Shown here piece after piece: positions 1-64,000 of a stretch of DNA of 64,000 nt; the first letter of the stretch is position 1; the number at the start of each line of letters is the position of its first letter. Source of the DNA: Natronococcus occultus SP4 (GTDB lineage Archaea; Halobacteriota; Halobacteria; Halobacteriales; Natrialbaceae); the NCBI RefSeq assembly GCF_000328685.1, contig NC_019976.1, positions 186,001-250,000 on the forward strand, in the 5' to 3' direction. The notes beneath the pieces were generated by a model, which had not been told where the DNA came from, did no database searches, and worked only from the letters and a program-made list of their open reading frames with translations. Both the position numbers and the translations under genes were made by a program.

Positions 1-1044
1 CGCGACGAGCCCGGCGAGGCCGACGGCGGCTCGGATCGGTCGGACAGCACGAACGACGACGAGCGCGACGGAACGGAGCGCGGACGGCGACCGAGCGAGG
101 ACGACCGGTCGGCGTCGGCCGAGGCGGAGCGAGCGAGCGCGGGCGATCGCGACGGATCGGCGGGCGCGACCGGGGATCGCTCGGAATCAGACGAGGACGG
201 TTCCAACGGGGAGTCGAACGAAGATGGTGGCGCCGCTCGACCGCTCGTTCCCGGCCGTCGGGCCGAGATCGGCAAGGGAAGCGCACCGACGCTCGAGACG
301 CCCGAAGCCGCGGGCGACCGCCGTGCCCGTGCGGAAGGGAGCCGAGCGACCGTCGCGCCGGACGCCGAGAACCGCGGCGCCCGCGTCAGGACGGAAGCCG
401 CGTCGGACGACGGCCCGATCGACGCGGCGGCGTCGGTCCGGTCGGCCGCGACCCGCGGCGCGTCCGACGTCGAGGCGGAGGACCTTCGCCGGTCCGTTCG
501 CGCCGGGGAGGCGTCGACGACGATCGTCTTCGCCGTCGACGCGAGCGCGTCGATGCGGCCCGCGATGCGAACCGCGAAGGGCGTCGTCCTCGACCTGTTG
601 CGGGACAGCTACCAGCAACGCGACGACGTCGCGTTCGTCGCGTTCGCGGGCGAGGACGCCGACGTGTTGCTCCCGCCGACCGACAGCGTTGCCCTCGCGG
701 CGCGCCACCTCAAGGAGCTGCCGTCTGGCGACCGGACGCCGCTGCCCGCCGGCCTCGAGACCGCCCGGGCGGTCGTCGAGCGCGCGGATTCCGAGACGGC
801 CATCGTCGTCCTCGTTACCGACGGCAGGGCAACCGTCGCCGACGGAAGCCCAACGGACGCCACGCGCGACGCGGCCCGGAGGCTCGCGGAGACCGGAACG
901 GCGGTCGTCGTCGTTGACGCCGGCGACGACTCCCGCGCCGGGCTCTCGGCGCTCGTCGCCGACGAGGCCGACGGCGAGCGCGTCCCGCTGTCGTCGCTCT
1001 CGGCGGAGCTGGTTCGCTCGGCCGTCGATTCGGCGGGTGAGTAG
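1..1044 (+). CDS. VWA-domain protein, C-terminal part (Mg-chelatase ChlD-like)
   Basis: The frame is open from the first base, so this is the last 347 residues of a gene starting outside the window. Residues 1-175 are a low-complexity Asp/Glu/Arg/Ala linker. Residues about 176-347 form a von Willebrand A domain: the MIDAS motif DASASM is at 180-185 and the later T-D-G acidic loop at 273-275. This linker-plus-VWA architecture is that of the D subunit of magnesium/cobalt chelatases, where the VWA domain binds the AAA subunit and a divalent metal during metal insertion into a tetrapyrrole. In haloarchaea such proteins are usually tied to cobalamin synthesis; which chelatase this one serves cannot be decided because the AAA part is missing. 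The stop is TAG at 1042. Confidence 0.8.
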   Translation, partial: RDEPGEADGGSDRSDSTNDDERDGTERGRRPSEDDRSASAEAERASAGDRDGSAGATGDRSESDEDGSNGESNEDGGAARPLVPGRRAEIGKGSAPTLETPEAAGDRRARAEGSRATVAPDAENRGARVRTEAASDDGPIDAAASVRSAATRGASDVEAEDLRRSVRAGEASTTIVFAVDASASMRPAMRTAKGVVLDLLRDSYQQRDDVAFVAFAGEDADVLLPPTDSVALAARHLKELPSGDRTPLPAGLETARAVVERADSETAIVVLVTDGRATVADGSPTDATRDAARRLAETGTAVVVVDAGDDSRAGLSALVADEADGERVPLSSLSAELVRSAVDSAGE

Positions 1045-1409
1045 CGGCGAAAAACGCGTGCGATCGGCGAAACGAGGCAGCCTGCGGACGGGCTACTCCT
1101 TCGTATCGGCTGATCCGTCGTACGTTTCTTCGACCGCGGGATCGGAGAACGGAGCGTCGCTCATCGTCCGCATCGAGAGTCGCCGGCGGGATAGCGGCTC
1201 TGACTGTACATGTCGGATCGAGTCCTCGATGTCCGCATTTCGTAGCCGCTGTGTCTGTACGTGTACGGAACGAAGCCGTACAGTAGTGTTACTCCCTCGC
1301 TACTGAACCGTCAGATAATTTCTCGTCACGTTATCTGTATACTATACAAAATATTATACCTCCGTAGTAGAATATGGTAATTGAGACACTACAGGAACGC
1401 TGAAAGATA
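1045..1409. other. gene-free stretch with palindromes
   Basis: No convincing gene in these 365 bases. Seen: an inverted repeat GTACGG/CCGTAC (1263-1268, 1276-1281, 7-base loop) that could fold as an RNA hairpin after the VWA gene, and an AT-rich promoter zone at 1330-1380 containing the perfect palindrome TGTATA-c-TATACA (1336-1348) and the TATA-like AATATTATA just after it. Confidence 0.6.
1336..1348. promoter_or_regulatory. 13-bp palindrome in promoter of DUF7344 gene
   Basis: TGTATA-c-TATACA is a perfect inverted repeat with a 1-base centre, next to the TATA-like AATATTATA (1349-1357) and about 60 bases before the DUF7344 start. It may be an operator or simply part of an AT-rich promoter. 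Confidence 0.35.
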
Positions 1410-1985
1410 ATGGCTCCGGGAATACGCTCTGGCTCTCAGGGCACGAACGCCGACGTCTCCGACGCTCGAGCGGACGCGCAGCTCTCCGACGACGCTCGGT
1501 TCTATCTGCTCCAGTCGAACCGTCGCCGAGAGGCGATCGAGTATCTGCTGTCCGTCGACGAAACGGTGCGAATCAGCACGCTGGCGAGACACGTCGCGGC
1601 GGTCGAACACGGGACGTCGACCGCCGAGGTCACCTCCGAGCAGTACCAGCGTCTCTACGTCCCGCTGTACCAGCTCCACCTGCCGAAACTCGACGAACAC
1701 GGCGTCATCGAGTACCGAAAGGAGCGAGGACTCATCGATCCGACGCCGACGCTGGCGGAGTTCCGACCGTACCTCGATCCCGACGACGGGACCGACGTCG
1801 GGGCGAGCGACGACGGAAGCCAGAACCGAGCAGGGGGCGACTGGTACATCGCGGCGACGGCGGGAGGCGGGCTCTTGCTGGCGCTGGCTACGATCGGAAT
1901 CGTCCCGCTCTCGGGAGAGGCAGTCGGCGTCCTCATCATCGGCCTCTTTCTGGTCGCAAACGCCGTCAGCCGTCGCCAAGACTGA
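1410..1985 (+). CDS. DUF7344 membrane-anchored winged-helix protein
   Basis: 191 residues. Residues about 25-115 look like the haloarchaeal DUF7344 winged-helix domain: a helical start R-R-R-E-A-I-E-Y-L-L, then L-A-R-H-V-A, Y-V-P-L-Y-Q-L-H-L-P-K-L-D-E-H-G-V-I-E-Y, the usual wHTH 'turn and recognition helix' pattern. Two hydrophobic helices follow (about 145-166 and 170-187), so the domain would sit at the inner membrane face. Family members are uncharacterised; a DNA- or partner-binding role is inferred from the fold. Its own AT-rich promoter with a palindrome lies upstream (1336-1357). It stands alone, convergent with the membrane-protein gene that follows. Confidence 0.7.
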   Translation: MAPGIRSGSQGTNADVSDARADAQLSDDARFYLLQSNRRREAIEYLLSVDETVRISTLARHVAAVEHGTSTAEVTSEQYQRLYVPLYQLHLPKLDEHGVIEYRKERGLIDPTPTLAEFRPYLDPDDGTDVGASDDGSQNRAGGDWYIAATAGGGLLLALATIGIVPLSGEAVGVLIIGLFLVANAVSRRQD

Positions 1986-2046
1986 ACCGTCGGGGATCGC
2001 CGTCGATGGATCCGGAACGGCAGACGCTAGACCCGGGACGGCGATC

Positions 2047-2973
2047 TCAGGGCGCGTCGAACGGTGTGATCGAAACGTAGCGGGCGATCGTGGAGATCCG
2101 GAGAACGTACGACCCCAGTAGAACGATCGGAACGATCCCCGACAGGAGCGCCCCCGCGACGAGGACCGTCGAACCGAACGACAGCGCCGCGTCGGGCTCG
2201 AGCTGTGCGAGGTGGACCAGCGTTCCCGCTGCCAGCACGATCGCTGGCAGTCCCGCGTAGACGAGGACGCGAGACAGCCGCGAGAGTTCCTGCTGGAGCA
2301 CCATCGAAATAAAGTAGTACCGCGCGATGTCGAGGTACTCGAGCTCGACTGCGAGCCGGGCTAGCGCCCGATCTACCGTCGGCGGGAGGTCATCGTCGGC
2401 ACTCGCCCGCAACGAGCGGATCTCGTGGATCGATTCGAGATATCGGACCGAGAGAACCGACGAGACGACCGCCAGGAGCCGGTCGTCGCTCGCGGCGAGA
2501 CGCTCGATAACGATCACAGCGTGTCGCGTCAGCCGATCGCGAAGCGTCCGAACGGCAGTCGCCCGCTCCGGGTCGTCGAGCTGATCGAGCGGTAGCGCGT
2601 CGGCGTCGGTGCCGAGCTGTCGAACCGACTCTCGGAGAAACTCCGCGGGATCGAGCGGCACGGCCGACTCACCGGTTGCGGCTTGATGAAACGCGATCGT
2701 CTCCCTGATTTCGGTCTGGAGCTCGCGAGGGGAGCCGAAGTCTCGGGACAGAACCAGCTGATTGATCGAGACGACGACCGTGATGAGCGTAATGTTTCCC
2801 GCGATGAGGCTCCCGAAGAGGTAGTACAGCGGGGCGCGGTTCGCCGCGGCCGTGCCGTCGCTCACTGCGAGAAAAGCGGCGACGACGGCGCCGAAGAAGA
2901 GAACCGCGACCTGCCACCGGGCGCCCGTCAGAAAGAGCCACCGACGAGCACGCCCCAACGCCAAGCCTATCAT
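2047..2973 (-). CDS. hypothetical multi-pass membrane protein
   Basis: 308 residues from the ATG at 2973. The frame stays open upstream but that part is Arg-rich and lies antisense to the next lipoprotein gene, so I start at M-I-G-L-A-L. Four hydrophobic segments are visible: about 20-37 and 50-75 near the N-terminus and about 235-255 and 265-290 near the C-terminus, enclosing a ~150-residue soluble, helical, charged region. I do not recognise a named family; haloarchaea carry many such membrane proteins without known function. It follows the lipoprotein gene (3024-4160) on the same strand after 50 bases, so the two could be co-transcribed. Confidence 0.6.
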   Translation of the reverse strand: MIGLALGRARRWLFLTGARWQVAVLFFGAVVAAFLAVSDGTAAANRAPLYYLFGSLIAGNITLITVVVSINQLVLSRDFGSPRELQTEIRETIAFHQAATGESAVPLDPAEFLRESVRQLGTDADALPLDQLDDPERATAVRTLRDRLTRHAVIVIERLAASDDRLLAVVSSVLSVRYLESIHEIRSLRASADDDLPPTVDRALARLAVELEYLDIARYYFISMVLQQELSRLSRVLVYAGLPAIVLAAGTLVHLAQLEPDAALSFGSTVLVAGALLSGIVPIVLLGSYVLRISTIARYVSITPFDAP

Positions 2974-3023
2974 CGAAACGAACGATGCCGTGCTCGGGTG
3001 ATATAGCTGCCGGCACGCCGTGT

Positions 3024-4160
3024 TCAGTCCCTGTCGACGAGACGTGGCCAGTCCCAGTCGGCGCCGTCCGTCGAGCGAAAGCCGACGCTCATCTCGTCGT
3101 CGATACCGGCCGTCTCGTCCGTACTCACCGAGCCGAGCGTCGCCCCGTCGAGATCCTGTATCCGGAACTCGAAGCCGTCGTCGCTGTCGGCGACGAATCG
3201 ACAGTCGACGATCTCGTCGACCAGACCCGGTACCTGCGAGTCCGAATCGAGGATTTCGACACCCTCGCCAGTCTCGCGGCCGAGCCTGATCTCGCCGCTG
3301 GGATCGACGATGAGCCGCCAGCCGGATGTCTCCGTCGACCAGACGTCGTCTTCCATTCCGACGAGGAGCCAGGGCTGGGAGGCGTCCGAGTCGGGACGTA
3401 CGAGGACGGAAACCTCGCTGCCGTCCTCGGGGTAGTTCGGTAACCCCTGCCCGGGGAACGATCGCACGTTCGAATCCCCGCTCTGTCGAAGCCCCTGACT
3501 CGAGTCCGGGTGCAGGGCCGCGCTCGAGGTGATCTCGACATCGCCGGTTCCGTCGAGGGTCCACGGGCCGGCCGGAGAGTCGTCGTACTCCTCGAAATCG
3601 TCGATCAGCAACCCGTCCGTGTCGTCGGCGTCGTCGCTCTCGTCGCTCTCGTCGATCTCGACCTCGTAGGCGGCGGTAGCCTCACAGTTCGTCAGCGACA
3701 GTGAGTAGACTGCGGTCTCGCCCGGCTCCGGACTCGTCTCCTCGGTGTAGCGCGTGCTCGTGATCTCAGTGCCGTCCTCGTCGTCGATCCGGACCACCGC
3801 GTCGAAGACGAACTCCTCGTCGCCGACGGTCTCGAGTTCGACGTGAACGTAACACCGGTCGCTGGGCGGGTCGTCCGCCCAGGTGTAGGTGTGGCGCTCG
3901 GTCGAGAGCACGTCGCTTGCGGCGTCGGTGAGCACGACCTCCCCCTCGATGGAGTCGTCCTCGTGGAGGTCGTCGTCCTCGTCGGGCCCGTTCGTATCGG
4001 CCGACTGGGTACCGTCGTCGGCACCGTTTCCGTCGTCCGTGTCCGACTGTCCGTTCGCGTCCGACTCACCCTCCTCATCCGCGTCGAGGACGTCCCCGCA
4101 GCCGGCCAGCGCGATCGAGAGCGTCGTCCCCGCGCTCCCAAGTATCGTACGTCGTCGCAT
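3024..4160 (-). CDS. secreted lipoprotein with jelly-roll-like C-terminal domain
   Basis: 378 residues. N-terminus M-R-R-R-T-I-L-G-S-A is a Tat-like signal; the lipobox L-A-G-C places the lipidated Cys at 21. Residues 22-63 are an acidic Ser/Thr/Asp linker. Residues about 64-172 match a domain also found in the lipoprotein at 22068-23282 (shared pattern H-E-D-x-S/M, D-P-P-x-x-x-C, N-C-E-A-T-A-x-Y-E; cysteines 103 and 159). Residues about 184-378 have the Trp/Gly/Asp-rich beta pattern of concanavalin/LamG-like domains found in extracellular carbohydrate-binding proteins. Probably anchored on the outer face of the cytoplasmic membrane. Function unknown. Confidence 0.7.
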   Translation of the reverse strand: MRRRTILGSAGTTLSIALAGCGDVLDADEEGESDANGQSDTDDGNGADDGTQSADTNGPDEDDDLHEDDSIEGEVVLTDAASDVLSTERHTYTWADDPPSDRCYVHVELETVGDEEFVFDAVVRIDDEDGTEITSTRYTEETSPEPGETAVYSLSLTNCEATAAYEVEIDESDESDDADDTDGLLIDDFEEYDDSPAGPWTLDGTGDVEITSSAALHPDSSQGLRQSGDSNVRSFPGQGLPNYPEDGSEVSVLVRPDSDASQPWLLVGMEDDVWSTETSGWRLIVDPSGEIRLGRETGEGVEILDSDSQVPGLVDEIVDCRFVADSDDGFEFRIQDLDGATLGSVSTDETAGIDDEMSVGFRSTDGADWDWPRLVDRD

Positions 4161-4215
4161 ACGCGTGTGTTAGCCAACGTCGGAATAACAGTACCGAAAC
4201 TCGCGACGGTCGCGC

Positions 4216-4749
4216 TCAGAAGAACTTGTTGAACAGCCGCTTCCACGAGCGGTACTCCCGGCGCATCGACTGGACCTCGTCGACGGCAGCCTTGAGCTCG
4301 CCGGCGGCACTCGTCCCGCGTTCGTTCTCGGGAATCGCGGTCGGCGCGACGGCGTCCCTGTTGTGGACGGCGTTGTGACACGCCTCACACACCGTGATCA
4401 GGTTCGACAGCTCGTGGACGCCCCCGCGGGATTTGGGGACGATGTGGTGAGCGTGGAGTTCGACGTCGCCGTGGGGCCCGCCGCGGCGCCGGCAGTTGGC
4501 ACACTGGTAGTCGTCGCGCCGATAGACCCGCTGGCGGCGCTGGTCCCAGTCGTCGGGATACTCCCGGGTCGACTGTCTGGTGACGTCCTCGAGCGCGTGC
4601 TCCCCCTCGACGCCGTCGGGATCGACGCCGCTCTCGAGGGCGTCGTCCGCCGAGACGTCGTCGCCGTCGTACTCGAGTTCTTCCCCGTCCGGGCCGCGAA
4701 TCGTGATATCGACCCCCACGTCCTCGAGGTCGTCCGATTGGTCACTCAT
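4216..4749 (-). CDS. HNH endonuclease domain protein
   Basis: 177 residues. The N-terminal 60 residues are acidic and without a recognised fold. The HNH module is at about 80-135: C-x2-C zinc ligands (C-A-N-C), H-A-H-H-I-V-P (the H-H pair with the first HNH histidine), L-S-N-L-I-T-V-C-x-x-C-H, then H-N. All HNH catalytic and zinc positions are present, so a metal-dependent nuclease is plausible. The C-terminal tail is basic and ends W-K-R-L-F-N-K-F-F. Stand-alone HNH proteins of this size are common in haloarchaea with no assigned target; no methylase or phage gene is adjacent. Confidence 0.82.
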   Translation of the reverse strand: MSDQSDDLEDVGVDITIRGPDGEELEYDGDDVSADDALESGVDPDGVEGEHALEDVTRQSTREYPDDWDQRRQRVYRRDDYQCANCRRRGGPHGDVELHAHHIVPKSRGGVHELSNLITVCEACHNAVHNRDAVAPTAIPENERGTSAAGELKAAVDEVQSMRREYRSWKRLFNKFF

Positions 4750-4899
4750 TGGCTCCCCGTACTCTCACGGATACTGGTGTGATTACATCGTTCTTACGGT
4801 TCGGCGGCGCTTTGCGTCCGAAGCGACGGAGTGGGAACTGTTCCAGTCCGGAGACGTTCGGAAGCACGTCGGAACGGTGACGGAGCTACGATGCGAGGA

Positions 4900-6117
4900 C
4901 TACCGCGTTCGGCCGTCGACGGGATGGATCTCCCGTGGGTAGGCCGTCAGGTTCTCGTACCCGTCGGCGGTAACGACGACGAGGTCCTCGAGCCGAACGC
5001 CCCCGCGCTCGGGGTCGTACACGCCGGGCTCGACGGTGACGACGGCGCCGTCTTCCAGGACGCGGTCGCTCGACAGCGACGGCGGTTCGTGGAGGCTGAC
5101 GCCGACGCCGTGACCGGTACCGTGGGACATCCCGACCGCGACGTCGCCGGCCTCGAAGCCGTAGCTTGCGAGAGTCTCGACCGCGGCCTCGTGGACCCGG
5201 GAGGCGCGGACGCCGGCACCGTCCCGGAGCGCGTCGAGCGCGGCGTCCTGTGCGGTCGCGACCGCCTCGTAGGCCCGCGACGTCCAGTCGTCGACGTCGC
5301 CGACGACGAAGGTGCGCGTGAGGTCGGCGTAGTAGCCCTGCGACCCGCGCGGGGAGAGATCGAGCAGGACCGTCTCGTCCGGCGCGATCCGATCCCGGCC
5401 GGTGAAGTGGAGATCCGCACAGCTCGATCCGGCGCCGATCACCGTGTTCCCGGCGTCCCGGACACCCTCGCTCGCCAGCGTCGCGTTCACCTCCCGGCGG
5501 AGCCGCTCCGTCGTGAGCGCCTCGCCGCGCCAGCGGAGCTCGTCGCCTTCGACGGTCGCCGACGCGAGGACGGCCTCGGCTCTGGCCAGCCCCTGCTGGG
5601 CCGCGGTCTGGACGACCGCGTGTCGCTCCCGCTCGGCGACGCTCTTCCGGGCCCGTCCGAGATCGACGTCCTCGAACCGAACGTCGTCGACGGCGTCTTC
5701 GATAGTCCGGGCGGCGCTGGCGGGTATCGACGGCGGGACGAGCACGCGTACTTCGGACGGGGGTCGTCGCTCGGCGAGGACGTCGAGGGCGCGATCGGCC
5801 GCCGTCGAGGACGTGGCGTCGCTCGCGGCGACGACCTCGCCGGGGAACTCCCGGTCGGCCTGTTCGGCGAACAGTCGGGGCGCACAGAGGAACGCACGCC
5901 CGTCGACGAAGACGAACGCGTAGTCGCGGTCCGGACCGGCGAACCGGGTGAGATACCACAGGTCGTCGTCGAACCGATCCCCGACGTGAACGAACGCGTC
6001 CGCGTCGGCGGCCGTCGTCACCGCCTCCAGTCGCTCGAACGCGGCCTCGCTCGTCCGCTGCAACCCCGTACGTGGCTGCTCGTCGGTCACGTTCCGCAGA
6101 CTCGCATCGAGCGACAA
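4900..6117 (-). CDS. M24 family aminopeptidase (Xaa-Pro dipeptidase-like)
   Basis: 405 residues. Residues 1-150 form the creatinase-like N-terminal domain; 170-400 form the pita-bread M24 fold. The metal ligands are visible: Asp in L-L-D-L-S-P and Asp in Y-A-D-L-T-R-T-F, His in G-T-G-H-G-V-G, Glu in T-V-E-P-G-V-Y and Glu in R-L-E-D-L-V. This is the di-metal set of aminopeptidase P/prolidase, which cleave X-Pro peptide bonds in the cytoplasm during peptide turnover. No signal peptide. It is transcribed in the same direction as the HalOD1 and MaoC genes upstream but is separated by 67 bases from the former. Confidence 0.88.
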
Positions 6118-6184
6118 GAAACGCCCAGTACCGGCAATCCGTTCGCTTCGAGCGGAAGCGAACTGGACTGCAGCCGTGAGTCCG

Positions 6185-6484
6185 CTATGCGGATCGAACC
6201 GAAACGTCGCCGTCTCCGGTAACCTCGACGTCGTAGCCGGCGTACCGGAACGCGACGGTTCCGACCGCGGTTTCGGGCTCGGCGGCGAGGAGGGCGTTCA
6301 GCGCTTCCGGGTCGATCGCCTCGTACAGCGGCGGGAGCGCGACGGGATCGGCGTCCTCGGCTTCCGCAACCGCGGAGACGACCGCGTAGACGGGCGTGTT
6401 CTCGGTGCCACGTTCCCACGTCGCGGAGACCGTCGGCGTATCCTGAGAGCTAGTTCCGCCGAACTGCGTGCTCATATCACCCAT
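6185..6484 (-). CDS. HalOD1 output domain protein
   Basis: About 99 residues from ATG at 6484 (M-G-D-M); a second ATG at 6475 is possible. The TATA box at 6509-6514 predicts a transcript starting at about 6485, so a leaderless mRNA fits the 6484 start and rules out the longer upstream frame. The C-terminal ~70 residues match the HalOD1 pattern (V-Y-A-V-V-S-A-V-A-E-A, L-P-P-L-Y-E-A-I-D-P-E-A-L, F-x-Y-x-G-Y-x-V-x-V). HalOD1 domains are a haloarchaeal output domain found alone or on response regulators; biochemical function is unknown. Confidence 0.8.
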   Translation of the reverse strand: MGDMSTQFGGTSSQDTPTVSATWERGTENTPVYAVVSAVAEAEDADPVALPPLYEAIDPEALNALLAAEPETAVGTVAFRYAGYDVEVTGDGDVSVRSA

Positions 6485-6508
6485 GGAGTCGGAACTGCCA
6501 TGGTTCGG

Positions 6509-6514
6509 TATAAA
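6509..6514 (-). promoter_or_regulatory. TATA box of HalOD1 gene
   Basis: TTTATA on the minus strand, centred 27 bases before the ATG at 6484. It supports a leaderless transcript and fixes the start codon. Confidence 0.65.
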
Positions 6515-6569
6515 AGCGTTACTGATTCTTGACAAATCGAACACGATCGTTCATCGAGGTCGTGCTCCG

Positions 6570-7163
6570 TCAGGAGTCGTTCGGTTGGGTGCCGACGCCC
6601 TTCGGCCAGCCGGGCGGCTGTTCGGGGGACGGGTCGGCGTGCTCGCGTTTCAGTACCATCGGGGTTCGCTCGAGCGAGAGCACCTTCGTCCCGTCCTGGT
6701 TGTACGCCCGCAGCTCGGTCGTGACGATCCCGACGTGGTCCCGGGAGTCGCTCTCGCGCTTCTCAAGGACTTCGCTCTCGGCGAAGATCGTGTCGCCGTG
6801 GTAGACGGGGGCGTGGTGGCGGATCCGATCGTAGCCGAGGTTGGCGGTCGCGTTCACCGAGACGTCGATCACGCTCATCCCAACCGCGAGGGCGATAACG
6901 AACGTGCCGTCGACGAGGCGCTCGTCGAACTCGGTCCCCGCGGCGTAGGCCTCGTTGAAGTGCATCGGGTTGAGGTTCATCGTCACGTTCGTGAACCAGA
7001 CGTTGTCGGTCTCGGTGACGGTCCGGCCGAACGGATGTTTGTAGACGTCCCCGACCTCGAAGTCCTCGTAGTAGCGGCCGTGCCAGCCGGAGACCACGCG
7101 TCGCTCCGTCTCAGTCGTCCCGTCCTGCTCGTCGGTTGCCGAATCGGTGGCGTCGTCTGGCAT
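6570..7163 (-). CDS. MaoC-family acyl-CoA hydratase-like protein
   Basis: 197 residues, single hot-dog domain at about 28-175. The hydratase motif region reads F-T-N-V-T-M-N-L-N-P-M-H-F-N: the N-P-x-H with the catalytic His is present, while the Asp of the classical R-hydratase signature (G-D-x-N-P-x-H) is Asn. This variant, together with G-Y-D-R-I-R-x-x-x-P-V-Y-H-G-D-T and S-R-x-x-x-G-I-V-T, resembles mesaconyl-CoA and itaconyl-CoA hydratases more than PhaJ-type enzymes. Predicted role: reversible hydration of a dicarboxylic or branched enoyl-CoA; the methylaspartate cycle and propionate metabolism of haloarchaea use such steps. Substrate is not established. Confidence 0.75.
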   Translation of the reverse strand: MPDDATDSATDEQDGTTETERRVVSGWHGRYYEDFEVGDVYKHPFGRTVTETDNVWFTNVTMNLNPMHFNEAYAAGTEFDERLVDGTFVIALAVGMSVIDVSVNATANLGYDRIRHHAPVYHGDTIFAESEVLEKRESDSRDHVGIVTTELRAYNQDGTKVLSLERTPMVLKREHADPSPEQPPGWPKGVGTQPNDS

Positions 7164-7422
7164 ACACGTCCCGTTTTCCGACGGCGAACTTGGGGCTACC
7201 GTCGGCGGCCAGACTGTCGGCCGACGGGATCAGGACGACCGGGGCAGTCCGCCACACGTAAACTATGCCCGATCGATCGACGGCCCTGGTGAAGAAAGTA
7301 CACCGACGCCCGCGAGGACGCACGGACGAAAACGCGGGGGCCAGCGCGGACCCCGTCGAGCGCTCTACGTTCACCGCGCTACGGGGACACTTATCCGATC
7401 CGGGCCCGAAGCGGCTCGTCGT

Positions 7423-8964
7423 ATGGCGGCCGACGACTCCCTCGCCTTGCTCTCGCTGCCCGCCGCCGCGGTCGAGCGCGCCTCGCGGCTCGCCGTGCGG
7501 GACGCCCTGCAGTACTTCGCCCCCGACCTCGTGGCGATCCCGGGCGCGCGGACGGCGAGGACGCACGCGACCGTTCGGGACCTCGCGCCGGAGCGTCCCG
7601 TCCTCCACCCCCAGCTCGGCCGGGGCGGCGACCGCGTCCGACACTACCGGTACGCGCCCGCGATCGGCGTTCAGGAGACCGCGGGGGCGCCGCCAGCCGA
7701 GGCGATCGACGTCCTCGCCGTCCAGCACCGCGACGTTCTTCCGGAGCTCCGGGGCCGGCTGGCGGCGGGCGAGCGACCGACGAGCGAGGGGGCCGCGACC
7801 CTTCTCTTTCTCCCGCGACTCGCCGTCGACTGGAACGCGACCGCGCTGTCGACGACGCTACCGAACGCCGCGGAACTCGCGGCGATCGCCGACCTGCTGC
7901 CCGAACCGGTCTCCGTCCTCGCGGGCGGCCAGCCGGCGACGTACCACCACGAGTGGTCGCTGTCCCGCGAGGACGACACCGAGGAGACGGTCCGGCTCCC
8001 GACCGTCGGTCTCGGCGCGACCGACGACGGCGACTCGAAGCTCGCGCGTTACACCTGCACGCAGAACGGAAGCGTCGCCGCGCAGGCGGTCGACGCCGAT
8101 CGGTTCGGGCTCGGGGCGTTACACGGGGTCGGTCCCGCGATCGCCGAGCGACTCCGAGACGCGGGTCCGCGGACGGTCGAGGAGGTCCGCGAGCTCGGGG
8201 TCGACGAGCTGACGGCGCTGCCGGGAATCGGGCGGACGACCGCCGAGCGGATCCGCGATCACGCCGCCGTCATCGACTCCGGGGAGCCGCTCGTCCTGAC
8301 GAACGATGACCCGGTTCGCTCCCGGGACGGCCGAGCGCCGCTCTGTCTCGACATCGAGACCGACGGGCTCTCCCCGACGATCATCTGGCAGCTCGGCGTC
8401 TACGACCCGGAGACGGACGCCTACCGGGCGTTCGTCGAGCACGAGGAGCCGACGAACCCGAAACCGGTGTTGGAGGCGTTCGTAACCTGGCTCCTCGCGA
8501 ACCACGCCGACCGCACCCTGCTGACCTGGAACGGAAACCGCTTCGACTACCGCCACATCGAACGGTTCCTCCGACGGCACCTCCCCGAATACGCCGACGC
8601 CTGGGACGACGTCCGAACCGCAGATCTGTACGCGTGGGCGGTTCGCGACGAGAACGCTCTGTTGCCCGGGCGGACGAACAGGCTCAATGACGTCGCCCGC
8701 GCGCTCGGCTACGACGCCGCGGGGACCGGGCTGAGCGGCGCCCAAACCGCGGCCGCCTACCGGGAGTTCATGCGTACCCCGGATGATCCGGAGCGCGAGC
8801 CGGACTGGGACCGACACGAGGCCTACTGCGAGGACGACTGCCGCGCGCTCTGGCACGTCTTCCGGGCGATCGAGGACGCACCCCGCAAGGACCGGAACGC
8901 GACGGTCGGCGAAACGGGCGAGACGACGGGCCGACAGACGGGACTCACCGACTTCTCCACATGA
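7423..8964 (+). CDS. HhH plus YprB-type RNase H-like exonuclease (MrfB-like)
   Basis: 513 residues. I start at the ATG at 7423, about 30 bases after the TATA-like CTTATCC (7390-7396); the open frame further upstream is not needed. Two helix-hairpin-helix motifs lie at about 232-250 (H-G-V-G-P-A-I-A) and 264-282 (L-P-G-I-G-R-T-T-A). Residues about 305-490 form a YprB/DnaQ-like RNase H fold: Asp310 and Glu312 in L-D-I-E-T-D-G, T-W-N-G-N-R-F-D-Y, and the acidic E-D-D at 470-472. In Bacillus subtilis YprB (MrfB) is an exonuclease working with helicase YprA (MrfA) in mitomycin lesion repair. The gene overlaps the helicase gene by ATGA, so the two are translationally coupled. Confidence 0.82.
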   Translation: MAADDSLALLSLPAAAVERASRLAVRDALQYFAPDLVAIPGARTARTHATVRDLAPERPVLHPQLGRGGDRVRHYRYAPAIGVQETAGAPPAEAIDVLAVQHRDVLPELRGRLAAGERPTSEGAATLLFLPRLAVDWNATALSTTLPNAAELAAIADLLPEPVSVLAGGQPATYHHEWSLSREDDTEETVRLPTVGLGATDDGDSKLARYTCTQNGSVAAQAVDADRFGLGALHGVGPAIAERLRDAGPRTVEEVRELGVDELTALPGIGRTTAERIRDHAAVIDSGEPLVLTNDDPVRSRDGRAPLCLDIETDGLSPTIIWQLGVYDPETDAYRAFVEHEEPTNPKPVLEAFVTWLLANHADRTLLTWNGNRFDYRHIERFLRRHLPEYADAWDDVRTADLYAWAVRDENALLPGRTNRLNDVARALGYDAAGTGLSGAQTAAAYREFMRTPDDPEREPDWDRHEAYCEDDCRALWHVFRAIEDAPRKDRNATVGETGETTGRQTGLTDFST

Positions 8965-11684
8965 CCGACGAGCGCACGACGACCGACGGAAGCGCACGAA
9001 CGGGAGTCTCGGGACGAGAGCTGATCGAGACCTTCCCACGCACAGGCCTGACGCCGGGCTCGGACAGCGTCGAGCGGATCGAGCTCCCGGCAAAACCGGC
9101 CGAAACGGTCTCGGCCGCGGAGGCGTTACGGCCGGCGCTCGCCGAGCCGTACCCCCACGACCTCTTTTCCCACCAGGCCGAGGCGCTCGGGGCGCTCGCG
9201 GACGGCGAGGACGTGACGGTGGCGACGTCGACCGCCAGCGGGAAGACCCACGTCTACGGCCTCCAGATCGCCCGGAACCTGCTCGAGTCGGGCGTCCTCG
9301 AGCCCGACGGCTCGCGGGCCGCGGACCGCAACGACGCCTCGACCGCGCTGTGTCTGTACCCGACCAAGGCCCTGACGAAAGACCAGCGCGATGCCCTCGA
9401 GGGGCTGTACGATCGCCTGGGGCTCGACGTCCGCGTGCGCATCTACGACGGCGACACGACGGGCGATCGCCGCGCCATCCGGGAGACAGCGGACGTGATC
9501 CTCACGAACTTCGCCGGGCTCAACGTCTACCTTGAGCACCACGACAGGTGGAGCCGGTTCTACAGCGCACTCGATCTCGTCGCGATCGACGAGTCCCACA
9601 CCTACACCGGTATCGAGGGGATGCACGCCGCCTGGATCTGCCGGCGGCTGCGCCGGGTCGTCGACTACTGGGGCGGCAACCCACAGTACGTCCTGACGTC
9701 CGCGACGATCGGCAACCCCGGAGAGCACTCGCGGGAGCTGATCGACGCCCCCGTGACGGTGGTCGACGACGACGGCTCGCCGCGCGGTCCGCGAGAGATC
9801 GTCCTCTGGAACCCCCCGCCGCGGGACCGAACCCGAACCCAGGAATCTCCCGCCGAGGACGCGGTCGCCGACGCCGACGAAGCCGAGGACGCCGACGCGG
9901 ACGACGTCGCCGAGCGGGTGCCCGCGAGCGTCGACGCCCCGAAAGTGTTCGACCACCTCACCTCACGAGACGTCCGCACGCTGCTGTTCTGTCCGAGCCG
10001 CAAGCGGACCGAGCTCGCCGTGCAGCGGGCGGACGAGCACCGACGAGCCAACCCGCGGGCGCACGACCGATCGGCCGCAGGCGGACGGGAGCCGTACCAC
10101 GCGGGGCTGGGACGGGACACGCGCCGCGTCCGCGAGCGGCGGTTCAAAACCGGCTCGCTCACGGGGCTCGCGACGACCTCCGCGCTCGAGCTCGGGATCG
10201 ACGTTGGGGGTCTCGACGCGACCGTGCTGGCGGGCTACCCCGGACAGCGACAGGCCTTCTGGCAGCGGGTCGGCCGTGCGGGCCGGGGCGGAAGTCGGAG
10301 CCTCGCCGTGCTGGTGGGCGATCACCGCACCCTCGACCAGTACGTCCTCGAACACCCGGAGTTCCTGCTCGAGACCGACGTCGAGGACGCGGTCGTCGAC
10401 ACCTCGAACGACGCCGTCTTCGCGACCCACGTGCTGGCGGCCGCCGACGAGATCGCGCTCGACGAGGCCGATATCGGACGGTTCGCCGACGAGGAGCGGC
10501 TCCGGGACGCCGTCCGGATGTGGCGCGAAGCCGGCTCCCTCGACGGCGTCCTCGAGGCGGGGGTCCACTACGGGGGGCCGCGACGACCCCAGACCCGCGT
10601 CGACCTCTACGGGACCGACGATTCGACGTATCGCCTGCAGCTGGCACCCGGAGTCGACAACGAGACGTGGGGGCTCCCCGAGGAGCTCGATCTGGAGCCG
10701 ATCGACCGGAGCCGGGCCTACCGCGACTACCACGAGGGCGCCGTCAGACTCCACGGCGGCCAGCAGTTCGAGGTCGTCGCCGTGGACGAAGACCGACCCC
10801 GGCCCGTGATCGAGCTCGAACCGGTCGACCGCGAGTACTACACCCGAACCCGCAGTCAGGTCACCGTCCTCGACGCCGAATCGGAGCGCTCCCGGGAGGT
10901 AAACGGGTTCGAGCTTCACTTCGGTCGCGGGACCGTGCTCGTCCACTACGACACCTACGACGAGGTGGCTATCGGGAACGGCGAGACGAAGCGGGGCGGG
11001 GTTCCGACGGAAAGCCCCCCGATCCGGATGGACACCCAGCTGTGCTGGCTCGAGGTTCCCGCCGACGTCGAGCGCGCGCTCGTCCGGAAGTACCGCGACT
11101 ACGGCGTCGAGACCGGCGTCGGCCCCGACGAGGACGTCGGACCCCACCTGGGGTACGTCGCGGGGCTCCACGCGGCCGAACACGCCACGATCCAGGTGGC
11201 CCCGCTCGAGCTGCGCGTCGACAAACACGACCTCGGCGGGCTCTCGACGCTCGTGATGGACTCCCACTACGCCCGCCCCGACCACGACGAGCTCGCCGAC
11301 AGGGTCAGGGGCTCGCTCGACGCCGCGACGGCCGCGATCGAACGTCGCGCCGACGAACTGGAGGGGCCCGCCTCGGGCTGGTTCGTCTACGACGGCGTCG
11401 ACGGCGGGCTGGGCTTCGCGCGCGCGATCTACGACGAGTTCGAGGCGCTGGCCGAGCGCGCCCGCGACCAGCTCCGGGACTGTCGCTGTGGGCGGCCGAA
11501 CGGCTGTCCCGCCTGCACGTTCGACGAGAACTGCGGCAACGACAACGCCCCGCTGTTGCGGGCCTCGGCCGTCGACGTCCTCGACCAGCTCCTCGGCGAC
11601 GCCGACCGCGAGGACGTAGCCGATCACCGTCTGGACGACCGCGACGACGATAGCGACCGTCGTCCCGCCCTCTTTTACTCCTGA
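8961..11684 (+). CDS. superfamily 2 DEAD/DEAH-type helicase with DUF1998 (MrfA/YprA-like)
   Basis: 907 residues. Motif I S-T-A-S-G-K-T near residue 90, motif II D-E-S-H at 210, motif III L-T-S-A-T near 247, motif VI Q-R-V-G-R-A-G-R-G near 435. The C-terminal ~250 residues are the DUF1998 (MZB) region with four zinc-ligand candidates: C-R-C at 841-843, C-P-A-C at 849-852 and C-G near 858. This is the layout of MrfA/YprA and Hrq1-like helicases, which translocate 3'-5' on DNA and are tied to crosslink or adduct repair. An acidic insertion of about 60 residues (approx. 290-335) is rich in Glu/Asp/Ala. The ATGA overlap with the upstream exonuclease gene supports a joint complex. Confidence 0.9.
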   Translation: MTDERTTTDGSARTGVSGRELIETFPRTGLTPGSDSVERIELPAKPAETVSAAEALRPALAEPYPHDLFSHQAEALGALADGEDVTVATSTASGKTHVYGLQIARNLLESGVLEPDGSRAADRNDASTALCLYPTKALTKDQRDALEGLYDRLGLDVRVRIYDGDTTGDRRAIRETADVILTNFAGLNVYLEHHDRWSRFYSALDLVAIDESHTYTGIEGMHAAWICRRLRRVVDYWGGNPQYVLTSATIGNPGEHSRELIDAPVTVVDDDGSPRGPREIVLWNPPPRDRTRTQESPAEDAVADADEAEDADADDVAERVPASVDAPKVFDHLTSRDVRTLLFCPSRKRTELAVQRADEHRRANPRAHDRSAAGGREPYHAGLGRDTRRVRERRFKTGSLTGLATTSALELGIDVGGLDATVLAGYPGQRQAFWQRVGRAGRGGSRSLAVLVGDHRTLDQYVLEHPEFLLETDVEDAVVDTSNDAVFATHVLAAADEIALDEADIGRFADEERLRDAVRMWREAGSLDGVLEAGVHYGGPRRPQTRVDLYGTDDSTYRLQLAPGVDNETWGLPEELDLEPIDRSRAYRDYHEGAVRLHGGQQFEVVAVDEDRPRPVIELEPVDREYYTRTRSQVTVLDAESERSREVNGFELHFGRGTVLVHYDTYDEVAIGNGETKRGGVPTESPPIRMDTQLCWLEVPADVERALVRKYRDYGVETGVGPDEDVGPHLGYVAGLHAAEHATIQVAPLELRVDKHDLGGLSTLVMDSHYARPDHDELADRVRGSLDAATAAIERRADELEGPASGWFVYDGVDGGLGFARAIYDEFEALAERARDQLRDCRCGRPNGCPACTFDENCGNDNAPLLRASAVDVLDQLLGDADREDVADHRLDDRDDDSDRRPALFYS

Positions 11685-11730
11685 CGGGACCGTAGGCCCG
11701 CGGTTCGGGCCCGGCGGGTGACCGGGCGAC

Positions 11731-13134
11731 TCAGTACTTCGGCTCCGCGCCCGTCGTCTCGTAGACCGCCTCCATCAGCTCGTCGCGCTCGCGCTGCCAG
11801 GCTGCAAGCCCGTCCGGGCTCGAGGGGTACTCCGCGTAGTGCTCGAGGATCTCGTCGGCCCGCCGTTTCGTCTCGTAGACGTCCCGAAGCGTGTCCCAGT
11901 GGCCGCGGGTCTTCCAGAGGACGTCGAGCTTGAACCGCCAGCCGAGGCTCGTGCTCCCGGAGTACAGCGCCTCCGAAATCTTGTCGCCGGGCATCGCGGC
12001 GAGCAGGCTCGTGAGATCGTCGAGGTCCGAGCCGATAGTCAGGATGTTGTAGACGTCCAGCGCGGCGTATCGGCCACCGTAGTGGTCCATCACGCGCTCG
12101 TTGTACTCCCAGAGGACATCCTCGCCGACGTCGCCGCGCTCGATCGCTTCGATGATCTGTTCGCCGGCGTACGTGCCGGCGTAGGCCGCCCCGGCGATCC
12201 CCCCACCCGTGGTGGGGTTAACGTGGCCCGCGGCGTCACCGACGGCGACGAACCCGGGGTGGACCGCCGAATCGTGGGGACGCTTGGTCGGCAGCGCCGC
12301 GCCGAGCTTGTCCGCGACCTCGGCCCCGTCGAACTCGGGTCGGTTCCGCAGGTCGCGTTTCAGGTCCTCGACGAGCTGCATCGGCTCCTCGGTCATCTGG
12401 AACCCCAGGCCGACGTTGATCTCGGTCTCGGTCCGCGGGAAGTACCAGAGGTAGCCCGCCGAGCGCTGGGTCGGCTTGATCACCAGGGCGTCGTCCCACT
12501 CGACGGGCTCATCGACGTGAACGACCTCGCGGTAGGCCGAGGAGAACTGGGAGAAATCGACGTTGGTATCGAACGTCGACCCCGAGAAGTCGACCATATC
12601 CTGGAGCACCGACAGCGAACCCGCGCCGTCGACGACGACCTCGGCGTCGTAGGTGGACGCGTCGCCGTCGCGCGTCGCTTCGACGCCCGTAACCTGCCCG
12701 TCCTCGTCCTGAACGACGTCGGTGACGACGGTGTCGTACTGAAACGTCGCCCCCGCGTCGGCGGCGCCCTCGATGATCAGTCGGCCGTACTCGTGGCGGT
12801 CGATAACGGCGATTTCGCCGGGAACCGGAATCTCGAGGACGGCGTCCTCCTGTGGGATCTCGAACCGGCCGTGGTCGACGTCGGTGTTGGTAAACGCCGG
12901 CTGGATCTGCGATTTCGGGATGATGTCGGGGAAGCCGTCGGCGCCTTTCAGCGCGTCTCCGCAGGCGATGTGGCCCGCCTCCTGCTCGGACTTTCGCTCG
13001 AGGACGACCACGTCGTACCCCGCGTCCGCGATCGTCGCGGCCGCATAACAGCCCGCCGTTCCCGCCCCGACGACGACGACGTCCCACGTCCGTTTCGTCC
13101 CGTCGGCGGTCGAAGCTCGCTCCGTCGTGCTCAT
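11731..13134 (-). CDS. geranylgeranyl reductase family FAD-dependent oxidoreductase
   Basis: 467 residues. N-terminal dinucleotide-binding fold with G-A-G-T-A-G at 23-28 and E-R-K at the end of the second strand; the second FAD motif is G-D-A-A-G-H-V-N-P-T-T-G-G-G near 299. The cysteine in A-C-G-D-A of archaeal family members is present. Geranylgeranyl reductases saturate the isoprenoid double bonds of archaeal ether lipids (digeranylgeranylglycerophospholipids), and related enzymes act on menaquinone or retinoid side chains. Length and motifs are typical. Haloarchaea have several paralogues, so this copy's exact substrate is open. Gene stands alone, convergent with the helicase gene. Confidence 0.87.
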   Translation of the reverse strand: MSTTERASTADGTKRTWDVVVVGAGTAGCYAAATIADAGYDVVVLERKSEQEAGHIACGDALKGADGFPDIIPKSQIQPAFTNTDVDHGRFEIPQEDAVLEIPVPGEIAVIDRHEYGRLIIEGAADAGATFQYDTVVTDVVQDEDGQVTGVEATRDGDASTYDAEVVVDGAGSLSVLQDMVDFSGSTFDTNVDFSQFSSAYREVVHVDEPVEWDDALVIKPTQRSAGYLWYFPRTETEINVGLGFQMTEEPMQLVEDLKRDLRNRPEFDGAEVADKLGAALPTKRPHDSAVHPGFVAVGDAAGHVNPTTGGGIAGAAYAGTYAGEQIIEAIERGDVGEDVLWEYNERVMDHYGGRYAALDVYNILTIGSDLDDLTSLLAAMPGDKISEALYSGSTSLGWRFKLDVLWKTRGHWDTLRDVYETKRRADEILEHYAEYPSSPDGLAAWQRERDELMEAVYETTGAEPKY

Positions 13135-13443
13135 ACCGGACCGTTCGTCCGGCCGGAGAAAAGCGTTCGCGAATCGGTTGCGCCTCGCTCCGATCGCCGT
13201 CGACGGACGGCGGCGGTCTCGAGTAGTACCCTGACGCTCGGTCCCGTTACGATCGGGCGGAAACTCCCGGACGGCGCCGTGAAAGCGTTTGCGAGCGTCG
13301 CGGTCGTTCCGATCCGGAATCGTTCCGGTCCGACGCGAACGTATAGCGGAGAAATATCATGGGACGCTACTTTCAGGACGATCGGTTCAGAACGGTTTGG
13401 AACCGGACCTATCACACTGGCGCGTGTCGGTAGGAGTATACTC
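13135..13443. other. intergenic region between divergent genes
   Basis: 309 bases between the divergent geranylgeranyl reductase and HTH_10 genes. I see no gene. The AT-rich GAAATATCAT at about 13350 is the best TATA candidate for the HTH_10 gene and would give a leader of about 60 bases. Confidence 0.5.
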
Positions 13444-14118
13444 ATGACCTCGATCGTCAACCTCGAGATTTCCGGCGCGGGGACTGGACTCGCGGAGCTG
13501 GTCGACGCCGTACCCTCGCTCAACTGCGAGGCAGAGGCGACTATCGCCTCGAACGGGCACGATCTGTGGCTCTCGGGCGCACCGCAAACGGAGATCGAAA
13601 CCGGTCTGGCCGAGGCCTCGGCGATCGAGGACTACGCCCTGATCAACGGCGGCGAGGAAGAGTGGCTGTACAACGTCGAGTTCAGCCCGGAGACGACCGA
13701 CGTCTTCGAACTGGTCCTCGAAGAGGGTGGAACGATCCTCGACGCGTCGGCACCGAACGGCTCCTGGGTGCTGAACATCCGCGTCGACGAGCGCAGCGAC
13801 GCGAGCGCGATCTACGACGCGTTCGAGGATCGCGAGCTCAGCCCGACGATCATTCGCCTGTTCGATACGGACAGCGAGACGTCCTCGCAGTCCGGACTCA
13901 CGCAGAACCAGTACGACACGCTGGTCGCGGCGATCGACCACGGCTACTTCGAGATCCCGCGAGCGGTGTCGATGCAGGAGCTCGCCGACGAGCTCGACAT
14001 CTCCCACCAGGCGCTCTCCGAGCGCCTGCGTCGGGCGTACCGCTCGCTGGTCACTGCGGAACTGGACGTCACGAACGAGGAGACGGACGCGGCGTCCTCG
14101 CCGACGCTTTCGGATTAG
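13444..14118 (+). CDS. HTH_10 (bacterio-opsin activator type) transcriptional regulator
   Basis: 224 residues from the ATG at 13444; a much longer frame extends upstream but is antisense to the reductase gene. Residues 1-150 form the bacterio-opsin-activator-like sensor half (alternating short beta strands with E-E-E-W-L-Y-N-V-E-F). The C-terminal HTH_10 is at about 153-210: L-T-x-N-Q-Y-D-T-L-V-A-A-I-D-H-G-Y-F-E-I-P-R, then A-D-E-L-D-I-S-H-Q-A-L-S-E-R-L-R-R-A, the recognition helix. HTH_10 proteins are the Bat family, activators of bacterio-opsin and many other haloarchaeal genes. The target here is unknown. Confidence 0.85.
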   Translation: MTSIVNLEISGAGTGLAELVDAVPSLNCEAEATIASNGHDLWLSGAPQTEIETGLAEASAIEDYALINGGEEEWLYNVEFSPETTDVFELVLEEGGTILDASAPNGSWVLNIRVDERSDASAIYDAFEDRELSPTIIRLFDTDSETSSQSGLTQNQYDTLVAAIDHGYFEIPRAVSMQELADELDISHQALSERLRRAYRSLVTAELDVTNEETDAASSPTLSD

Positions 14119-14195
14119 CTCCCGATCGGATCGCAAAACCGACCTTGCAAAGGGAGCCCGAGGAGTGATATCGATAGCTCCGCTTCCTGTACGTA

Positions 14196-14351
14196 ATGCA
14201 AAAACGGTGTTTGAACTGCGACTGGGCGATCCACAGCGTGGAGGCGACACAACGTGAAGAACAGTCCCGCGAAACGATTGAACACTTCACCGAGACGGGA
14301 CACACGATCGTGACGATGCCGGAACCCATCAACCCCGGCGTCCCGAGCTAG
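14196..14351 (+). CDS. small C2H2-type zinc-finger-like protein
   Basis: A 51-residue frame from ATG at 14196 to TAG at 14349. It begins M-Q-K-R-C-L-N-C-D-W-A-I-H and continues with H-F-T-E-T-G-H-T-I. The pair C5/C8 followed by H33 and H39 gives a single C-x2-C plus H-x5-H zinc-binding pattern that recurs in small haloarchaeal zinc-finger proteins. Its length and composition (ordinary acidic/neutral residues, not Arg-rich shadow) support a real gene. Such micro-proteins are abundant in haloarchaea; some affect biofilm and swarming, but no role can be given for this one. It follows the HTH_10 gene after 77 bases on the same strand. Confidence 0.7.
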   Translation: MQKRCLNCDWAIHSVEATQREEQSRETIEHFTETGHTIVTMPEPINPGVPS

Positions 14352-14514
14352 ACCCGTTTTTGCGGCACACATCTCGACCGATCGTCACGTAGCCGAAGCG
14401 ACGACGGATCGACTCCCGGACGGAGTCTGCCGACCACCCGTGAGAGAGGATCGCGCGGAAAGCCGTCGGAAAACGACAACTGATATCAGTGTTCCCAGTG
14501 CTATTTCAACATGA

Positions 14515-15576
14515 ATGAAACGACGCCAGTTCGTGACGACGAGTCTCGTCGCTGCGGGAACCGCCACGGTTGCCGGCTGTTTCAGCGGGGACGAGGACGG
14601 CGAATCGTTCCCGTCGTACGAGACGCCGCGCTACGGTGACTGGGTCCCCGCGGAGCGACACGGTGGGGAGACGGGCGTGTTTTTCACGCACGTCGATTGG
14701 GAGACACTGGACGGACTCGACGACGAGGACGACCCCGACGAGGACGAGGACGCCGAGGAACTCGTCGAGGAAGTGCCGATCCTCGGACTGCCGCTGTACG
14801 GGGCCGTGCTGAGTCCGTTCGCCATGTTCGGAATCATGTTCTACCCGTTCGCCGACGACGTGTTACCCGACGACGGCGAGGAGGTCGAGGGGGTCACGGC
14901 GAGCGCGATGACCTGGACCGACGACGTGGTGGTGTTCCACGGGGAGTTCGATCCCGACGTGTTCGCGGCCGACTACGCCGAGGAGTTCGACGAATCCGAC
15001 GAGCAGGACGGGTTCACGCTCTACGTCGGCACCGAGGGGTTCGCCGAGGGGCTCGCGTACGCCGTCTCCGAGGAAACGCTGGTCGTCGGGATGCAGCCCG
15101 GCGAGGACGACGACTACGAGTCGGCCGACCTCGTCTCGGCCGCGCTCGATCGCACCCTCGACGGGACCGATCGGGTGATCGACGCGGACGACGGGCGGTG
15201 GCTCTATGAGACAACAGGCGAGGCGGCGATGGCGTACGGGGTGTGGGGGACCGACGATTTCTCGACGGCGCTCGAGGCCGACGACGAGATCGACGCGGAG
15301 GACGACGCCGAGCCGGAGGCGGATCCGGACGTGGACGCCAACCCGGTCTTCGACGACGTCGAGAGCCTCGTCAACACGCTCGTGTTCGACGCCGAGGACG
15401 GCGAGGTGACCGAGATGGAGGCGCGGTTCTCGGCGCTCTATCCGGCAGACGAAACGCCGTCCGAGGACGACGTTCGCGAACATCTGATCGGAGAGGAGGA
15501 GGAGGTTCCCCACGAGGTCGTGATCGAGGACGAGCGCGTCCACGCGTCGGCGACGTTCGACGACACGCCGTCCTGA
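14515..15576 (+). CDS. Tat-type lipoprotein, acidic, unknown function
   Basis: 353 residues. Twin-arginine signal K-R-R-Q-F-V-T-T-S with a short hydrophobic core and lipobox V-A-G-C (Cys at 22). The mature part is very acidic, with a Asp/Glu run near 65-82 and another near 260-285, and alternates short beta segments (D-D-V-V-V-F-H-G-E-F-D; E-T-L-V-V-G-M-Q-P-G). The pattern F-H-G-x-F-x-x-x-x-F-A and a repeat-like L-x-V-G / L-Y-V-G suggests a duplicated alpha/beta domain, as in several haloarchaeal lipoprotein families without known function. Anchored on the outside of the membrane; role unknown. Confidence 0.65.
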   Translation: MKRRQFVTTSLVAAGTATVAGCFSGDEDGESFPSYETPRYGDWVPAERHGGETGVFFTHVDWETLDGLDDEDDPDEDEDAEELVEEVPILGLPLYGAVLSPFAMFGIMFYPFADDVLPDDGEEVEGVTASAMTWTDDVVVFHGEFDPDVFAADYAEEFDESDEQDGFTLYVGTEGFAEGLAYAVSEETLVVGMQPGEDDDYESADLVSAALDRTLDGTDRVIDADDGRWLYETTGEAAMAYGVWGTDDFSTALEADDEIDAEDDAEPEADPDVDANPVFDDVESLVNTLVFDAEDGEVTEMEARFSALYPADETPSEDDVREHLIGEEEEVPHEVVIEDERVHASATFDDTPS

Positions 15577-15653
15577 TTCCATCTCGGTTTTCCCCTCGAA
15601 CGACTGACACCATCCGAGCGTCGGCCCCGACGGGTCGATAACGGGGGCACACA

Positions 15654-15661
15654 GATTTATG
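15654..15661 (+). promoter_or_regulatory. probable TATA box of formamidase gene
   Basis: GATTTATG, predicting a start of transcription near 15685 and a leader of about 29 bases. The leader contains GTTGG-cacagc-CCAAC (15684-15699), a 5-bp inverted repeat that could form a small hairpin. Confidence 0.45.
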
Positions 15662-15713
15662 TCACTGAATGTGGTGGTGTAGAATGTTGGCACAGCCCAA
15701 CTGATAGACGACG

Positions 15714-16979
15714 ATGCCAGAAACACGCTTCGAAGTAGAGACGGACAGCGATCCGGACGACCAGCCGGGGCCGACGCCCCACAACCGGTGGCACCCGGAT
15801 ATCCCGGCGACGGTATCGGTGGAGCCGGGCGAAACCTTCCGACTGGAAATGCTCGACTGGACGGGCGGGCAGATCGACGACGACGATAACCCGAACGACA
15901 TCCGGGACGTCGAGCTCGAGCAGGTTCATTACCTCAGCGGTCCCGTCGAGGTCGAGGGCGCCGAACCGGGGGATCTCCTCAAGGTCGAACTGCTCGATCT
16001 CGGCCCGCTCCGGGAGATGGAGTGGGGGTTCAACGGAATCTTCTCCCAGCAAAACGGTGGCGGGTTCCTGACCGACCACTTCCCAGACGCCGCGAAGACT
16101 ATCTGGGACGTCGACGGAACCGTCGTCTCCTCTCGACACGTCCCCGACGTCAGGTACGAGGGGAAGATCCACCCGGGGCTGATCGGCACCGCACCCTCCC
16201 ACGAGCTGCTCAAGGAGTGGAACGCCCGCGAGGGTGAACTGATCGACAGACACGAGAACGATCCGGAGTCGATCCGGAACCACCCCACCGGGGAGGCTGA
16301 ACCGCCGGTAGCGAACCCGCCCACCGAGGAGGCGGCGCTGATGGGCGAGATGGATCCCGACGAGGCCGAGGAGGCCGCGGCGGAGGGCGCTCGAACCGTC
16401 CCTGGGCGAGAGAACGGCGGCAACTGCGACATCAAGGACCTCTCGCTGGGGACGACGATCTACTTCCCCGTCTACGTCGAGGGCGCGAAGCTCTCGATGG
16501 GCGATATGCACGCCTCCCAGGGCGACGGCGAGATCTCCTTCTGTGGCGGAATCGAGATGGCCGGCTACGCCGATCTCCGCGTCGATGTCGTCAAGGACGG
16601 GATGGAGAAACACGGCGTCGATCACCCGATCTTCCAGCCGGGCCACCGCGGCCCCGACTACTCGGACTGGGTCACCTTCGAGGGGTACTCGGTCACCGAG
16701 GACGGCGAGCAGCGATACATGGACGCCCACGTCGCCTACCGACGGGCCGCCCTCGAGGCTATCGACTACCTCTCGAACTTCGGCTACAGCCGCGAGCAGG
16801 CCTACATGCTGTTGAGCACCGTTCCCGTCGAGGGACGGATCAACGGCATCGTCGACGTCCCCAACGTCTGTGCGACGCTGTCGATCCCGAACGAGGCCTT
16901 CGAGTTCGACATCACGCCCGAATCCCTCGACACCGTCGAGAACCGCAGCCGGGACGTCGTCACCGACGACCCGCTCTGA
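15714..16979 (+). CDS. fmdA: acetamidase/formamidase
   Basis: 421 residues, the usual length of FmdA. Recognisable family blocks are N-R-W-H-P near the N-terminus, V-S-S-R-H-V-P, H-P-G-L-I-G, G-G-N-C-D-I-K near 245, L-S-M-G-D-M-H-A-S-Q-G-D-G-E and C-A-T-L-S-I-P-N near the C-terminus. The enzyme hydrolyses formamide or short amides to the acid and ammonia in the cytoplasm. No signal peptide or membrane segment. It is a single gene with its own promoter; no amide transporter or urease is adjacent, so its role in nitrogen supply is inferred from the family only. Confidence 0.9.
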   Translation: MPETRFEVETDSDPDDQPGPTPHNRWHPDIPATVSVEPGETFRLEMLDWTGGQIDDDDNPNDIRDVELEQVHYLSGPVEVEGAEPGDLLKVELLDLGPLREMEWGFNGIFSQQNGGGFLTDHFPDAAKTIWDVDGTVVSSRHVPDVRYEGKIHPGLIGTAPSHELLKEWNAREGELIDRHENDPESIRNHPTGEAEPPVANPPTEEAALMGEMDPDEAEEAAAEGARTVPGRENGGNCDIKDLSLGTTIYFPVYVEGAKLSMGDMHASQGDGEISFCGGIEMAGYADLRVDVVKDGMEKHGVDHPIFQPGHRGPDYSDWVTFEGYSVTEDGEQRYMDAHVAYRRAALEAIDYLSNFGYSREQAYMLLSTVPVEGRINGIVDVPNVCATLSIPNEAFEFDITPESLDTVENRSRDVVTDDPL

Positions 16980-17010
16980 GAGCGACGGTCCCCGCTCCGG
17001 GAGCGCCGCG

Positions 17011-17466
17011 TTACGACCGGGGCTCGGCCGCGAGCTCACGGGCTCGCTCGAGTCGCTCGAGAAGTTCCGCCCGCGGCTCGCCGCCGAAGCGGTCACAGGC
17101 GTCGACGTACCGCTCCAGAACTTCGACCTCGTCCTCGTGGCGGTCGTCCTTCCGGTAGACGATTCCCAGGTGGCGGTAGTACGCCTGCGGGGGCTCCCCG
17201 TACTCTCGCAGCTCCGCTTCCGCCTCCGCGTAGTCGAGACACCACAGCAGAACGTCCTCGGCCTCGTCGTGTCGCTCCTCCCGCCTGAACCGCTCGACGT
17301 CGTCGAGCGCGTCCGTGTAGTGCTCGTAGGGCTGCTCGTCGAGACGGTCGAACTCCCACTTCTCCTTGGCGATGATCTCGGCGACCTCCGGATCGACGGT
17401 CGACTCCGGATCGGGATCCTCCGGATGCTCCGTCTTCGAGCGGAGGCGGGAGATGAAGTCCCACAT
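17011..17466 (-). CDS. small helical TPR-like protein
   Basis: 151 residues, entirely helical and acidic. Residues about 45-140 show repeated helix pairs with small-residue positions typical of TPR-like hairpins (A-E-D-V-L-L-W-C-L-D-Y-A-E-A-E-A, A-Y-Y-R-H-L-G-I-V-Y-R-K-D-D-R, E-V-E-V-L-E-R-Y-V-D-A-C). It could be a protein-interaction module. No enzyme motif or membrane segment. It is convergent with the formamidase gene and divergent from the gene at 17626. Confidence 0.6.
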   Translation of the reverse strand: MWDFISRLRSKTEHPEDPDPESTVDPEVAEIIAKEKWEFDRLDEQPYEHYTDALDDVERFRREERHDEAEDVLLWCLDYAEAEAELREYGEPPQAYYRHLGIVYRKDDRHEDEVEVLERYVDACDRFGGEPRAELLERLERARELAAEPRS

Positions 17467-17625
17467 GACCCTAGTCGTGGGGACGAAGGAGTATCGAGTT
17501 TCCGGCTTGCTAGCTCACGTCGGAGCCGTACCGGACGGATCCGTCGCGAGCTGCAGGCCACAGACCGGCGTGCGAACATGTTCGCCAGGAGGTAGACGGA
17601 CAACGGGGTCGTACCGAACACCGAG

Positions 17626-18150
17626 ATGAACCCCCTCTCAGGTTTCCGCTCCGGCGGCGCGGACGAGGACCAGTACGACGGGTGGGACGAGTTCGTTCCG
17701 GGTAACGTACCCGAACCGGGACCGTTCCTCCAGGAGTACCGCGTCCTCGAGGACGGCGACCACGTCGCGGTCCACGAACGCGCGCGAGAGCTGTTCGAGA
17801 AACGGGGCGTCTACGACGCCACCTTCGGCTACAACCTCGCGAAGCTGAACCTCGATCGGCGCCACCCCGAGGCGGGCTTTCGGTACGCGATCGAGGACGG
17901 CGACGGGACCGTCCTGCGGGCCGAGTTCACGCCGACGACCGAGTTCTGTCCGCAGGCTGACGCGCTCCTGAAGGGCGCGTTCCGCGCGTGGAACGGCTGC
18001 AGCGACGCCCACGAGTACGAGCTGGTTCGCGTTCGCGTCCGACCGACCCACCACCAGACGACCGCGATCAACGAGACGCTCGCGGACGCCGAACGGGTGT
18101 TCCACGAGACCGGGAGCGTCGAGATCGGGGCCGACCGGGTCCAGGAGTAG
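17626..18150 (+). CDS. conserved haloarchaeal hypothetical protein
   Basis: 174 residues, soluble. The segment T-P-T-T-E-F-C-P-Q-A-D-A-L-L-K-G-A-F-R-A-W (about 107-127) followed by a V-R-V-R-V strand is reminiscent of DUF59/MIP18-like proteins, which carry one reactive Cys and act in Fe-S cluster delivery, but the similarity is too weak for a claim. A histidine pair H-H-Q-T-T follows. The next features are the remnant of a metal-binding DGC protein and DUF2249 genes, so a metal- or redox-related role would fit. Function unknown. Confidence 0.6.
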   Translation: MNPLSGFRSGGADEDQYDGWDEFVPGNVPEPGPFLQEYRVLEDGDHVAVHERARELFEKRGVYDATFGYNLAKLNLDRRHPEAGFRYAIEDGDGTVLRAEFTPTTEFCPQADALLKGAFRAWNGCSDAHEYELVRVRVRPTHHQTTAINETLADAERVFHETGSVEIGADRVQE

Positions 18151-18179
18151 CCGCCGAGCCCGACGAGCGAACCGCGACG

Positions 18180-18381
18180 GCGGATCGGCCGATCGTCGCG
18201 ATCGACGGCTGTCCGCTCGAGTGTACCCGACAGTGTCTCGCCCGACACGACGTGGAACCGGATCGGCACTACGTCCTCGCCGAAGAGAGTTCCAAAGGAG
18301 TACCACGCCGACGACGAGGGCGCTGACAAGCTGTTCCGCGAGTGTCGAACGGAGATCGAAGCCCTCGACGGCGAGGCGTAG
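18180..18381 (+). pseudogene. remnant of a DGC-domain (putative zinc-binding) protein
   Basis: Two frames together give the C-terminal half of a DGC protein. From 18180 the first frame reads A-D-R-P-I-V-A-I-D-G-C-P-L-E-C-T-R-Q-C-L-A-R-H-D and on to H-Y-V-L; after about 18285 the homology continues in another frame, E-Y-H-A-D-D-E-G-A-D-K-L-F from 18298, ending A-L-D-G-E-A and TAG at 18379. The D-G-C motif and the two further cysteines are intact, but the N-terminal half with the first C-x2-C is absent and the reading frame is broken. No start codon serves both parts. DGC proteins are small cysteine-rich, probably metal-binding proteins often found beside anaerobic or denitrification genes. Confidence 0.75.
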
Positions 18382-18433
18382 TCCGAACCCGTTCGGCCGA
18401 ACGCCCAATCGGGAGCGGGCCGAACGATCGCGT

Positions 18434-18667
18434 ATGTCCCACCACGACGCAGAACGGGTTCTCGACGTCCGCGAGATCGACGGCCCGCCGTTCGCGGACA
18501 TTTCGAGTGCGCTGACCGACCTCGAGGACGACGAACGGCTCCGGCTGATCGCACCGTTCGAACCGCGCCCGCTCTACGACGTCCTCGAGGAGCGAGGATT
18601 CGAGTACGACTGTGAGCAGACGGCCGACGGACTGTTCCGGATACTGATCGCCGACTCCCTCGAGTAG
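18434..18667 (+). CDS. DUF2249 domain protein (first of three)
   Basis: 77 residues from ATG at 18434. The DUF2249 pattern is complete: L-D-V-R-E-I-D at the start, L-R-L-I-A-P-F-E-P-R-P-L-Y-D-V-L in the middle and G-F-E-Y at the third strand. DUF2249 is a small alpha/beta fold resembling TusA-like sulfur carriers but without their cysteine; members cluster with nitrite/nitric oxide and hemerythrin-type genes in bacteria and haloarchaea. The function is unknown. It lies 52 bases after the DGC remnant on the same strand. Confidence 0.85.
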   Translation: MSHHDAERVLDVREIDGPPFADISSALTDLEDDERLRLIAPFEPRPLYDVLEERGFEYDCEQTADGLFRILIADSLE

Positions 18668-18780
18668 CCGACCGCTCCGGCGAGGAGCCGTTCTCCGGGG
18701 TCGACGGCCGCGCCGTCGCCACTGACGGCGAACGTGTTCGTCCCAATCTGCATACCGACGCGGCGACTACCTCGAATCGT

Positions 18781-19014
18781 ATGCCACGACTCGACGTCCG
18801 CGAGATCCCGCCCGTGAACAGACATCCGACCATCCACGACGCCTTCGCGGAGCTCGACCCCGGCGAGGAGCTGACGATCGTCAACGACCACGAGCCAAAG
18901 CCACTGTTCTACGAGTTCCAGGCCGAGGTCGAGGCGTTCGACGCCGACGGCTACAGCGTCGAGCGGGTCGCCGACGAGAAGTTCGTCGCGACGTTCCCGA
19001 AGCGCGCAGACTGA
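18781..19014 (+). CDS. DUF2249 domain protein (second of three)
   Basis: 77 residues. L-D-V-R-E-I-P-P, then E-E-L-T-I-V-N-D-H-E-P-K-P-L-F-Y-E-F-Q-A-E and F-V-A-T-F-P-K. It has the N-D-H-E/D-P-x-P-L motif typical of the main DUF2249 group, in which the His is conserved, whereas the first copy has A-P-F-E-P and the third Q-R-N-D-R-A-P. This copy therefore looks closest to the family consensus. It is 122 bases upstream of the polytopic membrane protein gene on the same strand. Confidence 0.88.
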   Translation: MPRLDVREIPPVNRHPTIHDAFAELDPGEELTIVNDHEPKPLFYEFQAEVEAFDADGYSVERVADEKFVATFPKRAD

Positions 19015-19136
19015 TCGCGGCCGACGGGACGACCGCCTTCTCAGTCGGGCCACGAGCCCGCGGTTCGGCCGTGATCGCGTCCCGTACGAACGTGTTCGGA
19101 TCCAACGGGAAGGTCCCGTGGCCCCTCGGTACGGGT

Positions 19137-20504
19137 ATGAACGTTCCCGACGGCGTACGGACCGATCGCGGACCGCCGATGACGATCCCGTTCCAGCATT
19201 TCGTCGTCGCGCTCGGGTTTCTGGTCGCCGGCTCCGTCGGCGGCGTCCTGCTGGCGCTGGCGTCGCTGCCCGGGCTGGGGTCGCCGGCGTACGCCCACCT
19301 CCTGCTCGTGGGCTGGATCTGCCTGACGATCATGGGCGCGATGACCCAGTTCGTCCCCGTCTGGTCGGGCGTCGAGATCCACTCCCGACGGCTCGCGACG
19401 GTACAGCTGTGGCTCGTCGCGGGCGGGCTCGTCGGGTTCGTCGCCTCACTGCTCGCCCTCGCGCTGGAACTCCTGCCGATCTTCGCCGCGGTCATGCTCG
19501 CGGGGATCTGGCTGTTCGTCTACAACGTCGGGCGAACGCTGCTGCGGGCGCGACCGTTCGACTTCACCGAACGCCACTTCGCCGTCGCGCTCGGGTCGTT
19601 CGCCGCGCTCGCGCCGCTGGGGTTCGTCCTCGCCGTCGATTTCACCGTACCCGTCCTCGATTCGGCGTCGCTCGCCCGGGGCGACGTGCTCGCGACGCAC
19701 GTCACCCTCGCGGTGTTCGGGGCGGTGACCGCGACCGTGATCGGCGCGATCGCACAGCTCAGCGCGATGTTCACCCAGACCGAGTCTGACCCCCTCTATC
19801 GGGGCCTCGAGACCGTCGAACAGGCGACGTTCCCGCTCGGGCTGGTCCTGCTGGCGCTTGGCCGCGGCGCCGACTCGGCGACGATCGCGACGGTCGGCGG
19901 CGTCGGCGTCCTCGTCGGCCTGCTCGCGATCGCGCTGCTCCTCGTTCGCCGGCTGGCGGCCTCGTCGACCGACGCCAGTCCGATGACCGACCGCTACTGG
20001 ATCGTCGCCGCCGCGCTGTTCGCCTGGATCGGGCTCGCGACGCCCGCGTGGCTGCTCGACTCGACCGGCCCCGAGACCCTGCTCGGCTACCCCGAGGCGA
20101 CCGCCGTCCTCGTGATCGGCGTCTTCGGTTTCGTCGTCGTCGGTACCCTCTACCACGTGATCCCGTTTATCATCTGGATCGAACGCTACAGCGACCGCCT
20201 CGGCCTCGAGGACGTCCCCATGATCGACGACCTCTACAGTCGCCGGCTCGAACGGGCCGACCTCGCGGCGACCGGGCTCGGCGCCGCGGGAATGATGGTC
20301 GGCGAGGTCCTCGGACTCGGGAGTGCGGTCGTCGCCGGATCGACCGCGCTTCTGGGTCTCGGCTTCTGTCTGTTCGTAGCCAACATGGTCCTGACCGTCC
20401 ACCGCCACGGACCGCGCGGGCTTGGGCACGTCCTCCGTCCTCGTCTCGAACCGACGGCCGCGGAGGGAGCGGACGCACCCGAACCCGGCCACGACCGGAG
20501 ATGA
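19137..20504 (+). CDS. heme-copper-oxidase subunit I-like polytopic membrane protein
   Basis: 455 residues from ATG at 19137 (an ATG at 19179 is an alternative). About twelve hydrophobic helices. Histidines inside or at the ends of helices: A-H-L-L-L-V-G-W (His54), A-T-H-V-T-L-A-V-F-G, and L-Y-H-V-I-P-F-I-I-W-I-E-R-Y near the C-terminus. The last motif and the general layout match a group of heme-copper-oxidase/NnrS-like membrane proteins encoded in denitrification regions; the Cu_B and active-site histidine set of a true terminal oxidase is not evident to me. It could bind heme or handle nitric oxide, but this is inference. Neighbouring DUF2249 genes support a nitrogen-oxide or low-oxygen link. 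Confidence 0.68.
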   Translation: MNVPDGVRTDRGPPMTIPFQHFVVALGFLVAGSVGGVLLALASLPGLGSPAYAHLLLVGWICLTIMGAMTQFVPVWSGVEIHSRRLATVQLWLVAGGLVGFVASLLALALELLPIFAAVMLAGIWLFVYNVGRTLLRARPFDFTERHFAVALGSFAALAPLGFVLAVDFTVPVLDSASLARGDVLATHVTLAVFGAVTATVIGAIAQLSAMFTQTESDPLYRGLETVEQATFPLGLVLLALGRGADSATIATVGGVGVLVGLLAIALLLVRRLAASSTDASPMTDRYWIVAAALFAWIGLATPAWLLDSTGPETLLGYPEATAVLVIGVFGFVVVGTLYHVIPFIIWIERYSDRLGLEDVPMIDDLYSRRLERADLAATGLGAAGMMVGEVLGLGSAVVAGSTALLGLGFCLFVANMVLTVHRHGPRGLGHVLRPRLEPTAAEGADAPEPGHDRR

Positions 20505-20575
20505 GTCCGTCCTCGCGGTCGGAGCCGAACTGGTTCGTGACGAGATAGAGGTCCGGGGCGATCCAACGGCCAAGT

Positions 20576-20839
20576 ATGGCGAGCCACCGATCCGTCGTCG
20601 ACCGAACCGACGCCCCGACCGACCGCCAGCGCACGGTACTCGACGTTCGCTCGCTGGGCCCCCCAGAACCGCTCCAGCGAACGCTTGAAACGTTGGCCGA
20701 GCTTCCCGACGAGGACGTCCTCGTCCAGCGAAACGACCGCGCACCCCAGTTTCTGTACCCGAAACTCGAAGATCGGGGGTACGTCTACGAGACGGTCGAA
20801 ACGGACGACGAAGTCGTTACGGTCGTCTGGCGTGCGTGA
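20576..20839 (+). CDS. DUF2249 domain protein (third of three)
   Basis: 87 residues with a 20-residue N-terminal extension. L-D-V-R-S-L-G-P-P-E-P-L is the first strand and helix, E-D-V-L-V-Q-R-N-D-R-A-P-Q-F-L-Y-P-K-L replaces the usual N-D-H-D-P-x-P-L stretch, and G-Y-V-Y-E-T follows. It begins 71 bases after the membrane protein gene, so 18434-20839 could form one transcription unit. Confidence 0.8.
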   Translation: MASHRSVVDRTDAPTDRQRTVLDVRSLGPPEPLQRTLETLAELPDEDVLVQRNDRAPQFLYPKLEDRGYVYETVETDDEVVTVVWRA

Positions 20840-21160
20840 CGAAGGCGACCGTCTGGCCGTCAGTGTCCCCGGGAGCGGTTGCGAACGCCCCCTGAAGCAG
20901 TGAATCTTAGATGAGAGTGTTAGATTAGAATCTATGATAAGTGCGAGAGTTATCGAGAGCCTCCACGGCGGCACCTGGGCCGACCGAGCGGAGACGACCG
21001 CCGACAGCGACCGACGCTGACGCCGTCGGAGCCGCGAATTCGGCGGTCTTCTCGGTACGGTCGGTGTCGCCATCCGTATTTGTCCAGTTTCGGTTCGCAT
21101 ATATCGAGTTCAATCAGACATTCGTAAGGTTCTAGTACGGAGTCTGAGTCAGACCACGTA
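20840..21160. other. intergenic region upstream of Lrp-type regulator
   Basis: 321 bases without a convincing gene. It contains the perfect palindrome at 20921-20934 and an AT-rich segment CATATATCGA (21098-21107), the best TATA candidate for the Lrp gene. Confidence 0.5.
20921..20934. promoter_or_regulatory. 14-bp palindrome TAGATT-ag-AATCTA
   Basis: Perfect 6-bp inverted repeat with a 2-base centre in an AT-rich patch 227 bases before the Lrp/AsnC-type gene and 81 bases after the third DUF2249 gene. It may be an operator or part of a transcription end; nothing in the sequence decides. Confidence 0.35.
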
Positions 21161-21625
21161 ATGACCTACGAATACCTGAACGAGGAACTGGTGAACGAAC
21201 TGCTCGGGGACGGCCGCGCGAGTCTCCGGAGTCTGGCCGAAGAGCTCGACGTCTCCGTGACGACCGTCTCTAACCGCCTCTCCGATCTCGAGGAGGACGG
21301 CGTCATCCGGGGGTATACGCCGGTCGTCGACTACGGCGCCGTCGGCTACGACGTCACCGCGGTAATGCAGCTCAAAGTCGAGGGCGACGCCCTCGCCGAA
21401 ATCACCGAGACCCTACGAGAACACCCGCAGATGGTCTCCGTCTACGAGGTCACCGGCGACTACGACGTGATCGCGATCGGGAAGTTCAAAGACACCGACG
21501 ACATGAACGATCAGATCAAGGCGCTGATCACCGACCCGGACATCAACCAGTCGAACACCAGCATCGCGCTCAACGCCGTCGCCGAGAACGAACAGTTCGA
21601 GCTCGAGACCGAAGCCGACGACTAA
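21161..21625 (+). CDS. Lrp/AsnC family transcriptional regulator
   Basis: 154 residues. N-terminal winged helix (about 1-60) with [20 protein letters not shown], then the RAM effector domain with [14 protein letters not shown] and [13 protein letters not shown]. This subtype closely resembles the haloarchaeal Lrp proteins often encoded beside glutamine synthetase; no glnA is present here. Lrp proteins sense amino acids and act as dimers or octamers on promoter DNA. Autoregulation is common in the family. Confidence 0.92.
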
Positions 21626-21676
21626 TCGGGAGAGTCGCTCGAGATTACGCCGCGGCCGGCGACCGGTCGCGGCGTC

Positions 21677-21955
21677 TCACTTTTCGTCGAGTCGCTTCGA
21701 GAGCCGATCGAACCGCTCCTGCAGACGATCGCGACGCTCACGCTCGCGCTCCGGTCGGTGTTCGGGGTCGACGATCCCCCCGTCGGAAATCGTCGCGTCG
21801 AACAGCGCCCCCTCGTGGCGACACGCCTCGGGAAGCGTCTCGACGTCGACGTCTAACTGGTCGACGACGTCACCGTCTTCCTCGAGGAGGACGACGGCGG
21901 TCGTTCCGTCGACGATGCGATCGACGACGCAGGTAACGGGGCCGTCGGCGGTCAT
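21677..21955 (-). CDS. DUF3006 domain protein
   Basis: 92 residues. The N-terminal 65 residues fit DUF3006: V-V-D-R-I-V-D-G-T-T-A-V-V-L-L-E-E-D-G, then the acidic strand V-D-V-E-T-L-P-E. This is a small beta-rich domain of unknown function in bacteria and archaea. The C-terminal 25 residues are a charged helix (R-E-R-E-R-R-D-R-L-Q-E-R-F), probably a coiled coil. Convergent with the Lrp gene. Confidence 0.8.
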   Translation of the reverse strand: MTADGPVTCVVDRIVDGTTAVVLLEEDGDVVDQLDVDVETLPEACRHEGALFDATISDGGIVDPEHRPERERERRDRLQERFDRLSKRLDEK

Positions 21956-22067
21956 CGATCGATACCACCCGCCCTAGCCGTATCAACCTGTGGTGTGTCG
22001 ATCCGACGTCCTCGCAACGACCGACCGTCCCCTCGAGGACGTCCGAAAACGAGGCCCGTCCGCGACG

Positions 22068-23282
22068 TTACTCGTCCGCACGAAGCGTAGCCGTATACTC
22101 CAGATCGGCCTCGACCTCGAGACGCTCCTCGAGTGTCGGGTAGTCGTCCGCCGCCACGGTGAGGGTGTACTCGCCGTCCGGGAGTTCGAACGCCGCACGT
22201 CCCTGACCGTCGACCTCCCGGAGCTCGCTTCCGTTGGTGCCCTCGACGACGACGGTAGCGTGATCGATCGGCTCGCCGTCCCCGTCCCGGACGACCACCG
22301 TCAGTTCGTTCATCCCGTCGTCCTCCGCCTCGAGCACTATCGTCTGCTCCGTGGGACCGTCGACGGCGACCGTCTCGGTCGTCGCGTCGTAGCCGTCGGC
22401 CTCGGTAGTCAGCGTGTGGTTCCCGTCCTCGAGATCGAACTCGACCCGTCCTCGGTCGTCGACCGTCTGCGTCTCGCCCCAGCCGAACAGCCCGGCGTCC
22501 TCGGCTTCGACGGTGGCGTGATCGATCGGCTCGCCGTCCTCGTCCTGAACCGCCACCCGAAGCGACTCGGATGCGTCCTCGTCGGTCTCGTTACCGGTGT
22601 CCGTCTCGTTGCCGGTGTCGGTCTCGTTACCAGTGTCAGACTCGTTGCCGGTGTCGGTCTCGTTGCCAGCGTCAGTTTCGTTGCCGGCGTCAGCGTCCGT
22701 CTCGTTCGCTTCGGACTCGTTGGCCTCGGTCGACTCATTCGCCGAGTCGTCGTCCGTCTCTTCGGTCTCGAACTCCCCGTCGGCCTCGAAGTCGACGACC
22801 TCGAGTTCGTACTCGGCGGTCGCCTCGCAGTTGTTGAGTTCGAGCGAGTACACCGCGTCGTCCTCGCCGGGCGCGGGACCGTCGACGCCCGCACTCGTGG
22901 TCGAGGAGAGCTCGGTCCCGTCCGCGTCGTACACGCGGGCCGTCAGATCGAGCGTCAGCTCCGCCCCGCTGTCGTTGGCAAGCATGACGTGAGCGTGGCA
23001 CGTCTCGGCCGGCGGGTCACCCATCCAGGAGAACGTCTCCTGAACCACCTCGAGGTGGAACTCGGCGTCCTCCGACAGCAGAACCTCTCCCGGCATCGAT
23101 TCGTCCTCGTGGACATCCGACTCCTCCCCGGGATCGACCTCGGTTGTAGTATCGTCGTCCGCGTCCTCGTCGGACCCGCTTTCGTCCGCCGACCCTTCAT
23201 CGTCCCCGAGCGCGCTACAGCCAGCGAGAATCGCGGCAAGCGAGACACTCGTGGCCGTGAACTCCCGGCGATCTAGCTCCAT
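22068..23282 (-). CDS. Tat lipoprotein with sequon repeat and two carboxypeptidase-regulatory-like domains
   Basis: 404 residues from ATG at 23282; the frame stays open upstream but M-E-L-D-R-R-E-F-T is the Tat signal, with lipobox L-A-G-C (Cys22). Residues 23-55 are an acidic linker; 56-164 are a domain shared with the lipoprotein at 3024-4160 (Cys95, Cys152, N-C-E-A-T-A-E-Y-E). Residues 182-233 hold nine N-E-T/N-E-S N-glycosylation sequons, mostly every six residues. Two beta-sandwich domains follow (about 241-320 and 325-404), each starting V-x-V-x-D-x-D-G-E-P-I-D-H-A-T-V, the pattern of carboxypeptidase-regulatory-like/PEGA domains. Probably a glycosylated surface protein; ligand unknown. 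Confidence 0.78.
   Translation of the reverse strand: MELDRREFTATSVSLAAILAGCSALGDDEGSADESGSDEDADDDTTTEVDPGEESDVHEDESMPGEVLLSEDAEFHLEVVQETFSWMGDPPAETCHAHVMLANDSGAELTLDLTARVYDADGTELSSTTSAGVDGPAPGEDDAVYSLELNNCEATAEYELEVVDFEADGEFETEETDDDSANESTEANESEANETDADAGNETDAGNETDTGNESDTGNETDTGNETDTGNETDEDASESLRVAVQDEDGEPIDHATVEAEDAGLFGWGETQTVDDRGRVEFDLEDGNHTLTTEADGYDATTETVAVDGPTEQTIVLEAEDDGMNELTVVVRDGDGEPIDHATVVVEGTNGSELREVDGQGRAAFELPDGEYTLTVAADDYPTLEERLEVEADLEYTATLRADE
22584..22688 (-). repeat. 18-bp tandem repeat coding for Asn-Glu-Thr-Asp-x-Gly
   Basis: About six imperfect 18-base units inside the lipoprotein gene, each coding N-E-T/S-D-T/A-G. Third positions vary between units (GTTACCGGTGTC versus GTTGCCGGTGTC and so on), so the array has been kept at the protein level for some time rather than being a recent slippage product. 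Confidence 0.8.
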
Positions 23283-23982
23283 ACCTCCCTCGTCAGCTCC
23301 CGTCCGTCCTCGATTCCGTGCCAGTACATCGAAGCTATGTGGACTGTTCGAGACTCGATAATATTTAGCGCATCGATCGACTGCTCCGACGGCCAAGCGA
23401 CCGAAAGACTCCACTGCGTCGTTTCGAACTGCTACTCGACGGAAGACGACGCAACCGAACCGTTGTGCAATCGTCGACAACCGAGAGAGGCCAAAGATCG
23501 AACGCCAAGGCTTCGAACACCGACTCCGGCAAGATATCCAACATATAGGAATTCTTAATTTATCTTTTCTCGGGTATAGTGCAAGACCGTCAGTACTAAT
23601 TTTCGTCTTCGAGAGATCGATTCAGTTACTGTTCAGATCTCCCTGATAGTATTTTCGGCCTAGTTCCAATACTCGCTTCTCCAGCGGAGTTCGAATCCAT
23701 AGATCGAGAGCTTAAAGTGAGGTAGTGGCGTTGTGCCGCCCGAATATCGTCCCGAAAGCTCACCTCGGAGCTACTCGTGGCTGTCATTAGTATTTTCCTT
23801 ATTCCACAAGTACGTTCTCTATATTTCTTCAATCTATTTTATGGCACGGTCTATTACTGTGGTTCGGAACGGTTCGTGACGACGGAACCAGTCTTAAGTT
23901 TGATAGGAGCAACCGTTTCCCGGTAACCGTCGGACGCAGCGCTCGATCGTAGAAAGTCGAGTACAGCCGCTCGGAACGACAT

Positions 23983-23990
23983 CTATAAGA
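23983..23990 (+). promoter_or_regulatory. TATA box of thiolase-like gene
   Basis: CTATAAGA, predicting transcription from about 24013, seven bases before the ATG at 24020. Confidence 0.6.
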
Positions 23991-23994
23991 GAGC

Positions 23995-24011
23995 GTGGTT
24001 TGTTATACCAC
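23995..24011. promoter_or_regulatory. candidate operator GTGGT-N7-ACCAC
   Basis: A perfect 5-bp inverted repeat with a 7-base centre (ttgttat), placed between the TATA box and the start codon and over the predicted transcription start. This position is typical of archaeal repressor sites. The divergent-acting candidate regulator is the IclR gene at 25553-26320. Confidence 0.5.
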
Positions 24012-24019
24012 ACTGTGAG

Positions 24020-25210
24020 ATGGTAAGCCACGACTCTCAGCGGAGTCGATCAGAGGCATCAACGAACAGCTTCGGCGTCCCTGGCGTGGGGATGACGACG
24101 TTTACCGGAACCGACGACCGCTCGCTCGCCGAACTGCTGGAGATCGCCGCGGAGCGAGCACTCGCCGACGCCGACCTCGAGGCGTCCACGGTCGACTCGG
24201 TTCACGTTGGAAACATGGCCGCTGAAGCGTTCAACGAGACGTCGGGACTGGCGAACGCGCTAACCGCGAGCCTCGGTCTCAGCCAAGCATCGGCACGACG
24301 AATCGAAAACACGAGCGCGACGGGGGCGAGTGCAGTCCTCGACGCCGTCGACGCCGTCCGTGCCGGCCGCTCGACGGTCGCACTCGCGGTTGGTGGCGAG
24401 AAGATGTCCGCGGCCGAGACGACGGTGGCAACGGAGATTATCAGTCGAATTACCCACGCTCAGGAGTACGATCAGGGGATCACGCTTCCGTCGTTCGCGG
24501 GGCTCGCGGCCGCACAGTACCTCGATGCCCACGGGGCAACGCGGCGTGATCTCGCCCAGGTCGCAGTAAAGAACCACGCGAACGCCCGGCGGAACCGGTA
24601 CGCACAGTTCGATTCCGACGTGACCGTCACGGACGTACTGGAGTCTCCGAAGGTCGCGACGCCGCTTCGACTGTACGACTGCTGTCCCACGTCCGACGGT
24701 GCCGCTGCCGTCATCGTTACGGCCGCAAACGCCGAGGTGACCGTCGAAGCCTGCGAGAGCGCCATTGGCGTCCACGCCGTTGCGGACCGGCGAGATCCGC
24801 TCCGGATCGAGAGCGTCGCTGCCGCCGGACGCGCGGCCTACGAGGCCGCGGATACGGGTCCCGATGCGATCGACGTCGCCTGCATTCACGACGCGTTCAC
24901 GATCCTCGAGTGGCTCGAGATGGAGGAGCTCGGGTTCGCCGAGCGGGGCGAGGCCTGGCGGCTGACACGGAACGGGCGAACGGAGATCGAGGGCGACGGC
25001 AATCTCGCGGTCAACCCCGGCGGCGGCCTGAAGGCTCGCGGCCATCCTCTCGGTGCGACCGGGATCTCGCAGCTCGTCGAACTCGTCTGGCAGCTTCGAG
25101 GGGACGTTCCTGCCGATCGCGCGGTCGGTTCGCCACGGTACGGGCTCGCGATCAACGTCGCCGGCTTCGGGAACAACAGCGTCTGTACGATCGTGGAGGC
25201 GACCGGATGA
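24020..25210 (+). CDS. thiolase-fold protein lacking the nucleophilic Cys
   Basis: 396 residues, SCP2/archaeal thiolase-like length and order. At the nucleophile position the sequence reads R-I-E-N-T-S-A-T-G (Ser99), where thiolases have E-A-A-C-A-S-G. Other landmarks are kept: G-G-E-K-M, I-H-D-A-F-T-I-L-E, and G-G-G-L-K-A-R-G-H-P-L-G-A-T-G. Proteins with this loss and a DUF35 partner include the steroid side-chain aldolases (Ltp2 with the DUF35 domain of ChsH2), which cleave beta-hydroxyacyl-CoA by retro-aldol reaction instead of thiolysis. The next gene is a DUF35 protein joined by an ATGA overlap. An acyl-CoA aldolase or other non-thiolase activity is therefore my preferred reading; substrate unknown. 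Confidence 0.8.
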   Translation: MVSHDSQRSRSEASTNSFGVPGVGMTTFTGTDDRSLAELLEIAAERALADADLEASTVDSVHVGNMAAEAFNETSGLANALTASLGLSQASARRIENTSATGASAVLDAVDAVRAGRSTVALAVGGEKMSAAETTVATEIISRITHAQEYDQGITLPSFAGLAAAQYLDAHGATRRDLAQVAVKNHANARRNRYAQFDSDVTVTDVLESPKVATPLRLYDCCPTSDGAAAVIVTAANAEVTVEACESAIGVHAVADRRDPLRIESVAAAGRAAYEAADTGPDAIDVACIHDAFTILEWLEMEELGFAERGEAWRLTRNGRTEIEGDGNLAVNPGGGLKARGHPLGATGISQLVELVWQLRGDVPADRAVGSPRYGLAINVAGFGNNSVCTIVEATG

Positions 25211-25530
25211 ATACCGTTCTCGAATGTCCGGACTGCGGGCGACGAACCTTCTACGAGAAGCGCCGCTGTCTCGACTGTGGCGCCGACGACCTTCGAAGCC
25301 GCGAAGCGGGCGTCGGTACGCTCCGAGCGGTGACCGCAGTACACGTCACACCCGACGGCGTGAGCGAGCCGAATCGCCTCGGCCTCGCGTCGTTCGACGG
25401 CGACGCGAGTATCATCGCACAGCTCGAGGACGGACTGGAGCCCGGCGACCGGGTCACGCTCGAACCGTCGGTCTCCTGGGAGGACGTCGAGTCGCCGCGG
25501 CTCGTCCAAGCCAACCAAAGCCGCAGCTGA
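25207..25530 (+). CDS. DUF35 Zn-ribbon/OB-fold acyl-CoA-associated protein
   Basis: 107 residues starting at the ATGA overlap with the thiolase-like gene. N-terminal rubredoxin-like zinc ribbon: C-P-D-C at 7-10 and C-L-D-C at 21-24. The rest is a short OB fold (G-V-G-T-L-R-A-V-T-A-V-H, L-E-P-G-D-R-V-T-L-E). In archaea the DUF35 protein bridges thiolase and HMG-CoA synthase and channels acyl-CoA; in actinobacteria DUF35 domains bind Cys-less thiolase-fold aldolases. Translational coupling argues for a 1:1 complex with the upstream protein. Confidence 0.85.
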   Translation: MNTVLECPDCGRRTFYEKRRCLDCGADDLRSREAGVGTLRAVTAVHVTPDGVSEPNRLGLASFDGDASIIAQLEDGLEPGDRVTLEPSVSWEDVESPRLVQANQSRS

Positions 25531-25552
25531 ACCCGCGACACACGGGACGCCC

Positions 25553-26320
25553 TCAAATCGAGTGTTCGATGTGGAGTTCGAGTTCGTTGACGGCACTGAG
25601 CACCCGCTCCGGAAGCTCCTCCGTGAGCTGCTCGCCCTTGACGCGGTGAGCGGGCCCGGAGACGCTCAGCGCGCCGATCACCTCGTCGGCCGAGTTCGTT
25701 ACCGCCGCACCGACCGCGTGAACTCCCTCGGTCGTCTCTTGACGGTTGAAAGCGTAGCCCCGCTCGCGGATCCGTTCACACTCCTCCTCGAGTTCCGCAC
25801 GCGTCGTGATGGTGTTCTCGCTTACGCCCTGAAGACCATGGGTGGCAACGATCTCGTCAACCCGCTCGGCGGGCATGTTCGCGAGGATCGACTTCCCGGC
25901 GGCGCTCGTGTGAAGCGGCCCGCGCCGACCGATGTGTGCACCCGTCTGCACCGCGCTCTGTCCGACCTCCGTGTAAAGGTAGACGCGTTCGCCGTCCTCT
26001 TCGACGAGGAACTGCGCGCGCTCCCCGGTTTCCGCGGCCAGAACGTCGACTTTCTCCTTGATCATCGGATACGCTGTCGTCGTTCGCTGTGCGTGACCGC
26101 CAACGGTGAGAAACTGGAGTCCAATACGATAGCTGCCGTCGGACTGGACGACGTAGTTGTGCTCGCGGAGGGTAACGAGATGCCGGTGGACGGTGCTCGA
26201 CGATAGTCCCAGATACTCGGAAATCTCGTCGATCGTTCCCCCGCGTAGTTCACGAATCGCGTCGATGATCGCCAACGACGTTTCGGTCGTCCGTGCCCCG
26301 GTTTTGGGTTTTTTTGCCAT
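25553..26320 (-). CDS. IclR family transcriptional regulator (1)
   Basis: 255 residues from ATG at 26320, exactly one TATA distance (27 bases) from TTTATAA at 26344-26350, so the transcript is probably leaderless. N-terminal winged helix with I-D-E-I-S-E-Y-L-G-L-S-S-S-T-V-H-R-H-L; C-terminal IclR effector domain with R-A-Q-F-L-V-E-E, G-P-L-H-T-S-A-A-G-K-S-I-L-A and G-V-H-A-V-G-A-A-V. IclR proteins bind small organic acids and usually regulate adjacent catabolic genes. Candidate targets are the convergent thiolase-like/DUF35 pair and the MFS/CoA-transferase genes on the other side. Confidence 0.92.
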   Translation of the reverse strand: MAKKPKTGARTTETSLAIIDAIRELRGGTIDEISEYLGLSSSTVHRHLVTLREHNYVVQSDGSYRIGLQFLTVGGHAQRTTTAYPMIKEKVDVLAAETGERAQFLVEEDGERVYLYTEVGQSAVQTGAHIGRRGPLHTSAAGKSILANMPAERVDEIVATHGLQGVSENTITTRAELEEECERIRERGYAFNRQETTEGVHAVGAAVTNSADEVIGALSVSGPAHRVKGEQLTEELPERVLSAVNELELHIEHSI

Positions 26321-26343
26321 GGGTGGTAGTGTGTCTCGAGGAA

Positions 26344-26350
26344 TTATAAA
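26344..26350 (-). promoter_or_regulatory. TATA box of IclR(1)
   Basis: TTTATAA on the minus strand, centred 27 bases before the ATG at 26320. Confidence 0.65.
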
Positions 26351-26473
26351 TGATGGTGTTCCCTGCAGCGACGACCGCCGTCGACGCTCTAGCCTCCGAT
26401 CCGAGGATACGGGACCGGTTGCAGTCGGTGAATCCCTCTCTCCGTCGCCATTGTCCTGTTTTATCATTGTGTT

Positions 26474-26488
26474 GTGACACAGTGTCAC
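26474..26488. promoter_or_regulatory. 15-bp palindrome GTGACA-cag-TGTCAC
   Basis: Perfect 6-bp inverted repeat with a 3-base centre in the divergent IclR(1)/MFS intergenic region, 154 bases upstream of the IclR start. Possible operator; I saw no second copy elsewhere in the window. Confidence 0.4.
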
Positions 26489-26825
26489 TCCTCCAGATTC
26501 TAGTTACAGTAGTACATGTGTAAAATACTTCCGGCGACGTAAACGCCGTTGCGAACCGCCGTCTGAGACACCCGTTATTTCGGAAAGCGCCTTCTCTTGT
26601 GTTCGATCCCGTGTATTCGGATCTAAGTGGCATAGACAGCACCTTCTGTAGGAATCCGTGAGAGCGGTATCCGTCGTCGGGAGACCTCCCCGAGACAGTC
26701 CGAACGAGCGGGACCGGGGCGACGCCGTCGGCCGTATCAGGGAGGGAACCGATTAAGTGTTACCGGAACGGTTCGTTATGACATGCCAGATGCCTTCGAT
26801 CTCCGAACGAGAGTGGTGAGCACCG

Positions 26826-28058
26826 ATGGATGAGAACGATCGATCGATTACGGGATTTACGATGCTCGCACACGGAATCTTTCACACCTACGAGCTGAGC
26901 ATCCCGATCTTCATCGTCATCTGGCTGGACGTCTTCGACGTCTCGGCGTTCGTCCTCGGACTCGTCGTCAGCGTCGGTTACGGGCTCATCGGCGTCGGTG
27001 CGATTCCGAGCGGTCTGCTCTCGGATACGTACGGCTCGCGTCGACTGATCGTCGCGTCGGTCGTCGGAATGGGCAGCGGGTTCTTTATGCTCGCGCTCGC
27101 GCCGAACGTTTACGTGCTGATGGTAGCGATCATCATCTGGGGCGTCGCCGCGAGCGTCTACCACCCCGCTGGGCTGTCGCTGATCAGCCGCGGCGCGAAG
27201 AACCGCGGAACGGTGTTCGCCTACCACGGCGTCGGCGGTAACATCGGAACCGCGTTCGGCCCGCTGCTGACCGCATCGTTGCTGCTCTTTCTTGACTGGC
27301 GGGTCGTCGTCGTCGCCCTTACGGTACCGGCCGTCGCCGTCGTCGCGTTCGGTTCGCTGATCGAGTTCAACGAGGACGCTGCAACCGCGGCCGACGGGGG
27401 CGACGACTCGAGCGACGAGCGGTCGTCGATGGATCTCAAGTCGATCGTCGACGACTCGCGGCTGCTTCTCACCACGGGCTTTCTGCTTACGTTTGCCGCG
27501 ATCATGATCTACGGAATCTACTACCGCGGACTGCTGACGTTCCTGCCCGACATGATCGGCGGTCTCCCCCAGTTCGAGACCTACGAGATCTTCGGACAGG
27601 AAGCCGAGCCGGCCCAGTACATCTACACGGGGATCCTGATGGTCGGGATCCTCGGCCAGTACGCCGGCGGACGGATCACCGACCACGTACGGACGGAGTA
27701 CGCGTTCCTTTCGTCGCTGACCGCCCTCGGCGTCCTGGCGTTTGTCTTCATCCCGTCGGTCGGCTGGGGGCTCGCGCCGTTCCTGCTGGTCTGTGCCGCC
27801 ATCGGCTTTTTCCTCTACGCAACTGCGCCGATCTACCAGGTTGTGATCGCGGAGTACGCTGCTGCCGACGTTCACGGCCTCTCCTACGGCTACGCCTACC
27901 TCGGCATGTTCGGCTTCGGCGCGGCGGGTGCCGCGCTCGCCGGCTCGTTGCTCACCTACGCGAACGAGACGGTGCTGCTCGGAACGCTTGGTGCGCTCGC
28001 GCTGGTCGGCGCCGGGATCGTCCTCGTTCTGCTTGCGCTGTACAGTGGGAATGAGTAA
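26826..28058 (+). CDS. MFS transporter
   Basis: 410 residues with twelve predicted membrane helices in two halves; the cytoplasmic loop (about 180-205) is acidic with D-D-S-S-D-E-R. The motif A-like loop between helices 2 and 3 reads G-L-L-S-D-T-Y-G-S-R-R, the usual G-x-x-x-D-x-x-G-R-R. Substrate not predictable from sequence, but the position between IclR(1) and a CoA-transferase gene suggests an organic acid whose CoA ester is made by the neighbouring enzymes. Confidence 0.88.
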   Translation: MDENDRSITGFTMLAHGIFHTYELSIPIFIVIWLDVFDVSAFVLGLVVSVGYGLIGVGAIPSGLLSDTYGSRRLIVASVVGMGSGFFMLALAPNVYVLMVAIIIWGVAASVYHPAGLSLISRGAKNRGTVFAYHGVGGNIGTAFGPLLTASLLLFLDWRVVVVALTVPAVAVVAFGSLIEFNEDAATAADGGDDSSDERSSMDLKSIVDDSRLLLTTGFLLTFAAIMIYGIYYRGLLTFLPDMIGGLPQFETYEIFGQEAEPAQYIYTGILMVGILGQYAGGRITDHVRTEYAFLSSLTALGVLAFVFIPSVGWGLAPFLLVCAAIGFFLYATAPIYQVVIAEYAAADVHGLSYGYAYLGMFGFGAAGAALAGSLLTYANETVLLGTLGALALVGAGIVLVLLALYSGNE

Positions 28059-28070
28059 CTAACAACAAGA

Positions 28071-28077
28071 TTTAATA
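28071..28077 (+). promoter_or_regulatory. TATA box of frameshifted CoA-transferase gene
   Basis: TTTAATA, centred 27 bases before the ATG at 28101, indicating a leaderless transcript and confirming the start codon. Confidence 0.6.
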
Positions 28078-28100
28078 CCGTTATCTCGCATGCTTGGGGT

Positions 28101-29352
28101 ATGGTAGCCAGAGCTAGCCACGGAATTCTCGACGATATTACCGTCGTCGATCTCACGACGTTCGTGACCGGCGGGTTCGCGACCCTGATGCTCGCGAACC
28201 AGGGCGCGGAAGTGATCAAGGTCGAACGGCCGAAAGTCGGCGACGACAGTCGCCACTCCGGTCCGCCGTTCGTCGACGTCGACGAGTACGAAGGAACGGG
28301 GCGAGGCGGCCTCCGAGCACGGCGAGTCGCCGTACTTCTGGACGGTCAACTACGACAAGCGAAGCGTCGAACTCGACCTCAAGTCCGAGGAGGGGTACGA
28401 AATCTGCCGGAAGCTGATCGACGAGGCCGACGTCGTCGTCGAGAACTTCAGACCCGGAACGGCCGAACGCCTCGGGCTCGGCTACGAGGACCTGGCCGAG
28501 GACCACCCTGAACTGGTCTACTGTTCGATCTCCGCGTTCGGCGACTCCGGCCCCTGGAGCGACCGTCCCGGCTACGACCTGCTGATCCAGGGAATGAGCG
28601 GCATGATGAGCGTCACCGGTCCCGAGGACGGCGACCCCGTCAAGGTCGGCCTCCCACAGACGGACCTGATCACTGCGATGTGGTCCGCGTTCGGGATCGT
28701 CAACGCGCTCTACCGGCGCGAGCGGACCGGCGAGGGCGAGCGCGTCGAACTCGGGATGCTCGACGCGTCGCTGCCCTGGCTGACAAAACAGGCCGCGAAG
28801 GCGTTCGTCGGCGAGGAGCCGGGTCGGATGGGAACGAAAGATCCCGTTCTCGCGCCTTACCAGAGCTACCCGACCGCGGACGGCTACCTGAACGTCGCCT
28901 GCGGCAACCAGAAGCTATGGGAACAGCTCTGCGAAGAGATCGGTCGCGAGGAGCTCGCCACTGATCCCCGGTTCGAATCTAACGCCGATCGGGTCGAGAA
29001 CATGGACGTCCTCGAGGAGGAGCTCGCCGAGACGTTCACCGAGCGGTCGACCGACGAGTGGGTCGAGCGCCTCGCCGAGGACGCGGGTCTCCCGGTGGGG
29101 CCGGTCTACAGCGTCGACGAGGCCCTGAACAACGAACAGGTCACTGCACGGGGCGCGGTCGAGACGCGTTCCCACCCCGCGGCCGGAGAGATACCGATCC
29201 TCGAGCATCCGTTGAACTTCTCGGAGTCCGAAAGCGGGTTTGACGAGGCGCCGCCCATGCTGGGCGAGGACACCGAGGCGGTCGTCGAGGCGCTGGGCTA
29301 CTCGGAGCAGGAGATCGAGGAGCTCCGCGAGAAGGGCGTACTGTCCGGATAG
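28101..29352 (+). pseudogene. CaiB/BaiF CoA-transferase interrupted by a frameshift
   Basis: The family III CoA-transferase pattern begins at 28101 (D-L-T-T-F-V-T-G-G-F-A, then A-E-V-I-K-V-E-R-P, residues 1-65) and continues in the next frame from about 28300: A-A-S-E-H-G-E-S-P-Y-F-W-T-V-N-Y-D-K-R-S-V, V-E-N-F-R-P-G-T, S-G-M-M-S-V-T-G-P-E-D-G and the catalytic-Asp block G-M-L-D-A-S-L. The switch falls in GGAACGGGGCGAG; removing one G from GGGG (28298-28301) restores one frame through the junction. So this is either a recent single-base mutation or a sequencing error in a homopolymer; the rest is intact. The enzyme would move CoA between carboxylic acids. A paralogue is at 31248-32444. Confidence 0.85.
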
Positions 29353-29491
29353 CTCGATCGAGAGACCTCAGGAGCTGCCGCACCGTCGAGCCTGCCAGCG
29401 GCACGTGACCCCTGCAGCGTCGAAAGCGATACCTCGCGGTATCGCGGCGATAGCCCCGCATACGGTCGGAAACGGACTGCGGGCGTCGAAG

Positions 29492-29500
29492 GATTTATGA
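29492..29500 (+). promoter_or_regulatory. TATA box of ThDP-enzyme gene
   Basis: GATTTATGA; predicted transcript start near 29523 gives a leader of about 24 bases with GGAG ten bases before the ATG, one of the few places here where a Shine-Dalgarno-like site could matter. Confidence 0.45.
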
Positions 29501-29546
29501 TAATGCTCGGGAGTAGGAGTAGGTAGCCTTCGCCGGAGCAAACACT

Positions 29547-31157
29547 ATGGACGTCAATCAAGCGATCGCACGTACCCTGAAAGAGGAAGGAGTAGAGTAC
29601 CTGTTCGGATTCCCGAGCAACCCGCTTTTCGACACCGGTGCGGCCGAAGAGGAAGGGATTCGAACTATCATTACTAGACAGGAACGGACCGCTGTCCACA
29701 TGGCCGACGCCGTCGGCCGACTGAGTTCGGGCAACCGCGTCGGCGCGTTCGCGTGCCAGCACGGTCCCGGAACGGAGAACTCGTTCGGCGGCGTCGCACA
29801 GGCCTACGGCGAGTCCGCACCGATCGTCGCGATTCCGGCCGGCTACGACGAGGCGAAGACCGACGTCGACCCCAAGTTCAACTCGCTGGTCAACTACCAG
29901 CACGTGAGCAAGTCCTGCGAGCAGCTGACCAAACCCGACGCTGTCGGTGAAACGATGCGTCGCGCGTTCAGCGCGGCCCGGAACGGTCGTCCGCGTCCGG
30001 CTGTCGTCGAAGTGCCCAAGGACGTCTTCTACACCGACCTCTCCGAGGAGTTCGAGTACCAGCCGACGTCGTCGAACCGAACCGGCCCCGATCCGAACGA
30101 AGTCGACGAGATCGCGGACGTTCTGCTGGCGGCCGAGAATCCCGTGATCTTCGCCGGGCAGGGCGTCCACTACGCCGAGGGGTGGGACGAGCTACGGGAG
30201 CTGGCCGAGACCCTCGAGGCACCCGTCGCGACCAGCCTCAACGGGAAAAGCGCCTTCCCGGAGGACCACCCGCTGTCGCTTGGCGCCGCCAGCAAGAGCG
30301 AACCGGGCCAGCTCGCACACTTTATGCGGGAGGCCGACGTCCTGTTCGGGATCGGCTGTAGCTTCACCGACACTGCCTACGGGCTCACCGTTCCCGACGG
30401 ACCGACGATCGTCCACTCGACGCTCGACTCGACGGACATCGACAAGGACGTCGAATCCGACTACTCGCTGGTCGGCGACGCCAAGCTGACCCTGGACGCG
30501 CTGGTCGATTCGGTCGGGGCACAAGTCGACGACTCCCGCGGCCGGTTCGACGACGTCGTCGGCGAGATCGAGGACGCACGTGAGGCGTGGCTCGACAAGT
30601 GGCGACCGAAGCTCACCGCCGACGAGACGCCGATCAACCCCTACCGCGTGATCAACGAGCTCACCGAGGTCCTCAACGCCGAGGAGACGATCATTACCCA
30701 CGACGCGGGCAACCCGCGGGACTTCCTGGCGCCGTTCTGGGAGTCGACCGAGCCGCTGTCGTACATCGGCTGGGGGAAGACGACCCAGCTCGGCTACGGG
30801 CTCGGCCTCGCAATGGGCGCGAAGCTGCTCCACCCCGACAAGCTCTGTGTCAATCTCATGGGCGACGGCGCGATCGGGATGACCGGGCTGGACTTCGAGA
30901 CGGCCGCCCGCGAGGAGATCCCGATCCTGACGATCCACCTGAACAACTACGAGATGGCCGCCTACGACACGCCGTTCTCCGGGGACTTCGCCGACGTCGG
31001 CGAGGCGCTGGGCGGCTACGGCGAGCGCGTCGAGGACCCCGACGAGGTCGGGCCGGCGATCGAGCGCGCCGTCGAACAGACCGAGTCCGGCACGCCCGCG
31101 CTGCTCGAGATCATCACCTCGAAGGAGACCGAGCTCTCGCGGCCGGACCTCGAGTAG
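29547..31157 (+). CDS. thiamine-diphosphate-dependent enzyme (acetolactate synthase-like superfamily)
   Basis: 536 residues in the usual PYR, central and PP domain order. The PYR domain has the catalytic Glu in T-R-Q-E-R-T-A-V-H-M-A-D-A (near residue 48). The PP domain has the ThDP motif M-G-D-G-A-I-G-M ... N-N-Y (near 440-470). The family includes acetolactate synthase, oxalyl-CoA decarboxylase, 2-hydroxyacyl-CoA lyase, sulfoacetaldehyde acetyltransferase and benzoylformate decarboxylase; the sequence does not let me choose. Context: CoA-transferase genes on both sides, which is the partnership seen for oxalyl-CoA decarboxylase with formyl-CoA transferase, but a 2-hydroxyacyl-CoA lyase or decarboxylase would fit as well. 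Glyoxylate carboligase is unlikely because that enzyme lacks this Glu. Confidence 0.85.
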   Translation: MDVNQAIARTLKEEGVEYLFGFPSNPLFDTGAAEEEGIRTIITRQERTAVHMADAVGRLSSGNRVGAFACQHGPGTENSFGGVAQAYGESAPIVAIPAGYDEAKTDVDPKFNSLVNYQHVSKSCEQLTKPDAVGETMRRAFSAARNGRPRPAVVEVPKDVFYTDLSEEFEYQPTSSNRTGPDPNEVDEIADVLLAAENPVIFAGQGVHYAEGWDELRELAETLEAPVATSLNGKSAFPEDHPLSLGAASKSEPGQLAHFMREADVLFGIGCSFTDTAYGLTVPDGPTIVHSTLDSTDIDKDVESDYSLVGDAKLTLDALVDSVGAQVDDSRGRFDDVVGEIEDAREAWLDKWRPKLTADETPINPYRVINELTEVLNAEETIITHDAGNPRDFLAPFWESTEPLSYIGWGKTTQLGYGLGLAMGAKLLHPDKLCVNLMGDGAIGMTGLDFETAAREEIPILTIHLNNYEMAAYDTPFSGDFADVGEALGGYGERVEDPDEVGPAIERAVEQTESGTPALLEIITSKETELSRPDLE

Positions 31158-31247
31158 GACGGCACGGCCGAACGCTCTTCTATCTACTTTCGCTCAGTAA
31201 GCCGTCGCTCCCGTTCGAAAACGGTTCGAGAAAAACGGTCGAGCGCG

Positions 31248-32444
31248 TCAGTCGCCGAACGCGCCGCCCTCGCTCCACTCCTCGAGGGTCGTCTGATCGT
31301 CCGCGAGCTCGTCGAACACGTCCTCGGTGTGCTCGCCCAGCCGCGGCGCCGGCGAGCGCACGACGGCGTCGTGATCGGGGTAGTTGATCGGGTGACCCGG
31401 TAGTAGACACTCCCCCCAGTCGGGGTCCTCGTGGGAAACGACGAGGTTGCGGGCGTCGGTCTGCTCGTCCGCGACGACGTCGGCCACATCGTTGATCGGG
31501 CCACAGGGGAAGTTCGCAGCCGTCAGCTGCTCGAGCCAGTGCTCGGTGGACTCCTCCTCGAGGGCCGCCTGGATCAGCTCCGTCACGCGCTCGGCGTTGT
31601 CCTGGCGGTCGTCGTTGGTCGGGTACTCCCGCAGCTCCTCTGCGCCGACGAGATCGACGAAGTCGTCCCAGCGCTCGTCGCTGGGGACGCCGGTGACGAT
31701 CGCGCCGTCGGCGGTCTCGAAGCGCTGGTAGGGAACGAGCGTCTGGTGGGTCACGCCCTGGGGTCCGGGAACGGAGCCGTCCATCGAGTACTCCGTGAGG
31801 TACTCGTTGAGCAGGGTGACGATCGAGTCGAACAGGCCGACGTCGAACTTGCCGACGAACGCGTCGGCGTCCTCGGCGCGGTCGCGCTCGGAGAGCCGCG
31901 CGAGGACGCCCATCGCGGCGAACATCCCCGTGGTGAGATCGCCGATCGCCTGGCCGACCTTGACGGGCTCGCCGTCCTCGGGGCCGGTGACGCTCATGAT
32001 TCCGCCCTCGGCCTGGAGGATGAGATCGAGCCCCGGCTGGGCTCGCTTGGGACCGGTCTCGCCGTACCCCTTGATGCTGGCGTAGACGATCTCGGGATTG
32101 TGCTCGCTGATCTCGTCGTAACCGATCCCGAGCTTGTCGGTGACGCCGTAGCCGAAGTTCTCGACGAACACGTCGGCGCTGGCGATCAGCTCGCGGGCGG
32201 CCTCCGTGCCCGCGTCGGTCTTGAGATCGAGGGTGACCGAGCGCTTGTTGCGGTTGTTCGCCATGAAATAACCCGACTTGCCCTCGGGGCCGATCCCCTG
32301 GGATCGGGCCGGGTCGCCGACGCCCGGCCGCTCGATCTTCACGACGTCGGCGCCCATATCGGCGAGCAACGCGCCACAGAACGGTCCGGCACGGTGACCG
32401 GTCATCTCGACTACCGAGACGTCGGCGAGCGGTCCCCCGGTCAT
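31248..32444 (-). CDS. CaiB/BaiF family III CoA-transferase
   Basis: 398 residues from ATG at 32444, which overlaps the stop of the upstream crotonase-like gene (ATGA). Family blocks: V-V-E-M-T-G-H-R-A-G-P-F-C-G near the N-terminus, A-D-V-V-K-I-E-R-P-G-V-G-D, N-K-R-S-V-T-L-D-L-K, S-V-T-G-P-E-D-G-E-P-V-K-V-G and the likely catalytic Asp in V-G-L-F-D-S-I. These enzymes transfer CoA between two acids through an aspartyl-CoA mixed anhydride. Substrates in the family include oxalate/formate, succinate/itaconate, mesaconate and carnitine; none is indicated by sequence alone. Full-length, unlike the paralogue at 28101. Confidence 0.9.
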   Translation of the reverse strand: MTGGPLADVSVVEMTGHRAGPFCGALLADMGADVVKIERPGVGDPARSQGIGPEGKSGYFMANNRNKRSVTLDLKTDAGTEAARELIASADVFVENFGYGVTDKLGIGYDEISEHNPEIVYASIKGYGETGPKRAQPGLDLILQAEGGIMSVTGPEDGEPVKVGQAIGDLTTGMFAAMGVLARLSERDRAEDADAFVGKFDVGLFDSIVTLLNEYLTEYSMDGSVPGPQGVTHQTLVPYQRFETADGAIVTGVPSDERWDDFVDLVGAEELREYPTNDDRQDNAERVTELIQAALEEESTEHWLEQLTAANFPCGPINDVADVVADEQTDARNLVVSHEDPDWGECLLPGHPINYPDHDAVVRSPAPRLGEHTEDVFDELADDQTTLEEWSEGGAFGD

Positions 32445-33226
32445 TGTCCCTCGTTGAACTCGTCGACCAGCTCGCGGCGCTCGTCGGTGGCGAACTGCTC
32501 CCACCAGATCTCGGCCTCCTGTTCCCGCGCCGTCTCGAGACTGTCGGCGTGTACCGCGCCGTTGATCGCGCGCTTGGAGTTTTTCACCGCCTCGCGGCCG
32601 GTGTCCTGGATCCCGTCGACGATCCCGTCGACGGTCTCGTCTAGCTCCTCGCGCGGGACGGCGTGGTTGACCAGTCCGATCCGCTCGGCCTCGTCGGCGT
32701 CGATCATCCCTGCGGTGTAGACGAGCTCTTTGGCCTTGGCCTCGCCGACCAGTTCGACCGCCCGCCAGGTCGAGCCGCCGGTCGGGATCTGGCCGATGTT
32801 CGCCGTCGGCACGCCGAACTTCGCGTCGTTGACGGCGATCCGAAGATCGCAGTACATCGCGAAGATCAGACCGCCGCCGACGCAGTAGCCGTTGATCTTC
32901 GCGATCACCGGCGCGTGACAGTCGTACGGCTTCTGGTACATCTCGTAGAACAGCTCCTGGCGGTCCTTCTGGAGCGGGTCGTGGTCCTCGGCCGTCCCGG
33001 CGTACTGGGAGATGTCGGCGCCCGCGGAGAAGGCGTCCTCGCCCTCGCCGGTAATCACCACGGCGTCGATGTCGCGGTTCAGCTGGATCTCGTCGAACGC
33101 GCGCTTGAGATCGAGCATGACCTCGTTGTTGAGCGCGTTGTAGACCTCGGGACGGTGGAACTCGATCGTCGCGATCCCGTCGTCGACGTCGACGGTAATG
33201 CTTTCATAAGCACTGTAGCTAACCAT
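32441..33226 (-). CDS. crotonase-fold protein without the two catalytic glutamates
   Basis: 261 residues from ATG at 33226, about 30 bases after an AT-rich box at 33253-33264. The oxyanion-hole loop A-G-A-D-I (68-72) and G-G-G (117-119) are intact. At the positions of the hydratase glutamates (rat Glu144 and Glu164) this protein has Ile121 (G-G-G-L-I-F-A-M-Y-C-D) and Thr141 (F-G-V-P-T-A-N-I-G). It should therefore bind acyl-CoA but is not expected to hydrate it by the standard mechanism; crotonase relatives with replaced glutamates act as isomerases, decarboxylases, hydrolases or dehalogenases. Translational coupling to the CoA-transferase suggests consecutive steps on one acid. Confidence 0.82.
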   Translation of the reverse strand: MVSYSAYESITVDVDDGIATIEFHRPEVYNALNNEVMLDLKRAFDEIQLNRDIDAVVITGEGEDAFSAGADISQYAGTAEDHDPLQKDRQELFYEMYQKPYDCHAPVIAKINGYCVGGGLIFAMYCDLRIAVNDAKFGVPTANIGQIPTGGSTWRAVELVGEAKAKELVYTAGMIDADEAERIGLVNHAVPREELDETVDGIVDGIQDTGREAVKNSKRAINGAVHADSLETAREQEAEIWWEQFATDERRELVDEFNEGQ

Positions 33227-33307
33227 ACCCCCTTGTTGGTGAGTCTCTCGCAAAAAATTTTGTATTACGGCGTCAGCCGCTTCGGCTTGCCCTGGACGGA
33301 CCTCCGG

Positions 33308-33736
33308 TCACTCGGTCCGAAGCGAGACGACGGGCGTCGAGGCGTTCAACAGAATCGACTGGACGACGCTTCCGAACAGCGCCTTCCCGACCGGCGACCG
33401 TTTGCGTCCGGCGATCACGAGGTAACTCGCCCCCTCCTTGTCGGCGTAGTTGACGACCTCGTCGGCCGGATCGCCGAGCAATCCGACCGGGGTCGCCTCG
33501 ACACCGACGTCCTCGATCGCCTCCGCGGCGATCGCTTCGGCGATCTCGACGACATCCGCTACCGGTACCGTCTCCCCCGTCTCGCTGACGTTCGTCCGTT
33601 CGAGGGAGACGAACTCGTCGCGGGTGAGAACGTGGACGACCTCGACCGGTTCGTCGAGGGCCTCGCCGAGCTGATGTGCATGGGTGATAACGGAATCTGC
33701 CCTGTCGGAACGATCGATCGCTGCAACGACGGTCAT
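33308..33736 (-). CDS. universal stress protein (UspA family)
   Basis: 142 residues from ATG at 33736; a TATA box (33760-33766) 27 bases upstream fixes this start against an in-frame ATG seven codons earlier. UspA fold: M-T-V-V-A-A-I-D-R-S-D-R-A at the N-terminus, V-V-H-V-L for strand 2, Y-L-V-I-A-G-R-K-R-S-P-V-G-K-A-L-F-G-S-V near the C-terminus, the degenerate nucleotide-binding loop seen in many haloarchaeal Usp proteins. Usp genes often accompany transporters in haloarchaea, and this one sits 242 bases from the divergent TctC gene. Confidence 0.88.
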   Translation of the reverse strand: MTVVAAIDRSDRADSVITHAHQLGEALDEPVEVVHVLTRDEFVSLERTNVSETGETVPVADVVEIAEAIAAEAIEDVGVEATPVGLLGDPADEVVNYADKEGASYLVIAGRKRSPVGKALFGSVVQSILLNASTPVVSLRTE

Positions 33737-33759
33737 AGCTCTGTCGACGGTCTCCACCC

Positions 33760-33766
33760 ATAAATC
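33760..33766 (-). promoter_or_regulatory. TATA box of Usp gene
   Basis: GATTTAT-like sequence on the minus strand (TAAATC on the plus strand), 27 bases before the start codon; indicates a leaderless message. Confidence 0.55.
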
Positions 33767-33892
33767 AGTTACCCGCAGACCGACACTATCACCTATCCGA
33801 GACGAACGGTTTCGCTTATCGTAGAATTATGCTCGCTTTCTAAATGTTGATTTTTCAGTAGAAGTGTCTCTATCTTTCGACACAAGAGAAAG

Positions 33893-33900
33893 CTTTATAT
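33893..33900 (+). promoter_or_regulatory. TATA box of tctCBA operon
   Basis: CTTTATAT in a long AT-rich stretch. The predicted transcript begins near 33924, giving a leader of about 55 bases, longer than for most genes here. Confidence 0.6.
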
Positions 33901-33978
33901 CTATACTGTTTGATCATGGTACTGTGACCCTGACACACGGAGTCGAATAACACATCCCAGGGTCTGTGGTCGATACGT

Positions 33979-35049
33979 ATGTCCGACAAAACAACGCAAC
34001 AAAGTTTGACGGTGGAAGCAACGACCAGGCGACGGTTCCTCGGAATCGCTGGTGCGGGAGCTGCCGTATCGATGGCCGGCTGTCTCCAGGACGACGATCC
34101 GGACGCGGGGGACGACGAGGACTGGGAGCCTTCGGAATCGATGCGATACATCGTGCCGTACGACGAAGGTGGCGGTACCGACGTCTACGCGCGCGGTATC
34201 ATCGAATCACTCACCGATGCGATGGACGAGGATATCCAGGTGGATAACGTTCCCGGCGGTGGTGGCCTGAACGGATTCGGAGAGCTGTACGGCTCCGAAC
34301 CGGACGGACACACGATCGCGGGAAGCGCGACACCACTGGAAGTGCCACCCCAGATGCTTGACGACCCCGGCTTCGATCAGCGCGATCTCGAGGGGATCGC
34401 AAACATCGGTCGCTCGACGTGGTGTCTCATCGTTAACGAGGAGTACGAAGGTGAGGTCGAGACGTTTGACGACGTTCGCGAGATGCACAACTCCGGGGAG
34501 TGGGACTCGATCGGCATCCAGGAGCCCGGGAGCCCCCAGGACATCATGACCCTGCTCGCGAAGCACGGTGAGGGGTACGCCGAAGAGTACGACTGGCAGT
34601 GGGAAGAACGGGTCCAGTACACCGGAACCGGTCCAATCGCCGAGGCGGTGACCGCTGGCGAGGTTCCCTGCGGAATCGGAACCGACGCTGGGACGGAACC
34701 GGACGTCTCCGCGGGCGGCGTCTACCCGGTCTGTACGTTCTGGAGCGAAGGAACCGAAGTGTATCCCGATATCCCGTCCGTCACGGACGAAGGATACCCG
34801 GAGATGGACTTCATCGCCGGTGTCACCCGGGGGCTGTACGCGCCTCCAGACACGCCCGACGGCGTCATCCAGGAGCTGACCGAGCGCGTCGAAGAAGCAA
34901 CTCAGGACGAACGCTACGAGGAGTGGTCCGAAGAAACCGGGAACCCGATCTTCTATGAGGGCCCAGAGGACGCGAACGCGGCGATCGACGACGCGTTCGA
35001 GGAGATGGAGGAGCTGGAGATCGTCGATCTGATCGAAGAGCACTCGTAA
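33979..35049 (+). CDS. tctC: tripartite tricarboxylate transporter substrate-binding lipoprotein TctC
   Basis: 356 residues. Tat signal T-R-R-R-F-L-G-I-A-G-A-G-A-A and lipobox M-A-G-C (Cys36). The mature protein has the TctC/Bug fold: Y-I-V-P-Y-D-E-G-G-G-T-D-V-Y-A-R at strand 1 and helix 1, N-V-P-G-G-G-G-L-N-G with the Gly loop that holds the carboxylate, G-T-G-P-I-A-E-A-V-T-A-G-E-V, and G-V-T-R-G-L-Y-A-P-P-D-T-P. It captures a di- or tricarboxylate outside the membrane and hands it to TctA/TctB. First gene of a tctC-tctB-tctA operon (22 bases to tctB). Confidence 0.9.
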   Translation: MSDKTTQQSLTVEATTRRRFLGIAGAGAAVSMAGCLQDDDPDAGDDEDWEPSESMRYIVPYDEGGGTDVYARGIIESLTDAMDEDIQVDNVPGGGGLNGFGELYGSEPDGHTIAGSATPLEVPPQMLDDPGFDQRDLEGIANIGRSTWCLIVNEEYEGEVETFDDVREMHNSGEWDSIGIQEPGSPQDIMTLLAKHGEGYAEEYDWQWEERVQYTGTGPIAEAVTAGEVPCGIGTDAGTEPDVSAGGVYPVCTFWSEGTEVYPDIPSVTDEGYPEMDFIAGVTRGLYAPPDTPDGVIQELTERVEEATQDERYEEWSEETGNPIFYEGPEDANAAIDDAFEEMEELEIVDLIEEHS

Positions 35050-35071
35050 CCCTCTGCCGTTCAGTATTATT

Positions 35072-35713
35072 ATGAGTACCACAGAATCAACTGAGAGGAA
35101 AGTAACGCCGGAGCAGATCATGCTCGTTACGTTCCTCGTCGTGAGCGCGGTGTTTATCATCGAGCCGGTGATCGAAAACTATCCGGACGACGCCCGTGTG
35201 TTTCCACAGTTGACCGCGTCGGCCGTCTTTATCGGCTCGCTGTTGCTGTTACTGCAAAACTACCTTCCGGACCCGATCCAGACGTTCGTCGCCGAGAGCG
35301 TCAGTATCACGAGTTCCGACGAGTCGGAAGTGATCGACAAGCCCGACCAAGAGGAACGAATTGAGGAGGACGAACCGGAAGAGACGGAGGACAAGAAGGA
35401 TACGCTCGGTGCGAAGTACGGGTACGAGATAAACGAGACAGTGTTTATGGTCTCGACGGCACTACTGTACTTCATCGCGGGGTGGGCAGCCGGCTTCCTC
35501 TTCATTACGCCGCTGTACATCCTCGGGTACACCCTCTGGTTTCGGGTCAATCCGGTCATCAGCTTCGGACTGGCCGTGGCAGGGACCGTAATTATCTACC
35601 TGTTCATGACGTACCTCGTACTACCGTTCGACCAGGGACATCTCTTCGACTTTAGCCCGCTACTCCCGATGCTGTTCGACGGCACACCGACGCTGTTGGG
35701 AGGGGGTTCGTAG
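35072..35713 (+). CDS. tctB: TctB small membrane subunit
   Basis: 213 residues with four hydrophobic helices (about 15-33, 47-63, 130-150, 160-205) and an acidic cytoplasmic loop at about 90-115 (E-E-D-E-P-E-E-T-E-D-K-K). The length, position and helix layout fit TctB, the small integral subunit of tripartite tricarboxylate transporters. Sequence conservation in TctB is low, so the assignment rests largely on the operon. Its stop codon is immediately followed by the tctA start. Confidence 0.85.
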   Translation: MSTTESTERKVTPEQIMLVTFLVVSAVFIIEPVIENYPDDARVFPQLTASAVFIGSLLLLLQNYLPDPIQTFVAESVSITSSDESEVIDKPDQEERIEEDEPEETEDKKDTLGAKYGYEINETVFMVSTALLYFIAGWAAGFLFITPLYILGYTLWFRVNPVISFGLAVAGTVIIYLFMTYLVLPFDQGHLFDFSPLLPMLFDGTPTLLGGGS

Positions 35714-37207
35714 ATGGCGGTCGATGCCTTCCTCGATGGGTTATCGATCGCGTTGACAGCCGAGATGCTCATCTGGCTGACTCTTGGGTTGCTTCTCGGG
35801 ATCGTTCTCGGTGCCCTCCCAGGTATCGGCTCGCCGGTTGGGATGGCGATCGTGTTGCCGCTGACGCTGCCGCTCGATGCGACGGCAGCGATCATCCTGC
35901 TGGTCGCGATCTACAGCGGCGCGATGTTCGGCGGTTCGATCGCCGCGATCCTGATCAATGCGCCAGGGACCGAATCGGCCGCGGCGACGACGCTCGACGG
36001 GTACCCGATGTCACAGAACGGCCTGGCGAAAAACGCCCTCGCTATCGCGACGACCGCCTCGGCACTGAACGGCTTTCTCGCCGCGCTCGCGCTGATCCTC
36101 CTCTCACCGATACTGATCGAGGTCGTGCTGGCGTTCGGTTCGCCGGAGTACTTCCTGCTGGCGATCCTCGGGATCTCCCTGATCACCATCGTGACTCAGG
36201 GGTCGATCGTCAAAGGATTGGTCGCCGGCGCACTCGGATTCATGATCTCGACGATCGGGACCGCGATCCTCAGCCCGCGCCCGCGATACACGTTCGGGCA
36301 GTTCGGCCTCTACGAGGGGATCGATTTCGTCGCGGCGCTGATCGGGATGTTCGCGTTCGCCGAAATGATGAAACTCGCCGCACGCAAGCAGATCTCCGAG
36401 GGCAACGTTGAACTCTCCGGCAGCGTCCGCGATGGGATCATGACGGTCTTCAAGTATCCGGTCACGACGCTCAAATCCGGACTGATCGGAATGGGGATCG
36501 GAATGGTCCCCGGCTCCGGAGCGACCACCTCGACGTTCGTCGCCTACGCTGAAGAGGCACGCTCCTCGACCAAGGACGGTAACTTCGGGGAGGGCGATCC
36601 CCGCGGCGTCATCGCGCCGGAGGCCGCGAACAATCCGACCGTCAGCGGCTCGCTCATTCCGACGCTGTCGTTCGGGATTCCGGGCAGCGGATCGACCGCA
36701 GTTCTGCTCGGCGGGATCCTCATGCACGGGCTGCAGCCAGGGCCCGTCCTCTTCGGCGAACAGCTACAGATCACGTACGCGCTGTTTATCTCGCTGTTCC
36801 TCGGTAACGTCCTCATCCTCGTCATCGGGCTAACGGTAATCCCCTACGCGAGCAAGATCACGGAACTCGATACGAACGTGATTATTCCGATGGTCGTCGT
36901 CCTCTCGTTCGCCGGCGCGTACACGCTCAACCAGAACTGGTGGGACGTCGGCGCGGTCATCGTGCTCGGGGTTCTGGGGTTCTACATGGTCCGGAACAAC
37001 TACTCGATCATCGCGTTCGTGCTCGGGATCGTCCTCGGGCCGATCGCCGAGGAGAACTTCTTCCGGTCGCTACAGATCTCGGGCGGCGACTACACGATCT
37101 TCATCGATCCAGTCAACCAGCCGCTGTCGTTCTTGCTATCGATCGCGATCCTGCTGATCCTGTTCGGTCCGTTCCTGAAAGGGCGAATCGAGCGGCTGGT
37201 CGGCTGA
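35714..37207 (+). CDS. tctA: TctA large membrane subunit
   Basis: 497 residues, about twelve membrane helices. Characteristic TctA blocks: L-G-A-L-P-G-I-G near the N-terminus, Y-S-G-A-M-F-G-G-S-I-A-A-I-L-I-N-A-P-G-T near 75, V-P-G-S-G-A-T-T-S-T-F-V-A-Y and G-V-I-A-P-E-A-A-N-N near 270-300, and P-T-L-S-F-G-I-P-G-S-G-S-T-A. It is the ion-coupled channel part of the transporter. With no gap after tctB it must be co-expressed. Substrate candidates consistent with the neighbourhood are tartrate, malate or citrate; not decided by sequence. Confidence 0.95.
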   Translation: MAVDAFLDGLSIALTAEMLIWLTLGLLLGIVLGALPGIGSPVGMAIVLPLTLPLDATAAIILLVAIYSGAMFGGSIAAILINAPGTESAAATTLDGYPMSQNGLAKNALAIATTASALNGFLAALALILLSPILIEVVLAFGSPEYFLLAILGISLITIVTQGSIVKGLVAGALGFMISTIGTAILSPRPRYTFGQFGLYEGIDFVAALIGMFAFAEMMKLAARKQISEGNVELSGSVRDGIMTVFKYPVTTLKSGLIGMGIGMVPGSGATTSTFVAYAEEARSSTKDGNFGEGDPRGVIAPEAANNPTVSGSLIPTLSFGIPGSGSTAVLLGGILMHGLQPGPVLFGEQLQITYALFISLFLGNVLILVIGLTVIPYASKITELDTNVIIPMVVVLSFAGAYTLNQNWWDVGAVIVLGVLGFYMVRNNYSIIAFVLGIVLGPIAEENFFRSLQISGGDYTIFIDPVNQPLSFLLSIAILLILFGPFLKGRIERLVG

Positions 37208-37245
37208 TCCCTCTTCGTTTCGGTCGAACTACCGTTGCCGAAACG

Positions 37246-37252
37246 CTTATTT
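37246..37252 (+). promoter_or_regulatory. TATA box of cupin gene
   Basis: CTTATTT, about 26 bases before the ATG at 37275; leaderless transcript expected. Confidence 0.5.
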
Positions 37253-37274
37253 GTCGTCGCGAGACCGGTAGCGT

Positions 37275-37691
37275 ATGAACGGCGGCTGGACCCACACCTC
37301 CCTCGAGGACGTCGCGACGAACCCGGACAAACCAGGCGACCGCTGGGAGACCTCGCCGGCCCTCGGCGTCGAGGCGTTCAACTTCAACGTGGCCGTCCTC
37401 GATCCGGATGAGCGCCTCTCGCAGAACCACTTTCACTACCACGAGAACCAGAAGGAGCTGTTCTACGTTGTTTCGGGTTCCTGTCGTGCAAGAACGGTCG
37501 ACGAGACTGTGACGCTCGAAACGGACGAACTCATCGCGTTCGATGAGGGAGAAGGAGGTGCACACGTGCTCTACAACCCATTCGAGAAGCCGTGCAAACT
37601 CGTCGCCGTCGGCTGGCCGCAGGACGGACGATACCCGGTCCACCAGCTCGAGCGGACCGAGACAGCGGTTGACGACCACGCAGACGAGTAA
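37275..37691 (+). CDS. single-domain cupin protein
   Basis: 138 residues. Cupin motif 1 is N-H-F-H-Y-H-E-N-Q-K-E-L-F-Y-V-V-S-G with the metal ligands H-x-H-x5-E, and motif 2 contains H-V-L-Y-N-P. One conserved double-stranded beta helix, so probably a small metal-binding isomerase, a sugar/acid-modifying enzyme or a sensor. It sits between the tct operon and a 2-hydroxyacid dehydrogenase gene with its own promoter. Role unknown. Confidence 0.8.
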   Translation: MNGGWTHTSLEDVATNPDKPGDRWETSPALGVEAFNFNVAVLDPDERLSQNHFHYHENQKELFYVVSGSCRARTVDETVTLETDELIAFDEGEGGAHVLYNPFEKPCKLVAVGWPQDGRYPVHQLERTETAVDDHADE

Positions 37692-37740
37692 CACGAGCAC
37701 CGTTCGAACGGCAGCGTCGAGATCGCGTTCGATCACCGCG

Positions 37741-37746
37741 TTTAAG
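37741..37746 (+). promoter_or_regulatory. TATA box of small membrane protein gene
   Basis: TTTAAG, centred 28 bases before the ATG at 37771, which supports that this very short frame is expressed. Confidence 0.5.
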
Positions 37747-37770
37747 CCTTGAGCTGCCGTATCGCGATCC

Positions 37771-37935
37771 ATGCCACGGCTGCAACGAGGACTCGTGCTG
37801 GGCGGGATCTTGCTCAACGTGTCGGCGTTCGTCTACGCCCTCTATATCCGGTCGCTGCTGTACGCGATCGTGTTTCTGATCGTTACCGCGTACCTCATCG
37901 TCGTCTACCAGGTCAACGACGGCTACAGGGAGTAG
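37771..37935 (+). CDS. 54-residue two-helix membrane protein
   Basis: ATG at 37771 to TAG at 37933. M-P-R-L-Q-R-G, then two hydrophobic helices (L-V-L-G-G-I-L-L-N-V-S-A-F-V-Y-A-L and L-L-Y-A-I-V-F-L-I-V-T-A-Y-L-I-V-V) separated by Y-I-R-S, with the tail Y-Q-V-N-D-G-Y-R-E. A TATA box at the right distance and the non-random hydrophobic composition make it a credible gene. No family recognised. It ends 286 bases before the FAD/Fe-S dehydrogenase gene. Confidence 0.65.
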   Translation: MPRLQRGLVLGGILLNVSAFVYALYIRSLLYAIVFLIVTAYLIVVYQVNDGYRE

Positions 37936-38221
37936 GAGCCGCAATCGGTGACGGGGACCGGGTGGCACGTGGCACAACAGTTATGTGGGACCGGTCGATT
38001 AATAGTATCACGCACAAGATATGCAAGCGATTAGCAAACGGTCGGCGACCGCTTTGCCCCCTACTACCGATCGGGTCGTGGCTCGACGACCGTCCTCGAT
38101 CGGAGCCGGACCTCGCCGGGCGACCGCTACCGGTAGGGCCGACCGGACGACGGCCCCGGCAGCTCTCTGAGCGGGTGGCAGTTTCGTTTGTAACCGGAGC
38201 GACCCTCGACGAACACCAATA

Positions 38222-41188
38222 ATGGCTACACACGACAGATCAACCGACGGAGATCCGGCGACGGATCGTCGCGCAACGTACGATTATCGGAACGACACCA
38301 CGGAACGGACGGATCTCGTTGACGCGCTCGAGCAACGAGTCGACGGCGACGTCCGCTTCGACGAGTACTCCCGCGAGCTGTACGCGACCGACGCCAGCGC
38401 CTACGAGATGTTACCGATCGGCGTCGTCTACCCGACCGACACCGCGGACGTCGCGGCAGTGATGCGGTACTGCGCTGACCGCGAGATTCCGGTGTTGCCA
38501 CGCGGCGGCGGGACGAGCCTCGCCGGCCAGACAGTCAACGAGGCCGTCGTTCTCGATTTCACCCGCTACATGAACGCGGTGACGGCGACCGATCCCGACG
38601 CCCGCCGGGCCCGCGCCCAGGCGGGGATCACGATCGGCGAACTCAACAGGACTCTCGAACCACACGGGCTGAAGTTCGCGCCCGACCCGTCGACTGCCGA
38701 CCGCAGCGCCCTCGGCGGTGCGATCGGGAACAACACGACCGGGGCCCACTCCCTGAAGTACGGAAAAACCGACGCCTACGTCGAGGAAGTGGAGGTCGTC
38801 CTCGCGGACGGCTCCGTCGAGCGGTTCGGCGAGATCGCCGTCGAAGAATTGCGGGCCGAGGCCGACCCGGACGGAGAGTTACTCGAGCGGGTCTACGCCG
38901 AGATCATCCGAATCATCGACGAGGAGAGTGACGACGTCGAGGACGCCTATCCGACGCTGAAGCGAAACGTCTCGGGGTACAATCTGGACGTGCTGGTCGA
39001 GGAGGCCGAGACCGGGACGGTCAACCTCGCGAAGTTGCTGGTCGGCAGCGAGGGAACGCTGGGGATCGTCACGGAGGCGGAGGTGTCCCTCGAGACGATC
39101 CCGAACACGACGTCGGTCGCGGTGCTCTGTTACCGGAGTCTGCTTGACGCGATGGACGACGTCGGTTCGATCCTCGAGCACGATCCGGCCGCGGTCGAGG
39201 TGATGGACGACGTCCTGCTCGATCTGGCCCGAAACACCGAGGAGTTCGCCGATGTCGTCGACATCCTCCCCGACGAGACCGCGTCGTTTCTGCTGGTCGA
39301 GTTCTACGCCGACGACGACGAACGGAGCCGAGAGCTGGTCGAGGATCTGATCGACGACCGTGAGGGCGACATCGCCTTCGACGCGCTGACGGCGTACGAC
39401 GAGAAACAGCAGTCCCGGCTGTGGAAGATGCGAAAGGCCTCGACGCCGATCCTGCTTTCTCGAACCGGCAACGAGAAACACATCGCCTTCATCGAAGACA
39501 TCGCCGTCCCGCCGGAGAACCTCACGGAGTACATCGCGGACTTCCAGGCAGTCATGGAGGATCACGGCACGTTCGGCAGCTTCTACGCCCACGCCGGACC
39601 GGGCTGTATCCACATTCGGCCGCTGATCAACACGAAGACGGCGGAGGGTGTCGAGACTATGGAGTCGATCGCCGACGACGCGACCGACCTCGCGGTGAAG
39701 TACGGTGGCAGCGTCTCCGGCGAACACGGCGACGGACGCGCGCGGACCCAGTGGAACCGGAAGCTGTACGGCGATCACATCTGGAACGTGTTCCGCGAGC
39801 TGAAGACCGCGTTCGACCCCGACTGGCTACTCAATCCTGGCTCGGTCTGTGGCGACCACGACATGACCGAGAACCTCCGATTCGGCCCCGACAGCGAGTT
39901 CGAGGCCGGGCTCGATCCCGTCCTCAACTGGGAGAACGAGAACGGGTTCCAGGGGATGGTCGAGCTCTGTCACGGCTGTGGCGGCTGTCGGACCAGCCAG
40001 GAAGGAACCGGAGGCGTGATGTGTCCGACTTACCGGGCCGCAGACGAGGAGATCACGAGCACCCGCGGCCGGGCGAACATGCTTCGCCAGGCGATGACCG
40101 GTGAACTCGAGCCAGACGAGGCGTTCTCCGACGAGTTCGTCACCGAGGTGATGGATCTCTGTATCGGCTGCAAGGGCTGTGCGAAGGACTGCCCGAGCGA
40201 GGTCGATATGGCCAAGCTCAAGGTCGAGGTCGAACACGAGTACCACCAGCGCAACGGCGCCTCGATCCGCGAGCGCATGTTCGCGAACATCGACACCCTC
40301 TCGAAGCTCGGCAGCGCTACCGCGCCGCTGTCGAACTACATGACGAAGCTGCCGGGCGCCCGGACGGTGATGGAGAAAACCGTCGGGATCGCCCGGGAGC
40401 GATCCTTACCGACGTTCCACCAGGAGACGTTCACCGACTGGTTCGAAAGCCGGGAGTCGACGGTAGATCCGGAGACGGCCGACCACAAGGTGTTGCTGTT
40501 CCCGGACGTCACAACGAACTACAACGACCCCGAGATCGGCAAAGCGGCGGTTCGGCTCCTCGAAGCTGCCGGCGTCTACGTCGCCCTCCCCTCCGGAACC
40601 ACCAGCAGCGGACGTCCTGCTTACTCGAAGGGATTTCTCGAGACGGCGCGCGAACAGGCCGAACAGAACGTCAACGCGCTGACCCCGAACGTTCGAAACG
40701 GCTGGGACGTCGTCGTCTGTGAGCCAAGCGACGCAGTCATGTTCCAGTCAGACTACCCCGATCTGGTCACCGGTCACGACGTGAGAGACGTCGCCGAGAG
40801 TTCCTACGGCGTCTGCGAGTATCTCGACATCCACCGGCTCGACGACCGCCTCGAGTTCGATCCCGTCGACGAACACCTGACCTACCACGGCCACTGTCAC
40901 CAGAAGGCGACGAAAAAGGACCACCACGCCGTCGGCGTTCTCCGGCGTGCGGGGTACGCCATCGATCCGCTCGATAGCAGTTGCTGCGGAATGGCCGGCT
41001 CCTTCGGCTACGAGGCCGAACACTACTCGATGAGTCGGGCGATCGGTTCGCAGCTATTCGATCAGATCGACGACAGTGACGGCGACGGCGTCGTCGCTCC
41101 CGGGGCCTCCTGTCGAACACAGATCGGCGACGAGTACGACGAGAAACCGCCACACCCGATCGCGAAACTCGAGGCGTCGCTCGCGTAG
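38222..41188 (+). CDS. FAD-linked 2-hydroxyacid dehydrogenase/Fe-S fusion (GlcD-GlcF type) 1
   Basis: 988 residues. Residues about 45-240: FAD-binding (PCMH/VAO) domain with P-R-G-G-G-T-S-L-A-G-Q, G-N-N-T-T-G-A-H; about 250-540: FAD-oxidase C domain ending in G-E-H-G-D-G-R; about 580-660: two [4Fe-4S] ferredoxin motifs, C-H-G-C-G-G-C...M-C-P (first Cys at 583) and C-I-G-C-K-G-C-A-K-D-C-P; C-terminal ~250 residues: CCG domains with H-C-H-Q-K-A-T and S-S-C-C-G-M-A-G-S-F-G. Such fusions oxidise glycolate, D-lactate or other D-2-hydroxyacids and pass electrons to the quinone pool at the membrane. A close paralogue is at 51639. Next to it, convergent, is IclR(2). Confidence 0.93.
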   Translation: MATHDRSTDGDPATDRRATYDYRNDTTERTDLVDALEQRVDGDVRFDEYSRELYATDASAYEMLPIGVVYPTDTADVAAVMRYCADREIPVLPRGGGTSLAGQTVNEAVVLDFTRYMNAVTATDPDARRARAQAGITIGELNRTLEPHGLKFAPDPSTADRSALGGAIGNNTTGAHSLKYGKTDAYVEEVEVVLADGSVERFGEIAVEELRAEADPDGELLERVYAEIIRIIDEESDDVEDAYPTLKRNVSGYNLDVLVEEAETGTVNLAKLLVGSEGTLGIVTEAEVSLETIPNTTSVAVLCYRSLLDAMDDVGSILEHDPAAVEVMDDVLLDLARNTEEFADVVDILPDETASFLLVEFYADDDERSRELVEDLIDDREGDIAFDALTAYDEKQQSRLWKMRKASTPILLSRTGNEKHIAFIEDIAVPPENLTEYIADFQAVMEDHGTFGSFYAHAGPGCIHIRPLINTKTAEGVETMESIADDATDLAVKYGGSVSGEHGDGRARTQWNRKLYGDHIWNVFRELKTAFDPDWLLNPGSVCGDHDMTENLRFGPDSEFEAGLDPVLNWENENGFQGMVELCHGCGGCRTSQEGTGGVMCPTYRAADEEITSTRGRANMLRQAMTGELEPDEAFSDEFVTEVMDLCIGCKGCAKDCPSEVDMAKLKVEVEHEYHQRNGASIRERMFANIDTLSKLGSATAPLSNYMTKLPGARTVMEKTVGIARERSLPTFHQETFTDWFESRESTVDPETADHKVLLFPDVTTNYNDPEIGKAAVRLLEAAGVYVALPSGTTSSGRPAYSKGFLETAREQAEQNVNALTPNVRNGWDVVVCEPSDAVMFQSDYPDLVTGHDVRDVAESSYGVCEYLDIHRLDDRLEFDPVDEHLTYHGHCHQKATKKDHHAVGVLRRAGYAIDPLDSSCCGMAGSFGYEAEHYSMSRAIGSQLFDQIDDSDGDGVVAPGASCRTQIGDEYDEKPPHPIAKLEASLA

Positions 41189-41194
41189 ACGACC

Positions 41195-41956
41195 CTACAC
41201 TTTGTACTTGTTCAGTTCGATGACGTTGGCGGTTCGACAAAGCTGGTCGACGAAGTCGTTTTCCTCCCAGTCGTCGTCGATCCGGGCCGTCGGCGCCGAG
41301 ATGCTGATCGCGCCGATAACCTCGGACTCGAACCGGATCGGGGCAGCGATACAGCGCAGCCCCTCGAGCCGTTCCTCGTCGTCGACAGCGAACCCGCGCT
41401 CCCGGGTACGTTCGAGTTCTTCGTCGAGTTCGTCACGGGACGTGATCGTCTTCGGCGTTACGGGCGGCAGGCCGTGGCGGTCGACGATTTCGTCGACGCG
41501 CTCCTCGGGGAGATGCGAGAGGATCGCCTTGCCGAACGCCGAGCTGTGCATGGGGTGGCGACAGCCGACATATGTGTCGAGATCGACGGCCCGCTCGCCC
41601 TTCGACCGACAGAGATAGACTCCTTCCCCGTTCTCTTCCACGACGAAATGAACCAGTTCGCCGGACTCCTCGGCCAGAGCCTCGACCTGCGGTTCGGCGA
41701 CCTTGTAGACGTCCATCTCACTGCGGAGCTGACCGCCGATATCAAGAAAGCGCAGACTCAGCTCGTAGGTGTTCCCGTTTTTGACGACGAACCCGTGTTC
41801 CTCGAGCGTGCTGAGATGGTTGTGGATCGCGCTTTTACCCATGCTTAGCTCGTCGGCCAGCGTCGTGATTCGCGCACCCCCACGGCGGTTTAGCTCCTCG
41901 ATGAGCATCAGCGACTTTTCGGTCGTCCGGACGGGGTGTTTGGCTCGGTTTTCCAT
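41195..41956 (-). CDS. IclR family transcriptional regulator (2)
   Basis: 253 residues; ATG at 41956 lies 27 bases after the TATA-like CTTTATTG (minus strand, 41979-41986), so probably leaderless. HTH with I-T-T-L-A-D-E-L-S-M-G-K-S-A-I-H-N-H-L-S; effector domain with V-H-F-V-V-E-E-N-G-E-G-V-Y-L, P-M-H-S-S-A-F-G-K-A-I-L and G-L-R-C-I-A-A-P-I. A copy of the GTTCT-N7-AGAAC motif (41990-42006) abuts the TATA box on its upstream side, so autoregulation is likely. In bacteria IclR itself controls the glyoxylate shunt; malate synthase is the next gene upstream here. Expected targets: malate synthase and perhaps the 2-hydroxyacid dehydrogenase. Confidence 0.93.
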   Translation of the reverse strand: MENRAKHPVRTTEKSLMLIEELNRRGGARITTLADELSMGKSAIHNHLSTLEEHGFVVKNGNTYELSLRFLDIGGQLRSEMDVYKVAEPQVEALAEESGELVHFVVEENGEGVYLCRSKGERAVDLDTYVGCRHPMHSSAFGKAILSHLPEERVDEIVDRHGLPPVTPKTITSRDELDEELERTRERGFAVDDEERLEGLRCIAAPIRFESEVIGAISISAPTARIDDDWEENDFVDQLCRTANVIELNKYKV

Positions 41957-41978
41957 ACGCGAAACGAGTATCCCAGTC

Positions 41979-41986
41979 CAATAAAG
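41979..41986 (-). promoter_or_regulatory. TATA box of IclR(2)
   Basis: CTTTATTG read on the minus strand, about 27 bases from the ATG at 41956. Confidence 0.6.
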
Positions 41987-41989
41987 GTT

Positions 41990-42006
41990 GGTCTCTTATA
42001 GAGAAC
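41990..42006. promoter_or_regulatory. 17-bp motif copy A, GGTCT-cttatag-AGAAC
   Basis: One of five related sites. One mismatch to GTTCT-N7-AGAAC. It touches the upstream side of the IclR(2) TATA box, over the BRE position. Confidence 0.6.
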
Positions 42007-42167
42007 GTCGGTTTTCGGTCGTTCGCTGGCCTCCAAGTGTTGTTCTCGTTATCGGTCGATTACCAGTAGTGTCTTACACGTATCGAAGAGAGGCTCTCCC
42101 GGGTAGTGTGGCGGATCTGACGGGCTATCAGGAACTGGCTGATCAGGGAGGACGGATCGGACTAAAA

Positions 42168-42184
42168 ATTCCGAGATAGAGAAC
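42168..42184. promoter_or_regulatory. 17-bp motif copy B, ATTCC-gagatag-AGAAC
   Basis: Second site upstream of IclR(2), 212 bases before its start codon. The spacer GAGATAG and the right half AGAAC equal those of copy E; the left half is degenerate. Confidence 0.45.
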
Positions 42185-42653
42185 AGTTGGTCGCCGTCCG
42201 GTACCGAACCGGGCTCGACGAGCGACCGTGCGCCGTCCCTGCGCCCGCAGCCGCGCTATCCGGGCACGGAAGCGGGCGCGACCGACGTTCCGAGGCGGCG
42301 GTGTGAGGCGTGTACCACCACTGGCCATCGACGGCAACCGAGTCGGGCGCACTCACCGTCGCGCGCCCGACTCGAGAGCCGAAGAGCGCACCGGACGTTC
42401 GGCTTGGTTCGAGGCGACGATGCGAGTATCGCGAGATCGGCGAGAGACGGCGGCCGACGGATACGGTTGTCGAAAGAAACTCACAGTCGGGTCGACGACG
42501 CGAATCTCGAAGCGACGAGTGGCGACGCGGACGGATCGGCGTCCCGAACCCCGGCACAACGCAGACGTCACAGGAGCGCCGGGAACAGGTTACGGCGAAC
42601 CGTAGTACGGCGGAACGACGCCCGGCAAAAGAATCGATGCGGCAGGGAAGCGA

Positions 42654-43964
42654 TCAGCCGACGACCATCGCGCGCTCGACGAGGTCCTCGCCGTAAAGCT
42701 CCTCGAGGTCCTCGTGCTGGTCCGGACGGTTCTCGTAGACGTCCTGGAACAGCGTGATCGGCGTCTGGGCCGCCTGGTAGGTCGCCTCGTCCCACATGCG
42801 GTCGTTGCTGATTTCGACCTCGACACCGTCGATGACCAGCGTGCCCGACCGTTCCATCGCGATGGCGCCCTTGCCGGCCTCCTTGGCCGCCTCGAACTCC
42901 TCCATCGAATCGACGATATCGTCCAGGCTCGGGATGTAGGAGGTCATATCGAGCAGCTCCTGGGAGAGCTCCTCGCCGTCGAGCTCGAGTTCGTCACCGC
43001 CGACGCGGAGCGTGTACTGGTCCTCACCCGTCTCCTCGAGCTCGACCTCGTCGCCGCTGTAGACGTGGCGACCGTCCTCCTCGTCGAGTTCGATCGTGCG
43101 GTCGTTGACCTCGAGCTGCCAGCTGCCGTTCTTCGGCGGCAGCGGCGACTTGTTGGCCTCGACGACCTGGCCGGGGGTGAGCGACCAGATTCCGAGCATC
43201 CCCTTCGACTGGTTGTCTGTCATACGCTCGTGGTAGCCCTCGACGTCGCGGATGTCGTCGTAGGGACCGTCGACCGCGATCAGGCCAGCCGCGCTCGCGC
43301 CGCGGGAGGTGTTGTGTCGCAGCTCCGGCCACGGCGGGAGTTCGCCGGTCGGCGTGATCGCACGCATGTCCTTGGTGTAGTCGACCTCGCCGTCGACCAG
43401 CATGAACAGGCGCTCGAGGTTGTTCGACGGCTTGCCCATCTCCTCGCGGAGGTCGCCCATCGCCAGCTCGGCCTCGCCGCTCTCGACGATGACCGACATT
43501 GCCAGGCTCCCTTCCTCGAGGTCGTACTCGTTTTCGACGATCGTGAGGAACTCGTCGGCCTTCTTCCAGTCGTCGATATCGCCGACTTCCGGGATCACGA
43601 AGCCGTCGAGGTGGTCAATGGCGCCGTTTTCGGGGTCGGCGAGCTCAAGGATCTGCTGGAATCCCTGGTATCGGGTGGTCGGGCTCTCGCGGTGCCAGAC
43701 GACGCGCGGGTGGATCTCGCCGGGGAAGTCGGCCCCGTGCTCCGAGATCACGTCGATCATGTTCTCGACACCCTCGTCGCGCATCGAGGGCGCCGTCGCG
43801 TCCTCGTTGTCCGGAACCCAGACGTCCGGGGCTTCCATACCACTGAGCTGGGCGGCGCTCTGTAGCATCTTGGCGGAGTCGTCCTCTCCTTCCACAGCAG
43901 TCGGAGTAGTAAAGAACGTCCGAACGAACTCTCGATCGTGCAGACGGTCGGTATGCGTGCTCAT
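42654..43964 (-). CDS. aceB: malate synthase, haloarchaeal type
   Basis: 436 residues. The sequence matches the haloarchaeal malate synthase first described in Haloferax volcanii, a family distant from bacterial A and G forms and related to citrate-lyase beta/CitE proteins. Recognised blocks: R-T-F-F-T-T-P-T-A-V-E-G near the N-terminus, A-P-D-V-W-V-P-D-N-E-D-A-T-A-P, E-S-G-E-A-E-L-A-M-G-D-L-R, R-H-N-T-S-R-G-A-S-A-A-G and M-W-D-E-A-T-Y-Q-A-A-Q-T-P. It condenses glyoxylate with acetyl-CoA to malate in the cytoplasm. Promoter: TTTTAATATTA (43990-44000) 30 bases before the ATG. Three copies of the 17-bp motif lie 108-378 bases upstream of the start. No isocitrate lyase is present, so glyoxylate is expected from glycolate oxidation or the methylaspartate cycle. 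Confidence 0.95.
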   Translation of the reverse strand: MSTHTDRLHDREFVRTFFTTPTAVEGEDDSAKMLQSAAQLSGMEAPDVWVPDNEDATAPSMRDEGVENMIDVISEHGADFPGEIHPRVVWHRESPTTRYQGFQQILELADPENGAIDHLDGFVIPEVGDIDDWKKADEFLTIVENEYDLEEGSLAMSVIVESGEAELAMGDLREEMGKPSNNLERLFMLVDGEVDYTKDMRAITPTGELPPWPELRHNTSRGASAAGLIAVDGPYDDIRDVEGYHERMTDNQSKGMLGIWSLTPGQVVEANKSPLPPKNGSWQLEVNDRTIELDEEDGRHVYSGDEVELEETGEDQYTLRVGGDELELDGEELSQELLDMTSYIPSLDDIVDSMEEFEAAKEAGKGAIAMERSGTLVIDGVEVEISNDRMWDEATYQAAQTPITLFQDVYENRPDQHEDLEELYGEDLVERAMVVG

Positions 43965-43989
43965 GAGTCCACCTGGATCTATTGCGTTC

Positions 43990-44000
43990 TAATATTAAAA
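43990..44000 (-). promoter_or_regulatory. TATA box of aceB
   Basis: TTTTAATATTA on the minus strand, about 30 bases before the ATG at 43964. The plus-strand half-site GTTCT (43986-43990) overlaps its downstream edge. Confidence 0.6.
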
Positions 44001-44071
44001 TGATGTGGAAACGTCCCCGTCACCGTCCGGGAGCACGAAGACACCAGGCCGATAGGAGACAGATTTCAGTC

Positions 44072-44088
44072 GTTCTCTTATAGAAAAC
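44072..44088. promoter_or_regulatory. 17-bp motif copy C, GTTCT-cttatag-AAAAC
   Basis: Same spacer as copy A; one mismatch in the right half. 108 bases upstream of the aceB start. Confidence 0.6.
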
Positions 44089-44210
44089 GATCGTACCAGC
44101 GGGTCGACGAACGACGCGGTGAACACGGAGTTTCGAGGGAGTAGATGGCGACGAACGTCGGGGTTCCGGACACTAACAGTACGTTGACCGTCACCGACCG
44201 CCGTTTACGT

Positions 44211-44227
44211 GTTCTGAGATAGGAAAC
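44211..44227. promoter_or_regulatory. 17-bp motif copy D, GTTCT-gagatag-GAAAC
   Basis: Same spacer as copies B and E; two mismatches in the right half. 247 bases upstream of the aceB start. Confidence 0.55.
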
Positions 44228-44325
44228 AGTATCGATGTCTATGGACTCTTTTCTCGGAACAGTACCAATTTATTTACAACTGTATTTTTGTAATACCTCC
44301 CGGTTCACTTCCATGAATAGCGCTA

Positions 44326-44342
44326 GTTCTGAGATAGAGAAC
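44326..44342. promoter_or_regulatory. 17-bp motif copy E, GTTCT-gagatag-AGAAC
   Basis: Perfect 5-bp inverted repeat around a 7-base centre; the best of the five copies. It lies 362 bases before the aceB start and 75 bases beyond the end of the VOC-family gene. Confidence 0.65.
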
Positions 44343-44417
44343 GAGCGGAATCAGCAGCTTGCGGGTCCGGAAGCCAAGAACTACTCCTCCAGAGTGCGCA
44401 AATCGAAGGACGGCTCC

Positions 44418-44786
44418 TCAGTCGAGCGACTCGACGAGTTCGACCTTTCGACCGTCGGGGTCGTAGACGAACGCCGTCCGGGCGCCGGCCTCGGGCTGAT
44501 CTCCCGGCTCCTTCTCGACGCCATAGTGATCGATCTCCTCGAAGGTCGCGTCGACGTCGTCGACGCCGATCGCGAGGTGATCCCACGAAGTTCCGTCCTC
44601 GAAGTTCTCCTCGCCGTCGGTGTCCGACAGCTGCAGTTCGATCCCGTTCTCGTCGGCGATGTACCGGTTGTGGGTCTCGCCGTCCGGCGTCTCGAACTCC
44701 CAGCTCTCCTCGAAGCCGAACTGTTCGTAGAACTCGATGGTCTCGTCTGCGTCGGCAACGTTGATATTGATATGGATGAGCTCCAT
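44418..44786 (-). CDS. glyoxalase/VOC superfamily protein (lactoylglutathione-lyase-like)
   Basis: 122 residues from ATG at 44786 (M-E-L-I-H-I-N-I-N-V-A-D); in-frame codons upstream read as noncoding. Two beta-alpha-beta-beta-beta modules: metal-ligand candidates are His5 in L-I-H-I-N, Glu in G-I-E-L-Q-L, His in W-D-H-L-A-I-G-V-D-D-V and Glu in K-V-E-L-V-E. This is the H/E/H/E set of glyoxalase I. Possible roles are methylglyoxal detoxification or another VOC reaction on a 2-oxo compound. It lies upstream of aceB on the same strand but is separated by the motif-rich intergenic region. Confidence 0.85.
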   Translation of the reverse strand: MELIHININVADADETIEFYEQFGFEESWEFETPDGETHNRYIADENGIELQLSDTDGEENFEDGTSWDHLAIGVDDVDATFEEIDHYGVEKEPGDQPEAGARTAFVYDPDGRKVELVESLD

Positions 44787-45033
44787 ACCGTGTTCCCAGT
44801 CAACCACCGTAATGAAACTACCGCTCCCTGCTCTATCCAGCTGGCGGCTCATCAGTTGGGAACGTGATTCTCGACCACGTACGGAACGTATACGACATCT
44901 CGGAACCGGCCCCGACCGACTGACGGGAGACGCAACACGTTACCGAGACGTAGCGGGTGACAGACGCCGAAGGGAGAACGAGAATCGTTGACTCTTTCCG
45001 AGTCTTTTTGACGGTCGGGCGGTATCACTTCTC

Positions 45034-46089
45034 ATGGTCTACGAGATAGCGAGTATTCCGGGCGACGGTATCGGTCCGGAGGTCGTCGACGCGGCTCGAC
45101 CCGTGTTCGAGGACGTCGCGGAGCGACACGGGTTCGAACTTTCTTTCACGCGGTACGACTGGGGCACCGAGCGCCACCTCGAAGAGGGTGCCATGATGCC
45201 CGAGAACGGGCTCAAGGAACTCGAGGGGTACGACGCGATCCTGCTGGGGGCGGTCGGTCACCCCGACGTTCCGGATCACGTCACGCTAAACAACCTCCTG
45301 CTCCCGATCCGGAAAGGGTTCGATCAGTCGATCTGCAAGCGTCCGGCGATCCTCTTTGACGGCGTCGAGAGCCCGCTCGAGGGGTACGACGGCGGCGACA
45401 TCGACTTCGTCGTCTACCGGGAGAACACGGAGGGCGAGTACGCCGACATGGGCGGTCAAGAACACCCCGGCCACGACCACGAGGTTGCGGTCCAGAGCGC
45501 GGTCTTTACGCGCACCGGGACCGAGCGGATCGTCCGCGCCGCGTTCGACGCGGCGACCGAGCGCGAGGGCCACCTGACGAGCATCACGAAGTCCAACGCC
45601 CAGGCACACAGCATGGTGTTCTGGGATCAGATCGTCGAGGAGGTCAGCGAGGAGTACCCCGACGTAACCGTCGAGCGGCTGCTGGTCGACGCGGCGAGCA
45701 TGGACTTCATTCGCCGTCCCGAGGAGTTCGACGTCGTCGTCGCGTCGAACCTCTTCGGCGACATTCTGACCGATATCGGCGCGATCATCACGGGCAGCAT
45801 GGGGCTGGCGCCCTCGGCCAACATCGACCCGACCCGGACGTACCCCTCGATGTTCGAGCCCGTTCACGGCAGTGCTCCCGACATCGTCGGCGACGGGGTC
45901 GCGAACCCGCTCGCGACGGTCTTCTCCGGCTCGATGATGGTCGCTCACCTCGGCGAGAGCGAGGCCGGTGAGGCGCTGTGGAACGCCGCCACCGACCAGC
46001 TCGCGGACTCCGAGGCGCCGCGGACGCCCGATCTGGGCGGTTCGAGCGGCACCGAGGACGTCGTCGAGGATCTGCGGAGCCGTCTCTAG
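45034..46089 (+). CDS. tartrate dehydrogenase/D-malate dehydrogenase-type NAD-dependent enzyme
   Basis: 351 residues, beta-decarboxylating dehydrogenase family. I-P-G-D-G-I-G-P-E at the N-terminus; D-W-G-T-E-R-H-L-E-E-G-A-M-M-P followed by L-L-G-A-V-G-H-P-D-V-P-D-H-V and L-L-L-P-I-R-K-G-F-D-Q is the pattern of tartrate/D-malate dehydrogenases (TtuC, DmlA) rather than isopropylmalate or isocitrate dehydrogenase. Y-R-E-N-T-E-G-E-Y, K-S-N-A, D-A-A-S-M-D-F, N-L-F-G-D-I-L-T-D and the NAD loop E-P-V-H-G-S-A-P-D-I are intact. Such enzymes oxidise and decarboxylate D-malate to pyruvate or tartrate to glycerate. Glycerate kinase and malic enzyme nearby fit this use. No gene symbol is given because the substrate is open. 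Confidence 0.86.
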   Translation: MVYEIASIPGDGIGPEVVDAARPVFEDVAERHGFELSFTRYDWGTERHLEEGAMMPENGLKELEGYDAILLGAVGHPDVPDHVTLNNLLLPIRKGFDQSICKRPAILFDGVESPLEGYDGGDIDFVVYRENTEGEYADMGGQEHPGHDHEVAVQSAVFTRTGTERIVRAAFDAATEREGHLTSITKSNAQAHSMVFWDQIVEEVSEEYPDVTVERLLVDAASMDFIRRPEEFDVVVASNLFGDILTDIGAIITGSMGLAPSANIDPTRTYPSMFEPVHGSAPDIVGDGVANPLATVFSGSMMVAHLGESEAGEALWNAATDQLADSEAPRTPDLGGSSGTEDVVEDLRSRL

Positions 46090-46138
46090 CCGGACGGTTC
46101 GGAATCGGCGAGGCCGCGAAAACTGTCTGTTGTCGGCG

Positions 46139-46564
46139 CTACTCGTTGAGCCAGAGGTCCAGTCCGGTCGTCTCGTCGAAGTTCCGGACGAGCGGCTCCT
46201 CGAACGCCCGGAGGTGGACCTCGCCGGCGAAGACGGTCCCGCCCTCGAGGTGGCCCGCGAGGGTCTCGCCGTCCCGTCGGGAGAGGACGGCGTGGGTGTG
46301 AGCGAACACGTCGCCGTCGAGTTTCGCTACGTTCCCGACGCAGGCGGCGACCTCGAGCGGTTCGTCGAAGGTGACCGACTGGTATTCCTGGTCGTCCTGG
46401 TCGTAGAACCAGATCTCGGCGTCCTGTACCGCGCCCATCGCGTTGAACCAGCCGGCTTCGATCCCTTCCTCCCGAGCGAGGCTCTCGATTTCGTCGCGCC
46501 AGTCCTGTCCGGTGTCGAGTCGTGCGAGGAACTCCCGCGTCGGCTCCACTTCCTGGTACTCCAT
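46139..46564 (-). CDS. PPC/DUF296 domain protein
   Basis: 141 residues, a single PPC (plants and prokaryotes conserved, DUF296) domain. Metal-site residues are seen in V-F-A-H-T-H-A-V-L-S and G-H-L-E-G-G-T-V-F-A-G-E-V-H-L; G-W-F-N-A-M-G-A-V is the conserved first loop. In bacteria and archaea these are trimeric soluble proteins of unclear function; in plants the domain is part of AT-hook DNA-binding proteins. No DNA-binding extension is present here. Lies antisense between the dehydrogenase genes. Confidence 0.87.
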   Translation of the reverse strand: MEYQEVEPTREFLARLDTGQDWRDEIESLAREEGIEAGWFNAMGAVQDAEIWFYDQDDQEYQSVTFDEPLEVAACVGNVAKLDGDVFAHTHAVLSRRDGETLAGHLEGGTVFAGEVHLRAFEEPLVRNFDETTGLDLWLNE

Positions 46565-46702
46565 ACCGCAACACGCGCAACGTTCCTCAAAAAAGATTGC
46601 GGTGGCGGCGACGCGGTCGGCGGGCCGCGACAGCTGTATTCACTCTCGGCGACGGCTGAATAATACGTAAGATTCACTTTCGCTCCACGGGAGGAGTAGC
46701 GT

Positions 46703-47641
46703 ATGACCGAGCGCCACGAGCTCGAGCAGCTGTACGTCCACGAGTCGGTCGAAAACGTGATTCCACCGGAGGCGTTCGTCGAGGCGTTCGACGACCTCCC
46801 GATTCCGGCCGAACTGGTCGGCGACGGCCGCGAGTACGGTCCGACAAACGCGGTAGCGACCTACGTCCCACAGCCGGAGTATCTGGACGCGGGCTGGGTC
46901 CACTGCATTCGCGCCGGCTACGACGAGTTCGACACCGACGAGTACGAACGGGAGGGGGTCCCGCTCACGAACAGTTCGGGGATCCACGGCTCGACCGTCA
47001 GCGAGGTCGCGCTCAACTGCATGCTCTCGCTGGCGCGGCTGGGCCATCGCTACCGCGACCACCAGAACGAACGCGAGTGGTGGGAGCCGCCGTACGAACG
47101 ACCGTTCACCCTCGAGAACGAGCAGGTCTGTGTCGTCGGACTCGGAACGATCGGCGAGGCGACCGCGGCCCGCTGTGACGCGCTCGGTATGGAGGTCGTC
47201 GGCGTGCGGCGGTCGGACGAGCCGGTGCCCGGCGTCTCGGAGATCTTCGACCCTGATCGGCTCCACGAGGCGATCGAGGACGCCAGGTTCGTCGTCCTCA
47301 CCGTTCCGCACACGCCGGCTACCGACGACATGCTGAGCGACGCCGAGTTCGAGGCGATGCGCGAGGACGCCTACGTGATCAACGTCGCTCGCGGACCCGT
47401 CGTCGACGAGGACGCGCTCGTCGAGGCCCTCGAAGCCGACGAGATCGCCGGCGCCGGACTAGACGTCTTCGAGACCGAACCGCTCCCCAAGGAGTCGCCG
47501 CTGTGGGGGTTCGACGACGTGATCGTCTTTCCGCACAAGGGGTCGGCGACCAACCGGTACCACCTCGACATCGCGGAGCTCGTCGCGGAGAACGTCGAGC
47601 GCTACCAGTCGGGCGAGGCGCTGAAAAACCGCGTCGCCTGA
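46703..47641 (+). CDS. D-2-hydroxyacid dehydrogenase (NAD(P)-dependent)
   Basis: 312 residues. Rossmann motif V-V-G-L-G-T-I-G-E-A near 145-155; catalytic Arg in V-A-R-G-P-V-V-D-E, Glu in D-V-F-E-T-E-P-L, His in F-P-H-K-G-S-A-T. Length and sequence agree with the haloarchaeal D-2-hydroxyacid dehydrogenases studied in Haloferax mediterranei. After the first NAD strand the residues V-R-R-S favour NADPH or dual use. Beside glycerate kinase and a glycolate-type dehydrogenase, hydroxypyruvate or glyoxylate/tartronate-semialdehyde reduction is plausible; broad 2-oxoacid specificity is usual in the family. Confidence 0.9.
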   Translation: MTERHELEQLYVHESVENVIPPEAFVEAFDDLPIPAELVGDGREYGPTNAVATYVPQPEYLDAGWVHCIRAGYDEFDTDEYEREGVPLTNSSGIHGSTVSEVALNCMLSLARLGHRYRDHQNEREWWEPPYERPFTLENEQVCVVGLGTIGEATAARCDALGMEVVGVRRSDEPVPGVSEIFDPDRLHEAIEDARFVVLTVPHTPATDDMLSDAEFEAMREDAYVINVARGPVVDEDALVEALEADEIAGAGLDVFETEPLPKESPLWGFDDVIVFPHKGSATNRYHLDIAELVAENVERYQSGEALKNRVA

Positions 47642-47660
47642 GACGGCGGCGAGAACGACC

Positions 47661-49922
47661 TCAGTTCTCCGTTCGCTGCGCGTCGACGACGGCGACCGCC
47701 GCGAGGTTGACGATATCTTTGACCTCGTCGCCCCGCTGGAGGACGTGGACGGGTTTGTCCATCCCCGCGAGCATTGGCCCGGTCGCGTCGGCGCCGCCGA
47801 GTCGCTGGAGGAGCTTGTAGCCGATGTTGCCCGACTCGAGGTTCGGGAAGACCAGGACGTTCGCGGGCTCCTCGAGCTCCGAGAACTCGTAGGTGTCGTT
47901 CAGGATCTCCTCGACGACGGCGGTGTCGGCCTGCATCTCGCCGTCGACGGGAAAGTCAACGTTCGGGTCGGACTGCAGCCGTCGGGCGGCCTCGCGGGAG
48001 GGGCGGGTGCGCTCGTTGTCGACGCTGCCGAAGTTCGAATACGACAGCATCGCCGCGCGGGGCTCGACGTCGAACCGACGGGCGACGTCGGCTGTGTGCC
48101 GGGTCACCTCCTCGAGGACGTCCGCGCCGGGAGCCTGGTTGACCGTCGCGTCGGCGATGAAGATCACGCGGTTCTTGAACGCGAGCATGTAGACGCCTGC
48201 GGCGTAGTCGGCGTCCTCGCCGGTTCCGATCACCTCGAGGGGCGGACGCAGCGCCGAGGGGTAGTGGTGGGTCAGCCCCGTCAGCATGGCGTCGGCGTCG
48301 CCGACGTCGACCATCACGCTGCCGAGGTAGTTCGGATCGCTCCGGACGAGATCGTCGGCCTCGCTGCGGGTCATCCCCTTTCGCTGGCGCTGTTCGTAGA
48401 GGTGGTCGGCGTAGTTCTCGTAGTCACCGACGGTGGGGTCGACGATCTCGGGGTCGAACTCGAGGCCGAGCCGGGAGATCGTCGTCCCGATCTCGTCGCG
48501 GCCGCCGAGCAACACCGGCGAGGCGATCCCCTCGTCCTGGATCTGGTAGGCTGCCCGGATCATCTTCTCGTCTTCCCCCTCCGAGAGGACGACACGCTTG
48601 GGGTCGCTCTTGGCCTTGTTCAGCACGACCCGCATCATCTCGCGGGACTTGCCCAGCCGGGCCTCGAGCCGTTCGCGGTAGGAGTCGGGATCGACCTCGG
48701 CGCGGGCTGCTCCCGACTCCATCGCGGCTTTTGCGACTGCAGGGGCGATCTCGAACAGCACCCGCGGGTCGATCGGCTTCGGGAGAATGTACTCGGGACC
48801 GAACCGCAGCGGCTGATCGCCGTAGGCCTTGATGACGGCGTCGGGAACGTCCTGCTTGGCCAGGTCGGCAAGCGCCTCGGCGCAGGCGACTTTCATCGCC
48901 TCGTTGATCTCGGTGGCCCGGACGTCCAGCGCCCCGCGGAAGATGAAGGGGAAGCCAAGCACGTTGTTGACCTGGTTGGGGTAATCCGACCGACCGGTCG
49001 CCATAATGACGGTGTCGTCGCGGGCGGCCTTGGCCTCCTCGTAGCCGATCTCGGGATCGGGGTTGGCCATCGCGAAGATGATCGGATCCTCGGCCATGGA
49101 TCGCACCATCTCCTGGGAGACGATGCCGGCCGCGGAGAGCCCGACCAGTACGTCGGCCCCTTCCATCGCGTCAGCGAGCCCGCCCTCGGGCAGGTCACGG
49201 GCGAACTCCCGCTTGTACTCGTTGACGTCGCCGTCCTCGGCGCGGCGTTCGGTGATAATCCCCGAGGAGTCACACATCGTGATCTTCTCGGGATCGACGC
49301 CCAGCGAGACGTAAAAGCGCGCCGTCGCGATCGCGCTCGCGCCCGCCCCCGAGAAGACGACCTCGAGGTCCTCGAGGTGTTTGCCGACGAGCTCAGCGGC
49401 GTTGAGGAGGCCGGCTCCGGAGATGATCGCGGTGCCGTGCTGGTCGTCGTGGAAGACCGGGACGTCCATCCGCTCGCGGAGCCGTTCCTCGATCTCGAAG
49501 CAGTCCGGCGCCGCGATATCCTCCAGGTTGATCCCGCCGAAGGTCGGCTCCATCGCCGCGGTCGCCTCGACGATCGCGTCCGGATCGTCGAGGTCGAACT
49601 CGACGTCGAAGACGTCGATATCGGCGAACCGTTTGAACAGGACGCCCTTCCCCTCCATCACCGGTTTCGACGCCTGGGCGCCGATGTCACCCAACCCCAG
49701 TACGGCCGATCCGTTCGAGACGACGCCGACGAGATTCCCCTTCGCCGTGTACCGGTAGGCGTCGTCGGGTCGATCGTCGATGGCTCGACAGGGGCCCGCG
49801 ACGCCCGGCGAGTACGCGAGCGAGAGATCCCGCTGCGTGCTCGTCGATTTCGTCGTCGCGATCTCGATCTTGCCCGGTGGCTCCTCCTCGTGGTAGTCGA
49901 GTGATTCGTCCTCGAGGGACAT
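47661..49922 (-). CDS. maeB: NADP-dependent malic enzyme with phosphotransacetylase-like domain (MaeB type)
   Basis: 753 residues. Residues 1-160 and 160-400 are the malic enzyme N-terminal and NAD-binding domains: [44 protein letters not shown] and A-N-P-D-P-E-I. Residues 430-753 are a PTA-like domain, which in MaeB proteins is a regulatory acetyl-CoA-binding part without transacetylase activity. The enzyme converts malate to pyruvate, CO2 and NADPH; it would drain malate formed by malate synthase, and both steps respond to acetyl-CoA. The ATG at 49922 is 27 bases from a TATA box (49947-49953). Confidence 0.94.
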
Positions 49923-49942
49923 ATGCTACTATGTACCGTATA

Positions 49943-49969
49943 CCACGATAAAGGTGTTTCCACGATAAA
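49943..49969 (-). promoter_or_regulatory. TATA region of maeB with a 10-bp direct repeat
   Basis: CCACGATAAA occurs at 49943-49952 and again at 49960-49969, period 17. On the minus strand the first copy is the TATA box (CCTTTATCGT) of maeB, the second lies 17 bases upstream. Either a duplicated promoter element or a regulator site. Confidence 0.5.
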
Positions 49970-50087
49970 CGATGATGAACAAGTCGATCGACGATCCCGG
50001 GTCTCCGCAAAGGGGTTCGACGCCCGATCGGCCCTCACGGTCGATCGGCGCAAAAACCTACATATGGGACTTGGGCTAGTACTCCGT

Positions 50088-51437
50088 ATGGTCACGATCG
50101 AGAACCGCGACGCGCTCGAGCGAACGGACGCTCACGCGGTCGCGCTGGACTGTATCGCCGCCGGAATCGACGCCGCCCACCCCGAACGCGTCGTCGCGGA
50201 GTCGCTTTCGACCCACGAGGACGTCCTCACCGTCGCGGGCGCCGAGGACGACGCCACCGAGTACGAGCTCGATCGGTACGAGGACGTCTACGTCGTTGGT
50301 GGGGGCAACGCCGCGGGCCACCTCGCGCTGGCGATCGAGGAGCAGCTCGGCGATCGGCTGACCGGGGGCGTCGTCGTCACCGACGACCCCGCGGGCACGT
50401 CGGTCGTCGAGGAACGGCGGGGCGATCACCCGATTCCCAGCGAGGACGGCGTCGCGGGCGCCCGGCGCGTCCTCGAGGTCGCCGACCGGGCAGGCGAGGA
50501 CGACCTCGTGGTCGCCTGTCTCACCGGGGGCGGGAGTGCCCTGCTGCCGGCGCCGTCGGAGCCGATCACGCTGGCGGACCTGCAGTCGGTCACCGAGTCG
50601 CTGCTGGAGTGTGGCGCGTCGATCGACGAGATCAACGCCGTCCGCAAACACTGCTCGTCGATCAAGGGCGGCCAGCTCGCCCGGCAGGCGGCGCCGGCGA
50701 CAGTCGCAACGCTCGTCATCAGCGACGTCGTCGGCGACCGGCTCGACGTGATCGCGAGCGGGCCAACCGCGCCCGACCCCACCACGTACGCGGACGCCCT
50801 CGAGGTCCTCGAGCGCTACGAGCTCTCGGTACCCGAGACGGTCTCGGCGTACCTGGCGGCCGGCGACCGGGGCGAGCACCCCGAGACCGTCGCCCCCGAC
50901 GACCCCCTGCTGGAGTCCGTCCGCGCGCACGTCCTCGGGAGCGGACGGACCGCGCTCGAGGCGGCCCGCGAGGTCGCGACCGACAACGGCTACGAGCCGC
51001 TCGTGTTGTCCTCGCGGGTCCGTGGGGAGGCACGCGAGTCGGCGATCACCCACGCCGCGATCGCCGAGGAGTGTGCCGAGACGGGCGATCCGATCACCCC
51101 GCCCGCGGTGGTGCTGTCGGGCGGGGAGACGACGGTAACTCTCGCCGAGGACCACGGCAGCGGCGGCCCGAACCAGGAGTTCGTCCTGAGTGGTGCCGTC
51201 GAACTCGAGAGCGACGCAGTGGTCGTCGCGAGCGTCGACACCGATGGCATCGACGGCGCGACCGACGCCGCCGGCGCGATCGCGACCGCGGCCGACGTCT
51301 CTCGGACGGAGGGACGGCGCGCGCTCGCGACAAACGACGCCCTGCCGATCCTCGAGTCGACCGACGCGATCGTTCGAACCGGGCCGACGGGGACGAACGT
51401 CAACGACCTCCGCGTCCTCGTCGTTGCCGAAGACTGA
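50088..51437 (+). CDS. gckA: glycerate 2-kinase (MOFRL family)
   Basis: 449 residues from ATG at 50088; the frame is open to 49923 but that part crosses the maeB promoter. Type II glycerate kinase blocks: V-V-G-G-G-N-A-A-G-H near residue 65, H-P-I-P-S-E-D-G, C-L-T-G-G-G-S-A-L-L, A-V-R-K-H-C-S-S-I-K-G-G, I-S-D-V-V-G-D, A-S-G-P-T-A-P-D, G-S-G-G-P-N-Q-E-F-V-L and T-D-G-I-D-G; MOFRL signature T-G-P-T-G-T-N-V-N-D at the C-terminus. It phosphorylates D-glycerate to 2-phosphoglycerate with ATP, feeding glycolysis. It links tartrate-, glycolate- or hydroxypyruvate-derived glycerate to central metabolism in this region. Confidence 0.93.
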   Translation: MVTIENRDALERTDAHAVALDCIAAGIDAAHPERVVAESLSTHEDVLTVAGAEDDATEYELDRYEDVYVVGGGNAAGHLALAIEEQLGDRLTGGVVVTDDPAGTSVVEERRGDHPIPSEDGVAGARRVLEVADRAGEDDLVVACLTGGGSALLPAPSEPITLADLQSVTESLLECGASIDEINAVRKHCSSIKGGQLARQAAPATVATLVISDVVGDRLDVIASGPTAPDPTTYADALEVLERYELSVPETVSAYLAAGDRGEHPETVAPDDPLLESVRAHVLGSGRTALEAAREVATDNGYEPLVLSSRVRGEARESAITHAAIAEECAETGDPITPPAVVLSGGETTVTLAEDHGSGGPNQEFVLSGAVELESDAVVVASVDTDGIDGATDAAGAIATAADVSRTEGRRALATNDALPILESTDAIVRTGPTGTNVNDLRVLVVAED

Positions 51438-51606
51438 AACGAGACGGCGTCGGTCAGACACTCGCGATCCGGCCGAGTCGGGAGGGCGTGTCGGGCGGTG
51501 GGCCAGCCGAGAGCGGACGTCCATGTTCGGTCGGCCGGCAATACCTGCCGAATGCTGTCGCTCAGGGCGGTTCGTTTCGGAAACGTGTGGGACGACGAGG
51601 CACAGG

Positions 51607-51616
51607 ATTTATCATA
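51607..51616 (+). promoter_or_regulatory. TATA box of second FAD/Fe-S dehydrogenase
   Basis: ATTTATCATA, centred about 28 bases before the ATG at 51639; leaderless transcript expected. Confidence 0.6.
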
Positions 51617-51638
51617 ATCGATCCCCCAGAGTCGACTG

Positions 51639-54629
51639 ATGGCTGTTGAAAAGCCACACGGTGGCTTCGCTAACTACGAGGAGTTTCGTGACGGACTCGA
51701 TCACGAGTACGACGACGTCGAGGAGTACGTCGATCTCGCTGCGGATCTGCGATCGGTCGTCTCGGGCGAGGTGCGCTTCGACGAGTACGCACAGGTCCTG
51801 TACGCGACCGACGGCAGTATCTACAAGGCCAAACCGGCCGGCGTCGTGTTGCCCCGTAACGCCGACGACGTGCAAAACGCCGTGCGCGTCGCCGCCGAAC
51901 ACGACGTGCCGATTATGGCCCGCGGCGCCGGCTCGTCGCTGGGCGGGCAGGCTGTCGGCCCCGGCTGTGTCGTGCTCGATATGACGACCTACATGGACGA
52001 CATCCTGGAAATCGACCCCGATCGTCAGCGAGCGCGGGTCCAGCCCGGCGTCGTCCAGGACCACTTCGACGAGGCGGCCCGGGAGTACGGACTCAAGTTC
52101 GCGCCCGACCCCGCCTCGTCGAACCGTGCGACGATCGGCGGCGGTATCGGGAACAACTCGACGGGCGCCCACTCGGTCCGCTACGGGATCTCCGACGCCT
52201 ACACCGAGGAGCTAGACGTCGTGCTCGCGGACGGCTCGCTGATCCACACTCGCGAGGTCGTCCTCGACTCCCCCGAGTGGGAGGAGATCGTCTCGAAGAC
52301 CGACCGGGAGGCCGAGATCTACGAGACCGTGCGCGCGATCGTCGAGGAAAACGCCGAGGAGATCGAAGAGCGCTACCCCGACCTCAAGCGCAACGTCTCG
52401 GGGTACAACCTCAACAAGGTCGTCTACGAGAACGAGGACGGCGAGGACGTCATCAACCTCTCGAAGCTGTTCGTCGGCGCCGAGTCGACGCTGGGCGTGA
52501 TCGTCGAGGCCGAGATCAGCCTCGTCACCCTCCCCGAGGAGACCGCGCTCGTCCTCTACTGTTTCGACGACCTCATCGAGACCCTCGAAGCCGTCCCCGA
52601 GGCCCTGGAGTTCGATCCCAGCGCCGTCGAGCTGATGGACAGCGAGGTGTTCCGGCTCGCTCGCGAATCCGAGCAGTTCGCCCAGTACGAGGAGCCGATC
52701 CCCGACGGCACCGAGGCGACGCTGATGCTCGAGTACGACTCGGAGCTCCACGACGACTTCGAGGAGGCTATCGGCCGGACCAACGAGCACTTCGTCGAGA
52801 ACGGCGACGCCTTCGACGCCCTGGAAGCCTACACCGAGGAGGATCAGGCCGACCTCTGGAAGCTCCGGAAGGCCGCGATCCCGCTGCTGATGAGCCTCGA
52901 AGGCGACCCGAAGCCGTATCCGTTCATCGAGGACGCGACGGTCCCCCCCGAGGAGCTCGCCGAGTACGTCGAGAAGTTCATGGACGTCCTCGAGGACCAC
53001 GACACCTCCGCCGCCTACTTCGCCCACGCGGGCAGCGGAACCCTCCACATCCGGCCGATCCTCAACCTGAAAGACGACTCGGGGATCCAGACGATGCAGT
53101 CGATCACCGACGCGGTCACCGACCTCGTCCTCGAACACGAGGGGTCGTTCTCCGGGGAACACGGCGACGGGCTCGCCCGCACCGCCTTCAACCCGAAGAT
53201 GTACGGGGAGGATCTCTGGCAGGCGTTCAAGGACGTCAAGTCCGTGTTCGACCCCGATTGGCGGATGAACCCCGGGAAGGTCGTCTACACCGACGAGGAG
53301 CCGACGGACATGCGCGAGAACCTCCGGTATGGGCACGCCTACGCCTCGATCGAGCCCCAGACGAAACTCGACTTCTCCGAGGAGGGTGGCTTCTCCCACC
53401 TCGTGGAGCTATGTAACGGCTGTGGGACCTGTCGCCAGACCGACGACGTGATGTGTCCGACCTACCGCGGGATGAAAGACGAGATCGCGACGACCCGCGG
53501 CCGGGCGAACATGCTCCGGTCGGCGATCTCGGGCGATCTCCCCGAGGAGGAGATGTACTCCGAACGGTTCCAGAAGGAGGTGCTCGATCTCTGCGTCGGC
53601 TGCAAGGGCTGCAAGAGCGACTGTCCGACCGGGGTCGACCTGGCGAAGCTCAAGGCCGAGACGAAACACCAGTACCACGAACGGGAGGGCATCGGCCTGC
53701 GCTCGCGGCTGTTCGGCAACATCGACACCCTCTCGAAGGTCGGAAGCACGCTCGCGCCCCTCTCGAATCTGGGCCCGAAGCTTCCCGGAAGCCGACGCGT
53801 GATGGAGAAGATCGCGGGCATCGCTGCCGACCGGGAGCTTCCCAGCTTCCAGCAGGAGTCCTTCCAGGAGTGGTTCGCGAAGCGCGGCCCACGGGTCGAT
53901 CCCGACGCGGCCGACCGGAAGGTCGTCCTGTTCCCCGACACGTACACCAACTACAGCTACTCCCGTCCCGGAAAGGCCGCCGTTCGCGTCCTCGAGTCCG
54001 CGGGCGTCCACGTCACCGTCCCCGAGGATGTCGGGCCGAGCGGTCGCGCGGCCTTCTCGGTCGGAATGCTCGACGACGCCGAGGAGCGGGCCGTGGCCAA
54101 CATCGAACGGTTCGCGGAGTACGTCGACCAGGGGTACGAGATCGTCTCGCTCGAGCCCTCGGACGCAGTGATGTTCCAGGACGAGTATCTCGACCTGGCG
54201 CCCTCCGCGACCGCCGAGAAGGTCGCCGGCCACTCCTACGGGATCAGCGAGTACATGGACGTCTACCGGCTCGTCGAGGACCTCCCGCTCGGGGAAACCG
54301 ACGAGACGCTTGCATACCACGGCCACTGCCACCAGAAGGCGACCGGCAAGGACCACCACGCCGTCGGCGTCCTCCGGCGTGCAGGGTACGCCGTCGATCC
54401 GCTCGACACCACCTGCTGTGGGATGGCTGGCTCCTTCGGCTACGAGGCCGAACACTACGATCTCTCGAAGTCGATCGGCGAACGCCTCTTCGAGAAGATC
54501 GACGAGAGCGAGGGGAGCCCGGTCGCACCCGGGGCCTCCTGTCGGAGCCAGATCGGTGACCGCGACGAACCGACCGAGAAACCACCCCATCCGATCGAGA
54601 AGGTGAACGACCTTCTCCCCGCACAGTAA
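51639..54629 (+). CDS. FAD-linked 2-hydroxyacid dehydrogenase/Fe-S fusion (GlcD-GlcF type) 2
   Basis: 996 residues, same domain order as the protein at 38222-41188: PCMH FAD domain with A-R-G-A-G-S-S-L-G-G-Q and G-N-N-S-T-G-A-H, FAD-oxidase C domain with G-E-H-G-D-G-L, ferredoxin motifs C-N-G-C-G-T-C...M-C-P and C-V-G-C-K-G-C-K-S-D-C-P, CCG region with H-C-H-Q-K-A-T-G-K and T-T-C-C-G-M-A-G-S-F-G. The two paralogues differ most in the N-terminal extension and in the first ferredoxin loop (shorter here). Its partner is the LctP permease immediately downstream (260 bases), the arrangement of lactate/glycolate utilisation loci, so D-lactate or glycolate is the best substrate guess. Confidence 0.94.
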   Translation: MAVEKPHGGFANYEEFRDGLDHEYDDVEEYVDLAADLRSVVSGEVRFDEYAQVLYATDGSIYKAKPAGVVLPRNADDVQNAVRVAAEHDVPIMARGAGSSLGGQAVGPGCVVLDMTTYMDDILEIDPDRQRARVQPGVVQDHFDEAAREYGLKFAPDPASSNRATIGGGIGNNSTGAHSVRYGISDAYTEELDVVLADGSLIHTREVVLDSPEWEEIVSKTDREAEIYETVRAIVEENAEEIEERYPDLKRNVSGYNLNKVVYENEDGEDVINLSKLFVGAESTLGVIVEAEISLVTLPEETALVLYCFDDLIETLEAVPEALEFDPSAVELMDSEVFRLARESEQFAQYEEPIPDGTEATLMLEYDSELHDDFEEAIGRTNEHFVENGDAFDALEAYTEEDQADLWKLRKAAIPLLMSLEGDPKPYPFIEDATVPPEELAEYVEKFMDVLEDHDTSAAYFAHAGSGTLHIRPILNLKDDSGIQTMQSITDAVTDLVLEHEGSFSGEHGDGLARTAFNPKMYGEDLWQAFKDVKSVFDPDWRMNPGKVVYTDEEPTDMRENLRYGHAYASIEPQTKLDFSEEGGFSHLVELCNGCGTCRQTDDVMCPTYRGMKDEIATTRGRANMLRSAISGDLPEEEMYSERFQKEVLDLCVGCKGCKSDCPTGVDLAKLKAETKHQYHEREGIGLRSRLFGNIDTLSKVGSTLAPLSNLGPKLPGSRRVMEKIAGIAADRELPSFQQESFQEWFAKRGPRVDPDAADRKVVLFPDTYTNYSYSRPGKAAVRVLESAGVHVTVPEDVGPSGRAAFSVGMLDDAEERAVANIERFAEYVDQGYEIVSLEPSDAVMFQDEYLDLAPSATAEKVAGHSYGISEYMDVYRLVEDLPLGETDETLAYHGHCHQKATGKDHHAVGVLRRAGYAVDPLDTTCCGMAGSFGYEAEHYDLSKSIGERLFEKIDESEGSPVAPGASCRSQIGDRDEPTEKPPHPIEKVNDLLPAQ

Positions 54630-54662
54630 CGTCAGATCGGTTTTACGTTTCTAGACTATTCA

Positions 54663-54677
54663 GGAACGAAGGGTTCC
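54663..54677. terminator. inverted repeat GGAAC-gaagg-GTTCC after dehydrogenase 2
   Basis: Perfect 5-bp stem with a 5-base loop 34 bases after the stop codon. No T-run follows directly, so it may be a 3'-end hairpin or a protein site rather than a classical terminator. Confidence 0.35.
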
Positions 54678-54730
54678 GAATCCGGTTACGAGGACGTCCT
54701 CGTTCTGTGCGTATCCTTCTGCTGACATAC

Positions 54731-54757
54731 AATGGTCAGATTATAAATAGAACCATT
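54731..54757 (+). promoter_or_regulatory. lctP promoter with TATA box inside an inverted repeat
   Basis: AATGGT (54731-54736) and ACCATT (54752-54757) flank TTATAAATAG (54741-54750). A second TATA-like ATTTATTATA follows at 54755-54764. The predicted leader of lctP is over 100 bases. The repeat brackets the TATA box as a repressor operator would. Confidence 0.5.
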
Positions 54758-54889
54758 TATTATACCTTATGATATACGTGATCATGGGACGTTCATAATG
54801 AGAAAGGACGGCGCGAGGCGATACGGAACCGCACAGGGGAACGGAAGAACGGCAATCGAACGACGGACCAATCGGGGTGAGCGACACGG

Positions 54890-56662
54890 ATGGTGATGGA
54901 CATCGTCGTCGCGGCGTTACCGCTCGCGATCGTCGCGGTGTTGCTCATCGGGTTCCTGTGGCCGGCGACGCGGGCGATGCCGATCGCGTGGATCGCCGCG
55001 CTCGGCGTCGGCTACGTCTGGTGGAACAACCCGCCGGATTACCTGGCGGGATCGTCGTTCGTCGGGGTGATGACCGCCCTCGAGATCCTGTGGATCGTCT
55101 TCGGGGCGCTAGTTCTGCTGTACACGCTGATGCAGGCCGGCGCGTTCGACCGGATCAACAAGGGATTCACCGCCGTCTCCGACGACCGGCGAGTGCAGAT
55201 CGTGCTGATCGCGTTCTTCCTCGCGACGTTCATCGAAGGCGCCGCAGGGTTCGGGACCCCAGCAGCGGTCGTCGCACCGCTGATGCTGGCGCTCGGCTTC
55301 CCGGCGCTGGCGGCCGTCATCGCGGCGCTGATCGGCCACATCATCGCCGTCACCTACGGGGCAGTGGGGACGCCGATCATCGTCGGGATCCAGGACCCGC
55401 TGATGATCTACGAGGAGCAGATCGTCAACGACGGGGGGATGAGCGTCGTCGAGTACTCCCACGAGGTCGCGGCCTGGGCGGCGACCTACCACGCGCTGAC
55501 GGGCTTTCTGATGCCGCTGTTTGCGGTCGGGATGATCGTCTACTTCTTCAGTCCGCCCGGCGAGCGGTCGCTCAAGCCGGCGCTTAGCGTCTGGCCGCTC
55601 TGTCTGTTTGCCGGGTTCGCCTTCGCGATTCCCTACTGGGCCGCCGCCTGGTTCCTCACCGCGGAGTTCCCGGCGCTGATCGGGGCGATGGTCGGCGGGG
55701 CGATCACCGTCGGACTGCTCCGACGTGGCTACCTCCTGCCGGATGACGAGTGGGACTTCCCGCCGCGCGAGCAGTGGGCCGACCACTGGGTCGGCGCGAT
55801 CGAACCCGGTGACGACGGCACCGACGAAGCCGTTCCGAACGGTGGCGAGCAGATGTCGCTGCTGAAGGCGTGGTCGCCGTACATCGTGCTCATCGTCCTG
55901 CTGGTCGTCACTCGCGTGATCGATCCGATCTCCGAGACGATCACCGATGCGGGTCTCGGAACCGAGTTCGCCGTCGCCGGCGTCGGCGAGTTCACGATCG
56001 GCGTGGTGATCCAGTGGTCCGAGATGTTCGGCTACGATCTCTCCGCCGGGATCGAGTGGATAAACGCGCCTGGCTTCTGGCTGTTGCTCAGTGCGATCAT
56101 CGCGATCGGCATCTTCGGGATGTCGGGCCAGCAGGTGAAAGCTGCCTGGGCCGAAGCGGCCAAGAAGCTGGTCTCGCCGTTTATCGCGCTGATCTTCGTG
56201 ATCGCGATGGTGCAGGTGATGATCCAGTCCGGCGGCGCACCCGGCGCACCCGAAGCGGGAAGTATGATCGAGATCCTCGCGATCGCAACCGCGGACGCCA
56301 CCGGGCCGCTGTATCCGGCGCTGGCGGCGCTTATCGGCGCGCTCGCTGCGGCGATGGTCGGCTCGAACACGGTGTCGAACATCACCTTCGGCGGTTTCCA
56401 GTTCACGGCCGCACACGAGCTCGACCTGCCCAGCCAGATCGTCGTCGGAACGCAGGCTGTCGGCGGTGCCATCGGTAACCTCGTCGCGATCCACAACATC
56501 GTTGCGGCGCTGGCAACCGTGGGTCTCGTCGGCCAGGAGGGTCGAGTCATGCGGCTGAACCTGATCCCCCTGTTCTACTACGCCCTCGTCGTCGGCGTCT
56601 GGGCGCTGCTTTTCGTCTACGTCATGCCCGACGTCCTCCCGTCAGTGTTCGACGTCTACTGA
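54890..56662 (+). CDS. lctP: L-lactate/glycolate permease (LctP family)
   Basis: 590 residues, about fourteen membrane helices. LctP signature stretches: F-I-E-G-A-A-G-F-G-T-P-A-A-V-V-A-P near 112-128, Y-G-A-V-G-T-P, and G-S-N-T-V-S-N-I-T-F-G-G-F-Q plus Q-A-V-G-G-A-I-G-N-L-V-A-I-H-N near the C-terminus. LctP/GlcA proteins are proton symporters for lactate and glycolate. It lies directly downstream of the second FAD/Fe-S dehydrogenase with its own promoter. The start may be ATG 54890 or ATG 54896. Confidence 0.95.
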   Translation: MVMDIVVAALPLAIVAVLLIGFLWPATRAMPIAWIAALGVGYVWWNNPPDYLAGSSFVGVMTALEILWIVFGALVLLYTLMQAGAFDRINKGFTAVSDDRRVQIVLIAFFLATFIEGAAGFGTPAAVVAPLMLALGFPALAAVIAALIGHIIAVTYGAVGTPIIVGIQDPLMIYEEQIVNDGGMSVVEYSHEVAAWAATYHALTGFLMPLFAVGMIVYFFSPPGERSLKPALSVWPLCLFAGFAFAIPYWAAAWFLTAEFPALIGAMVGGAITVGLLRRGYLLPDDEWDFPPREQWADHWVGAIEPGDDGTDEAVPNGGEQMSLLKAWSPYIVLIVLLVVTRVIDPISETITDAGLGTEFAVAGVGEFTIGVVIQWSEMFGYDLSAGIEWINAPGFWLLLSAIIAIGIFGMSGQQVKAAWAEAAKKLVSPFIALIFVIAMVQVMIQSGGAPGAPEAGSMIEILAIATADATGPLYPALAALIGALAAAMVGSNTVSNITFGGFQFTAAHELDLPSQIVVGTQAVGGAIGNLVAIHNIVAALATVGLVGQEGRVMRLNLIPLFYYALVVGVWALLFVYVMPDVLPSVFDVY

Positions 56663-57190
56663 CGCCGACGGTTCTTTCGGTTCCGTTCTCGATCGGACGA
56701 TCACGGTTCTGGTAGCCTCGAACCCATCGGTTTCGATGGCCACGACACGCCGAATACGGCGAATAATATCAGAGATAGATTCATATATTTATACTGAGTG
56801 TTCTCTGTCAGCGGCACGTCGATGCAGACGTTCTCGTGCTGATCACAATACAAAAGTCACTGAACCGTGGCCGCGATGATCCGACAGTCGTCTCATTACC
56901 GTCGAGTCTGATCGTCAAGCGAGGACGCGTTCGAGAGCACGACGGCGAAAGCGACCGGTCGTTCCCGCCGCAGTAACGTGCTCCGATTTTATGATAGTAA
57001 TGGCGGATATCTCAGTCATGTGTACTAATAAATAGGTCAAACGGGCTGAGACGCTCGCGGGTCGCCACGACGGACCACGCTTCCAGCTGAGGACGGCCCA
57101 GGCCACGACTGACAGTCACGGAGTCGGGGCAAAGACGGGTTCGGGAACAGTCGTCGATACTGTTATATCACCGACGCTCGAGGAACGGGT
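56663..57190. other. AT-richer intergenic stretch
   Basis: 528 bases between lctP and the histidine kinase gene. AT-rich patches at 56760-56800 and 56985-57040; no gene, repeat or RNA fold that I can support. A likely kinase-gene TATA sits at 57160-57166 (TGTTATA), about 28 bases before the start. Confidence 0.5.
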
Positions 57191-59035
57191 ATGGGGTGGC
57201 AACACACCACATATTCGTACCCGATCCTGTTCGCGACGGCGGTATCTCTCCTCTTGGGTACGTACACCCTCGCACGTATGCGACGCGACGGTCGATCGCC
57301 GACCCTGCTCGCGTTCGCCGCGATGGCCGTCGCGATCGCGATCTGGACCGGGTTTTCGGCGCTCAAGCTCCTCAGCACCGATCCGACGGTGCAGTACCGG
57401 AGCTACCTGTTGCTCCACGCCGGCAGCGCCGCCGTCGGCCCGCTTCTCCTGCTGTTCGCGCTCGCCTACACTGACCGGATCCGCTGGCTCACTCCACGGG
57501 TCGTCGGCGGCGTGTTCGTCGTTCCGGTCGCGTTTCTCGCGCTCCTGGTGACGAACCCCGCCGACGTGGCGATCATCGACACGCGGGTCGTCGACGCCAA
57601 CGGGCTCGTCGTCTGGCGGGCGGACCGCGGTCCCGCACACGTCGCGTTGAGTTTCGTCTACGCCGCCCTCATGGCCGTTCTCACGCTCGCCGTCGTCTTC
57701 GACGAGTTGCGCCGAACGAACCGAAGCTACTACCCGCAGGCGATCCTGCTGACGATCGCCGTCGTCGCTCCGATCGCCGCGAGTTTCCTCACCGCCGCGG
57801 GCGTTCCACCGTTCGGCCGCGAGGACGTCAACCTCGTACCGGCGACGGCAGGACTGTCGGTCGCCGCGCTCGGCGTCGCGACGTTCCGGTACCGGCTGCT
57901 GGAGCTGCCCCCGATCGCGTACACGACCGCGATGCGGGACTCGCCCGACGGCGTCCTCGTGGTCGACGCCGACGAACGGGTCGTCCACGCGAACGAGAGC
58001 GTTGGTCGGCTGCTAGGGGCGTCCTCGGGGGCCGTCGGCGAGGCGGTCGACACCGTGCTTCCGGAGACGAGCGACGAAACGAACGCCGAACGGACGATCG
58101 AGGTCGCGGCGGCCGGGGGCACCCGGGTTCTCGATCTGCGGTCGCAGCCGCTTCGCTGGCAGGACGCGACTGTCGGGCGGGTGATCGTCCTCCGTGACGT
58201 CACCGCCCGAAAGCGCTACGAACGCTCCCTCGAGTTGCGAGCCGAACAGGGGGAGCTGCTGAACCGGCTGGTTCGACACGACATCAGAAACGAGATGGGG
58301 CTTGTGTTGGGACTCCTGCGTCGAATCGAGCCCGAACTCGAGACGCTCCGCGAGGACGACCCCGAAACGGCGGGTCGGCTTCTGGCCCACACGGACCGGA
58401 TCAAGGGGAACTGCGAGCACGTCGTCGAGCTCACCGAGACGGTCGGTGAGCTGTTGCGGACGCTCGACCGACGCGAGCGCGAACCGCGGCCGATCGCGCT
58501 CGTGCCCGTCCTCGAGAGCGAGGTCGCCGCCGCCGTGGCCGCCTTCGGTCACGCGACCGTCGAGCTCGAGGACGACCTCCCGGACGTGACGGTGCGGGCC
58601 GACGGGATGCTCTCGTCGCTGCTCTACAATCTGGTCGCCAACGCCGTTGTCCACAACGACGACCCCCAGCCGACGGTAACGGTTGGAGTCGACGTCTCCG
58701 ACGAGCGAGTGACCGTCTCGGTCGCCGACGACGGTCCCGGCTTCCCCGACCAGCCGCGGCGGCTGCTGACCGGGCAGACTCCCCTCGCGGAGTACGAGGG
58801 CGCGGGGTACGGCCTCTACATCGTTCGGTCGCTGGCCGACGGGTACGGCGCGGAGCTGTCGGTTGCGGAGAACGCGCCGACCGGATCGATCGTCACGGTC
58901 GGGCTGGAGCGCGCCGACGCCGCCCGCGAGACGGAGCAGTCAGCCGTGGCTGCGGTCGATCCCGAAGAGTTTCACGGGACGAACACGACCGACCGCGGCT
59001 CGAGCGACGGGCGGGTAGAACGGGTGAGTCGATGA
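57191..59035 (+). CDS. sensor histidine kinase with 7TM N-terminal domain and PAS domain
   Basis: 614 residues. Seven hydrophobic helices in residues 8-235 (the N-terminal histidine kinase 7TM domain), PAS domain about 240-345 (S-P-D-G-V-L-V-V-D-A-D-E-R), then the kinase core: H-box R-H-D-I-R-N-E-M-G near 362-370, N-box N-L-V-A-N-A-V-V-H-N-D, G1 D-D-G-P-G-F and G2 G-Y-G-L-Y-I-V. The R-H-D-I-R-N H-box is the haloarchaeal type. Senses an unknown signal at the membrane. The stop overlaps the start of the response regulator gene (ATGA). Confidence 0.92.
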   Translation: MGWQHTTYSYPILFATAVSLLLGTYTLARMRRDGRSPTLLAFAAMAVAIAIWTGFSALKLLSTDPTVQYRSYLLLHAGSAAVGPLLLLFALAYTDRIRWLTPRVVGGVFVVPVAFLALLVTNPADVAIIDTRVVDANGLVVWRADRGPAHVALSFVYAALMAVLTLAVVFDELRRTNRSYYPQAILLTIAVVAPIAASFLTAAGVPPFGREDVNLVPATAGLSVAALGVATFRYRLLELPPIAYTTAMRDSPDGVLVVDADERVVHANESVGRLLGASSGAVGEAVDTVLPETSDETNAERTIEVAAAGGTRVLDLRSQPLRWQDATVGRVIVLRDVTARKRYERSLELRAEQGELLNRLVRHDIRNEMGLVLGLLRRIEPELETLREDDPETAGRLLAHTDRIKGNCEHVVELTETVGELLRTLDRREREPRPIALVPVLESEVAAAVAAFGHATVELEDDLPDVTVRADGMLSSLLYNLVANAVVHNDDPQPTVTVGVDVSDERVTVSVADDGPGFPDQPRRLLTGQTPLAEYEGAGYGLYIVRSLADGYGAELSVAENAPTGSIVTVGLERADAARETEQSAVAAVDPEEFHGTNTTDRGSSDGRVERVSR

Positions 59036-60993
59036 CCGACCGCACGATCGACGCTCGGGTGGCAGCGACACTCGAGGAGATCGACGTCCTACTCGTCGAC
59101 GACAACGAGCGGTGGGCGACGTTCATGGCCGAAGAACTAGAGCGACGGGAGCCGTCGCTTCGGGTCGAGTCGGTCTGCAGCGCGAACGAGGCGCTGGCGG
59201 TCTTTGCCGAGTCGTCGATCGACTGTCTCGTCGTCGACTACCGGCTGCCCGAGACGAACGGGATCGAACTGGTAGTGCGACTCCGCGACGAACGGCCGCA
59301 GCTGCCGATCGTCCTCGTGACCGGCGAGGGCAGCGAGACGGTCGCAACCCGGGCGATCGACGCCGGCGTGACCGACTACCTCCCGAAGGATCCGACGGTC
59401 GATCAGGCACCGATCCTGGCCGGCAAGATCCACAACGCCGTCGAGCGCCGCGCGCTCCGGCGGGCGATCGAGGACAGCGAGCAACGGTACCGATCCGTGA
59501 TCGAACAGAGCCGCGACGCGATCGTCATCGTCCGCGACGGTCGGCTGCTGTTCTGTAACCGACGGTTCGCCGAGTTCGCCGGCTCGACGGCCACGGCGCT
59601 CGTCGGCACCGCGTTCGTCGATCGGTTCGTCCACGAGGCCGACCGAAGGCGGTTCCGCGAGATCGATACGGACGTCCTCGCGGACGGCATCCACTACGTT
59701 CGACTGGTGACCGACGGCCGGGTGGCTCACTGCGAGTACACGGGTCGAACGATCGCGTACGACGAGGAGCCGGCGACGATGCTGTCGATCAGGGACGTCA
59801 CCGAGAAACGACTGCGGGAAGTGCGGCACCTGCGGGAACGGAACATCAACCGACGAGTCCAGCGAGCGCTCGTGACCGCGGAGCGTCGAGTGGAACTCGA
59901 GCGAGCTGTCGTCGCCGCGCTCGCCCAACAAGAGTACGAGCTCGTCTGGATCGGCGCAGCTGCTGACGGGGAGCTTCGCCCGCAGGCCGTCGCGGGCGAT
60001 CAGCGCTACGTCGACGCCGTCGACCGCTCGCTCGACGGGACGGAACACGAATGCGAACCGAGCGTCTGGGCGGCACGGACCGGAACGATCCAGGCGATCG
60101 CGGATTTCGAGGCGCTGTTCCCGGCCGCGTGGCGGGAGCTGGCGCTCGAGTGTGGGCTCCGAACCGGGATCGCACTCCCGGTCGGGTACGAGGACGTCAC
60201 CCACGGCGTCCTCGCGGCCTACCGCGGGGAGCCCGAGTCGATCGACAACGCCGAACGTGAACTCCTCGAGGAGCTCGCGGCGACCGTCGGCTACGCGATC
60301 ACCCATCTGGGCGCCAGGAGGGCGCTCACCGCCGGTCGCGGCGTCGAGGCACGGATCGAACTCCGGGAAGGGACACACTACCTGAGCGAGATCGTCGCGG
60401 GCGACGCCGACGACTCGACGCTGGAACCGGTCGTCCGCGGGACCCACGCCGGCGAGGACAACGGGGTCGTCCAGTACGTGACACTGCAGGGCGGAAGCGC
60501 CGAGCGGTTCCGCGACGCAGCGAGCGCCCACTCGACGGTCCGCGGCGTCGTTCCGATCGACTCCCACGGGAGTGAGGCGTTTCGACTCACCGTCGACGGA
60601 CCGACCCCGGAGTCGACCCTCGCACCGTTCAACGCGCTCGTCCGATCAACCAGCATCGCCGCCGATCGATCGGTGATGCGGATCGAACTCCCCTCCAGGG
60701 GGAACCTCAGCGCGCTGGTCGATTCGCTCGCGGATCGGTACGGTCGCGTGTCGGTGCTGTCCTGTGTCGAGCGGGAGTGGACGCCCGAGGAGAGCCACTA
60801 CTCCTTCGACGCGGGCGTGCTGACCGAAAAGCAGGCGATCGCGCTCGAGGCAGCCTATCGTCACGGATACTTCGAACAGCCCCGACGTTCGTCCGCGACC
60901 GAAATCGCGACCGCGCTGGGTGTCTCGCACTCGACGTACCTCCAGCACCTCCATGCGGCCCAGCAGAAGGTGTTCACGGCGTTCTACGAGTAG
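59032..60993 (+). CDS. response regulator with receiver, PAS, bacterio-opsin-activator GAF and HTH_10 domains
   Basis: 653 residues. Receiver domain 15-135: acidic pair V-D-D-N, phospho-acceptor Asp in L-V-V-D-Y-R-L-P (near 69), Thr in V-T-G-E, Lys in L-P-K-D. PAS domain about 150-270 (S-R-D-A-I-V-I-V-R-D-G). Residues about 285-440 resemble a GAF domain, 440-590 the Bat-associated sensor half, and the HTH_10 lies at about 597-650 (L-T-E-K-Q-A-I-A-L-E-A-A-Y-R-H-G-Y-F, I-A-T-A-L-G-V-S-H-S-T). Coupled to the 7TM kinase by ATGA, so the pair forms a two-component system with DNA-binding output. Confidence 0.92.
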   Translation: MTDRTIDARVAATLEEIDVLLVDDNERWATFMAEELERREPSLRVESVCSANEALAVFAESSIDCLVVDYRLPETNGIELVVRLRDERPQLPIVLVTGEGSETVATRAIDAGVTDYLPKDPTVDQAPILAGKIHNAVERRALRRAIEDSEQRYRSVIEQSRDAIVIVRDGRLLFCNRRFAEFAGSTATALVGTAFVDRFVHEADRRRFREIDTDVLADGIHYVRLVTDGRVAHCEYTGRTIAYDEEPATMLSIRDVTEKRLREVRHLRERNINRRVQRALVTAERRVELERAVVAALAQQEYELVWIGAAADGELRPQAVAGDQRYVDAVDRSLDGTEHECEPSVWAARTGTIQAIADFEALFPAAWRELALECGLRTGIALPVGYEDVTHGVLAAYRGEPESIDNAERELLEELAATVGYAITHLGARRALTAGRGVEARIELREGTHYLSEIVAGDADDSTLEPVVRGTHAGEDNGVVQYVTLQGGSAERFRDAASAHSTVRGVVPIDSHGSEAFRLTVDGPTPESTLAPFNALVRSTSIAADRSVMRIELPSRGNLSALVDSLADRYGRVSVLSCVEREWTPEESHYSFDAGVLTEKQAIALEAAYRHGYFEQPRRSSATEIATALGVSHSTYLQHLHAAQQKVFTAFYE

Positions 60994-61137
60994 CGGTCGG
61001 CATTCGCCCCACCAGTCGGTCGTCGAACCGTCGACCGACGTTCCGAAACGGGACCACTTTAGGCCGAGGGGACGGTAGTGTCCGTATGGTCGTTTGCGAG
61101 GCGCTGTGTGTCGGGGATCGTCAGAATCCAGGTACCG

Positions 61138-62442
61138 ATGAGTGAGATCGACAGGCTCACGGCGTTGTTCGTCGAGTCCTCTCGAAATACGGCCCTCTCG
61201 TGGCTGCTCCTCGCCGTCCTGGGTGCGAGCTTCGTCGGCGGGATCCTCCTCGGTCGGTACGAATCGGTGTTGTTCAGTGGCGTCGCGATCGCCGTGATCG
61301 CGGCTCCGGCGGCCAAGTTCCGCGATCCGACGCTGATGCCGCCGTGGTACTTCGTCGGGCTGATCTGTCTGCCCGTCCTCTGGGAGACGTTCGCACCGAG
61401 ACCGCTGCTGACGGCCGTCGTCCCGAGTCTCGCACTCGCCACGCTGGGACTGCTGATAGCGGTCGAGCTCCACCGGTTCACGTCGCTTCGCCTCGTTCCG
61501 TGGTTCGCTATCACCCTCACCGTGCTCTTTACCCTCGCGATGAGCGGCCTGTTGAACATCGTTCGCTGGTCAGCGGACGTTCTGTTCGGAACGGAGTTCT
61601 TGCTCGACGGGCGGGCCCAGGACGCGATCAACGCGGCGGTGATGATCGAGTTCATCTACGCGACTATCGCCGGACTCCTCGCGGGAGCGATCTTCTACTG
61701 GTACTTCCGCACCGGAAGCGCGCACGCCTCGCCTCGAATGGCCGCCTCCTCAGCACCCCGAACCGAGGACGAGGACGTCGAGGGCGTCGTACTCAGCAAG
61801 CGGTTGGGGATCGCAAAGCGACGACAGCTCCAGCTGGTACGGCTGATGCAGCTCGTTCTCGTTGGCGTCCTCGCCTACGGCGTCTGGACGCTCGAGCTTC
61901 CCGTTGCGACCAACGCCGCACTCGCGCTGGTCATCACGTTCATCCCGGTGATACTGGACCGGGACTACCACATCGCGGTCGAGCCCGGACTCGCACTGTG
62001 GGTGACAAGCGCCGTCTTTCTTCACGCGCTCGGCACCGCCGGACTGTACGACGCGATCGCCCGCTGGGACAACCTCACGCATACGCTGTCGGCGACGGTC
62101 GTCGCGGCTGCGGGCTACGCCACCCTTCGAGCGATCCATCTCCACGGACGGAACATTCACCTTCCGCGGTGGGCGCTGTTTGCGTTTACCGTCGTCTTCG
62201 TACTCTCGATGGGCGTCGTCTGGGAGATCCTCGAGTTCTTCGTCGATCAGGGCGCGCTCCGGTTGAACGTCGATCCCGTGCTGGCACAACACGGGATCGA
62301 CGACACGATCGTCGACATGCTGTTTAACACGCTCGGCGCGATCATCGTTGCGACGTGGGGAACGGTGTACCTCACGGAGATCTCCGAGAGCCTTGCGGAA
62401 CAGCTCGAGAACCGATTCGACGTCGGCGAATCAGAGCCCTAG
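61138..62442 (+). CDS. DUF2238 family polytopic membrane protein
   Basis: 434 residues from ATG at 61138 (M-S-E-I-D-R-L); a GTG at 61078 would add 20 residues of unlikely Cys/Arg-rich sequence. About ten membrane helices. The C-terminal half carries the DUF2238 (YjdF-like) signature: R-W-D-N-L-T-H-T-L-S-A, V-V-W-E-I-L-E-F-F-V-D and D-D-T-I-V-D-M-L-F-N-T-L-G. The Asp/His/Glu residues in these helices suggest a metal or substrate site in the membrane, but the family has no known function. Its last 12 bases overlap the end of the opposing VTT-family gene. Confidence 0.82.
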   Translation: MSEIDRLTALFVESSRNTALSWLLLAVLGASFVGGILLGRYESVLFSGVAIAVIAAPAAKFRDPTLMPPWYFVGLICLPVLWETFAPRPLLTAVVPSLALATLGLLIAVELHRFTSLRLVPWFAITLTVLFTLAMSGLLNIVRWSADVLFGTEFLLDGRAQDAINAAVMIEFIYATIAGLLAGAIFYWYFRTGSAHASPRMAASSAPRTEDEDVEGVVLSKRLGIAKRRQLQLVRLMQLVLVGVLAYGVWTLELPVATNAALALVITFIPVILDRDYHIAVEPGLALWVTSAVFLHALGTAGLYDAIARWDNLTHTLSATVVAAAGYATLRAIHLHGRNIHLPRWALFAFTVVFVLSMGVVWEILEFFVDQGALRLNVDPVLAQHGIDDTIVDMLFNTLGAIIVATWGTVYLTEISESLAEQLENRFDVGESEP

Positions 62443-62997
62443 AATATCGTACTCCGGGAGAAAGCCAACGGCCTCCAAAAGGCCGTTCGCGACCGCGACG
62501 AGAAGTACCATGTAGATCGCGTTCCCGATCGCCGAGAGGAGGACGAATCGGCGCTGCGAGTAACCGCTCAATCCGGCAACGACCGTCATCAGTCCTCGGA
62601 GTCCGGGCGTCGCGTTCGAGACACAGATCGCCTTCCCGCCGTACCGGTCGAACTGGCGGTTGATGAACGACATCCGCTTGCGACCGAGACGACGTCTGAC
62701 GAGGGTCGGGATTCGATCGACGTATGGAACGACGCGAGTGATCCGACTTCCGTCCTCGTGTTCACCTCTGAAGCCCTCGTACAGCACCCACTGTCCCGCC
62801 GTCGCAGAACCGACACAGAGGGCAGAAACCACGGTCGTCACCACCAGTCCGGGCTCCGTAACGACGATGTACAGAATCAGGAGGACGGACGGGTGGAGGA
62901 GCTTCCCGATCCAGAGCCCCTCGAGGAAGTACAACAGCACGAGCACCGGCGGGCCGATCGTAAGCACCAACTCGACCAACGTCGTATCGAGAGCCAT
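62431..62997 (-). CDS. VTT/DedA-like small membrane protein
   Basis: 188 residues from ATG at 62997. Four to five membrane helices. DedA/VTT pattern: L-E-G-L-W-I-G-K-L-L-H-P near 25, F-I-N-R-Q-F-D-R-Y-G-G-K-A-I-C-V-S-N-A-T-P-G-L-R-G (split in the sequence by the family's F-x-R-x-x-P-G-x-R core, here T-P-G-L-R-G) and a C-terminal hydrophobic helix. The DedA superfamily translocates phospholipids or polyprenyl phosphates across membranes. Confidence 0.78.
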   Translation of the reverse strand: MALDTTLVELVLTIGPPVLVLLYFLEGLWIGKLLHPSVLLILYIVVTEPGLVVTTVVSALCVGSATAGQWVLYEGFRGEHEDGSRITRVVPYVDRIPTLVRRRLGRKRMSFINRQFDRYGGKAICVSNATPGLRGLMTVVAGLSGYSQRRFVLLSAIGNAIYMVLLVAVANGLLEAVGFLPEYDILGL

Positions 62998-63121
62998 CCC
63001 ATCCGCTCCCTTCTCACCACCCTTACATAGGAGTTTGGAGGCAGTACTGCACTCCCGTCGAGACGGGTCGAACGGGGTGTCCGATACATTGAAGCCTTTC
63101 TGTCCCTTTAGTAGGGACACG

Positions 63122-63757
63122 ATGATGCTTCCGACCCACGCTCTCGGCGGCATGGCACTCGCGTTGCCGTTGGTCGTCGTCGCTCCGGAGTTCGCCCCCC
63201 TGGCGCTCGGAGCGGGGCTGGTCGGGGGGATCGTTCCCGACCTCGATATGTATGCCGGGCACCGCAAAACCCTCCACTTCCCGGTGTACTACAGCGTCCT
63301 TGCCGTCCTCGTGACGAGTGTCGCGGTACTCGTCCCGACGGGAGCGACCGTCGCCGTGGCAGTCTTCCTGCTTGCAGCCGCCCTCCACTGTGTAACCGAC
63401 GTCCTCGGAAGCGGGCTCGAGCTTCGGCCCTGGGAAGGAACGTCCGACCGAGCGGTGTACGATCACTACCGTCGGACCTGGATTCCGCCACGCCGCCTGG
63501 TTCGATACGACGGCTCGCCGGCGGATCTGGGGCTATCGGTAACGCTCGCGCTCCCCCTTCTGTACACGCTCGAGGGAGTGTTCCAGTGGCTCGTGCTCGG
63601 TACCGTCGCCGTCGCGGCAGTTTACACCGCGCTCAGGCGTCGCCTCGCAGCTCTCGCGACCGTCGTCGCCCGTCGAGTACCGACGGCCATCCGGCCGTAC
63701 GTACCGAAACGCTACCTGGAGGATCTCGACTCCGAAACGAGCACAACGGGAAGCTAG
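63122..63757 (+). CDS. membrane-bound metal-dependent hydrolase-like protein (YdjM type)
   Basis: 211 residues from ATG at 63122 (an ATG follows directly at 63125). N-terminal P-T-H-A-L-G-G-M, then G-G-I-V-P-D-L-D, H-R-K-T-L-H-F-P and L-H-C-V-T-D-V-L-G-S-G: the His/Asp set of the YdjM/LexA-regulated membrane 'metal-dependent hydrolase' family. Four to five membrane helices. Catalytic activity of the family is presumed from the residues, not well established. Divergent from the VTT gene. Confidence 0.85.
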   Translation: MMLPTHALGGMALALPLVVVAPEFAPLALGAGLVGGIVPDLDMYAGHRKTLHFPVYYSVLAVLVTSVAVLVPTGATVAVAVFLLAAALHCVTDVLGSGLELRPWEGTSDRAVYDHYRRTWIPPRRLVRYDGSPADLGLSVTLALPLLYTLEGVFQWLVLGTVAVAAVYTALRRRLAALATVVARRVPTAIRPYVPKRYLEDLDSETSTTGS

Positions 63758-63806
63758 CGGCCCGATACTTTGGTCCCGTCCCGATCACTCGACGAAGTAT
63801 CAACTG

Positions 63807-63813
63807 CTAAATA
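63807..63813 (+). promoter_or_regulatory. TATA box of AI-2E family gene
   Basis: CTAAATA, centred 26 bases before the ATG at 63836; supports that start codon. Confidence 0.55.
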
Positions 63814-63835
63814 GACCGATTCGGAATGGGGAGGT

Positions 63836-64000
63836 ATGGATCTCCGCGTCGTGTTTATGCTGTTTCTCGTCGCGCTTCTCGGTGGTATCAGCACCCTGCT
63901 TTTGCTCCCGCTACTACAGTATATCATCGCCGCCGCGCTGCTTGCGTTCGTCCTGTTTCCGGTTCACGACCGCCTCGCCGCTCGAACGGTCACGATTCGG
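63836..64000 (+). CDS. AI-2E/PerM family transporter, N-terminal part
   Basis: The first 55 residues of a gene that runs out of the window. M-D-L-R-V-V-F-M-L-F-L-V-A-L-L-G-G is a hydrophobic helix, followed by L-L-P-L-L-Q-Y-I-I-A-A-A-L-L-A-F-V-L-F and P-V-H-D-R-L. The order 'short helix, long helix, P-x-x-x-R-L' is the start of AI-2E/PerM family exporters. The rest is needed to confirm. Confidence 0.65.
   Translation, partial: MDLRVVFMLFLVALLGGISTLLLLPLLQYIIAAALLAFVLFPVHDRLAARTVTIR

Follow-up and report, generated by a model that had tools for sequence, protein, structure and literature searches.

A thiolase-like subunit and its DUF35 partner

Within the window (by which we mean the whole 64,000-nucleotide stretch of Natronococcus occultus SP4 DNA that was analyzed), a gene encoding a thiolase-superfamily protein is followed by a small DUF35 gene and by genes for a regulator, a transporter, CoA-transferases and a ThDP-dependent enzyme (Table 1). 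The product of the first gene matches the Pfam families Thiolase_N (1.8e-37) and Thiolase_C_1 (6.3e-35). Its nucleophile region reads R93-R-I-E-N-T-S99-A-T-G, and alignment to solved thiolases places Ser99 in the column that holds the nucleophilic Cys in 7yvy, 6esq and 6hsj, and a Ser in 4yzo. An earlier note on this DNA had claimed that the protein lacks the nucleophilic Cys and carries Ser99 instead, and this alignment bears the claim out. The same note had called for an alignment with true archaeal thiolases, and there too Ser99, and no cysteine, stands at the nucleophile position. The HDAF and HPLGATG motifs are intact, as had been noted, the first being His290-Asp-Ala-Phe and the second lying within a GHPLGATG stretch that carries His342. 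Two features of canonical SCP2-type thiolases are missing, namely the nucleophilic Cys (Ser99 instead) and the second Cys of HDCF (Ala292 instead). Note that the Pyrococcus thiolase 7YVY also carries HDAF, and the presence of Ala292 is therefore not in itself evidence against thiolase chemistry.

Table 1. Features of the thiolase/DUF35 locus, with positions numbered from the first letter of the window.
Feature	Position	Strand	Remarks
Thiolase-superfamily catalytic (alpha) subunit, 396 aa	24020..25210	+	Ser99-His290-His342, no nucleophilic Cys
Ser99 codon (agc), E-N-T-S-A-T-G	24314..24316	+	thiolase nucleophile position
Cys288 codon (tgc)	24881..24883	+	invariant in the query clade (53/53)
HDAF motif (His290)	24887..24898	+	thiolase-type His, versus Tyr in Ltp2/Sal
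His342 codon, GHPLGATG motif	25043..25045	+	invariant in the query clade
DUF35 small subunit (zinc ribbon + OB fold), 107 aa	25207..25530	+	ATGA overlap with thiolase gene
IclR-family regulator	25553..26488	-	same place in Natronococcus/Natrialba loci
MFS transporter	26826..28058	+	conserved neighbor
Class III (CaiB-type) CoA-transferase, frameshifted	28101..29352	+	one-base insertion near 28304
ThDP-dependent enzyme, NCBIfam PRK06154	29547..31157	+	855 bits (cut-off 607); conserved neighbor
Second class III CoA-transferase, intact	31248..32504	-	opposite strand to the thiolase gene

The DUF35 protein contains a zinc ribbon of the form C-x2-C-x10-C-x2-C, and its matches to the Pfam families zf-ChsH2 and OB_ChsH2_C are weak, lying slightly under the gathering cut-offs. 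Its ATG overlaps the TGA of the thiolase gene as ATGA, just as the earlier note had described; this four-base overlap recurs in 30 of the 36 loci where the start could be placed, and a DUF35 gene directly follows the thiolase gene in all 55 loci examined. Among the sequences of the clade to which the N. occultus thiolase belongs (the query clade), Ser99 is kept in 53 of 53 that were aligned, His290 and His342 are invariant, and HDAF is present in every member. Both genes are under purifying selection, with dN/dS values of 0.12-0.21 for the thiolase gene and 0.20-0.30 for the DUF35 gene. The conservation of Ser99 (53/53), the dN/dS values (0.12-0.30) and the presence of the DUF35 gene in 55/55 loci argue that the combination of Ser99 with a DUF35 partner is not a product of chance. 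A second residue also sets the query clade apart: Cys288 is found in 53/53 of its sequences, compared to Glu in all 51 others compared, whether of the Cys, Ser or Pro type. In the AlphaFold model Cys288 lies two residues ahead of His290 in the same predicted strand (286-289).

Placement among the serine-type archaeal thiolases

The nearest functionally studied homologue, BktB-alpha, is found in Haloferax mediterranei. In reviews that relate the work of Hou et al. (2013), BktB and PhaA are described as "haloarchaeal-type" beta-ketothiolases (PMC7137286, PMC9049629, PMC6631277, PMC11205408) whose alpha subunit has a catalytic Ser-His-His in place of Cys-His-Cys (PMC7137286), whose OB-fold beta subunit is indispensable (PMC7137286, PMC6631277), and whose double knockout abolishes PHA, which constitutes genetic evidence (PMC7137286, PMC6631277). 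We took BktB-alpha and BktB-beta from the H. mediterranei plasmid record, in which the alpha gene lies at 4866-6017; from the plasmid, the gene pair and the position, this gene would be HFX_6004 and its partner HFX_6003. The N. occultus thiolase is 44% identical to BktB-alpha, with the Ser, HDxF and GHPLGA all aligned, and its DUF35 subunit is 30% identical to BktB-beta.

All Ser-type rows (58 of 58), BktB-alpha and ST0096 of Sulfolobus tokodaii among them, fell into one clade of the maximum-likelihood tree, with support of 100/99 (PhaA was not in the tree). The query clade itself has support of 100/100 and is sister to a group made up of BktB, Nitrososphaerota and ST0096 sequences. Moreover, the Ser-type clade survived removal of all active-site stretches and long branches, and topologies that joined the query clade to the Cys thiolases, or to the Asgard Pro-type sequences, were rejected (p-AU about 0.007).

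The N. occultus pair shares with BktB (HFX_6004/6003) and PhaA (HFX_1023/1022) a Ser at the nucleophile position, the HDxF motif, the GHP His and a DUF35 OB-fold partner encoded by the next gene, and it lies in the BktB clade. It differs from BktB in having HDAF rather than HDMF, Cys288 rather than Glu, and Asn386 rather than Cys, and in forming a clade of its own; it is linked to class III CoA-transferase and catabolic genes, whereas BktB and PhaA are linked to known PHA synthesis. ST0096 (PDB 4YZO), which is the best PDB sequence match to the query (5e-65), has a Ser-type active site, NTSGSG, but carries HDMA where the query has HDAF; we found no function reported for it in the literature that we located. 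Judged by sequence, then, the pair belongs to the SCP2/archaeal thiolase superfamily as a two-subunit protein of the Ser type, within the clade of BktB and PhaA. The combination of a Cys-less thiolase with a DUF35 partner is thus already known in haloarchaea from these two enzymes, and the query group is a distinct, uncharacterized and CoA-transferase-linked subfamily of the known serine-type archaeal clade.

The AlphaFold model of the thiolase subunit, computed as a single chain (mean pLDDT 91), is nearest to the archaeal acetoacetyl-CoA thiolase (Z 61.8, 1.4-1.5 A) and to SCP2 thiolases. The nearest folds are 6ESQ, the acetoacetyl-CoA thiolase of the archaeal HMGCS/DUF35 complex, and 7YVY. 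The HDAF motif is common to 7YVY and the query, and a DUF35 partner is present in the 6ESQ complex as in the query; however, 6ESQ and 7YVY retain the nucleophilic Cys that the query lacks. The ORFs scanned around the query included none for an HMG-CoA synthase.

Distribution and gene neighborhood

The thiolase/DUF35 pair is kept in about 50 haloarchaeal loci, with thiolase orthologues of 55-86% identity in 28 of 125 family genomes (by match strength) and in many more genera across the haloarchaea. Paralogues are also encoded in the N. occultus genome, two of them BktB-like and of the Ser type (about 45%) and two of the Cys type.

The earlier note had placed the pair in an acid degradation route together with the adjacent CoA-transferases. 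This link holds across the family, where a class III CoA-transferase gene lies near the thiolase gene in 49 of 55 loci and directly upstream on the same strand in 33 of them. In the window, the nearest downstream CoA-transferase gene is frameshifted, and the gene that is intact runs in the opposite direction. (In relatives the frameshifted gene is intact and encodes about 430 aa, and the window's copy is otherwise 89% identical to one intact relative's gene; the frameshift could mark a pseudogene or a sequencing error.)

Three contexts recur. One, found in Natronococcus and Natrialba and including the window, comprises the IclR regulator, the MFS transporter, the CoA-transferase and the ThDP enzyme. 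Another comprises TctABC or TAXI/TRAP transporters, a cupin, a quinone-oxidoreductase-like gene and the CoA-transferase. The third comprises an NCS2 permease, MoeA and the CoA-transferase, with genes for a dihydropyrimidinase, a carbamoylase, a class III aminotransferase, an aldehyde:ferredoxin oxidoreductase (AOR), a xanthine-dehydrogenase-type enzyme and urease in part of the loci. In Halorubrum lacusprofundi, a BktB-type thiolase and its beta subunit occupy the slot of the query pair in a similar MFS/CoA-transferase/QOR/TRAP/cupin cassette on pHLAC01, a swap that suggests equivalent roles for the two kinds of pair.

The PRK06154 ThDP enzyme is linked to a CoA-transferase in about ten haloarchaeal loci. 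An oxalate route for this gene (formyl-CoA transferase and oxalyl-CoA decarboxylase) was entertained and rejected, as oxalyl-CoA decarboxylase is absent from its best 25 NCBIfam matches. Farther along the window, positions 33979-46089 hold genes for a TctC/TctB/TctA transporter, a cupin, a second IclR regulator, a tartrate-dehydrogenase-like protein and a 988-aa FAD/Fe-S dehydrogenase resembling D-2-hydroxyglutarate/glycolate dehydrogenases, which together probably form a cluster for hydroxy-dicarboxylate use. In Halostagnicola larsenii, positions 1-48000 of plasmid NZ_CP007056.1 hold a large nucleobase catabolism cluster.

Candidate reactions of the pair

The reading that we favor, with a probability of about 0.5, is that the pair is a DUF35-dependent Ser-type thiolase performing Claisen-type chemistry on a CoA ester made by a CoA-transferase. 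The large subunit would bind a short acyl-CoA, made by the class III CoA-transferase with a short oxo acid or dicarboxylic acid as its starting material; His290 and His342 would form the oxyanion hole for a thioester enolate; and Ser99, at the nucleophile elbow, may act either as the acyl acceptor in place of Cys or as a second oxyanion site. The DUF35 subunit would be needed for assembly or activity, and a C-C bond would be cleaved or made by Claisen-type chemistry. Sequence, motifs, clade, fold and gene linkage are the observations on which this reading builds, and from them we infer the residue roles, the need for DUF35 and the reaction. Counting against it, thiolase chemistry is poorly served by serine as the nucleophile. 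Note that in the sister Asgard clade the nucleophile position is occupied by Pro, and a nucleophile may therefore not be needed.

The earlier note had taken the absence of the Cys, together with the DUF35 partner, as a sign of an Ltp2-type acyl-CoA aldolase that performs retro-aldol cleavage of a beta-hydroxyacyl-CoA. The steroid aldolases Ltp2-ChsH2 and Sal-Shy (6OK1, 9MYR) do resemble the query pair in having a thiolase fold, no nucleophilic Cys and a DUF35 partner, and the model matches both Ltp2 (Z 47.8) and Sal (Z 47.5). Thiolases, however, are the better match in both fold and sequence, and BktB-alpha is the nearest studied homologue. In Ltp2 and Sal the Tyr of YDHF/YDCY serves as the base and Tyr344 (Ltp2) or Cys304 (Sal) as the acid (PMC12329534). 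In the query, this catalytic Tyr (YDxF) is replaced by the His of HDAF, and the position of Cys304 is Ala292. (The Ltp2 and Sal motifs were taken from PMC12329534 because no Ltp2 was among the matches to NCBIfam NF005892 in the query's own, linked and control genomes or among the plasmid matches in Rhodococcus and Comamonas.) The gene context also differs, as no steroid gene and no MaoC-type hydratase (ChsH1/Shy) gene was found among the window ORFs scanned with Pfam, which cover about 24-46 kb. We consider the aldolase reading unlikely. More doubtful still is the idea that Cys288 has taken over the role of the missing Cys, whether as nucleophile or as acid/base; its restriction to the query clade (all 53, versus Glu in the 51 others) and its position in the modeled strand speak for such a relocated thiol, but BktB-alpha works with Glu at this position.

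The main rival to the thiolase reading, and a serious one, is that the pair decarboxylates malonyl-CoA (or alkylmalonyl-CoA) without a cysteine, or acts as a decarboxylative condensing enzyme, which we regard as possible though on balance improbable. According to this rival, a CoA-transferase would convert malonate to malonyl-CoA and the two-His oxyanion hole would steady the enolate left after CO2 loss, making an acyl-enzyme unnecessary. In its favor, H. larsenii and its relatives have an NCS2 permease-MoeA-CoA-transferase-thiolase-DUF35 operon together with genes for dihydropyrimidinase, carbamoylase, class III aminotransferase and AOR. This context would yield beta-alanine, malonate semialdehyde and malonate, and malonate semialdehyde could be processed via malonyl-CoA by the combined action of AOR, the CoA-transferase and the Cys-less thiolase. 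For Haloferax volcanii, MmsA has been proposed as the enzyme that handles the malonate semialdehyde arising by this route (PMC6801745); on the H. larsenii plasmid, AOR, MoeA, the CoA-transferase and the Ser-type thiolase/DUF35 pair may take the place of that enzyme in the final part of uracil catabolism. Genes for AOR are enriched in genomes with a query-type thiolase (9/14 versus 19/111, p 0.0004, uncorrected for kinship) without being confined to them, and the window's own cluster is without uracil genes. A Nitrososphaerota operon combines genes for a Ser-type thiolase, DUF35, an acyl-CoA carboxyltransferase and biotin carboxylase (two loci, 5992-10749 and 1344-5991), and the Pro-type genes of the Asgard lineages Thorarchaeota and Lokiarchaeota adjoin genes for a carboxyltransferase, OadA/PYC_OADA and a biotin carrier; no adjacent DUF35 gene turned up in these loci. 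However, carboxylase genes also adjoin a DUF35 thiolase of the Cys type encoded on a Rhodococcus plasmid, and the carboxylase link is therefore suggestive rather than specific.

The SCP2-thiolase-like protein of Trypanosoma brucei, TbSLP (5AB4-5AB7), which like the query has a thiolase fold but lacks the Cys residues of thiolases, slowly decarboxylates malonyl-CoA (PMC12329534), and this we count in favor of a decarboxylase; it differs from the query in its YDCF motif, its lack of DUF35 and its low identity (22%). The malonyl-CoA decarboxylase family PF05292 had no match in any of the 125 family genomes; as the control genomes gave none either, its absence is not established. Against a decarboxylase, BktB and PhaA, which are in the same Ser clade, support PHA synthesis. 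The uracil-catabolism and carboxylase contexts fit malonyl-CoA chemistry at least as well as they fit the thiolase reading. We speculate, and regard it as about as probable as the decarboxylase reading itself, that malonyl-CoA-type substrates are handled without an acyl-cysteine throughout the Cys-less archaeal branch, by the Ser-type enzymes of haloarchaea and Nitrososphaerota as well as the Pro-type ones of Asgard archaea, the query clade being a CoA-transferase-coupled malonyl-CoA decarboxylase that finishes haloarchaeal uracil or malonate breakdown.

These findings caution that an archaeal Cys-less thiolase with a DUF35 partner is not to be taken as an aldolase; the serine-type archaeal clade, which has genetic support as beta-ketothiolase, accounts for the pattern. 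They also define a widespread uncharacterized subfamily, unusual in its invariant Cys288 and regularly accompanied by a CoA-transferase, and raise the question of how thiolase chemistry might proceed with Ser, or even Pro, at the nucleophile site.
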